NCBI GenBank assembly: GCA_016931385.1
Contig: JAFGEV010000058.1
Coordinates: 1 to 37,082 of the forward strand
Length of the DNA stretch: 37,082 nt
Direction of reading: 5' to 3'
DNA from: Prolixibacteraceae bacterium
Lineage (GTDB): Bacteria; Bacteroidota; Bacteroidia; Bacteroidales; Prolixibacteraceae
The first letter of the stretch is position 1. Every line of letters starts with the position of its first letter. This document shows, in pieces, positions 1 through 37,082 of the stretch. The translations under genes and the position numbers were made by a program. The notes beneath the pieces were generated by a model. The model had not been told where the DNA came from. It worked only from the letters and a program-made list of their open reading frames with translations, and did not search any database.

Positions 1-213
1 TATGAACGATAACTCTATCGATCATCGGTTAATAAGTGGTATACTTTTCGATTGAATTTTGGACTACTTTCTAATTAATATTTACAGCTTTTAGAAAAAA
101 ACCACGTTCCTGTAATAAAGGGGCAGGGGTGCATGGTGTTAAAAGGTTTAGTTAATTGATTTCAAATTTAAGAATATTCTTTTGTTATCAGCAAGCAAAG
201 TTTCGCTACATAC

Positions 214-244
214 TTTTAGATTTTTTAAAATCTACGTATCTTTG
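214..244 (+). promoter_or_regulatory. Promoter and candidate operator of the toxin-antitoxin pair
   Basis: TATCTTTG at 237-244 matches the Bacteroidota -7 consensus TAnnTTTG, and a weak T-rich -33 region (CTTTTAG) lies about 19 bases upstream. Between the two boxes is an inverted repeat, tagatttt-tt-aaaatcta (217-234). The ATG at 262 follows about 18 bases after the -7 box, so the leader is very short. Ribbon-helix-helix antitoxins usually bind palindromes at their own promoter, so autoregulation here is likely but inferred. Confidence 0.55.
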
Positions 245-261
245 AAAATAAAAAATACGGG

Positions 262-510
262 ATGCAGACAAAATTAACATTGACAATAGAACAGAACATA
301 ATCAATCAAGCAAAAGGTTATGCTAAGAGTCAAGGGAGAAGTCTTTCTGAACTTATTGAGAATTATTTAAAAGCAGTTCTTGAAGACAATAAAAATTCAA
401 TTGAACTTTCACCATCAATAAAAAAATTAAAGGGAGCAATTAAGCTTCCCAATAATTTCGACTACAAAAATGAACTGACTAACTCCCTCAGTGAAAAATA
501 TGGATTATGA
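262..510 (+). CDS. Antitoxin, ribbon-helix-helix type (DUF6364-like)
   Basis: This 82-residue protein is the probable antitoxin of a type II toxin-antitoxin pair. Its N-terminus (MQTKLTLTIEQNIINQAKGY) has the short beta strand followed by two helices, with SLSELIENYL as the second helix, typical of ribbon-helix-helix antitoxins of the DUF6364 type. The C-terminal part, with LSPSIKKLKGAIKLP, resembles the region that wraps the toxin in this family. The gene ends inside the start of the PIN gene (ATGA overlap, 507-510), which implies translational coupling. The expected roles are neutralising the PIN nuclease and repressing the operon through the palindrome upstream. The family call rests on pattern recognition only. 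Confidence 0.8.
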   Translation: MQTKLTLTIEQNIINQAKGYAKSQGRSLSELIENYLKAVLEDNKNSIELSPSIKKLKGAIKLPNNFDYKNELTNSLSEKYGL

Positions 511-935
511 GGCAAATTTTTATTGACACAAATGTGATTATTGATTTTTTAGCTGACAGCGAACCATATTCTGATGATGCTGCAATCCTTTTTCAATTGG
601 CAAAGGAAAAAAAGATTAGAATTCAAATTTCTGCAATCTCATTTAATAACACATACTACATATTAAGGAAAGTGACCTCCCACAAAAGAGCCATAGGATT
701 AATTTCAGAGATAGAGGAATTTGTTGGAGTTCAGGAAATGAATAGATCAATAATAAGAAAAGCCTTAAAATCAAATTTTAATGATTTCGAAGATGCAATT
801 CAATATTATAGTGCTGTGGAAATTGGAGATATTGACATTATAACAACAAGAGATTTAAAAGATTTTAAAAAGAGTGAAATATCAGTGTTGTCTCCAGAAA
901 CTACAGTAAAGATATTGTTAAAAGAATTGATTTAG
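507..935 (+). CDS. PIN-domain toxin (VapC-like ribonuclease)
   Basis: The 142-residue product starts with the PIN signature FIDTNVIIDFL (Asp7). It also carries the DFEDAIQYYSA motif (Asp96 region) and TTRDLKDF (Asp116), which give the usual acidic cluster for a Mg-dependent ribonuclease. The position where many VapC proteins have a glutamate reads SFNNTYYILRK; asparagine there is common in the PIN_3 subfamily of Bacteroidota, so it is not evidence of inactivation. It overlaps the antitoxin gene by four bases. PIN toxins usually cleave tRNA or rRNA; the target here is unknown. It faces the convergent YitT gene, with a hairpin between them. Confidence 0.85.
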   Translation: MRQIFIDTNVIIDFLADSEPYSDDAAILFQLAKEKKIRIQISAISFNNTYYILRKVTSHKRAIGLISEIEEFVGVQEMNRSIIRKALKSNFNDFEDAIQYYSAVEIGDIDIITTRDLKDFKKSEISVLSPETTVKILLKELI

Positions 936-954
936 GCATTAAAATAGTTCTTAA

Positions 955-1017
955 GCCGGTCATGGGGCATTAATTCTTTTTTAATGGCATTGTGATGGCC
1001 GGTGTTTTAATTTTTCC
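955..1017. terminator. Hairpin between convergent genes
   Basis: CCGGTCAT...GCATTAA (from 956) can pair imperfectly with TTAATGGC...GATGGCCGG (to 1002) across a T-rich loop, followed by TGTTTTAATTTTT. It sits between the ends of the PIN gene (935) and the YitT gene (1084), as expected for a terminator. The pairing has mismatches and a bulge. Confidence 0.4.
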
Positions 1018-1083
1018 TCTGATGACCGTCAGCTTAAGCTAATGACAATTCATAACGGCAATTTAATGCTGAGATACACAATA

Positions 1084-1938
1084 TCATGCCTTCAACTCAT
1101 CAAATCCTTTTCCGAAAACCCCCATAACATTTCCCATCGAAATAAAAGCTTCGTTGTCGATTTTCATTATTGATTTGAATATTGCTGAAGCTTCCCGTTT
1201 TCGTACAACTGTTACAATGATTTTAACAGGTTCGCCGGTATATCCGCCTTCTCCGTTCAGAATTGTCAATCCCCGCTTGTTTTCGTGCAGGATTTTGTCC
1301 CTGATCTCGGCCCATTTCTTTGAATAAATGAAAATCTGTGCCGATTGATTGGCGCCATTTAAAAAGGCATCGAGAGAATAGGACACAACCCACATCGACA
1401 CATACCCATAAACAAGTATTTCAAGCGAATGAAAAACAAAATACGACGAAGCAATGATCAAGACATCGCAATACATAATTACCCTTCCGGGGCTGATACG
1501 CCGGTACTTTGTAACCAACATGGCAATAATATCGGTACCGCCGGTACTGCCACCCTGGCTAAAAACCAGACCCAGGCCAATACCACCCGAAATTCCACCA
1601 AGCACAGCCGAAAGAAACCTGTCGTCAATTATCGGTTTCGTGATGAATTTTTGCATCACTGTGAGTAAAACCGAAATAATGGCCATATTTACGATCGTCT
1701 TAATTCCAAAACCTTTGCCCAGTTTTTTAAGGGCAATTACCACCAGTATTAAATTAACAGCAAAATAGGTATACCCCATAGGGATTCCGGTTGCAAAAAA
1801 AACCAAGGCACCAATACCGCTTATCCCTCCGCCATTAATTTCAGCTGGAATTAAAAACAATGTCCAGCCTAACGAAAACAACATTAAACCCAAAAGGGTT
1901 ATGATCCATGTTTTCACAAAATCGACAAGCTGATTCAT
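1084..1938 (-). CDS. YitT family membrane protein (DUF161/DUF2179)
   Basis: The 284-residue protein has five to six hydrophobic segments in its first 200 residues. These include the family motifs LIPAEINGGGISGIG (about 30-45) and FSQGGSTGGTDIIAML (about 125-145). A soluble C-terminal DUF2179-like domain follows (about 200-280, with GGYTGEPVKIIVTVV and IDNEAFISMGNVMGVFGKGF). It sits in the inner membrane. Bacteroidota usually carry several copies, and the transported substrate is unknown for nearly all of them. The length is normal. The ATG at 1938 overlaps, antisense, the start of the pseudogene stretch to its right. The gene stands alone on the minus strand. Confidence 0.9.
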   Translation of the reverse strand: MNQLVDFVKTWIITLLGLMLFSLGWTLFLIPAEINGGGISGIGALVFFATGIPMGYTYFAVNLILVVIALKKLGKGFGIKTIVNMAIISVLLTVMQKFITKPIIDDRFLSAVLGGISGGIGLGLVFSQGGSTGGTDIIAMLVTKYRRISPGRVIMYCDVLIIASSYFVFHSLEILVYGYVSMWVVSYSLDAFLNGANQSAQIFIYSKKWAEIRDKILHENKRGLTILNGEGGYTGEPVKIIVTVVRKREASAIFKSIMKIDNEAFISMGNVMGVFGKGFDELKA

Positions 1939-1984
1939 GATGTATATATATTTGAAATTGCGCGCGAAACAACCATTAAACCTG

Positions 1985-2296
1985 ATGATAAAAAATGATT
2001 TTAATCAATCAATTGCTGTTAGTGGAAATGATATAATCTTATTTAATGAAAAATCCTCCTGCAAATTATCTGCATCGGTTTATCCAAATCCTTGCCCTGC
2101 AATATTTACACCTGAACTGAACAACACAGAACAGGTGCATAATCTTTCAGTATTCAATATTGCCTGTAAGAAAGTATACCAGTCTAAGGCAATCCATTTA
2201 AAAAAAGAGATAATCATACCAGACAGCTAAAAATGAAAATATTTTTCAAGAATATTCAACAAAAATGAGCAACTAATCAAAAAAAGCGTAGATTGA
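1985..2296 (+). pseudogene. Decayed T9SS type A sorting-domain fragment
   Basis: One plus-strand frame reads like the C-terminal targeting domain of a T9SS cargo protein. SASVYPNPCPAIFTPEL is followed by HNLSVFNIACKKVYQS, then EIIIPDS. After two in-frame stops (taa 2228-2230 and tga 2234-2236) the same frame continues KYFSRIFNKNEQLIKKSVD to a final tga at 2294-2296. This matches the domain order: YPNP motif, V-x-IFNIxGKKVY strand, ID-P-S, G-x-YF-x-x-x-NKNEQLIKK tail. The glycine of the usual 'GK' is now Ala-Cys. No cargo domain is visible upstream, where the antisense YitT gene begins. It is most likely the tail of a deleted secreted protein, and a 97-residue ORF over this span is not a real gene. 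Confidence 0.65.
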
Positions 2297-2347
2297 ACAG
2301 TCTAAGACCTCTTTTATAATGTCTTCGTTGGGAATAAAAAACTTTGA

Positions 2348-3217
2348 ATGAATTTGAAAAAGTTCTATTTTCACACTTCAAAGCGAGTTATGGGAATAAT
2401 GATCAGGCCAATTGTATATACTGTTTTTTTCTGTGCCATATTGTTTTTGGTAGTCCAGAAGTCGATTGCTAATGACAATCCATGGTTTGCTGATAAAGAC
2501 AAATTAGTTGGGAACACTTTCCATATTGAGTTCCTGGGTGGAGGCTTCATGAACTTTATGCATTATACTTCAGATGCAAATAATGAAATCAGTACACAGA
2601 ATCCCTTATTGCTCGAAACCGGTTTAATCTTCCGCTTTCAAAGAGGTAAATGGTTTTCGTGGCTGCCCGGGGTCAGATTCCTGCAACAAGGAACCACTAT
2701 TACCGAACCTGAAGAATATAATTTCAATGCAAATTACCTGACTCTTTCACTTCCTGTTGAATGGGCATTCGATTTTAAAAGCAAATACAAAAAAAATACA
2801 TCCAAATTTCTGGTTTTTGCAGGCCCTTATGTTGCATCGCCCCTTTCAGGATCGATTTATGGTGAAGAATTTCAGGAAGATATATTTAAAAACAGCATTA
2901 AAGACATTTGCTTTGGGATTGAAGGTGGTGTTGGAATTAGAGTCCAAACGTTTTCTCTGGAAGACAAAAGCAACGTAAACTTACGGCTTAGCTGGATGCA
3001 GGGATTTAACGACACCTTTTCACCCGAAGAAAAAACGTTTGCATCGAATCCCAACTATGGACAATTCACTTTTCTTAATGGGAAACGGATTGCATCGGGC
3101 ATAAAACTGACCCTGTCGATTGAAGTTTCATTCACCTCGAAAAGAATTGTAAGCTTTACAGCCGGAGGCGACGGTAAAAAGAACTACAAGAAGTTTGTGA
3201 TCATTGACGAGAAATAA
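2348..3217 (+). CDS. Probable outer-membrane beta-barrel protein (PorT-like)
   Basis: This 289-residue protein of unknown function has an N-terminal hydrophobic segment (about residues 20-38) ending near SIAND, consistent with a signal peptide. Translation may really begin at the internal Met15 or Met18 (2390 or 2399), which would give a more normal signal length. The rest alternates polar and hydrophobic residues with aromatic-rich strands such as LLLETGLIFRFQRG, NYLTLSLPVEWAF, FLVFAGPYVASPL and FGIEGGVGIRVQTF. This pattern is typical of the 8-10-stranded 'outer membrane protein beta-barrel' group that includes PorT. No catalytic motif is seen. It is monocistronic and converges on leuS. Confidence 0.55.
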   Translation: MNLKKFYFHTSKRVMGIMIRPIVYTVFFCAILFLVVQKSIANDNPWFADKDKLVGNTFHIEFLGGGFMNFMHYTSDANNEISTQNPLLLETGLIFRFQRGKWFSWLPGVRFLQQGTTITEPEEYNFNANYLTLSLPVEWAFDFKSKYKKNTSKFLVFAGPYVASPLSGSIYGEEFQEDIFKNSIKDICFGIEGGVGIRVQTFSLEDKSNVNLRLSWMQGFNDTFSPEEKTFASNPNYGQFTFLNGKRIASGIKLTLSIEVSFTSKRIVSFTAGGDGKKNYKKFVIIDEK

Positions 3218-3221
3218 ACAA

Positions 3222-3292
3222 ACCGCAAAGGCGCAAAGTCGCGATGAAATAATTCATTTTAAGAAAACTTTGCGTTTCAGCGCTTTTGCAGT
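3222..3292. terminator. Inverted repeat between convergent genes
   Basis: The left arm (accgcaaaggcgcaaag, 3223-3238) pairs with the right arm (ctttgcg...cgcttttgcagt, 3268-3292), the right arm carrying a few extra bases. A small inner palindrome, atgaa-ataa-ttcat, lies in the loop. Its position between the beta-barrel gene (ends 3217) and leuS (ends 3324) suggests a bidirectional terminator. The CGCAAAG-rich unit also resembles a dispersed repeat. Confidence 0.45.
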
Positions 3293-3323
3293 TGAATGCT
3301 TTTTCCAGGCACTATCAAATTTG

Positions 3324-5984
3324 CTACTTCACAACAACATTGATTATCTTCCCGGGTACTACAATGGTTTTTACAATCTGCTTCCCTTCAATCCATTTTA
3401 CCGACATCTCGTGAGAATGTACGGCTTTTTCAATTTCTGCAACAGGCATTGCAATCGGTAAAGGAAGTTTATACCTCATTTTTCCATTGAATGAAACCGG
3501 ATATTCAAAGGTATCCTCTTCGAGGTATTCTTTATTAAAAACAGGCCAGGGTTGCTGGCTTACTGAAGGCTTGTTGCCATATTTTGTCCACAATTCATCG
3601 GCAATGTGCGGGGCAAAAGGCGCAAGCACTTTCATGAATGTTTCTGCTGTCGATTTTGAAACTTCCCCCTTCTTGTAACAATGATTCGTAAAAATCATCA
3701 TCTGCGAAATGGCCGTGTTAAATTTCAGGTCTTCTAAATCGTTTCCAACTTTCTGAATCGTTTGGTGAAGTACCTTCAAGGTGTCACGGTCTTCTTCTCC
3801 GTTCACAATATTTTCAGGTTCGGCAAAGAAGTAAAATACACGCTTCAGAAAATTGTAAACGCCTTTAACGCCTGTGTCGGTCCATGGCTTTGTGGCATCG
3901 AGAGGCCCCATGAACATTTCGTAAAGGCGCAACGAATCGGCGCCGTACTTGGCCACAACGTCGTCGGGGTTTACCACGTTTTTCAACGATTTTGACATTT
4001 TGGCCACAATTTGCTTCAGTTCTTCACCAGTTTTGGTATGAAAGAATTTTCCATCTTTTTCTTCAACCATATCCGAAGGTACTTTCGACCCTGAAACAGT
4101 TTCGTAGGCAAAAGCCAGGATCATCCCCTGGTTGTAAAGTTTCTGATAAGGTTCATCGGTTGAAACAATGCCTAAATCAAAAAGCACTTTATGCCAAAAG
4201 CGGCTGTAAAGCAGGTGCAGAACGGCATGCTCGGCCCCGCCAATATACAGGTCAACCGGCATCCAGTAATTTTCTTTTGCCTTGCTGAAAGGCTCTTTGT
4301 CATTTTTAGGGTCGATAAAACGCAGGTAATACCAGCAGGAACCTGCCCATTGAGGCATGGTATTGGTTTCGCGCCGTCCTTTTCGCCCGTTTTCATCAAG
4401 CACTTCGAGCCATTCAGGTACGTTCGACAAAGGCGATTCGCCCGATTCGCCGGGATGGTATTTGTTCGTTTCGGGTAATTTAACCGGAAGTTTTTCATCT
4501 TCCACCACCGAAACTTCGCCATCTTCCCAGTGAATTATCGGGAAAGGTTCGCCCCAATATCGTTGGCGGCTGAACAACCAGTCACGTATTTTAAAATTAA
4601 CGGTAGCCTTGCCCAGGTTCTTTTCCATGAGCCAGTCAATCACGGTCTGAATACCGTCATTTTTGTTCATTCCGTTTATGTCGAGGCCAAGTTCGGTATT
4701 TGCTGAATTGATGTAAGCCCCGTCCTCTGTCCAGCAGGCATTTCCGTCAAGGACTTTTTCACGCAGGGCAGGTTCAGCCGATTCCGGATCGAGGATGCAA
4801 ACAATTGGGAGGCCAAATGTTTTTGCAAACTCGAAGTCGCGTGTATCGTGAGCTGGCACAGCCATTATAGCGCCGGTTCCGTAACCCATCAGCACATAAT
4901 CGGCCACCCATATTGGAATTTTTTTACCCGTTAACGGATTGATTGCAAAACGCCCTGTAAATACCCCTGTTTTTTCTTTGGCCAGTTCGGTTCTGTCGAG
5001 ATCGCTTTTTAATGCTGCTGCTTTAATATATTCATCAACGGCACCCATGTTTTCAGGGGTAACCAATTCATTAACCAGGTTATGCTCGGGCGATACCACC
5101 ATATAAGTAGCCCCAAAAAGTGTGTCGGGTCGTGTAGTATAAACCTTCAGTTTCTGGGATAATCCTTCAACAATAAAATCAACTTCAGCGCCTGTTGATT
5201 TGCCAATCCAGTTCCGCTGCATGTCCTTAACGCCAGCAGGCCAGTCGAGCCCTTCGAGCCCCTGAAGCAAACGTTCGGCATAATGCGGAATGCGCAACAT
5301 CCACTGCTTCAGGAATCGGCGTTCGACCTCTTTGGTACCGCATTTTTCGTGCGACCCGTCATTCAGCACTTCCTCGTTGGCGCACACCGTTTTGCAATGG
5401 TTGCACCACCAAACCTGGGCATTGTCGTAATAAGCCAGTCGTTTTGAAGCGATATATTGCTGAACGGCTTCTCCTCCCTGTGCTTTTACAGCTTCAGGAA
5501 CAGGCAATTCATTTATTGGCCGGCCCTTCTGTAATTCAGTATCAAACCAGGTGTTGTAAAGCCTGATAAAAATCCACTGGGTCCATTTAAAATATGCCGG
5601 ATCAGTAGTGTTTATTTCCCGGTCCCAGTCGTAGCTAAGCCCCAACGACTGAATTTGCCTGCGAAAAGTGTCACAGTTTTTTTTGGTAGTTATAGCCGGA
5701 TGTGTACCTGTTTGTATGGCGTATTGTTCGGCAGGGAGACCAAATGCGTCCCAACCCATTGGGTGCAATACATTGAACCCTTTTGCACGCTTGTAACGGC
5801 ACACAATATCGGTAGCCGTATAGCCCTCGGGGTGGCCTACATGCAGACCCGATCCCGAAGGATAAGGAAACATGTCTAAACAATAAAACTTAGGTTTTGA
5901 AGGGTCTGCCTCACTCGCAAAAAGCTTATTTTCGAGCCAGTAATGCTGCCACTTCTTTTCAAAAGCTGAAAAATTGTATTCCAT
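3324..5984 (-). CDS. leuS: Leucyl-tRNA synthetase
   Basis: This is a class I aminoacyl-tRNA synthetase that charges tRNA-Leu in the cytoplasm, 886 residues from the start chosen here. The HIGH box is HVGH in GSGLHVGHPEGYTATD (about 48-51). A CP1 editing domain follows, with VYTTRPDTLFGATYMVVSPEH and the GTGAIMAVPAHDTRDFEFA motif used to clear misacylated tRNA. KMSKS lies at 662-666, then the anticodon-binding helices. A zinc-type insertion with CNHCKTVC is present. I prefer the ATG at 5984 (MEYNFSAFEKKWQHYW), which matches the usual family start; an in-frame ATG at 6002 would add six residues. Length and motifs are complete. Confidence 0.97.
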   Translation of the reverse strand: MEYNFSAFEKKWQHYWLENKLFASEADPSKPKFYCLDMFPYPSGSGLHVGHPEGYTATDIVCRYKRAKGFNVLHPMGWDAFGLPAEQYAIQTGTHPAITTKKNCDTFRRQIQSLGLSYDWDREINTTDPAYFKWTQWIFIRLYNTWFDTELQKGRPINELPVPEAVKAQGGEAVQQYIASKRLAYYDNAQVWWCNHCKTVCANEEVLNDGSHEKCGTKEVERRFLKQWMLRIPHYAERLLQGLEGLDWPAGVKDMQRNWIGKSTGAEVDFIVEGLSQKLKVYTTRPDTLFGATYMVVSPEHNLVNELVTPENMGAVDEYIKAAALKSDLDRTELAKEKTGVFTGRFAINPLTGKKIPIWVADYVLMGYGTGAIMAVPAHDTRDFEFAKTFGLPIVCILDPESAEPALREKVLDGNACWTEDGAYINSANTELGLDINGMNKNDGIQTVIDWLMEKNLGKATVNFKIRDWLFSRQRYWGEPFPIIHWEDGEVSVVEDEKLPVKLPETNKYHPGESGESPLSNVPEWLEVLDENGRKGRRETNTMPQWAGSCWYYLRFIDPKNDKEPFSKAKENYWMPVDLYIGGAEHAVLHLLYSRFWHKVLFDLGIVSTDEPYQKLYNQGMILAFAYETVSGSKVPSDMVEEKDGKFFHTKTGEELKQIVAKMSKSLKNVVNPDDVVAKYGADSLRLYEMFMGPLDATKPWTDTGVKGVYNFLKRVFYFFAEPENIVNGEEDRDTLKVLHQTIQKVGNDLEDLKFNTAISQMMIFTNHCYKKGEVSKSTAETFMKVLAPFAPHIADELWTKYGNKPSVSQQPWPVFNKEYLEEDTFEYPVSFNGKMRYKLPLPIAMPVAEIEKAVHSHEMSVKWIEGKQIVKTIVVPGKIINVVVK

Positions 5985-6021
5985 TTGATAGGTATAAAAC
6001 AAGGATTTATCAATCAGTGGG

Positions 6022-6029
6022 CAAAAATA
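6022..6029 (-). promoter_or_regulatory. Candidate -7 box for leuS
   Basis: Read on the minus strand this is TATTTTTG, matching TAnnTTTG, 38 bases before the chosen leuS start. No good -33 TTTG lies at the expected distance, so the call is weak. Confidence 0.3.
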
Positions 6030-6288
6030 GGAAAAAAGTTCGGGTAGCTTGGATTATAACACTGCAAAATAATTACATGCTTGTAGTTTGTGAAGCATTT
6101 TTCCTACATCGTTTATTTTCAGAAGAGTAAACTTTAAACTGATTTTTAAATTTCCGACAGCCATTAATCAAAATGATTAGATGATAGAAAATTGTGTCAA
6201 AAATCATTAAAAAAATATAAACAGAATAGTAATTCCCAATTTCTGAATGTTTAATTTTATGGTCATAAATTGGAAAAACGACTTTATC

Positions 6289-6714
6289 ATGAATGAAAAA
6301 TTAAAGGAAATTTTTGACGAGGGTGATTATCATTTTAAAGAAGCGAAAACTTTATTTTTTCACAAGCAGGAAGAACAGTGCAATGCAACTTGCCAAAGCT
6401 GTAAGGCGGTAAAAAAATATCTTGATGCATACGAGTATTTTTTTAATGATCATTTTAAGCCTACAGAGAATTTACACCTTCTGATGCGAACAATAATCAG
6501 GCAGGATTCTGAATTTGAAAAATTTTATGCGCCGGTTTTTGATGTAAAGTGTTTTAAAGAAGAAGCAATGCATCATAAAGAAGAATTCTTCCTATACGAT
6601 TCAGAAGTCAATAAACTGATCCACTCCATCCATGAAATCAGAGATTACATCGCAGAAAAAATCGGATACAACAAAAAATTCCTCTTTGATGCTTCTGACA
6701 CAAGATATTTATAA
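6289..6714 (+). CDS. HEPN-like helical protein of unknown function
   Basis: I do not firmly recognise this protein. It is 141 residues from the ATG at 6289 (MNEKLKEIFDEG); an earlier in-frame ATG at 6247 would add 14 residues but gives an atypical start. It is predicted to be all-helical, with no signal peptide or membrane segment. The layout (helix with EAKTLFFHKQ, a CNATCQSCKAVKKYLDAYEYFF helix, a linker with NLHLLMRTI, and a last helix ending HSIHEIRDYIAEKIGY) resembles HEPN-fold proteins. The HEPN RNase motif R-x4-6-H is not obvious. Three cysteines (CNATCQSC) are conspicuous. It ends 12 bases from the end of convergent lepA. Confidence 0.6.
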   Translation: MNEKLKEIFDEGDYHFKEAKTLFFHKQEEQCNATCQSCKAVKKYLDAYEYFFNDHFKPTENLHLLMRTIIRQDSEFEKFYAPVFDVKCFKEEAMHHKEEFFLYDSEVNKLIHSIHEIRDYIAEKIGYNKKFLFDASDTRYL

Positions 6715-6726
6715 ACCTCTTTATCG

Positions 6727-8514
6727 CTAGTCAAGTTTTAAAACTGCCAGAAATGCTTTTTGCGGCACCTCTACATTGCCCACTTGTTTCATCCGCTTTT
6801 TACCAGCTTTTTGTTTTTCAAGAAGCTTGCGTTTACGGGTGATATCACCTCCGTAGCACTTTGCCGTAACATCTTTTCGAACAGCTTTAACCGTTTCGCG
6901 GGCAATAATTTTTGCCCCGATTGCAGCTTGAATGGCCACGTCGAATTGTTGCCTGGGTATAAGTTCTTTCAGTTTTTCGCACATACGGCGGCCAAAGCGT
7001 TCGGCATTGTTGAAATGGATTAGCGACGAAAGGGCATCAACGGGTTCTCCGTTCAGCAGGATATCAAGTTTTACAAGTTTTGCAGGTTTATGACCGATAA
7101 TGTGATAATCGAACGATGCATAGCCTTTTGAAATACTTTTCAGTTTGTCGTAAAAATCAAAAACGATTTCAGCAAGTGGCAGGTCAAAAGTCAGCTCTGC
7201 CCTGTCGGTACTGATGTAGGTTTGTTTCACCATCATTCCCCTTTTATCGAGGCAAAGGGTCATAATTGAACCAATGTACTCAACCTGGGTAATGATCTGA
7301 GCCCTGATATAGGGTTCCTCAATAACATCGATAGTTAACGCCCCTGGCATCCCCGATGGGTTGTAAATCGTGTAAGTTTCCCCTTTTTTTGTATGGACAA
7401 TGTACTCAACGTTTGGCACGGTGGTAATCACGTTCATGTCGAATTCGCGATCGAGACGCTCCTGGATAATTTCCATGTGCAACAAGCCTAAGAAACCACA
7501 TCGGAAACCAAAACCCAGCGCCAACGACGACTCAGGTTCATAAGTTAGCGATGCATCGTTAAGCTGAAGTTTTTCCATGGCAGCACGCAGGTCCTCATAA
7601 TCGTCTGAATCGATCGGGTAAACCCCGGCAAAAACCATGGGTTTTACTTCCTGGAAGCCTTCAATTCGCTTCCCGCACCCGTTTTTCACATGGGTAATGG
7701 TGTCGCCAACTTTAACTTCCTTGGCAGTTTTGATATTTGAAATAATGTATCCCACCGAACCCGATGTTAATTCAGGACGAGGGTCCATACCCATCCTCAA
7801 TACACCAATTTCATCGGCCTGATATTCACGGTCGGTAGCAAAGAAACGTACTTTATCGCCCTTGCGCAAAGTACCGTTAACAATCTTAAAATATGCAATT
7901 ACTCCCCTGAACGGGTTAAATACCGAATCGAAAATCAGCGCCTGCAAAGGAGCCTCCGGATCGCCTGTTGGAGGTGGAATATCGCTTACAATGCGGCGCA
8001 ATATTTCGGGTACGCCCTCACCGGTTTTCCCGCTTGCCCTGATAATATCTTCACGTTTACAGCCAATTAATTCGATAATCTGATCTTCAACGATCTCGGG
8101 CATGGCATTGGGCAGGTCCATTTTATTCATTACCGGGATAATCTCCAGATCATGCTCAATGGCCAGGTAGAGGTTCGAAATGGTTTGAGCCTGAATTCCC
8201 TGTGTTGAATCGATAATGAGCAAAGCCCCTTCGCAGGCTGCGATCGAACGTGAAACCTCGTATGAAAAATCAACATGCCCCGGGGTATCGATCAGGTTGA
8301 AAATGTAATTAGCTCCATCCTGCTCATATTTCATTTGAATGGCATGGCTCTTAATTGTTATCCCACGCTCCTGTTCCAGTTCCATGTTATCGAGCACCTG
8401 GTCTTTCATGTCACGGTCGCTTATGGTACCTGTAATTTGTAATAAACGGTCGGCCAGTGTACTTTTCCCATGGTCAATATGGGCAATGATGCAAAAATTT
8501 CGAATGTGTTTCAT
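6727..8514 (-). CDS. lepA: Elongation factor 4 (back-translocase GTPase)
   Basis: This is a ribosome-associated translational GTPase of 595 residues, full length for LepA/EF4. The GTPase motifs are present: AHIDHGKST (G1, residues 11-19), RGITIKSHA (G2), DTPGH (G3) and NKMD (G4). Domain II and the EF-G-like domains III and V follow, including [19 protein letters not shown]. The LepA-specific C-terminal domain has the basic [29 protein letters not shown] stretch, given here as the region near residues 550-580. It lacks EF-G domain IV, as expected. The ATG at 8514 gives the usual [16 protein letters not shown] start. Confidence 0.98.
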
Positions 8515-8570
8515 TTTTTCAGGGCTAAAACTCTGATATATTGTAATTTTTAAATTTAAAAAAATTTTTG

Positions 8571-8578
8571 CAAAGATA
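8571..8578 (-). promoter_or_regulatory. -7 box of lepA promoter
   Basis: On the minus strand this reads TATCTTTG followed by CA, an exact TAnnTTTG match, 56 bases before the lepA ATG. A clear -33 TTTG is missing at 19 bases; the nearest T-rich stretch is ATTTAG. Confidence 0.45.
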
Positions 8579-8830
8579 AATGAATTTTTGATTCGTCTAA
8601 ATTTTAATTCTCAAACACGCCCTGATTTATAAAATGTAAGTTTCATTTTATGATTTCTGCCTTTTTCAATCACCTCAGTCACAATATTAGTTGCTACCCC
8701 CTGTTTTGAAAATTGAAATATTGTGAAAAGAATTAATTTTTAAAGAACACTTTTTTATATTTTCGTAACCTGAAAAATACTTAAACAAATATTAATAAAT
8801 TAACAATTCTTTTTTCCAACTCCGTTCTTT

Positions 8831-8858
8831 GGAATCTGGAATTTAGAATTTGGAATTT
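8831..8858 (+). repeat. Four tandem 7-bp repeats before the YebC-family gene
   Basis: Units ggaatct, ggaattt, agaattt and ggaattt run head to tail in the leader 18-45 bases before the gene's start. The GGAATTT heptamer is of a kind often repeated between genes in Bacteroidota. Effects on expression are unknown. Confidence 0.6.
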
Positions 8859-8875
8859 TTGATTCAAATATATCT

Positions 8876-9586
8876 ATGGGAAGAGCTTTTGAATACCGCA
8901 GGGCGGCGAAGGAAAAACGATGGGACAAAATGTCGAGGATTTTCCCGAAACTGGGAAAAGCAATTACCGTTGCAGCAAAAGCAGGCGGCGAAGACCCTGA
9001 GTTAAACGCTGCATTGCGCACAGCCATACAAAATGCCAAAGCGCAAAATATGCCAAAGGCAAACATTGAGGCAGCCATTAAGCGTGCAAGTGGAAAAGAT
9101 GCCGAAAATTATGTTGAGGAGCTTTATGAAGGCAAAGGCCCCTTTGGCACCATGTTCATGGTTGAGTGTATGACAGATAATCACGCACGTACAGTTGCCA
9201 ATATGAAATGGATGTTCAACAAATGGGGGGCAGGCCTGGTTCCAGCAGGTTCGATGGAATACATGTTTTCGCGCAAAGCTGTGGTTGAGTTTACCATGCC
9301 TGATGGCGCTGACCCCGAAGAACTTGAAATGGAACTGATTGATGCCGGCCTTGAAGAACTGACCGAGAACGAAGGCACCTGGTATGCCTATGCCGATTTT
9401 ACCAATTTCGGCTCGCTAACCAAAGCCTTTGATGACATGGGCATTCAAATTCAAAAAGCCAACCTGCAACGCATACCCAACGACCCTGTTGAACTTAACG
9501 AAGAACAACTTGAAGAAGTGGATAAGCTTCTCGACAAAATTGAAGAAGATGAAGATGTGCAGCAGGTGTTTACGAATATTGCCTGA
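8876..9586 (+). CDS. yebC: YebC/PmpR/TACO1 family protein
   Basis: The 236-residue protein begins with the family hallmark MGRAFEYRRA..KRWDKMSRIF and then PKLGKAITVAAKAGGEDPELN. The NMPKANIEAAIKRASGKDAE helix region and VECMTDNHARTVANMKWMFNKWGAGL follow. All three domains are present and the length is normal for the Bacteroidota form, which has an acidic tail (EEDEDVQQVF). Family members have been described as DNA-binding regulators (PmpR) and, more recently, as ribosome-associated factors that help translation of difficult sequences. The sequence cannot decide between these. It is followed by a small lipoprotein gene 91 bases downstream. Confidence 0.95.
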   Translation: MGRAFEYRRAAKEKRWDKMSRIFPKLGKAITVAAKAGGEDPELNAALRTAIQNAKAQNMPKANIEAAIKRASGKDAENYVEELYEGKGPFGTMFMVECMTDNHARTVANMKWMFNKWGAGLVPAGSMEYMFSRKAVVEFTMPDGADPEELEMELIDAGLEELTENEGTWYAYADFTNFGSLTKAFDDMGIQIQKANLQRIPNDPVELNEEQLEEVDKLLDKIEEDEDVQQVFTNIA

Positions 9587-9677
9587 TAATTATGGCAGAA
9601 GTAAACAGGCAGAAGTTTTTTTGAAAGTGGCAACTTGAAATTTTAAAGATTTTTAAAACATCATAATTTCAAATACA

Positions 9678-9929
9678 ATGAAATCATTTATCCCCATTGT
9701 GTTGCTGTTTATCCTAGCTACCTCATGCTATTCCAGGCGTCCAATATTTTCAGACAGGCCTGCAAACAACAAAACCTACGAAGTAGAATACCTTTTTGAA
9801 TACGATGGCTGTAAGGTTTACCGCTTTTACGACAATGGCAATTATGTTTATTTCACCAATTGCCGGGGCGAGGCAATCAGTTTTTCAAACGATTCGATCA
9901 ATACCAGGATTGTGAATCATGTAAGGTAG
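9678..9929 (+). CDS. Small lipoprotein, DUF4884-like
   Basis: This 83-residue protein starts with a lipoprotein signal, MKSFIPIVLLFILATSC, with Cys17 as the lipidation site. The remainder (YEVEYLFEYDGCKVYRFYD, then YVYFTNCRGEAIS) has two cysteines that may form a disulfide in the periplasm. The pattern is that of DUF4884, a small Bacteroidota family without known function. It is on the same strand as the YebC-family gene, and the convergent LytTR regulator ends just beyond it. Confidence 0.75.
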   Translation: MKSFIPIVLLFILATSCYSRRPIFSDRPANNKTYEVEYLFEYDGCKVYRFYDNGNYVYFTNCRGEAISFSNDSINTRIVNHVR

Positions 9930-9969
9930 GGCTGATTGTTAACCTTTGAAACAAATAGAAAAATCATTT

Positions 9970-10671
9970 TTATTTCAATATTACATCAAGTTGTTCCTTA
10001 TAATTCCTGCCTACCGGGATTTTCGTTTTGCCCAGTTCAAGGGTGTACCCATAAAACGAAGTGATCTGTTCCAAATTTACAATATATCCCCTGTGCACTC
10101 TCAGAAACTGCGATGATGGTAATTTTTCCTCCAAATGACTTATACGTTCTTTCGTAACAAATTTTTCCGAATCAAGATGTACAACCACATAATCAGCTAA
10201 ACTTTCAATATAAACAATATCTGTGATTTTTAGCCGGTGATTTTTTTTGTCTGATTTAATAATAATGACCCCGGCATCGTCTTTCCCTCCTTCAGGCTCA
10301 GGTTGTTTCTTCAATTCAATAAAACGGTTCACCGATTTTGCAAACCTTTCAAGGGTGATTGGCTTTAAAAGATAATCAAGCGCTTCAATTTCAAAAGCCT
10401 CAACGGCAAAATTCCGGTGTGCCGTAGTAAAAATAATACATGGAGGCACCGATAATGTTTTTATAAGTTCCAGTCCGGTCAAAACAGGCATCTCTATATC
10501 AAGAAACACCAGGTCGATATCGCCCTTTTGCAGAAACGACAACGCTTCAATCGGGTTTGTGCAACCTGCAACCAACTCAAAAGCGCTGAAATGCGACAGG
10601 TGGCTTTTCAATATACGGATGGCCACCGGTTCGTCGTCAACAATCAGGCATTTATATTTCTTCTTCTCCAT
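9970..10671 (-). CDS. LytTR-type response regulator
   Basis: The 233-residue cytoplasmic regulator has a receiver domain (about 7-120) with the acidic pair in VDDEP (12-13), phospho-acceptor Asp58 in LVFLDIEMP, and Lys103 in YLLKPI. A LytTR DNA-binding domain follows (about 135-233), with IVYIESLADYVVVHLDSEKF and FLRVHRGYIVNLEQI. It overlaps the upstream kinase gene by 20 bases, so the two form one operon and almost certainly a cognate pair. LytTR pairs of this type in Bacteroidota are mostly uncharacterised; the target promoter is unknown. Confidence 0.95.
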   Translation of the reverse strand: MEKKKYKCLIVDDEPVAIRILKSHLSHFSAFELVAGCTNPIEALSFLQKGDIDLVFLDIEMPVLTGLELIKTLSVPPCIIFTTAHRNFAVEAFEIEALDYLLKPITLERFAKSVNRFIELKKQPEPEGGKDDAGVIIIKSDKKNHRLKITDIVYIESLADYVVVHLDSEKFVTKERISHLEEKLPSSQFLRVHRGYIVNLEQITSFYGYTLELGKTKIPVGRNYKEQLDVILK

Positions 10672-11710
10672 TCAAATCAATTTCTAGTTTTGAATAGTAA
10701 AAATTTTCATCCTTTTCACTTTTTAGCTTGTATGCTCCCGGGTAAATCATTTCAAGCCTTTTCGCCAGATTACTCAGGCCAATCCCTCCGTTCTGTTCCC
10801 GTGTATTATCTGAAAAAGAATTCTTTGTTTCCAAAGAAAAAATCCCTTTTTTGTTGTAAAGAAAAATATCAATGCTTGTATGTTTCACGCTTTTACGGAT
10901 TCCATGTTTAAAACAATTTTCAACAAGTGGCAGTAGCAATAATGGTGCAATTTTCAGATCGCCGGGTTCACCTTTAACTACAAAATTGATAGAATGCAGG
11001 TTTTCAAAACGATGTTTTTCGATCGATACATAATGGTCAATCATTTCAATTTCCTGTACAAGAGGAACCATGGGTGTATTGGTGCGGTACAACATGTAAT
11101 CGAGAATTTTTGAAAGATGCATGACCAGTTCAGGAGTTTTGTCCGACTTTTCCAAGGCCAGCCCATAAAGATTGTTCAGCGTGTTAAAAAGAAAATGAGG
11201 GTTTAGCTGTTCTTTTAAAAACTTCAGCTCGTTAATTTTTAGCTGGTTGTCGAGCATTACCTTCTCCTTCTCTGCCCTTTCCTTCTGATTTTGTGTTTGC
11301 AGGTTTATCCTGATCAGTTTGGCTGAAATTCCCATCATCACAACAAAAAACATTGCTGCCAGCAACATGGGTAAATCAATTGTGTTGCGGTTAATTGCTT
11401 CCATGTCACATTGCGCCCGCCAGAACCATATAAAAATCCCTGTCAATGAACTCAACCACAAAGCAACGGCAGCAAACAAAGTACCGTACCAGCCAAACCT
11501 GAAATATTTCCGTGGAATTAAAAAACGTGGGATCAGGTAATAATTGAAATAGTAGGTATTAGCAATTGCCAAAGGTGATAATAAAGCAATGAATATTGCT
11601 GAATTAATTTTGTCGCCTGAATTCCGGCTGAAAATTAACCAGAAAAAGCTCAACGAAACAAACCAGAAAATGATGTGCAGTGCGATCCGTATAATGGATT
11701 TTCGTTTCAT
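10652..11710 (-). CDS. Sensor histidine kinase, LytS/YpdA type
   Basis: This inner-membrane kinase has four membrane segments in its first 130 residues, then a coiled coil (QTQNQKERAEKEKVMLDNQ) and a His_kinase domain. The phospho-acceptor His172 lies in KEQLNPHFLFNTLNNLYGLA. The ATP-binding part includes LVENCFKHGIRKS (N box) and NGGIGLSNLAKRLEMIYP (G box). I chose the ATG at 11710 (MKRKSIIRIALHIIFW, 352 residues). An in-frame ATG at 11842 would add 44 residues that look like untranslated AT-rich leader. There is no separate extracellular sensor domain, so the stimulus is probably sensed in or near the membrane. Confidence 0.93.
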   Translation of the reverse strand: MKRKSIIRIALHIIFWFVSLSFFWLIFSRNSGDKINSAIFIALLSPLAIANTYYFNYYLIPRFLIPRKYFRFGWYGTLFAAVALWLSSLTGIFIWFWRAQCDMEAINRNTIDLPMLLAAMFFVVMMGISAKLIRINLQTQNQKERAEKEKVMLDNQLKINELKFLKEQLNPHFLFNTLNNLYGLALEKSDKTPELVMHLSKILDYMLYRTNTPMVPLVQEIEMIDHYVSIEKHRFENLHSINFVVKGEPGDLKIAPLLLLPLVENCFKHGIRKSVKHTSIDIFLYNKKGIFSLETKNSFSDNTREQNGGIGLSNLAKRLEMIYPGAYKLKSEKDENFYYSKLEIDLNGEEEI

Positions 11711-11961
11711 CGTTAACAAATTCACTTTGAAAAAAATAAAAATACAATATTTCAAATAATTGGGAGACAAGATCAATGATTTATCGACTAACAACAAAAA
11801 AATGAACGGATACGGTAAAAATGAGGCATTTTTCCGTTTCATACCTTACATTTACTGAATACTACGCTTTTGATGCGTTTAATCGATATTATTTTCTCGT
11901 GAAAATCGGAGGGCGTACTTTGCCGGTGATATTATGAATGTTGAATTTAAATTTTACGATC

Positions 11962-12330
11962 ATGTTTGATTTTTTAAGAACCGGAGGAATACTGGGGATG
12001 ACATTAATAACAATTTTCGCTTTAATTGTGCTTATCCTTGCAGTAGTTGTAGCATACGATGTTTATGCAAAAAAGAATTACTCAGGAAAAGGGCTTGCCG
12101 GCATTTTGTTTTTTGGCAGCCTTGCACCCCTTATGGGCATCATCTGGCAAATGCTTGGTATGATGCAGGCTTTCAAGGCCATTCAGGAAGCCGCAGATAT
12201 TTCACTCGGAATCGTCATGGGCGGGCTTAAAGTTAGTATGTTAGCACCGCTATACGGATTTTTCGTTTTGCTCTTTTCAGCATTGATATGGTTTGTGCTT
12301 CGAACCATCATAAAGTCGAAACAAAGCTGA
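11962..12330 (+). CDS. MotA/TolQ/ExbB-like proton channel protein (orphan)
   Basis: The 122-residue protein has three hydrophobic helices (about 8-32, 44-65 and 85-115 of the form starting at 11962). The segment GSLAPLMGIIWQMLGMMQAFKAIQ followed by VMGGLKVSMLAPLYGFFVL matches the central ExbB/TolQ core (APLLGLLGTVxGM...AF). The large cytoplasmic loop of true ExbB is missing, and no ExbD/TolR partner lies nearby. An in-frame ATG at 11938 would add eight residues. It diverges from the LytS-like kinase gene and is followed by a terminator. Whether it conducts protons or has another role is unknown. Confidence 0.75.
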   Translation: MFDFLRTGGILGMTLITIFALIVLILAVVVAYDVYAKKNYSGKGLAGILFFGSLAPLMGIIWQMLGMMQAFKAIQEAADISLGIVMGGLKVSMLAPLYGFFVLLFSALIWFVLRTIIKSKQS

Positions 12331-12362
12331 TTTAATAAAAAAACCATATCGTGAAACAAAAT

Positions 12363-12397
12363 AAGGGGCTTTGTAAAAACATTACCCCTTTTTTTAT
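12363..12397 (+). terminator. Rho-independent-type terminator
   Basis: AAGGGG (12363-12368) pairs with CCCCTT (12385-12390) around a 16-base loop, followed by a run of T. It lies 33 bases after the ExbB-like gene. Confidence 0.6.
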
Positions 12398-12430
12398 ACA
12401 TTCGCAACTGGCCTTAATGTAATTTTTTCA

Positions 12431-12826
12431 ATGAAAATATCGTCCCTGAAATTTGGCAACACGGATCCCGATCTCAGGAAAAGTTCATTTATCCTCTATT
12501 TGATTTATATTATTTCAAACCCGGTTGGGATCTCGATAGGAGTATTATCGCCCAACCAGTTTCCTTTGTTCATTCAAATTTTCGACATTATTACCATATT
12601 GGCAGCTTTTCTTTCGCTTGCTGAATTAAAACTTGCCGCATTTATCAAACTTGGATTAACTTCAAAAGAAATTGCATCGCTCACATACAACACAAAAGAA
12701 AGTATTGATGTAGCAAGGTCGAGGTTACGAAAAAAATTAAAATTTCCATCTTCTTTGCCATACCTGTTCCAATTTAATACTTTTGCCTTCCACGCAAAAC
12801 ACCATTATGAAAACACTACCGGCTGA
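12431..12826 (+). pseudogene. Remnant carrying a LuxR-type C-terminal HTH
   Basis: A 131-codon frame contains LAELKLAAFIKLGLTSKEIA (about 62-81), then TYNTKESIDVARSRLRKKLKF. This is the LuxR-like HTH found at the C-terminus of many large Bacteroidota TPR or sensor regulators. Upstream are two hydrophobic stretches (FILYLIYIISNPVGISIGVL and LFIQIFDIITILAAFL) rather than TPRs. The C-terminal 20 residues run into the start of the LAB_N gene and look non-coding in this frame. It may be the truncated 3' end of a regulator or a small membrane-tethered HTH protein; I favour a remnant. No T9SS signal or sensor domain is present. Confidence 0.45.
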
Positions 12827-13541
12827 CCTTTTAATCTTCAGTATCGGATTTTTATCCCAGATGCTGTTTTTTGCCCGTACCATTGTGCAGTGGTTCAAAT
12901 CGGAAAAAGCCGGAAAAATTCTGTCGCCGGTGTTGTTTTGGCAAATCAGCCTTACTGCCTCAATAATTATGCTGATATATGGCATCCTCCGAAACGACCC
13001 GGCAATTATTATCGGTCAGTTTCTGGTTTTTTACATTTATGTTCGCAACCTCCAGCTACAGAAGGCATGGAGAAAAATACCGGGCTACTTCAGGATCATT
13101 TCTTTATTTTTGCCGCTTGCCTGTATAGCATGGATCATTCTTTTCGGGAATAACCGTTTCGATTCCATCTTTCACAATCAAGATATAAAACCCTGGCTAT
13201 TGTATTTTGGAATAAGCGCACAGATTATATTTACCTTCCGTTTTATTTACCAGTGGCTTGTTAGTGAAAAGAAAAAAATTTCCGAACTTCCGCCCGGATT
13301 TTGGTTTATCAGCCTGGCCGGGTCGCTAATGATATTTACCTATGCCATATTCAGAAAAGATCCGGTTTTGTTTCTGGGGCATATGGGAAGCATGACCATG
13401 TACGTTCGCAATTTAATGTTGCATTACACCGGCAAAGGGCTTTTCGACCTTTTGCCGTTCGATTTGGGTGTAGTAAAAGCCTCCCCTGACCTCCGCCAGC
13501 TGGCGGAAGGGGAAACCAATAAAAAACATTACAAGGAATAA
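12807..13541 (+). CDS. Tandem LAB_N (lipid-A-disaccharide synthase N-terminal) membrane protein
   Basis: The 244-residue inner-membrane protein contains two copies of the LAB_N domain (PF07578), each with three helices. Copy 1 (about 8-85) reads FLSQMLFFARTIVQWFKSEK...LFWQISLTASIIMLIYGILRNDP...YVRNLQL. Copy 2 (about 135-215) reads ISAQIIFTFRFIYQWLVSEK...FWFISLAGSLMIFTYAIFRKDP...YVRNLML. The domain is named after an N-terminal extension of LpxB, but no glycosyltransferase domain is present here. The ATG at 12807 (MKTLPADLLIF) is preferred over an upstream TTG. The last codons come from a GC-rich palindrome. It precedes the epimerase gene by 22 bases, probably in one operon. Confidence 0.85.
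   Translation: MKTLPADLLIFSIGFLSQMLFFARTIVQWFKSEKAGKILSPVLFWQISLTASIIMLIYGILRNDPAIIIGQFLVFYIYVRNLQLQKAWRKIPGYFRIISLFLPLACIAWIILFGNNRFDSIFHNQDIKPWLLYFGISAQIIFTFRFIYQWLVSEKKKISELPPGFWFISLAGSLMIFTYAIFRKDPVLFLGHMGSMTMYVRNLMLHYTGKGLFDLLPFDLGVVKASPDLRQLAEGETNKKHYKE
13481..13512. repeat. GC-rich palindromic repeat inside a 3' coding end
   Basis: Ctcccc and gggg flank the perfect palindrome ccgccagctggcgg (13493-13506). The unit is far more GC-rich than its surroundings and supplies the residues SPDLRQLAEGE near the C-terminus of the LAB_N protein. It resembles dispersed intergenic repeats of Bacteroidota. Confidence 0.55.
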
Positions 13542-13563
13542 ATGTTGTAAAAAGATTATATTG

Positions 13564-14535
13564 ATGAAGAAGATTTTAGTTACCGGATGTGCCGGATTTA
13601 TTGGTTCCCACCTTTGCGAGAAGTTACTTGCACAGGGCCACGAAATTGTTGGGATCGACAACTTTGATCCGTTTTACGATGTATCGGTCAAAAAACGCAA
13701 TCTCGATAATTTCCTCAGCCATCCCAACTTCTCATTTATTGAAGCCGACCTTGCCGAGCGGGAAAATTTAAAAGATGAATTTCACGAAGGAGTTGATCTG
13801 ATCGTTCACCTGGCAGGTAAAGCAGGCGTTCGTCCTTCGATTGAAGACCCAACAGGTTACATCAGGGCAAACGTTACGGCCACGCAAAATATCCTCGATA
13901 TGATGAAAGACCGGGGCATTAAAAAGATGGCCTTTGCCTCTTCCTCATCGGTTTATGGGAATACCAAAGAGACGCCCTTTTCGGAAACCATGGATGTATC
14001 GAATCCCATATCGCCTTATGCGGCTACCAAAAAAACCTGCGAACTTATCAACTATACATCCCATCACCTTTACGGGCTCGACATTGTAAACATGCGTTTT
14101 TTCACCGTGTTCGGCCCAAGGCAACGCCCCGACCTGGCCATTCACAAATTCACAAAACTGATACGCGAAGGCAAAGAGATACCAATGTTTGGCGACGGCT
14201 CAACAGCCCGCGACTACACCTTTATTGAAGACACACTTCAGGGAATTACCGGGGCAATCGATTACCTGTTCCAAAACACTGGGGTATACGAAATAGTAAA
14301 TCTCGGAAACAACCAACCCGTGCTTTTGCGCGATATGATTGCCGCCATTTACGAAGCCACGGGTGAAAAGCCCAACATTAAACAACTGCCCATGCAACCG
14401 GGCGATGTAGATATAACCTATGCCGATATTTCAAAAGCCCAAAAACTTTTAGGGTACCAGCCAAAATTCGATTTTAAGGAAGGGGTAAAAAGGTTTGTAG
14501 AGTGGTTCGACAAAATAAACCCCTCAATCCCCTAA
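13564..14535 (+). CDS. NAD-dependent nucleotide-sugar epimerase (UDP-glucuronate 4-epimerase-like)
   Basis: This is a 323-residue extended short-chain dehydrogenase/reductase. The Rossmann motif TGCAGFIGSH lies at 7-16. The catalytic set is the Ser stretch ASSSSVYG with Tyr152 and Lys156 in SPYAATKK. The FDPFYDVSVKKRNL segment after the first strands and FFTVFGPRQRPDLAIHKF are typical of UDP-glucuronate 4-epimerases. It would supply a sugar nucleotide for surface polysaccharide or LPS, which fits the LAB_N neighbour. The ATG at 13564 follows an in-frame TTG that I discount. The last residues (PSIP) are encoded by a repeat-like sequence. Exact substrate is not decidable from sequence. Confidence 0.93.
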   Translation: MKKILVTGCAGFIGSHLCEKLLAQGHEIVGIDNFDPFYDVSVKKRNLDNFLSHPNFSFIEADLAERENLKDEFHEGVDLIVHLAGKAGVRPSIEDPTGYIRANVTATQNILDMMKDRGIKKMAFASSSSVYGNTKETPFSETMDVSNPISPYAATKKTCELINYTSHHLYGLDIVNMRFFTVFGPRQRPDLAIHKFTKLIREGKEIPMFGDGSTARDYTFIEDTLQGITGAIDYLFQNTGVYEIVNLGNNQPVLLRDMIAAIYEATGEKPNIKQLPMQPGDVDITYADISKAQKLLGYQPKFDFKEGVKRFVEWFDKINPSIP

Positions 14536-14540
14536 AGGGG
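14529..14540. repeat. Small palindromic repeat at the epimerase stop codon
   Basis: The sequence cccc-taaa-gggg forms a hairpin whose loop holds the stop codon (TAA 14533-14535). The surrounding CCCTCAATCCCCTAAAGGGG motif looks like a dispersed Bacteroidota repeat and could also help terminate transcription. Confidence 0.5.
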
Positions 14541-15031
14541 AAGTCGGAAAGGGTGAAGTTTAGGAGAAGAATATCCAATATTGAATGCTCAATAACCAAT
14601 ATCCCTATTAGGTGAAATAAAAAAAGCCCCGGAGGGGCGTAAATTTTTGTAACCCCAGGCTTAAGCCTGGGGAAAAAACTTTCGTGAGAAATCGTTCGAT
14701 CATACTACCTAGTTTAGTGCAAGAACCATTCATCGAACGAAACGGCAGCTCTTTTAAACACCCTGGCAGAATTATAAATTATTGTATGCTTTCAGAGATA
14801 TTAGAGTTGCAAATAATTCAACATTTTTTACCATTTTAATTCCAATTCAAAAAGAAGTTTGTACATTGTTAAATTAATGCAAAAAAAGTAATTATTGGCA
14901 AAGTACAGATTGATTGACCAATATTGAAAATGTATTAATAAGCTTTCAAAAGGGTAAAAATAAAAAACAACATTAGTACGTGTCCTGAACAAAATGATTT
15001 TCTTAAGTAAAAATAAAAATCTATAATTGAT
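14536..15031. other. Repeat-rich intergenic region
   Basis: This 496-base stretch has no convincing gene. It holds the palindromic pair at 14626-14672 (listed separately) and a 9-bp inverted repeat (tcgttcgat 14692-14700, atcgaacga 14732-14740). About 290 bases of AT-rich leader sequence precede the secreted propeller gene. Small ORFs on the minus strand here have poor composition and overlap the leader. Confidence 0.5.
14626..14672. repeat. Paired GC-rich palindromes (dispersed-repeat type)
   Basis: GCCCC-GGA-GGGGC (14626-14638) is followed 14 bases later by the perfect 20-bp palindrome ccccaggcttaagcctgggg (14653-14672). Such paired palindromes, joined by an AT-rich linker with TTTGTAA, recur between genes in many Bacteroidota and may be REP-like mobile sequences. 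No associated transposase is present in the window. Confidence 0.6.
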
Positions 15032-18000
15032 ATGAACCATTTTTTACTTACAATTGCCATTGCCCTGCAGTTGGTTACTACTGCAAACGCCCCGGCAATA
15101 AATGAACCAGACACCTCATCTGAAATATCTCTTATCAGTGGAAATTGCCTAATACGACAGATTGAAAATCCTGAAAATAAATCATTGATGCAAGAAGATA
15201 TCAAAGAGCCCAAATGGAAATTTAAAACAGGGGGCAGGATTACAACTTCGCCTGCCATTGCCGATGACGGCACCATCTATGTTGGCAGCGACGATGAAAA
15301 CCTTTATGCTTTAAACCCTGATGGGACTATGAAGTGGAAATATTTTACCGATGAAAAAATTACTACCTCACCGGTTGTTGGTATCGACGGAACAATCTAT
15401 TTTGGCAGTAATACATACCTTTTTGCATTAACTACCGATGGAGAAATTATATGGAAAAAGTCTGATTATGGAAGAATCTTTTCCACCCCGGCCATTGGCA
15501 ATGATGGAACACTATATGTGGGAAGCACCAATGACTATTTATATGCAGTCAATACTGACGGAAGCAAGAAATGGCAATATTATACATCGGGCGACGCAAC
15601 ATCTTCACCTGCCATTGGCAACGATGGCACCATTTACGTGGGCAGTGAAAATAATAGCTTATACGCGATCACTCCTGAAGGGAAATTAAAATGGAAATAT
15701 TTAACTGATGCTCCTGTTTTCTCCTCTCCTGCTATAGGAATTGACGGCAAAATTTATGTTGGAATCAACAATAAAGTTCTTCGTGCAATCACTTTAGATG
15801 GAAAGAGTGCATGGAGGATGGATAGTTATTATGATTTCTCTTCTCCTTCTGTTGGCATGGACAATATTATATACATTGGAGAAGGTAATAGTATTCTGTC
15901 AAAAGATCGAGACGGATCATTTAACTGGAATTATTATACCGACGGGGCCGTCACTTCCACACCGGCCATTGGTAAAAACGGTACAATTTACGCGGGCAGT
16001 AACGATAAAAATATATATGCATTGACGCGCGAAGGGGAGTTGCTTTGGAAATACACAACAGGCGGCCCTGTTAATTCATCACCCGCGATAAACTCAGGAG
16101 GTACGGTATTCGTGGGTAGTAATGATGGTTACCTGTATGCATTTCAGACCGACAACGGGGGGCTGGCCGATACGCCGTGGCCCTGCTTTCACAAAGACAA
16201 TAAAAACCTGGGGAACATAAATTACAGCGAACAATATCCTGTTACCGCCTGCTTTTCTGTATCACCTAAGTCTGGTTTTTTCCCACTGGAAGTTCAGTTT
16301 ACCGATACATCAAAAGGAGAAATTACCTCCTGGTTATGGGATTTTGGTGATGGTGCAAACAGTAATGAACAAAATCCCCTGCATACTTATTCCGAAGAAG
16401 GAAACTTCGGTGTAAAACTAACAGTGTCTAATGAAGAATATACTCATTCCCTTTATAAAGATAATTATATTAAGGTATACGATTCGCTGAAAATTATTCC
16501 TGATTTTACAATGGATATTGAAGAAGGCCCAGCTCCTCTGAACGTAAAATTTTCTGACACCTCCATTGGAATCCCAACCATTTGGAAATGGGTATTTGGA
16601 GATGGCGATACCAGCACCATCCAAAATCCTGAACACATCTTTGAGCATCCGGGCTCGTACCTGGTTATGCTTATCGTATCAAACGAATATCAGACCGACA
16701 GCATCGTGAGAGAAATTGTAACGACAGAAAAGTGGAAAATTCAATCTTCTGAATCCTTTGCCTGCCCTGCAATTGGTGACGACAACACTATTTATATCGG
16801 AAATTACAACAAATATTTCTATGCAATATCACCTGAGGGAACGGTTAAGTGGAGACGTGCTATGGACTGGGGTGTCGCCAGGGCTGCAGCCATTGGCACC
16901 GACAGTACAATTTATGTCGATGACGGATATCATCGCATTAAAGCATTGTCTCCAGACGGATCATTGAAATGGGATTATGATTTACACGCTCACATTAACG
17001 CTTCACCGGTTATAGGCAACGACGGTACCATTTTTGTAAGTTGTGATGAACAATGCTTTTATGCATTTTCTCCAGACGGATCATTAAAATGGAAATTTCA
17101 AACTGAAAAGAGTTTTTCATCCTCTCCCGCTGTTAGCGGTGATAATACAGTTTATATTGGCAACCTGGACCATAACTTATACGCAATTTCATCTGACGGG
17201 ACATTGAAATGGAAATATTTAACTGAAGGCTGGATCTATTCTTCTCCTGCGATTGGATGCGATGGTACACTTTATTTTGGAAGCCAAGACAAGTATCTTT
17301 ATGCAATTTCACCTGACGGAGCTTTAAAATGGAAAATTTACCTTGGTAGAATTACTTCGTCACCTGTCATTGGAAGTGATGGCACCATTTACATAGGAAG
17401 TGAAAATGATAAACTTTATGCTATAACACCCGACGGGGAACAAAAATGGGAATTTTCAGCTGGAAGCAATATAGTATCGACACCGGCTGTTGGCAAAGAC
17501 GGAACAATATACTTTGGCAGTTGGGACAAATATTTTTATGCCCTGTCTCCCGATGGAAGCTTAAAATGGAAGTATCTGACAGGAGGCTATGTGGGATCAC
17601 CGGCCATTGGGAAAGATGGTACTGTATATGTCGGCAGTACTGATCGCAAATTCTACGCTTTTTCTACTTTTAACGGAGGCCTGGCGAACTCACCTTGGCC
17701 TTGCTTTCTTCAGAATCCAAAAAATACAGGCTATTTGGATATTACAAGTTTACACCTACCTGCTTCAGATTTTTCATCCAACACATCTGAAGGAGGTTTA
17801 CCATTACAGGTTCAATTCATTGATAACTCAACCGGGGATATATCGGGTTGGTTATGGGATTTTGGAGACGGTGAAAGCAGTGTAGAACAAAATCCGGTTC
17901 ACACTTATATGGCTGAAGGTACTTACACTGTTTCGTTAGCAATAACAGGTTCAGGTAGCAGCGATATTGAAGTAAAAAACGGATTTATCAATGTAATAAC

Positions 18001-18259
18001 TGTTAATGTTAACTTGTTTGGAATTTCCTCTACAATTACAATTTCCCCTAACCCAACAACCGGAATCCTGTATATTAAAGGACTCCCTTCCGGCAGAGGA
18101 ATTGATATTTCAATTTATAATATTATGGGACAGCAAATCAAGAATGTGAGAAGCTTTGGCTCATTTGAAAGTTTTGATATTTCAAACTTTGAAAGAGGTA
18201 TTTATTTTATCCAATTCAACAATAATCCAAAAAATACAATAAAGATCCTTAAAGAATAA
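15032..18259 (+). CDS. Secreted double PQQ-like propeller / PKD protein with T9SS sorting domain
   Basis: The 1075-residue product begins with a signal peptide ending ANA (about 20). Residues 62-390 hold eight ~40-residue repeats of the form WKY-x-T...SSPAIG-DGTIYVGS...LYAISPDG, as in PQQ-like/BamB-type propellers. Two PKD domains follow (about 402-485 and 490-565; WLWDFGDG and WKWVFGDG). A second set of eight repeats occupies 568-880, then a third PKD (about 910-990; WLWDFGDG). A T9SS type A domain ends the protein (about 1000-1075; ISPNPTTGILYI, ISIYNIMGQQI, RGIYFIQF). It should be exported across both membranes and anchored or released at the surface. No catalytic residues are evident; binding or adhesion is plausible. 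It is monocistronic. Confidence 0.93.
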   Translation: MNHFLLTIAIALQLVTTANAPAINEPDTSSEISLISGNCLIRQIENPENKSLMQEDIKEPKWKFKTGGRITTSPAIADDGTIYVGSDDENLYALNPDGTMKWKYFTDEKITTSPVVGIDGTIYFGSNTYLFALTTDGEIIWKKSDYGRIFSTPAIGNDGTLYVGSTNDYLYAVNTDGSKKWQYYTSGDATSSPAIGNDGTIYVGSENNSLYAITPEGKLKWKYLTDAPVFSSPAIGIDGKIYVGINNKVLRAITLDGKSAWRMDSYYDFSSPSVGMDNIIYIGEGNSILSKDRDGSFNWNYYTDGAVTSTPAIGKNGTIYAGSNDKNIYALTREGELLWKYTTGGPVNSSPAINSGGTVFVGSNDGYLYAFQTDNGGLADTPWPCFHKDNKNLGNINYSEQYPVTACFSVSPKSGFFPLEVQFTDTSKGEITSWLWDFGDGANSNEQNPLHTYSEEGNFGVKLTVSNEEYTHSLYKDNYIKVYDSLKIIPDFTMDIEEGPAPLNVKFSDTSIGIPTIWKWVFGDGDTSTIQNPEHIFEHPGSYLVMLIVSNEYQTDSIVREIVTTEKWKIQSSESFACPAIGDDNTIYIGNYNKYFYAISPEGTVKWRRAMDWGVARAAAIGTDSTIYVDDGYHRIKALSPDGSLKWDYDLHAHINASPVIGNDGTIFVSCDEQCFYAFSPDGSLKWKFQTEKSFSSSPAVSGDNTVYIGNLDHNLYAISSDGTLKWKYLTEGWIYSSPAIGCDGTLYFGSQDKYLYAISPDGALKWKIYLGRITSSPVIGSDGTIYIGSENDKLYAITPDGEQKWEFSAGSNIVSTPAVGKDGTIYFGSWDKYFYALSPDGSLKWKYLTGGYVGSPAIGKDGTVYVGSTDRKFYAFSTFNGGLANSPWPCFLQNPKNTGYLDITSLHLPASDFSSNTSEGGLPLQVQFIDNSTGDISGWLWDFGDGESSVEQNPVHTYMAEGTYTVSLAITGSGSSDIEVKNGFINVITVNVNLFGISSTITISPNPTTGILYIKGLPSGRGIDISIYNIMGQQIKNVRSFGSFESFDISNFERGIYFIQFNNNPKNTIKILKE

Positions 18260-18735
18260 ATCATTCGAAAACATTTCAACTGCGAGCAAATATCCAAATG
18301 CTTTGAAATTATCTTTGCAAAAGGGTATAATCTATCAATACCCGAAAAATGGTCTCCGCAAAAAGTATGAAATATGGAAATACTGGAAATACATTTTTCG
18401 AAAAAGTTTTTGGATCAATAATTCCTGAAAGGATAGGTTTGTTGGGCGGTTCGACAAAATAAATTAAATTCCAATCATAATCCCGATTGTTCAGAACTAA
18501 TAACAAATTACTTGTACCTGGAATAAATCTGAGATTTTCTGACGAAGCGCCACTTCATTCCGGTCTTAGCTGTTCTCCCAGTGACGATAATTGTAAAAAT
18601 ATTCCCATCAGAAAAGAAAATTAGCCTTTATTGGGAAAATTTTACCTCTCGTGCAATAATTCTGCTTCATTTTCAAAATTAACTACACAATAAAAGTGAT
18701 GCGATCGGTATACTTTGGTAAATAAACCAAAATTT
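18260..18735. other. Intergenic region with a short ORF and promoter-like box
   Basis: The 476 bases between the propeller gene and susC hold a TATCTTTG box (18310-18317) followed by a 37-codon plus-strand ORF from 18349 to 18462 (MVSAKSMKYGNTGNTFFEKV...). On the minus strand a 65-codon frame (18309-18506) covers the same stretch, so the ORFs exclude one another. Neither is recognisable. The rest is AT-rich leader before susC, with TATACTTTG at 18709-18717 as a poor -7 candidate. Confidence 0.4.
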
Positions 18736-21700
18736 ATGAGAATTCTAATGAAACCATTAAAAACAAATTCAAAAAATGACCTGATTACAAACACTTTCAG
18801 AACCGGAATAATTTCAATATTGCTTATTATTTGTTCTGTTTCTGTTTTTGCGCAAAATAAAGTGGAAGGTCTGGTCAGGGATAACGAGAATCAACCTCTG
18901 GTTGGCGCTACAGTTGTCATTAAGGGAACCAATACCGGAACGGTAACAAACCAGGATGGTATGTTCAACATCAATGTTCCCGACATGAACGATACACTGT
19001 CAATTTCGTTTATCGGTTATCTGAAAAAGGAGATTGCAATCAAGGGGAAAAGCAGAATTGAAGCGGTATTGGTAGATGATATTGCCAATCTTGATGAAAT
19101 AGCAGTTATCGGTTACGGCACTCAGAAAAAAAGGGACATGACCGGCGCAATATCAACAATTGATAACGAAAGGTTGAACGACATTCCTGCAACAAACCTG
19201 ACAGGAGCCCTGCAGGGATCAGTTGCCGGGCTTAGTATCAATACAGCATTCGGAACACCCGGGAGAGGATCTGATATTCTGATACGGGGAATAAAATCGT
19301 TAAATGCGTCAAATAATCCATTGATTGTTATCGATGGTATACCGGGTGGTTCTCTCGACGATATCCATCCTGGCGATATCGATAAAATTCAGGTTTTAAA
19401 AGATGCTTCTGCCACATCAATTTATGGTTCAAGGGCATCGGCAGGCGTTATTATTGTAACCACCAGGAGTGGAAAATCGGGGAAAATAACAGTCAATTAC
19501 AACGGTTACTATGGGTTTTCATATGTGGCAAACAAAGTAGATGTTTTATCTGCTGAAGAATACGTGGCAAAGAAAAGAGAAATTTATCGTATGGAGAATT
19601 CATCCATGCGCTATGAAACATTTATGAGCTACGACAGCTCTCTGACAATTCCTATTGAAAACATATTGGCCGGGAATGAACTCGAAATGTATAATATGGG
19701 AAAATCGTACAACTGGCTTGATGAAATTACACAGGAAGCGCCGATACAAAGTCACAACATTACGCTGTCAGGAGGAGATGAAAAAACACAATATTTCTTC
19801 TCGGCAAGTACAGTTGATCAAACAGGTATTATACGTAATTCGGGATTTAACCGCAATTCAGTCCGTGCCAATATTTCAAGCAAGTTCACCGATTGGTTAA
19901 AGATCGGGACGAATGTTATGTTCTCAAGATCGATACAGGATCAGATACCCGATGGGATTTTCATATATACTTACCAGCTTAGCCCTTTAGGGAAAAAGTA
20001 TGAAGACGAGGAGAATCCCGGTGATTATACACTCTATCCCATGTATCCTGACGAATTCATTGCCAACCCGTTTACTGAAATTGAAATTATTGATAAAAAT
20101 CAAAGGGATAAATTTTTGAACAGCACTTTTATCGAAATATCTCCAATCGACGGATTAACATATAAGTTTACAGTTAATACGGTAGCGGATAATTTTAAAA
20201 ATAATCATTTTGTCCCTTTGAACACACGACAGGTACTGGCCTTTGATAAAGCAGAGAATGCCTCAATAACATATGAGGACAGAACTACTGTTAACCTGGA
20301 AAACTTATTGATTTACAATAAAAAAATTGGCAAACATGCATTTACAGGAACATTTGTTTTTACTACAGAAGAATATCAAAGAAATGGCTTATGGGCATAT
20401 GGACGTAATTTTGGCAGTGATTATTACCAATGGACCGCACTTCAGTATGGCCAGGTTGACTTTAGAGATCTTTCCAGCTTTGAGGAAAAATCGTACCTGG
20501 TATCATACATTGGAAGGCTGAATTACAATTACAACAGCAAATATCTTGTTCAGTTATCATTGCGGGATGACCAATCCTCAAAGTTCAGTAAAGAGAACCG
20601 GAACGCATTATTCCCCGGGGTTTCGCTGGGGTGGAATATCAGCGAAGAAAACTTCTTAAAGGGTAACAATACAATAAATAATTTAAAGCTCAGGTTATCG
20701 TGGGCCAAAACCGGAAACCAGGCAATTGGTTACCGTGACCGGTTCAACACCGGTACAAAGGTGTATTATACCACCGGCCAGGATGGGCTTGGGTCGATTG
20801 TTGAAGGCTTGGTTCAGACATCGCTTGCCAACAAAGACCTTAAATGGGAAATATCGACCGAAACAAATATCGGACTTGATTTCCAGTTGTTTAACAGCAG
20901 GATATCAGGTACTGTTGAAATGTATAAAACCCTTACAACCGACCTCCTCTGGAACCAGGCAATAAGCCCGATAACAGGTTTTACATCTATCAGGAGCAAC
21001 ATTGGCAGCCTTGAAAACACAGGTCTGGAAGTATCGTTGAACGGACTTATTATAAACAGTTCAGACCTGACATTAAAATGTTATGCAACGTTTTCGACCA
21101 ATAAGAACAAAATCATTGACCTTGACGGAACAAAAACAGATAATGTTACCGACAGGTTGTTTATTGGAGAACCTGTTGGTGTTGTATACGACTACGTATT
21201 CGATGGTATCCTGCAGGAAGGAGAAGAACCGCCTGCGGCTATGCCCCTTCTTATAGCAGGAGAAGTAAAAGTCAAAGATACCGGGAGTTTTGAAGTACTT
21301 GAAGATGGCAGCCAGGTTCGAACCAATGTACCTGACAGTGTGATTAATGAAGCCGATATGCAAATAATCGGCCAGATACATCCAAAATGGTACGGAAGCA
21401 TCGGATTTACACTTACATATAAGAATTTCGACTTCTCAGCCTTTGTTAACCATGTACACGGAACAACCCGAAGGATTCCAATTAATGTTTCAGACAGGCC
21501 TCATGCGATGGACATTCCCTACTATACCGATGAGAAACCAAGCACCCAGTACGGCAGGCCAAGCTGGCCAAAAAACCTTGGAAGGGCTGGAAACCAGTAC
21601 GGATACCTTTCGTATTATGTCGACGGTTCGTACACCAGACTACAGGATATTACCCTCGGGTACAGTCTCTCAAACAACTATCTTACCAGAATCGGAATCA

Positions 21701-21870
21701 GCCGTGTGCGGTTATATGCCACAGGGCAGAACCTGTTTACCCTAACCGATTATTTAGGTTATGATCCTTCTTTTGAATATACGAATAACCAGACAAGCGG
21801 ACGTATTGACAGGCTTAGGGGGTATCCCACTATTAAAAACCTGATTTTCGGCCTTAACGTAACATTTTAA
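18736..21870 (+). CDS. SusC/RagA family TonB-linked outer-membrane transporter
   Basis: This 1044-residue outer-membrane channel imports oligosaccharides with its SusD partner. After a signal peptide ending VFAQ comes a carboxypeptidase-regulatory-like domain (about 45-125; VEGLVRDNENQPLVGATVVI). The segment LDEIAVIGYGTQKKRDMTGAIS follows, then the plug domain (about 135-250; LIRGIKSLNASNNPLIVIDG, IQVLKDASATSIYGSRASAG). The rest is the 22-strand barrel, ending in a terminal aromatic strand (LIFGLNVTF). I start at the ATG at 18736 (MRILMKPLKTNSK); ATG 18748 is equally possible, and an upstream TTG is unlikely. The susD gene follows after 24 bases. The transported glycan cannot be told from sequence. 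Confidence 0.97.
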   Translation: MRILMKPLKTNSKNDLITNTFRTGIISILLIICSVSVFAQNKVEGLVRDNENQPLVGATVVIKGTNTGTVTNQDGMFNINVPDMNDTLSISFIGYLKKEIAIKGKSRIEAVLVDDIANLDEIAVIGYGTQKKRDMTGAISTIDNERLNDIPATNLTGALQGSVAGLSINTAFGTPGRGSDILIRGIKSLNASNNPLIVIDGIPGGSLDDIHPGDIDKIQVLKDASATSIYGSRASAGVIIVTTRSGKSGKITVNYNGYYGFSYVANKVDVLSAEEYVAKKREIYRMENSSMRYETFMSYDSSLTIPIENILAGNELEMYNMGKSYNWLDEITQEAPIQSHNITLSGGDEKTQYFFSASTVDQTGIIRNSGFNRNSVRANISSKFTDWLKIGTNVMFSRSIQDQIPDGIFIYTYQLSPLGKKYEDEENPGDYTLYPMYPDEFIANPFTEIEIIDKNQRDKFLNSTFIEISPIDGLTYKFTVNTVADNFKNNHFVPLNTRQVLAFDKAENASITYEDRTTVNLENLLIYNKKIGKHAFTGTFVFTTEEYQRNGLWAYGRNFGSDYYQWTALQYGQVDFRDLSSFEEKSYLVSYIGRLNYNYNSKYLVQLSLRDDQSSKFSKENRNALFPGVSLGWNISEENFLKGNNTINNLKLRLSWAKTGNQAIGYRDRFNTGTKVYYTTGQDGLGSIVEGLVQTSLANKDLKWEISTETNIGLDFQLFNSRISGTVEMYKTLTTDLLWNQAISPITGFTSIRSNIGSLENTGLEVSLNGLIINSSDLTLKCYATFSTNKNKIIDLDGTKTDNVTDRLFIGEPVGVVYDYVFDGILQEGEEPPAAMPLLIAGEVKVKDTGSFEVLEDGSQVRTNVPDSVINEADMQIIGQIHPKWYGSIGFTLTYKNFDFSAFVNHVHGTTRRIPINVSDRPHAMDIPYYTDEKPSTQYGRPSWPKNLGRAGNQYGYLSYYVDGSYTRLQDITLGYSLSNNYLTRIGISRVRLYATGQNLFTLTDYLGYDPSFEYTNNQTSGRIDRLRGYPTIKNLIFGLNVTF

Positions 21871-21894
21871 ACTAAAACCTTTAATATAGATATT

Positions 21895-24015
21895 ATGAGA
21901 AAAATAGTTTATATAACCTATATAGTCCTGTTTGCCTTTGCATTATCAGCCTGCGAAGATAAACTTGACATTGTCCCCCGCGATTTTGTAAATACCGATG
22001 GACTGTTCTCGAATGATCCTCAGGTTTTGTCTGGAGCAGTAAATGCCATTTTTGAAGAATGGTTCGACAGAGGCCGAAACATTGATGCCTGGGGCCCCTG
22101 GGAACACGTGGGGACCGACCTGGCTACATACGATGAATACCGCTATGAAGAAAAACCGAACTCAGAGTTATATTGTTACTATGACACCAGGATGAATCCC
22201 GAAGCAGATGCAATCAGCCGGCTCTGGAATTTTGAATACCGCATAATAAATAACGCTGCACGAATTATCCAATCAGGCAAGAATGAATCGATTGTTGACG
22301 ATCCGGTTGCTCAAAAGGCTGTATCGGAAGCGAAGTTTTTCTGGTCGCTTGCATACTATGAACTTTTCATGAATTTTGGAGATGTTCCAATGTTGATTGA
22401 TCCGGTTGATGGCCCCCGTGATGATTTTGAACGGACGCCCGTTGAAGAGATTATTCCGGTTATTGAGCAATATATGTTAGAGGCTATTGAAGTGCTGGAT
22501 GAAAATACATCGGATGCCCGTGTCAGTAAAAATGCCTGCAGGATGCTGTTGGCAAAAGTATATATGGCTGCAGCCGGTGATGTTTATCAGACACCGGGTG
22601 AAGTAGCCGGGGCTAATTCATCATACTGGCAAAAGGCGGAAAGTATTTCAGAAGATATTATCTCATCGGGGACTTTCGAGCTTATATCACAAAAAACTGG
22701 GCCACATGCCAATGACAACGATACGATACCCGGGCCGGTTAACTGGAACCTGGCAGGTTTTCCGGCTATGCGTGAAGGATTGCAGCAAAAATACATGGTG
22801 AGGCACCCGAATTATATCTCCTGCTTATTCCAAAACGACTTTGAAGGGCCTGAACAGGGAAACACCGAAACAATATTCAGGATTGCCTTTAACGGTCAGG
22901 ATGATGCATACGGAAGAAACTACATCAGGCTAATATGGATGCCATATATCTTAAGAGCAAACGGAATAGCCAGGGATTTTTATCAAGGTGGCAGAACCTG
23001 GGGAAGGGTAAAATTAACTGACTATATGTGTTACGACATATGGGATTACAAGGATTACCAAAGAGGAAAAAATTATGACCTGCGTAAGGAAGGTGGGTAC
23101 ATGCACCGATACTTTTTTAACGATGAGGGTGCACTGAAAGATCATTATCTCTATGTCCGAAGGTTCAGCAATCCCAACGAAGGTGTAGACTCATTATATG
23201 GATGGAGGCCGGCTAAAGCCGATCCGCCAACGACCAGGGCAGGAAAAACCGGCACAATAGTATACAATGAACCCATTCCGTGGGGTAAAAACGGTGACAA
23301 GTATTTTACGGCCGATTACCTTGTTGTAAACGAGGATTCCGTTTTTGTTCAACCGATTGTTACAAATTATGCTGGCGCCCCGGGCAACAGCAAATGGGGA
23401 ATCCCTTATTTTGAGGAATGGTTCCCGAAAAGAGTATTTCACAAAGGAGATACCATTTGGGGGCCACGGCCGGGTGATGAATATTTTCCAAGATCACAGA
23501 TTGACTGGCAATCAACTGCCATTGGTTGTACCAAACAGTCGTACTGGGTAAGAAACACCGAAGGGACAGCCCTCTCTCAGGAAGAAGTATCTTCCTTTGT
23601 CGGCTCTTCAGGAGGCCCGGGGGATATCATCCTTTTCAGATATGCCGAAGCATTCCTGATTGCCGGTGAAGCCGAATTTCACCAGGGAAAAACACAGGAA
23701 GCTGCCGATCATTTTAATGTTATCAGAAGAAGAGCTTTCAACAATGGAAATGTTCCTGTGAAATGGCAGGTTGATCCGGGCGAGATCACAATTGACTGGA
23801 TACTTGATGAAAGAGGCAGGGAATTGTTTACCGAAGAATTCCGCTGGTTTGAAATCAAAAGGTTGAAAAAATGGGACAGGGTAATGAATTACAATATCCT
23901 TGCAGCACCAAATTTTGACTATTCAAAACATCGGCTGCGCCCGATTCCATTATCGGTTATTGATGTGAATTATGGAAACCCGGCAGGAATGTTTCAGAAT
24001 CCGGGCTATAACTAA
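21895..24015 (+). CDS. SusD/RagB family glycan-binding lipoprotein
   Basis: This surface lipoprotein caps the SusC channel. Signal MRKIVYITYIVLFAFALSAC gives lipidated Cys20. The SusD N-terminal region (DKLDIVPRDFVNTDGLFSND) and TPR-like helices (AVSEAKFFWSLAYYELFMNF, NACRMLLAKVYMAAAGDVY) are clear. The C-terminal region has the family pattern ILFRYAEAFLIAGEAEFHQG...FNVIRRRAF...WILDERGRELFTEEFRWFEIKR and ends RPIPLSVIDVN..NPGYN. At 706 residues it is longer than the usual 500-600, with extra loops around 280-560 that probably shape the glycan site. It is co-transcribed with susC. Confidence 0.97.
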   Translation: MRKIVYITYIVLFAFALSACEDKLDIVPRDFVNTDGLFSNDPQVLSGAVNAIFEEWFDRGRNIDAWGPWEHVGTDLATYDEYRYEEKPNSELYCYYDTRMNPEADAISRLWNFEYRIINNAARIIQSGKNESIVDDPVAQKAVSEAKFFWSLAYYELFMNFGDVPMLIDPVDGPRDDFERTPVEEIIPVIEQYMLEAIEVLDENTSDARVSKNACRMLLAKVYMAAAGDVYQTPGEVAGANSSYWQKAESISEDIISSGTFELISQKTGPHANDNDTIPGPVNWNLAGFPAMREGLQQKYMVRHPNYISCLFQNDFEGPEQGNTETIFRIAFNGQDDAYGRNYIRLIWMPYILRANGIARDFYQGGRTWGRVKLTDYMCYDIWDYKDYQRGKNYDLRKEGGYMHRYFFNDEGALKDHYLYVRRFSNPNEGVDSLYGWRPAKADPPTTRAGKTGTIVYNEPIPWGKNGDKYFTADYLVVNEDSVFVQPIVTNYAGAPGNSKWGIPYFEEWFPKRVFHKGDTIWGPRPGDEYFPRSQIDWQSTAIGCTKQSYWVRNTEGTALSQEEVSSFVGSSGGPGDIILFRYAEAFLIAGEAEFHQGKTQEAADHFNVIRRRAFNNGNVPVKWQVDPGEITIDWILDERGRELFTEEFRWFEIKRLKKWDRVMNYNILAAPNFDYSKHRLRPIPLSVIDVNYGNPAGMFQNPGYN

Positions 24016-24066
24016 AATCGTTACAACCCGGTTTATTCAATTTTTCTTTATAGTTAATAATTTGAT

Positions 24067-24186
24067 TGTCTCAAAAGTAATGTGATGTGTCATCTCAAAT
24101 GTAAAGGTAATAATCGTCATTTTGATTAAGTTTTGTTTATTTACAGAAAGATTTTTTCCAATAATTGAGATGACACTTTTGAGACA
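24067..24186. mobile_element. MITE-like element with inverted termini
   Basis: The 120-bp stretch begins TGTCTCAAAAGT (24067-24078) and ends ACTTTTGAGACA (24175-24186), a perfect 12-bp terminal inverted repeat. A second inverted pair sits just inside: tgtcatctcaa (24088-24098) and ttgagatgaca (24165-24175). The left end differs from the right by a nine-base insertion between the two parts. No coding capacity and no clear target duplication are seen. It could instead serve as a large terminator hairpin after susD. Confidence 0.5.
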
Positions 24187-24205
24187 TTCGCTCTCATAGT
24201 GATTT

Positions 24206-24745
24206 ATGAACATTATGAATTTTCAGCACTATTTTTCAAAAAAAGTTCTGATTTTTATATCGGTTGCAGCTTCATTCATATTTGCAATATCGTGTAGTAA
24301 GAAAGATATGGTTGACCCTTTCTGGGGAATTAACCTCCGTTGGGACAAAGAAACCGTCTTAAACATGCTTTACGAAAGCTCGATAAATGGGAATATTGAA
24401 AACTGTGTATTTTCATTCTACAAGGTATATTTTATTACTGATACAAAAATGAATGCTCGAATCAAAGCTACACTGAATAACCCGGCTTTCGAAAAAAATG
24501 AAATTAAATCACTTGATTATTCGCTTGTCGCACAATTTAAGAATGAAACCACTGCAAAATTCAATACATTTTTCTTTGATTATTTTATGACACAGATGTC
24601 AAGCGCCTACGGTAAAAAATACCTCGAAAATATTGAAGGCGATACGATATTCCTAACCTGGAATAATGAAAAGGGAATAGTAATTAAGGCCACAATATTT
24701 AGGGATATCAATAGTTACAATGTGTCAGTGAAACTGAAAAACTGA
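24206..24745 (+). CDS. Lipoprotein of unknown function in the PUL
   Basis: The 179-residue protein has a lipoprotein signal ending AISC (Cys30). After it comes a mature part with WGINLRWDKETVLNMLYESS near the start and mixed alpha/beta content. I recognise no domain. It lies between susD and the hybrid sensor, 46 bases before the latter, and so may share its transcript. A MITE-like element separates it from susD. PULs often carry surface glycan-binding lipoproteins at this position, but those are usually larger and this one has no carbohydrate-binding motif that I can see. Confidence 0.7.
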   Translation: MNIMNFQHYFSKKVLIFISVAASFIFAISCSKKDMVDPFWGINLRWDKETVLNMLYESSINGNIENCVFSFYKVYFITDTKMNARIKATLNNPAFEKNEIKSLDYSLVAQFKNETTAKFNTFFFDYFMTQMSSAYGKKYLENIEGDTIFLTWNNEKGIVIKATIFRDINSYNVSVKLKN

Positions 24746-24791
24746 ATCTTCACAAATATTTTCAGTATATTTCAGACGATAAACCTATAAG

Positions 24792-27700
24792 ATGGAAACA
24801 GCTAAGCTAATTAGGCCATATTATGCCAAAATTCTTCTGTTTTTGATTTTCGGAATCCTGCTTTTTGCTCATCAGAAGCTGCATGCTAACTCTGAGCAAT
24901 TATCATTTAATCATCTTTGGGTAGAAGACGGGCTATCGCAAAGCACGGTTTTTGCCATTTACAAAGACCAGAAAGACCTGATGTGGTTCGGAACCCGGAG
25001 AGGATTAAACATGTATGACGGTTACCAGTTTACACAATACATGCATAAAGTCGATGATCCTCAAAGCCTGACATCGAACCTGATATATGCAATTATTGGA
25101 GATAAAAAAGACAATCTTATTATTCAAACTGATAGCTGTTTAAATTATTACGACAGGTATAAAGATGAATTTTCCGTGATCCGGGGAAATGAGTTTTTCT
25201 GGAATATGATTAAGGACAAGGAAAACAATATCTGGGCGTGTTCATATTCCGGGCTATTCATTTTCAACGAACAGGAGAAGACGTTTGATCCTGTTGAAAA
25301 CAAAATCCCGTTTGTTGAATTGTACGACCTTGTTTTGGATAAACAATCGAATATTTGGATAACCGGACCGGGTAAAATCATAAAATACAGCCCAGCTGAC
25401 CGAAAATCAAAAACCTACAATTTGCCAGCCAATGATGAAAACGAGAATAACCGCCTTTTTATTGAAACCGATGAAAGAGATGTGGTATGGGTTTGCAGCA
25501 GGTACGGGGAATTGATGTGTTACAACAAAGAAGATGACGCATTTTGCAAACCTGGATATTATACCAAGTTTGAAAACCTGCTGGTCAGCAGTTTTGGAAA
25601 AGGCCTCAATAACACAATTATAATTGGAACCGACGGAACAGGCATAATACAAATTAACACGGTTACAAATGAGATCAAAATTCTCAATCACAACCCTGAT
25701 ATTGAAGAAAGCCTGTCGAGCAACACCATTTATTCAATTTTGGCTGATACCAAACTTGGTATTTTGTGGCTTGGTTCATATATGGGCGGTGTCGATTATT
25801 TCTCACATTACAATAAAGGGTTCAAATTCATTTATCATGAGCCTCACAACCGGAAAAGCATAATTAACAGCAACGTCAGGAGTTTATTTATCGATACTGA
25901 GAATAACATATGGGTAGGAACACGGCAAGGCTTATCTGTCCTCGACTCGTTGCACAACCTGATTTATGAATTTTCGCAGGAAACCTTATTTGCCGCAGGC
26001 ATTATCAATCCAATTATTACCGACATCTGGATGGATAAAAAAGGCTATGTATGGATAAGCTCATACAAGGGTGGCTTGGTATTGTTTGATCCATCAACAA
26101 AGAAACTGGCAAAACTGAACACAATCTATCCTGAAATAAACATACCCGAAAACCTTGGCATATTTGATGTATTGGCCGATAGCAAGAAGAACATATGGCT
26201 GGCAACCGAACAGGGAACGTATATGTTTCCTTTAAACAAAAAAGGATTTGTATTCAATACCGATTTTTCAAAGAAAATTATTGAAGACCGGGCTGGAAGA
26301 ATTTTTATCGGTTCGGTCAATAACGGGCTCCTTCATGTTAACAACAATTCGTTGCAAATATTACCTGTTTCTTTTAACACGCTCATCCAATCCGAAAGGA
26401 TAAAAAGGATCAATACCCTGTTTGAAGATTCTGAAGGATACATTTGGATTGGCACAGGTGGCTTCGGTATTATCAGATATAATCCAACCAGCAACCAAGC
26501 ACAAATTTTTACCTCCGAGAATGGCTTGCCCGATAACAATATTTCAGGTATCATCGAAGATAAAAACAAAACAATCTGGGTAACCACCTACACTGGGGTT
26601 GGAAGATATTTAAAGGGCAATAGCGAATTTAAGCATGTATACCTTGAAAAAGGGATTATTGGAAAAGAATTCAATCCAAATTCGATTGATATTGCCACTA
26701 ATGGAATTATATATGCAGGAAGCATAAATGGCTTGCTAACTTTCAATCCGGATTATTATAACGAAAACCCATTTTTACCTGAGGTAATTTTTACCGGGCT
26801 GTATGTTAACAAAAAAAAGCAGAAAACCGACAGAAAAAATATCCCCGTTAAGCAATCAATATTATTCTCGGAGAAAATAGCCCTAAAATATTTTCAAAAC
26901 TCTATCGGGATTACTTTCACTGCACCGGAATATTATTTAGGCGACAAACTAAATTTTTATTACAAACTGGATGAAAAAGATAAATGGAATGAACTGGGAA
27001 ATAACAGGTCTATAAATTTTGTTAACTTGAAACCGGGAGATTATCTGCTGACAGTACGAGCAGAAAACTCTGACGGATATTCCAAAATCGAGGGTACAAC
27101 CTTAAATATTCATATCGATCCACCCCCTTGGAGAACGAACCTTGCCTATATCTGTTATACCATATTCTTTGCAGGATTTCTGATTTTGATCAGACAACTT
27201 GTTAAAATGAGGTTAAACCTAAAATATCAGATACTTCTGCAAAAGGCTGAAAAAGACAAACAAACTGAGATAAATCAGGCCAGGGTCAAGTTATTCACTG
27301 ATGTGTCCCACGAAATTGGAACATCCCTAACATTGCTGAATATTCCTCTTGAAACACTTAATAACATTGAGGCAGATGATCTGAAAAAATACTACCTGTC
27401 GATAATCAACAAAAATGTACATCGATTAAAACACCTGGTTAAAAGAATAATCAACCTTAGAAAGATTGAAACCGGCAACATGCCTTTATGCGCAGAACAG
27501 GATGACCTGGCAGGTTTCATAAAAGCCATTTGTATTAATTTTGAATCGATTGCCAGGAAAAAAAACATCAGCTTTGTCCGCGATTTTCCAATCGAAGATA
27601 TTTCAACCTGGTTTGATAAGGAAAAGATTGAATATATCTTGTATAACCTGCTGTCGAATGCCTTCAAATTTGAGCCTGAAAATGGGAAAGTGTGCATTGT

Positions 27701-28874
27701 CCTTTCCAAAGTAAACAGCGCCATCAATGGAAAATACGGAAAAATTATTTCAATAAAGGTAAACAATGCCGGAAGTGCTATACCGCCGGATAAGGCAGAA
27801 TATATATTTGAAAGATTTTATAAAGATAATTATAGCAGCTTCGGATCAGGTATAGGCTTAAGTCTTGCCAGATCGTATGTTGAAATACATAAAGGAGAAA
27901 TTGATTTTACTTCAGAAAAAGAAAACGGGGTCACTTTTGAAGTAAGGATTCCTTTTGGTGAAAATTACCTGCTTCCAAACGAAAAAATTATTACAGACGC
28001 GGCTTATGAACCAAAAATTCAACAATATCTCGATATTGAGAATGAAAACGATTATGTTCGGAATGAAAACGAAAAGACCAATCTAAATAAGATACTTATA
28101 GTTGAAGATAATATTGAATTAAAACAATTGCTCAGGGAACAGTTATCTGACAAATATAAAGTAATTGAAGCTGGAGATGGAGACGAAGGATTGATAAAGG
28201 CAAAAAGTTACCTGCCCAATCTTGTTATCACTGATTTAAAAATACCCATCGTCAATGGGCTTGAATTATGTCTTTCGATAAAAAAGGACCTGGACATTGG
28301 GCATATTCCTGTTATAATCTTAACAGCGAAAGAAGAATTAGAAGATCAGATCAGGGGAATGGAAGCCGGTGCTGATGCGTATATAACAAAACCATTTTCG
28401 ATGCAATATCTTCATTCGGTTATTAAGAACCTTATCGAATCAAGGGAAAAACTCAGGCGAAAATTTATTTCAGGTTTAAGTACTACAGATGAAAAAATAG
28501 ATATCCCATCAATGGATGAACACTTTCTTGAAAAAGCGTATACCGTGCTTGAGGAAAACATGGATAACCCCCAATTTGGAATTCCCGATTTCATTGAACG
28601 GCTAGGTATCAGCAAATATATGTTGTACACAAAAATAAAAACACTAACCGGACTAACACCTAATGACTTTGTGATAAACTACAAACTCAAAAAGGCAGCC
28701 CATATCCTTAAAGAAAAAGAAATAAGCGATATGGACCTTTATTACAAACTTGGATTTAATGATGTTTCCTATTTCAGAAAATGTTTCAAAAAACAATTTG
28801 GGCTTACCCCCTATCAATTCGTAAAATCGAATAAATTCAATGAGCATTCTGGTTTCACAAAGGGTAATAAATAA
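24792..28874 (+). CDS. Hybrid two-component system sensor/AraC regulator (HTCS)
   Basis: The 1360-residue one-protein regulator spans the inner membrane. A signal/anchor (about 10-30) precedes about 12-14 two-component-propeller repeats (about 35-690; e.g. EDGLSQSTVFAIYKDQKDLMWFGT, DSEGYIWIGTGGFGIIRY). A Y_Y_Y domain (about 715-775) and a membrane helix (783-803) follow. The kinase has an H box with His840 (FTDVSHEIGTSLTLL), an N box near 950 (NLLSNAFKFEP) and a G box (SGIGLSLARSYVEIHKG). A receiver domain (about 1100-1215; Asp1148 in VITDLKIP) and an AraC HTH (about 1260-1355; KYMLYTKIKTLTG, YYKLGFNDVSYFRKCFKKQF) complete it. It should sense an oligosaccharide in the periplasm and activate susCD. 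The H box departs from the usual HEFRTPLT. Confidence 0.96.
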   Translation: METAKLIRPYYAKILLFLIFGILLFAHQKLHANSEQLSFNHLWVEDGLSQSTVFAIYKDQKDLMWFGTRRGLNMYDGYQFTQYMHKVDDPQSLTSNLIYAIIGDKKDNLIIQTDSCLNYYDRYKDEFSVIRGNEFFWNMIKDKENNIWACSYSGLFIFNEQEKTFDPVENKIPFVELYDLVLDKQSNIWITGPGKIIKYSPADRKSKTYNLPANDENENNRLFIETDERDVVWVCSRYGELMCYNKEDDAFCKPGYYTKFENLLVSSFGKGLNNTIIIGTDGTGIIQINTVTNEIKILNHNPDIEESLSSNTIYSILADTKLGILWLGSYMGGVDYFSHYNKGFKFIYHEPHNRKSIINSNVRSLFIDTENNIWVGTRQGLSVLDSLHNLIYEFSQETLFAAGIINPIITDIWMDKKGYVWISSYKGGLVLFDPSTKKLAKLNTIYPEINIPENLGIFDVLADSKKNIWLATEQGTYMFPLNKKGFVFNTDFSKKIIEDRAGRIFIGSVNNGLLHVNNNSLQILPVSFNTLIQSERIKRINTLFEDSEGYIWIGTGGFGIIRYNPTSNQAQIFTSENGLPDNNISGIIEDKNKTIWVTTYTGVGRYLKGNSEFKHVYLEKGIIGKEFNPNSIDIATNGIIYAGSINGLLTFNPDYYNENPFLPEVIFTGLYVNKKKQKTDRKNIPVKQSILFSEKIALKYFQNSIGITFTAPEYYLGDKLNFYYKLDEKDKWNELGNNRSINFVNLKPGDYLLTVRAENSDGYSKIEGTTLNIHIDPPPWRTNLAYICYTIFFAGFLILIRQLVKMRLNLKYQILLQKAEKDKQTEINQARVKLFTDVSHEIGTSLTLLNIPLETLNNIEADDLKKYYLSIINKNVHRLKHLVKRIINLRKIETGNMPLCAEQDDLAGFIKAICINFESIARKKNISFVRDFPIEDISTWFDKEKIEYILYNLLSNAFKFEPENGKVCIVLSKVNSAINGKYGKIISIKVNNAGSAIPPDKAEYIFERFYKDNYSSFGSGIGLSLARSYVEIHKGEIDFTSEKENGVTFEVRIPFGENYLLPNEKIITDAAYEPKIQQYLDIENENDYVRNENEKTNLNKILIVEDNIELKQLLREQLSDKYKVIEAGDGDEGLIKAKSYLPNLVITDLKIPIVNGLELCLSIKKDLDIGHIPVIILTAKEELEDQIRGMEAGADAYITKPFSMQYLHSVIKNLIESREKLRRKFISGLSTTDEKIDIPSMDEHFLEKAYTVLEENMDNPQFGIPDFIERLGISKYMLYTKIKTLTGLTPNDFVINYKLKKAAHILKEKEISDMDLYYKLGFNDVSYFRKCFKKQFGLTPYQFVKSNKFNEHSGFTKGNK

Positions 28875-28956
28875 GGGCAAATTATCTTTTTGCATAACAA
28901 TAATCATCTAAAACAATATTCCTACACACCATCTTAAATTTTCAGATAAAGCCTTC

Positions 28957-29103
28957 CTACATGGAATCGGGGATCGTAAATTGCCCCCTCAACCTAATAT
29001 CTTCCGATGAACTTCCGACGAATATTTCAAACACTCCGGGCTCAACTACACGATCCATTTTTTCATTAAGAAGTGAAAATTGATCGTATGGAAGGAAAAA
29101 ATC
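28957..29103 (-). pseudogene. Out-of-frame C-terminal end of the GH3 gene
   Basis: The minus strand just past the GH3 stop, read in the frame one base away, encodes 48 residues: DFFLPYDQFSLLNEKM, DRVVEPGVFEIFVGSSSEDI, then RLRGQFTIPDSM and a stop (28957-28959). This is the end of the fibronectin-III-like domain that closes GH3 enzymes (VVEPGxFxIxVGxSSxDI). Dropping one base, for example 29104, joins it to the main frame as EEKI-N-DFFLPYDQ. It is therefore a frameshifted piece of the neighbouring gene and not a separate one. Confidence 0.8.
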
Positions 29104-31375
29104 AATTAATCTTTTCTTCTCCCTTCTCTAAATGAATCCTCTCAAAACCTCTGAGCTGCTTTTCATACACGGTAACACTGCTCACCAAATCGCTGAAATA
29201 AAGCTGCACAATTTCATCCCCTCCATGTTCACCCGTATTTTTAATTTTGAATGAAACATGTACTTTTTCGTCTCCTGCCGAAGCCGGTTGTTCAATATTC
29301 AAATCAGAATATTTAAAGGTTGTGTAGCTTAATCCGAATCCAAATGGATAGAGGCAGTCGAGTACTCTCGACCTCACATTTCCTTGTCCTGCATGTGCAC
29401 TTGGTTTGAAAGGGAATGCAAGGGGTATTTGCCCTATCGTTTTCGGAAAAGTTATCGGAAGTTTACCTCCGGGATTATAATTTCCAAAAAGCGTATTGGC
29501 AATAGCTTCAGCACCGAATTCTCCTGGAAACCATGCCTCAATGATTGCAGGAACATTCTTATCTGCCCAATTAACAGTAACCGGCCTTCCATTAATTAGC
29601 ACCAATACAATTTGAATTCCTGTGCCGTGTAAGGTTCTTAAAAGTTCTTCCTGGTAGCCCGAAAGGTTTAAAGAAGTCCGCGACATACTTTCACCAACAG
29701 TTCCAGGTTCATCTCCTAGTACAACAATGGCAATATCAGAGATTTTTGCCAATGCTACTGCTTCGTCAATCAGCTTTTGCTCTGAAGCCTGAGGTGAGGT
29801 GTAATACAATTCAAGTTCGAGCCAGTTATCGGGTTGAACAGAACAACCTTTTGCATATCGGACCTGTGAACCTGGCTTTACTTTTCTTTTGAAAGCTTCA
29901 AGTAAACTTTCAGTTTCAACATTATTGGGTCCATACCGGCTCATTGAATACCTTGTATCGGCAGCATTCGGCCCAACAATCAGATACGATTTGAATGAAT
30001 CTTTTTCGAGTGGTAAAAAATTATTCTCATTTTTCAGTAGCACCAACGACTCGTACGATGCTTTTTTTGAAAGTTCAACGTTTTCGGGTGACCTCACAAT
30101 TATGTTGGCCTCATCAGGATCTTTTATGAACGGATGATCAAAAAGCCCGAGATGAAATTTAATTCCTAGTATTTCTCTTACCCTCTGATCGACAACTTCC
30201 ATTGAAATTGTCCCTTCATTGATAAGTTCCCTGAGAGGCTCAACATAAACCTCCGGAGAGGTAAAATTGGTACGTATGTTCAAACCAGATTCTACACACT
30301 GTTTTATCGCATCCTTATAACTTTCAGCCACCTTATGTTTTGTAAAAAGATATTCAACAGCATCGCTGTCAGATACAACATACCCTTTGAATTTATATGT
30401 ATCCCTCAACAATTCGGTAAGAAAATAGTGACTTCCCGTAACCGGTATTCCATCGTAGTCGTTATATGAACTCATTACCCCCAGGGCGCCTCCCCTTAAA
30501 AAAACCTGCTCGAAAGGATAAAGGTTGATGTTATGCATTTCGCGCCAGGTAACCTGGGGGTCTGTTCGTGCTTCTCCATCCCTGCCGCCTGAAGGCACAC
30601 TGTAAACAGCGAAATGTTTAGGGGTTGAAACGACATTTTGCTCCTGAATACCCTTTGTAATTTTAACACCAAGCTCTGCAACCAGATACGGATCTTCTCC
30701 CATGCTTTCAACTGTTCTGCCCCACCTTGGATCGCGAGCCAGATCGAGGATCGGAGCATATACATTTGTGTATCCGAGAGCCCTGGCTTCTTTACCAATA
30801 ACTTTGCCCATGTTGTAAACAAGCGCTTTGTTCCACGTACTGCCAATGCCAATATTGGCCGGGAACATGGTAGCCCTGTCGTGGGCCAACCCCCTGATCC
30901 CCTCAACTGTAAAATCAACAGGTATTCCCAGTCGTGTATTTTCAATAAACCACTCCTGGATTATATTGATCGCTTCTGCATGATTTGAAAAAGGATAAGA
31001 ATATTCTGTTTTTGTTGTCGATTTGAAAGTTGTGTTGTTCAAATGTTCATCGATATTACCAATGCCATCTTTCCATAATTCATTCTTCCATCCGGGTGTT
31101 GGTAATTCATCCTGCAATACCCGCCCATATCCGTAAAGCGTTACCATTTGGCAGGTTTTTTCTTCGAGTGTCATTTGTGACAACAAATTCTCAATCCGGT
31201 CTTCAACGCTTTCTGAACTGTCTTCAAAAATATCAAGCTTGCCATTTTTATTAAAATCAATCCAGCCGACTTTATAAACATCATTATCTTTCACCTGTGA
31301 AAATATAAGGCAAGTTGTTAAGAAGTTAGTGCATATAATCGTAAAAGCTTTCTTCAAAAAAATCGTTTTTATCAT
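29102..31375 (-). CDS. Glycoside hydrolase family 3 (beta-glucosidase-like), frameshifted near its end
   Basis: This 757-residue enzyme probably removes terminal beta-linked sugars from oligosaccharides in the periplasm. A signal peptide ends near IFSQ. A Ca-binding-like loop (DFNKNGKLDIFED) follows, as in many Bacteroidota GH3s. The (beta/alpha)8 domain has MTLEEKTCQM, TPKHFAVYSVPSGGRDGEAR and the nucleophile Asp336 in GYVVSDSDAVEYL. The second domain has LLKNENNFLPL and VVLGDEPGTVGESMSR, where Glu562 is a candidate acid/base. The fibronectin-III-like domain is cut at EKGEEKIN by a frameshift; the missing end lies at 28957-29103 and restoring it gives about 805 residues. ATG 31375 is chosen because position 31381 is TTG. 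It converges on the HTCS gene. Substrate is undetermined. Confidence 0.93.
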   Translation of the reverse strand: MIKTIFLKKAFTIICTNFLTTCLIFSQVKDNDVYKVGWIDFNKNGKLDIFEDSSESVEDRIENLLSQMTLEEKTCQMVTLYGYGRVLQDELPTPGWKNELWKDGIGNIDEHLNNTTFKSTTKTEYSYPFSNHAEAINIIQEWFIENTRLGIPVDFTVEGIRGLAHDRATMFPANIGIGSTWNKALVYNMGKVIGKEARALGYTNVYAPILDLARDPRWGRTVESMGEDPYLVAELGVKITKGIQEQNVVSTPKHFAVYSVPSGGRDGEARTDPQVTWREMHNINLYPFEQVFLRGGALGVMSSYNDYDGIPVTGSHYFLTELLRDTYKFKGYVVSDSDAVEYLFTKHKVAESYKDAIKQCVESGLNIRTNFTSPEVYVEPLRELINEGTISMEVVDQRVREILGIKFHLGLFDHPFIKDPDEANIIVRSPENVELSKKASYESLVLLKNENNFLPLEKDSFKSYLIVGPNAADTRYSMSRYGPNNVETESLLEAFKRKVKPGSQVRYAKGCSVQPDNWLELELYYTSPQASEQKLIDEAVALAKISDIAIVVLGDEPGTVGESMSRTSLNLSGYQEELLRTLHGTGIQIVLVLINGRPVTVNWADKNVPAIIEAWFPGEFGAEAIANTLFGNYNPGGKLPITFPKTIGQIPLAFPFKPSAHAGQGNVRSRVLDCLYPFGFGLSYTTFKYSDLNIEQPASAGDEKVHVSFKIKNTGEHGGDEIVQLYFSDLVSSVTVYEKQLRGFERIHLEKGEEKIN

Positions 31376-31790
31376 ATTCAAAACTGGTTTAACGGATTAT
31401 CTGCTTCTGAAAAAATATTCATGATTTAAAAGGGCAATACAATCGTTTATCTTGTCATTGATATCCAAATATTCAATACTCTTTAATGAAACGTCTCCTG
31501 ATAAAATTATTGAAACAAGCATTTTTTGAGATATTGAATTATCTTAAAAAACAAGCATTATAAATCAATGAAGGTAATTTTTTCCTATTCAGGTTATATT
31601 ATCCTCTTTTATCCGCTCAGCCCTCTCAGGCTTATTAACCAAATTCAATGCTAAACCAACATAGCGGGTCATGGCACGTGTTGCATCAATTGACAACTGG
31701 TGCATGATGGAATCAACATCGGTGGGTTATCCGTTATTTCATCTGTTAGTTAATTATTTCAACTTTGCTGTATACTGGTAATTCATATCC
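31376..31790. other. Intergenic region between GH3 and hydrolase genes
   Basis: This 415-base stretch is the GH3 promoter region (left part, AT-rich, no clear TAnnTTTG box) plus a short coding-like frame at 31589-31705 that is listed separately. I see no further structure. Confidence 0.5.
31589..31705 (-). CDS. Short ORF or gene remnant, unknown
   Basis: This minus-strand frame of 38 codons starts at ATG 31705 and reads MHQLSIDATRAMTRYVGLAL, then NLVNKPERAERIKEDNIT. The same frame is open for about eight more codons upstream (to an in-frame taa), continuing PTDVDSI before the Met. The amphipathic, charged composition looks like real protein, unlike the surrounding AT-rich DNA. I do not recognise it. 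It may be a small protein or the 3' end of a deleted gene. Confidence 0.3.
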   Translation of the reverse strand: MHQLSIDATRAMTRYVGLALNLVNKPERAERIKEDNIT

Positions 31791-32639
31791 TTACTCTTTT
31801 AAAAATTGTAAAAAGCGTTCAGTTTGATTGATTAACACATGCCCGGTATTTTCCAATACCACACACCGGACATTCCCAAGGTTATTTTCTATGCGTTCGG
31901 CTGTTTTTTGTGAATTGTAAAAACAGTCATGCTCACCGCCTATGAATAATACAGGCGCTTCAATTTGTTTCAGTTGCTCATCGGAAAAAACAGGAAAAAC
32001 TTCGGTTCGCGGGTTGTAGTGTTCCTTTATTAAGGCGGCAAACTCAAGCGCCCGTTCATCAATTTCAAGAGCCCCGTAAACCAGTTTGTCCAGTTTTTGC
32101 ATGCCCCACTTTCCTGCTAACGAGGTAAAAATTATCAACAACACAGCTTTGGGTTTAATTGGTGTAATACCTGCTGTTGCCATCAAAACCAGGTGATCAA
32201 CCCTGTTGGGATGTTTTGTTGCAAAATCCAGGGCAACCCACCCCCCAAGCGAACATGCAATAATCGACACCCGGTTTAACCCGAGGCTTTCAACAATTTC
32301 CAAAAGCCAGTTGGCATAGTTTCCATCTTTAAATTCAGGCCGTGTTTGTGCACTTTTTCCACATTCACCAATGATATCGATGGCAAAAACCCGATACTTC
32401 TCCGAGAGTGTTTTAGCATCGGAAATCCACATGGCCGAGTTGGAAACCGAACCATGCAACAAAAAAACTGCTGGTGCATTTCTATCACCACTTTCAATAA
32501 TGAAAGTATTTCCATAACTAGTGTTAAAGGTGTATTGCTTCGAGGGCCTACACCATTCAGTTAGCAATTTTTCGTAAAAAGTAAGGATCGCTTTTTTACC
32601 CTCTTCCGATTTGTAAATTGATTTCTTTGCCATTTCCAT
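31791..32639 (-). CDS. Alpha/beta hydrolase
   Basis: The 282-residue cytoplasmic enzyme has the alpha/beta fold with oxyanion motif FLLHGSVSNSAMW (about 59-71). The nucleophile Ser130 sits in the elbow ACSLGGW, followed by Asp238 in FIGGEHDCF and His267 in ENTGHVL, so the triad is complete. No signal peptide is seen. I start at ATG 32639 (MEMAKKSIYKSEEG); ATG 32675 would add 12 residues. It is the last gene of the minus-strand cluster, 64 bases after the LRR gene. Substrate is unknown; esterase, lipase or C-C hydrolase are all possible. Confidence 0.9.
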   Translation of the reverse strand: MEMAKKSIYKSEEGKKAILTFYEKLLTEWCRPSKQYTFNTSYGNTFIIESGDRNAPAVFLLHGSVSNSAMWISDAKTLSEKYRVFAIDIIGECGKSAQTRPEFKDGNYANWLLEIVESLGLNRVSIIACSLGGWVALDFATKHPNRVDHLVLMATAGITPIKPKAVLLIIFTSLAGKWGMQKLDKLVYGALEIDERALEFAALIKEHYNPRTEVFPVFSDEQLKQIEAPVLFIGGEHDCFYNSQKTAERIENNLGNVRCVVLENTGHVLINQTERFLQFLKE

Positions 32640-32703
32640 ATTTTTTTTGACAAAGAACTTAAGGCAGACCGACATTTCTTTTGATGTAGATCAAAAAAAT
32701 CGA

Positions 32704-33588
32704 TCACCTCATAACAAGAATCCCTTTTTTTCTAAGCAATTGAATTTGTTCCTTCGGAACGGGGTTTCCAAGCAAATTGACATATTCCAGGTTTTCAAGA
32801 TCAAATAACGGGCTGATGTCATCTACAGCGTTGCCCGATAAATCAACGATTCTCAGGTTCGTCAGGTTGCTTAATACATCGATATAGCCAATTTGGTTTT
32901 CTGACAGGTACAATTCTTCCAAATTCCGCAGGTTCCACAAATTGCCGATATCGGAAATGGAATTATCCGAAACATCGAGGATTTTCACATGCGTGCAATA
33001 TTCAACTCCATCCAGCGATTCCAGCCCCAAGCCGGCCATTTCAAAATCTTCAAAATCTTCGAGGTAATAAGTTGGAAATTCAACATCTAACTTTCCGTAT
33101 TCCCTGATTTTTATTGCGTTGAAAAACGATTTCTCAAAATCGAATACATCTGCATAATCATCTTCCCCATCTTCCTCGTCGGAACCTGCATAACCAAAAC
33201 CCTCCATATCTTCGTTGTCCCAGACATATTCGGGGCTGTACCCGATACTTTCGTCAATAACATCAACCGAAACCGCATCAATATCGGACAACAACAAAAT
33301 ATGGGAAAACTTTCTCAGTCCATCGTAGTTGTTCTGCTCATAAAGCTGCTGTATCTGTTTTTTGATGTATTCACCTTTGTCGGGGTGATAAAGTACAATC
33401 AGTTTAGAAAAACAGCGGGCCTCTTTTTCTTCGTTAATAACCACGTATTCAGAAACCTTATTGGCAAGAGCCCTGATTTTTGAGTAGTTCCTGCTTTTGT
33501 AAAGCAAAATCAGTTTGCCCGAAATCCGGTTTAAGTTTTCCAGGGAATACGCTTCCGTCAAATCGCGGTACAATTCTTTGATGGTCAT
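32704..33588 (-). CDS. Leucine-rich-repeat protein
   Basis: The 294-residue protein has no signal peptide. Residues about 1-110 form a helical N-terminal region (LYRDLTEAYSLENLNRISGK, QIQQLYEQNNYDGLRKFSHI). A strongly acidic stretch follows (about 130-150; DNEDMEGF, SDEEDGEDDYADVF). The C-terminal third holds about four to five leucine-rich repeats of ~22 residues (VKILDVSDNSISDIGNLWNL, LEELYLSENQIGYIDVLSNL, LRIVDLSGNAVDDISPLFDL, LEYVNLLGNPVP). Such repeats bind proteins; the partner is unknown. Its ATG overlaps the stop of the HSL-type hydrolase (33585-33588), which implies coupled translation. Confidence 0.85.
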   Translation of the reverse strand: MTIKELYRDLTEAYSLENLNRISGKLILLYKSRNYSKIRALANKVSEYVVINEEKEARCFSKLIVLYHPDKGEYIKKQIQQLYEQNNYDGLRKFSHILLLSDIDAVSVDVIDESIGYSPEYVWDNEDMEGFGYAGSDEEDGEDDYADVFDFEKSFFNAIKIREYGKLDVEFPTYYLEDFEDFEMAGLGLESLDGVEYCTHVKILDVSDNSISDIGNLWNLRNLEELYLSENQIGYIDVLSNLTNLRIVDLSGNAVDDISPLFDLENLEYVNLLGNPVPKEQIQLLRKKGILVMR

Positions 33589-34511
33589 TCCTTTAAATTC
33601 GTTGTGACAAACTTAGCGATCTCGTCCATTGCTTCAGTTGCTTCCCTGAAAAGCGGTGCAAGGAGCGGATAACAATGGATCATTCCCCTGCCCTCTTTTA
33701 ATATGATGTCGGCGCCTGCCTGTTTGGCTTTTTCGAAAAACCTGATACTGTCGTCGTATAGTTCATCACTATCGCCAACATTGATATAAATGGGTGGGAG
33801 ACCTGTCAAATTGCCAAATAACGGCGATATATAGGGGTTTCTTACATCGTTTTTACCCACGTAATAATGGCTGAAAACATTCCAGCAATTCAATGGCGCC
33901 AGTGAAAGCTTGTTTTTGGTTTTATACGATGCGCCCGAGCAGCTTAAATCGGTCCAGGGCTGAATGGCAACGGCTGCTTTGGGAAACGGAATGTTTTTAT
34001 CGCGCAAGGCCTGCAACAGGGCAAGGCACAAACCACCCCCGGCCGATTCGCCCATCATAACAATATTTTCGGGCAGGTAACCCTTTTCAAGAACAGTTTG
34101 GTAAACGTTTATCGAATCATTAATTGATGCCGGAAACGGGTTCTCGGGTGCCAGGCCATATTCGTAGAGCAATGCCGTAATTTGTGTTTTCGTTGCAATT
34201 TTAGCAACCACTGCCCGGTGGTCGTTACATGAGCCGGAAACATAGCCGCCACCGTGAACGTAAAAAATCAATTTACCGTCGGGAGCCTTTTCAGGTATTA
34301 TCCATTCAGACAACACCATGTTCAAAAGCTCTTGCCTAATGGAAATCCCCCCGGGTAATTTACCCATGCGGGCTGCCCCTTTTTCGCAGGTTTCCCTGAA
34401 TGCAAGGACTTCTTCAATGCCAAAACCCATTCTTTCTTTCTTCAGCCGCCCTTTTAAAATATGCCGGTGGCGCAAGATGCCGATTAACAGTTTACTCTTT
34501 AAACTTGCCAT
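33585..34511 (-). CDS. Hormone-sensitive-lipase-family alpha/beta hydrolase (esterase)
   Basis: The 308-residue enzyme carries the HSL-family HGGG oxyanion motif (FYVHGGGYVSGS, 86-89). The nucleophile Ser156 lies in GESAGGG, with Asp249 in VGDSDELYDD and His279 in GMIHCYP. The triad is complete and length is normal for bacterial esterases of this family (family IV). No signal peptide is seen; the first 30 residues are basic (KSKLLIGILRHRHILKGRLKK), which may associate with membrane. It begins 64 bases after the second Crp-like gene and overlaps the LRR gene by four bases. Confidence 0.92.
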   Translation of the reverse strand: MASLKSKLLIGILRHRHILKGRLKKERMGFGIEEVLAFRETCEKGAARMGKLPGGISIRQELLNMVLSEWIIPEKAPDGKLIFYVHGGGYVSGSCNDHRAVVAKIATKTQITALLYEYGLAPENPFPASINDSINVYQTVLEKGYLPENIVMMGESAGGGLCLALLQALRDKNIPFPKAAVAIQPWTDLSCSGASYKTKNKLSLAPLNCWNVFSHYYVGKNDVRNPYISPLFGNLTGLPPIYINVGDSDELYDDSIRFFEKAKQAGADIILKEGRGMIHCYPLLAPLFREATEAMDEIAKFVTTNLKE

Positions 34512-34575
34512 TGTTTAATAACTTAGATTTGCCGGCAAATATGAGGTTTTTGATAAACAAAGAAATTCACCTATG

Positions 34576-35157
34576 TTAACTTCTTTCGTTTTTGTACAAA
34601 TTATTCCGGATGCGGCTTAACGATTGGGGTGCAACACCCAGGAAAGACGCCAGATGTTTAAGCGGGATTTTTGCCATAATGCCAGGATATCTTTTCATGA
34701 GGTTTTTGTAATTTTCTTCGGCCGTGTAGACTTTCGACTCCAGCAAGCGATTATCCATGAATTCCTGTATGTCATTCAGGAGACTGCGCATAAATACATT
34801 CCAAGAATTTATTTTTTCAAGGTTTTTGTATTGAGTGTAATCAATCTTCCATACTATTGTTTCGGTAAGCGCCTGGATGCCTTCGCCTGCAGCCGACTGG
34901 TTCCTGAAACTCACTTTTGAAGTAAAGCAGTAAGGGGCAACACAAAACATCTTTGTGATATCATTACCCTCCACATTGCAGTAAAAACGGATCAGCCCTC
35001 TTTCAAGGAAATAGAAATAACGGCATATTTTCCCCTCCTCAAGAATGATTTCATTTTTTTTGAAAACCTCACGATTAAACTTTTTTTGAATAATTTCCCA
35101 ATCTCCTTCTGGCAGGGTAATGAAGTTGCTGATGAAATCTTTTAACGGTTCAGGCAT
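34576..35157 (-). CDS. Crp/Fnr family regulator (first copy)
   Basis: The 193-residue regulator has a cyclic-nucleotide-binding-like domain (about 15-125; FKKNEIILEEGKICRYFYFL, RGLIRFY). The C-terminal HTH is short (about 145-193; KHLASFLGVAPQSLSRIRNN). The phosphate-binding RSA motif of true cAMP receptors is not evident, so the ligand is unlikely to be cAMP. Bacteroidota genomes carry many such stand-alone regulators. It lies 17 bases downstream of a paralogue and 64 bases before the esterase gene, so it may control this cluster. Confidence 0.92.
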   Translation of the reverse strand: MPEPLKDFISNFITLPEGDWEIIQKKFNREVFKKNEIILEEGKICRYFYFLERGLIRFYCNVEGNDITKMFCVAPYCFTSKVSFRNQSAAGEGIQALTETIVWKIDYTQYKNLEKINSWNVFMRSLLNDIQEFMDNRLLESKVYTAEENYKNLMKRYPGIMAKIPLKHLASFLGVAPQSLSRIRNNLYKNERS

Positions 35158-35174
35158 AATGTATTCAATTTGGG

Positions 35175-35750
35175 TTAACCTTTACGGATGCGGCTCAATG
35201 TTTCCTGCGATATACCCAGAATGGAAGCAATATGCCCCAGCTTTGCCCTTTTGATTATTTCCGGGGCAATCTTGCCAAGGTATTCATATTTGCCTTTGGC
35301 ATCGCGTTGGTTCAGAGCTTTTGTATGCTTGTCGATATTAACAAATTCACGTTCCATCAGGGCATTTGTGAACATCATTATTTGCGGAAAACTGGCCAGT
35401 TTAGCGCTGTTTGTTTTAGTTATGCTGACCACTTCCGTGTTTTCGCATGCCTGCAGGTATTCTTCTGACGGGATATTTCGGGCATAACTTTCCAACGATG
35501 TAAAGGTGTCGTTCTCGGAGTGTATCCACGCGGTTATTTCTTTTCCATCGCTAATGTGGTATTTACGCACCATACCCTTTTTCAAAAACCAGATTTTGGT
35601 ACAATGCTGGCCTTGCTCAAGAATATGCTGATTCTTTTTATACGTTTCAATTCCGGCCAGTTGTTCAAGAGCGTCAATGGCTTCCTGATCAAGCTTTACA
35701 AATTTTTCTATGTAATTAATGAGTTGTTGCATGAGTGCTTTTTCTGCCAT
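35175..35750 (-). CDS. Crp/Fnr family regulator (second copy)
   Basis: The 191-residue protein has the same layout as its downstream neighbour: a cNMP-like domain (about 20-130; YKKNQHILEQGQHCTKIWFL, KGMVRKYH) and a C-terminal HTH (about 160-191; GHIASILGISQETLSRIRKG). The two copies are clearly paralogous but diverged. The ATG at 35750 is used; the in-frame ATG at codon 7 is an alternative. It is first in the run of minus-strand genes leading to the esterase-LRR-hydrolase block. The antiporter gene, also on the minus strand, ends 166 bases upstream of it. Confidence 0.92.
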   Translation of the reverse strand: MAEKALMQQLINYIEKFVKLDQEAIDALEQLAGIETYKKNQHILEQGQHCTKIWFLKKGMVRKYHISDGKEITAWIHSENDTFTSLESYARNIPSEEYLQACENTEVVSITKTNSAKLASFPQIMMFTNALMEREFVNIDKHTKALNQRDAKGKYEYLGKIAPEIIKRAKLGHIASILGISQETLSRIRKG

Positions 35751-35916
35751 CGTTATAGCTTGTTAAAAAGAATGAAACGAGCATAAAAATAAGGTTTATT
35801 TTTCACACGCATGGCTGATTATGTTTTTGAAATATAAAAGGGATGACAAAATCATATGAACGTAAATTGTAAGTTGTGCAGAAGAAGCATAATATTCAGC
35901 TTCTTGTAAAACTGTT

Positions 35917-37082
35917 TTACATATTTTTTACCTGTGCGTTCGGAACACGTCCAAGCAACTTGTTCACAATCATAATGAACAAACCGGTTAAAAGCAGATT
36001 TAATGCAAGGGAAAGCAACGATACTGTTACAATTATGCCTCCAATACCGTACGACATGGAAATAATCAACACTCCGGCGCCCACTTCACCTCGCGGGAAC
36101 ATGGCAACAGCAACTGCGAGCCGTTCACGCCACGATGCCTCACGGCGATAAACAAATGCAGGTACAATTTTTCCGATATTGCTTAATAGCGTAACAATCA
36201 ACACATGAAGAAGAATCAATCCCCAGTTAAATGTTTGTTCCGCCTGAACAATCACATTCGTAGCTTCCTTGCCTTTAATATAGGCATCTGCAATCTCTTT
36301 GTCAATTTGCTGAGCACCCGGAGAAATTCCATCCAACATTGGCAACGACAGTCCCACCAATAACATGAATACTGCCGAAACAACAAACGAGGCCTTTTTT
36401 TCGCTTTTGAGTTCAAGGATGTCTTCATCATGTTTTGTACCGCTTAGCTTTACACGGTTATGGTTTTTTGAGATCATTGTCCCCAGCACAAATGCCGGCA
36501 TTAAAACTTCAATATGCACACCAACTGTTTCATCAATAATTTTGCTCGTCAGGTAAATAAACTCTGCGGCCCCGGCAATAAGTACTGCATAAAACAACAC
36601 ATTTTTCCAGCGTATTGAAAGCCGAAGAACATTCATATACCGCCAGGCAAGCCATATAAGAATAAACATGATGGCAATGGCAATAAGCAACTGTATTTTG
36701 AACCCAATGATCAGCATCTGAAGCGGGATCATAAGTATAACGGTGTCCAGATCGTCAAAAATGGCCAGTATCCTTGTTTTTTTGAACATCCAGGTGGAAG
36801 CCAGTCCGGCAGCAGCCAGCATGGTAAACAGAACCCCGGCCGAAGTAGGCGCAGCAAAGCGTGCAGCAAGCAGGGATTCAATCCAGGTATTTCCCGTCCG
36901 GCTTGCTTCCGGTGTCAGTATAAATACGAAATAAAATGTAACAAAAATCCATGGCAGGGTTGCAGCAGTAAAAGCAATGAGGTAATCATAGCCGTATTCT
37001 TTGATTTTCTCCTTGCGTATTTCAAATTCATAGCCAACATGAATCATGATAAAAGCCAGGCAAATAACCGTACCGATTTTGA
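35917..37082 (-). CDS. Cation:proton antiporter (CPA2/KefB-like), 5' end outside the window
   Basis: The frame is open to the right window edge, so the gene starts beyond 37082. The visible part is about 387 residues with roughly ten membrane helices. The first visible residues, KIGTVICLAFIMIHVGYEFEI, continue upstream of the Met at 37047, which is thus internal. Conserved stretches include IFDDLDTVILMIPLQML (paired Asp in a helix), LMPAFVLGTMI and AMFPRGEVGAGVLIISMS, typical of CPA-type Na+/H+ exchangers. It would exchange Na+ or K+ for H+ across the inner membrane. The ion cannot be assigned from sequence. Confidence 0.9.
   Translation of the reverse strand, partial: KIGTVICLAFIMIHVGYEFEIRKEKIKEYGYDYLIAFTAATLPWIFVTFYFVFILTPEASRTGNTWIESLLAARFAAPTSAGVLFTMLAAAGLASTWMFKKTRILAIFDDLDTVILMIPLQMLIIGFKIQLLIAIAIMFILIWLAWRYMNVLRLSIRWKNVLFYAVLIAGAAEFIYLTSKIIDETVGVHIEVLMPAFVLGTMISKNHNRVKLSGTKHDEDILELKSEKKASFVVSAVFMLLVGLSLPMLDGISPGAQQIDKEIADAYIKGKEATNVIVQAEQTFNWGLILLHVLIVTLLSNIGKIVPAFVYRREASWRERLAVAVAMFPRGEVGAGVLIISMSYGIGGIIVTVSLLSLALNLLLTGLFIMIVNKLLGRVPNAQVKNM

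Follow-up and report, generated by a model that had tools for sequence, protein, structure and literature searches.

Does the GH3 glycosidase gene of this polysaccharide-utilisation locus carry a genuine frameshift of recent origin, or does the draft assembly hold one base too many? The gene lies in a 37,082-nucleotide stretch of DNA from a Prolixibacteraceae bacterium (contig JAFGEV010000058.1), which we analysed at its full length and call the window; the features of the locus are collected in Table 1.

Table 1. Features of the SusC/SusD/GH3 locus, in positions of the window.
Feature	Position	Strand	Content or basis
GH3 glycosidase ORF as found	29102..31381	-	759 aa/codons; listed start TTG, ATG two codons on; GH3 N domain, GH3 C domain and first half of Fn3-like domain (Pfam)
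Premature TGA of GH3 ORF	29104-29102	-	Sequence read
Stretch of the net +1 base in the GH3 gene	29104..29110	-	Alignment to relatives
Lost GH3 C-terminal tail, neighbouring frame	28957..29103	-	48 sense codons + TAG; second half of Fn3-like domain, PF14310 34-71
SusC/RagA outer-membrane transporter, intact	18715..21870	+
SusD-family lipoprotein, intact	21895..24015	+
179-aa protein	24206..24745	+	No Pfam match; 42% identity to sister-locus counterpart
Hybrid two-component regulator, intact	24792..28874	+	Convergent with GH3 gene

A Fn3-like domain divided between two frames

The initial annotation described this gene as broken by a single-base frameshift near its C-terminus, with the next 48 codons of the neighbouring frame encoding the end of the Fn3-like domain and with no other stop in that tail, which reads as intact protein; our analysis bears out each part of this description. 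The ORF reads ...FERIHLEKGEEKIN at its C-terminus (ending LEKGEEKIN*) and then meets the TGA. The neighbouring frame has no stop between TAG 29130-29128 and TAG 28959-28957, and is open from 29127; counted from 29103 it contains exactly 48 sense codons, including VVEPGVFEIFVGSSSEDIRLRG, and its translation is ...SLLNEKMDRVVEPGVFEIFVGSSSEDIRLRGQFTIPDSM. The Fn3-like domain (PF14310) is split over these two frames: the in-frame piece covers profile positions 1-35 of 71 in Pfam, and the out-of-frame piece, which alone matches the model with an E value of 9.2e-6 and is well above chance, covers positions 34-71. The identical two-piece split comes out when the Fn3-like model is run against the whole genome, and the gene has no complete Fn3-like domain in a single frame. 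Used by itself as a query, the tail piece finds the same position in relatives (tblastn; best E value outside the window 2e-11). In the closest relative, a locus that we call the sister (L032), the tail match begins at base 8272, directly after the last base of the body match (8271) and in the same frame.

The stops bound the shift between the tail-frame TAG at 29130-29128 and the in-frame TGA, and alignment to relatives puts it after the Lys codon 29113-29111 and before completion of the hydrophobic codon 29106-29104. Judged by conservation, and at the level of a region rather than one base, the net one-base excess lies at about 29104-29110. Two points of the first description, given for 28957-29110, need correction: the minus strand encodes the gene, and 28957-29101 belongs to the lost tail, outside the called ORF. 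No homopolymer at the shift site is longer than two bases. We rejected slippage in a T6 run as the cause: the in-frame stop lies upstream of the T6, and this run therefore cannot be the shift site. The possibility that the tail is a separate small gene was also rejected, since the first ATG in the tail frame comes only at 29058, within a conserved stretch, and since the tail homology continues the GH3 body.

Both catalytic domains are present: the GH3 N-terminal domain (PF00933) with an E value of 1.7e-58 over profile positions 38-314 of 316 (37-314 in the sister), and the GH3 C-terminal domain (PF01915) with an E value of 2.7e-50 over positions 1-200 of 200. D338 and E564, which we take to be the catalytic nucleophile and acid/base, are invariant in an 11-sequence alignment. 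The top-scoring NCBIfam models, none of which reaches its cut-off, are beta-xylosidase/arabinosidase, beta-xylosidase and BglX, and the closest solved chains by sequence are the xylosidases 7zb3 and 8c7f.

Relatives at the break point

We searched 61 genomes (the window's own, and others of its genus, family and order) for GH3 genes, and obtained matches at E values up to 1e-50 in 53 of them. For 30 genomes, that of the window included, the best matches were made into loci, and a scan of genome contigs contributed 23 further loci; the remaining GH3 matches lie outside the residue-by-residue read-through count. Two loci that are copies of the window (L001 and L002) were excluded from the relatives, and two others that stop short of the break point (L044, at a contig end, and L045) are outside the count. 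A first listing held 48 relatives with a match reaching query residue 740 or beyond, 47 of which read on for at least 45 residues; two relatives absent from that listing (L049 and L050) were checked individually and read through. In total, 49 of the 50 relatives that reach the break point continue past it by at least 45 residues, and the other (L021) runs off its contig there. A frame break at this point is absent in all 49 readable relatives: in the comparison with relatives that the initial annotation had proposed, none ends at the same shortened point. The only other genome of the genus compared offers no close orthologue (best GH3 match 36%, second 38%).

The GH3 relative of Carboxylicivirga marina N1Y132 (L045, 6001-7143) has a peculiarity of its own. 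It is in frame from the N-terminal domain to the tail's last ~15 residues, its N-terminal part ends at approximately query residue 390, and about 400 internal residues look as if they were missing, through either a real deletion or an assembly collapse.

Tail identity between the window and the sister is 50%, against 72.6% for the body. We rejected this low value as a sign of decay, since intact pairs show an equal ratio: a regression over all pairs of 21 intact relatives (residual s.d. 0.076) predicts a tail identity of ~0.54 at a body identity of 0.72, and the window-sister pair is within one residual s.d. Compared with 20 outgroups, the window tail has a mean identity of 0.404 and the tail of the intact sister one of 0.431 (0.543 and 0.556, respectively, for the body); the window tail is the more distant of the two from 13 of these 20. 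In its fit to the 21 intact relatives the window tail scores 91.4, with a leave-one-out range of 85.8-122.4 for the relatives themselves, three of which score lower than the window; in simulations of neutral change, 0.1 substitutions per site take about 25 off the window's score. Among 11 tail columns in which at least 80% of relatives share one residue, the window keeps nine, and the two losses are I for V and F where 21 of 21 relatives have L. With a ps of 0.77, window and sister are saturated at synonymous sites. Set against the body, the tail has about the conservation that intact pairs show, without clear decay, and there may be a mild excess of change in it. Since relatives read through and the tail is without clear decay, the shift is either far younger than the split from the sister, or not real.

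The sister locus and the truncated product

The sister is carried on a contig of 40,392 bases (G061:C80) of the MAG Bacteroidales bacterium Zod_Metabat.688, and shares with the window the gene arrangement SusC-SusD-179 aa-regulator-GH3. Its GH3 protein is 72% identical to that of the window over query residues 1-758 and is intact, at 807 aa in our reading and with the Fn3-like domain complete (E value 6.3e-21, profile 1-71), whereas that of the window is broken. Identities for SusC, SusD and the hybrid regulator (propeller, HisKA, HATPase, receiver and AraC-type HTH domains) are 74%, 81% and 60%, respectively, and these genes and that for the 179-aa protein each align to the sister in a single unbroken segment.

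Between GH3 and regulator the sister has a PL11 rhamnogalacturonan lyase gene (8619-11570) that also carries lectin and secretion domains, whereas the window has only 82 bases (28875-28956) from the tail's stop to the regulator's stop, in which a terminator and promoter scan of 28700-31800 listed no terminator-like site. Elsewhere in the window's genome there are two PL11 matches, ~36% identical to the sister's PL11. A PL11 homologue on G000:C171 had been reported with a TGA inside the match; it is not broken, and ends naturally there. We saw no PL11 or other locus genes beside GH3 in the other 22 loci (L003-L011 and L033-L045), within short flanks of about 1.5 kb or less for the former and at most 6 kb for the latter. 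The window's locus is without the lyase gene of its sister, and the ancestral state may be either.

The GH3 enzyme had been called the only hydrolase of the locus. By Pfam it is the sole glycoside hydrolase, but two alpha/beta-hydrolase genes lie beyond it; of the 35 window ORFs with at least 100 aa the scan covered 25, and the remaining 10 overlap scanned ones in other frames or repeat one. The two alpha/beta-hydrolase genes flank a gene for a 294-aa leucine-rich-repeat protein (32704-33588). On the far side, adjoining the SusC gene, 15032-18259 encodes a 1075-aa protein in which Pfam finds PQQ/BamB-like propeller repeats, PKD domains and a Por secretion-system C-terminal sorting domain.

We modelled the intact sister protein (10 sequences; mean pLDDT 67, with means of 65-95 for the Fn3-like blocks). 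In this model the Fn3-like domain has seven strands (689-697, 707-715, 721-731, 742-751, 756-763, 782-789 and 795-803), and the break corresponds to approximately residue 758: four strands are kept, the fifth is interrupted shortly after it begins, and the last two are gone. The truncated product is therefore predicted to keep both catalytic domains and about four of the seven Fn3-like strands. Some GH3 enzymes lack an FnIII domain altogether (PMC6987092), and in the GH3 enzyme GlyA1 truncation of a different C-terminal domain made activity about 5- to 20-fold lower on the substrates shown (PMC5104943). It is plausible that the product here is unstable or weakly active. GH3 activity need not disappear with this gene, since at least four more GH3 genes are present in the genome.

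Explanations for the frame break

We infer that the shift is probably real and recent, a mutation that is either fixed or carried by the assembled strain, and not an error of the consensus. The GH3 beta-glycosidase gene of a SusC/SusD/hybrid-regulator locus would have gained a net +1-base frameshift; translation would then end at the UGA just after the fourth Fn3-like strand, with loss of the last ~48 residues (most of strands 5 to 7), and the product would be destabilised or weakly active even though catalytic domains and conserved positions stay, making this an early pseudogene or a truncation allele. Against this, the draft data would be explained equally well by an error in the local consensus or by a variant from a minority strain.

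An assembly or consensus error, in which the living organism's gene is intact and the draft has one extra base, is the serious competitor, possible though the less probable of the two. The draft genome comprises 448 contigs and is 86% complete; the tail frame is stop-free over 48 codons, and a tail without clear decay would be expected from an error too. On the other hand, the site is not in a long homopolymer, and breaks of this kind were sought elsewhere in the same assembly. We scored 53 of 80 first-look SusC candidates in the window's genome (a sample, not a full census): 33 matches span the family model (100,443 bases), eight more are cut solely by contig ends (13,053 bases; ends seen, or a match starting within 61 bases of the contig start), and the remaining 12 are short N-terminal matches of other proteins. 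There is no frame break in any of the 41 SusC genes or edge-cut pieces. Nine of ten Fn3-like domains in this genome are whole, the tenth being that of the broken GH3 gene; in the congeneric genome G001, where all candidates were scored, nine of nine are whole. The absence of breaks from 41 SusC sequences and nine Fn3-like domains indicates that indel errors are not common in the assembly.

We also ran a hexamer frameshift scan. Its first version gave no candidates in the window's genome and two in G001; its second gave 20 in 260,566 bases of the window's genome and 39 in 399,924 bases of G001, of which three and one, respectively, had no ATG nearby. When four of the 20 (the three without an ATG and one other) were run through Pfam, none had the same family on both sides, and two had no family on one or both sides. 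The scan is weak evidence, as it misses the GH3 break itself (tail score 0.7, threshold 4); the case for a low error rate therefore comes from the SusC and Fn3-like counts.

Taken with the read-through in relatives and the undecayed tail, the lack of breaks in the two families surveyed agrees with the original view that the shift is either very recent or an error, with the balance tilting somewhat towards a real recent mutation and away from an assembly error. In annotation, the gene should be flagged as frameshifted and, for now, kept out of the evidence for an active or naturally short GH3 enzyme. If the mutation is real, it marks an early stage in the decay of a single catalytic gene, while the rest of the polysaccharide-utilisation locus is intact.

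Bacterial release factor 2 is made by programmed +1 frameshifting at a UGA. The GH3 break is also at a UGA, and a +1 step there gives the right spacing to the conserved tail; recoding of this type would yield some full-length enzyme. Beyond a UGA stop at the right place nothing favours it: the break is peculiar to the window among the readable relatives, the codon before the UGA is AAU, which would re-pair poorly one base on, and the features that make the release factor 2 site prone to shifting are not evident. A literature search combining programmed frameshift, glycoside hydrolase and Bacteroid found no report. We consider such frameshifting very improbable, and it is just as hard to credit that +1 recoding makes both truncated and full-length GH3, which would be a new use of recoding in polysaccharide utilisation. 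That the shortened enzyme is a selected, functional form is likewise highly unlikely: both catalytic domains are present and GH3 enzymes without an FnIII domain are described (PMC6987092), but a half domain with ~4 of 7 strands in the sister model would hardly be a stable end point, the lost tail shows no clear decay, and the frame is kept in the 49 readable relatives.

Whether recent or artefactual, the frameshift is of an ordinary kind, as is the gene, and it involves no new mechanism. Recent frameshift pseudogenes of bacteria typically have a single small indel, a remainder that has not decayed, and relatives that read through; the GH3 gene of the window shares all of these traits, and nothing that we tested differs. 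Compared with the three-domain GH3 type (barrel, sandwich and C-terminal FnIII-like domain, as in BglX-like beta-xylosidases/beta-glucosidases), it shares the GH3 N and C domains and the first half of the Fn3-like domain, whereas the C-terminal half of the latter is out of frame and lost.
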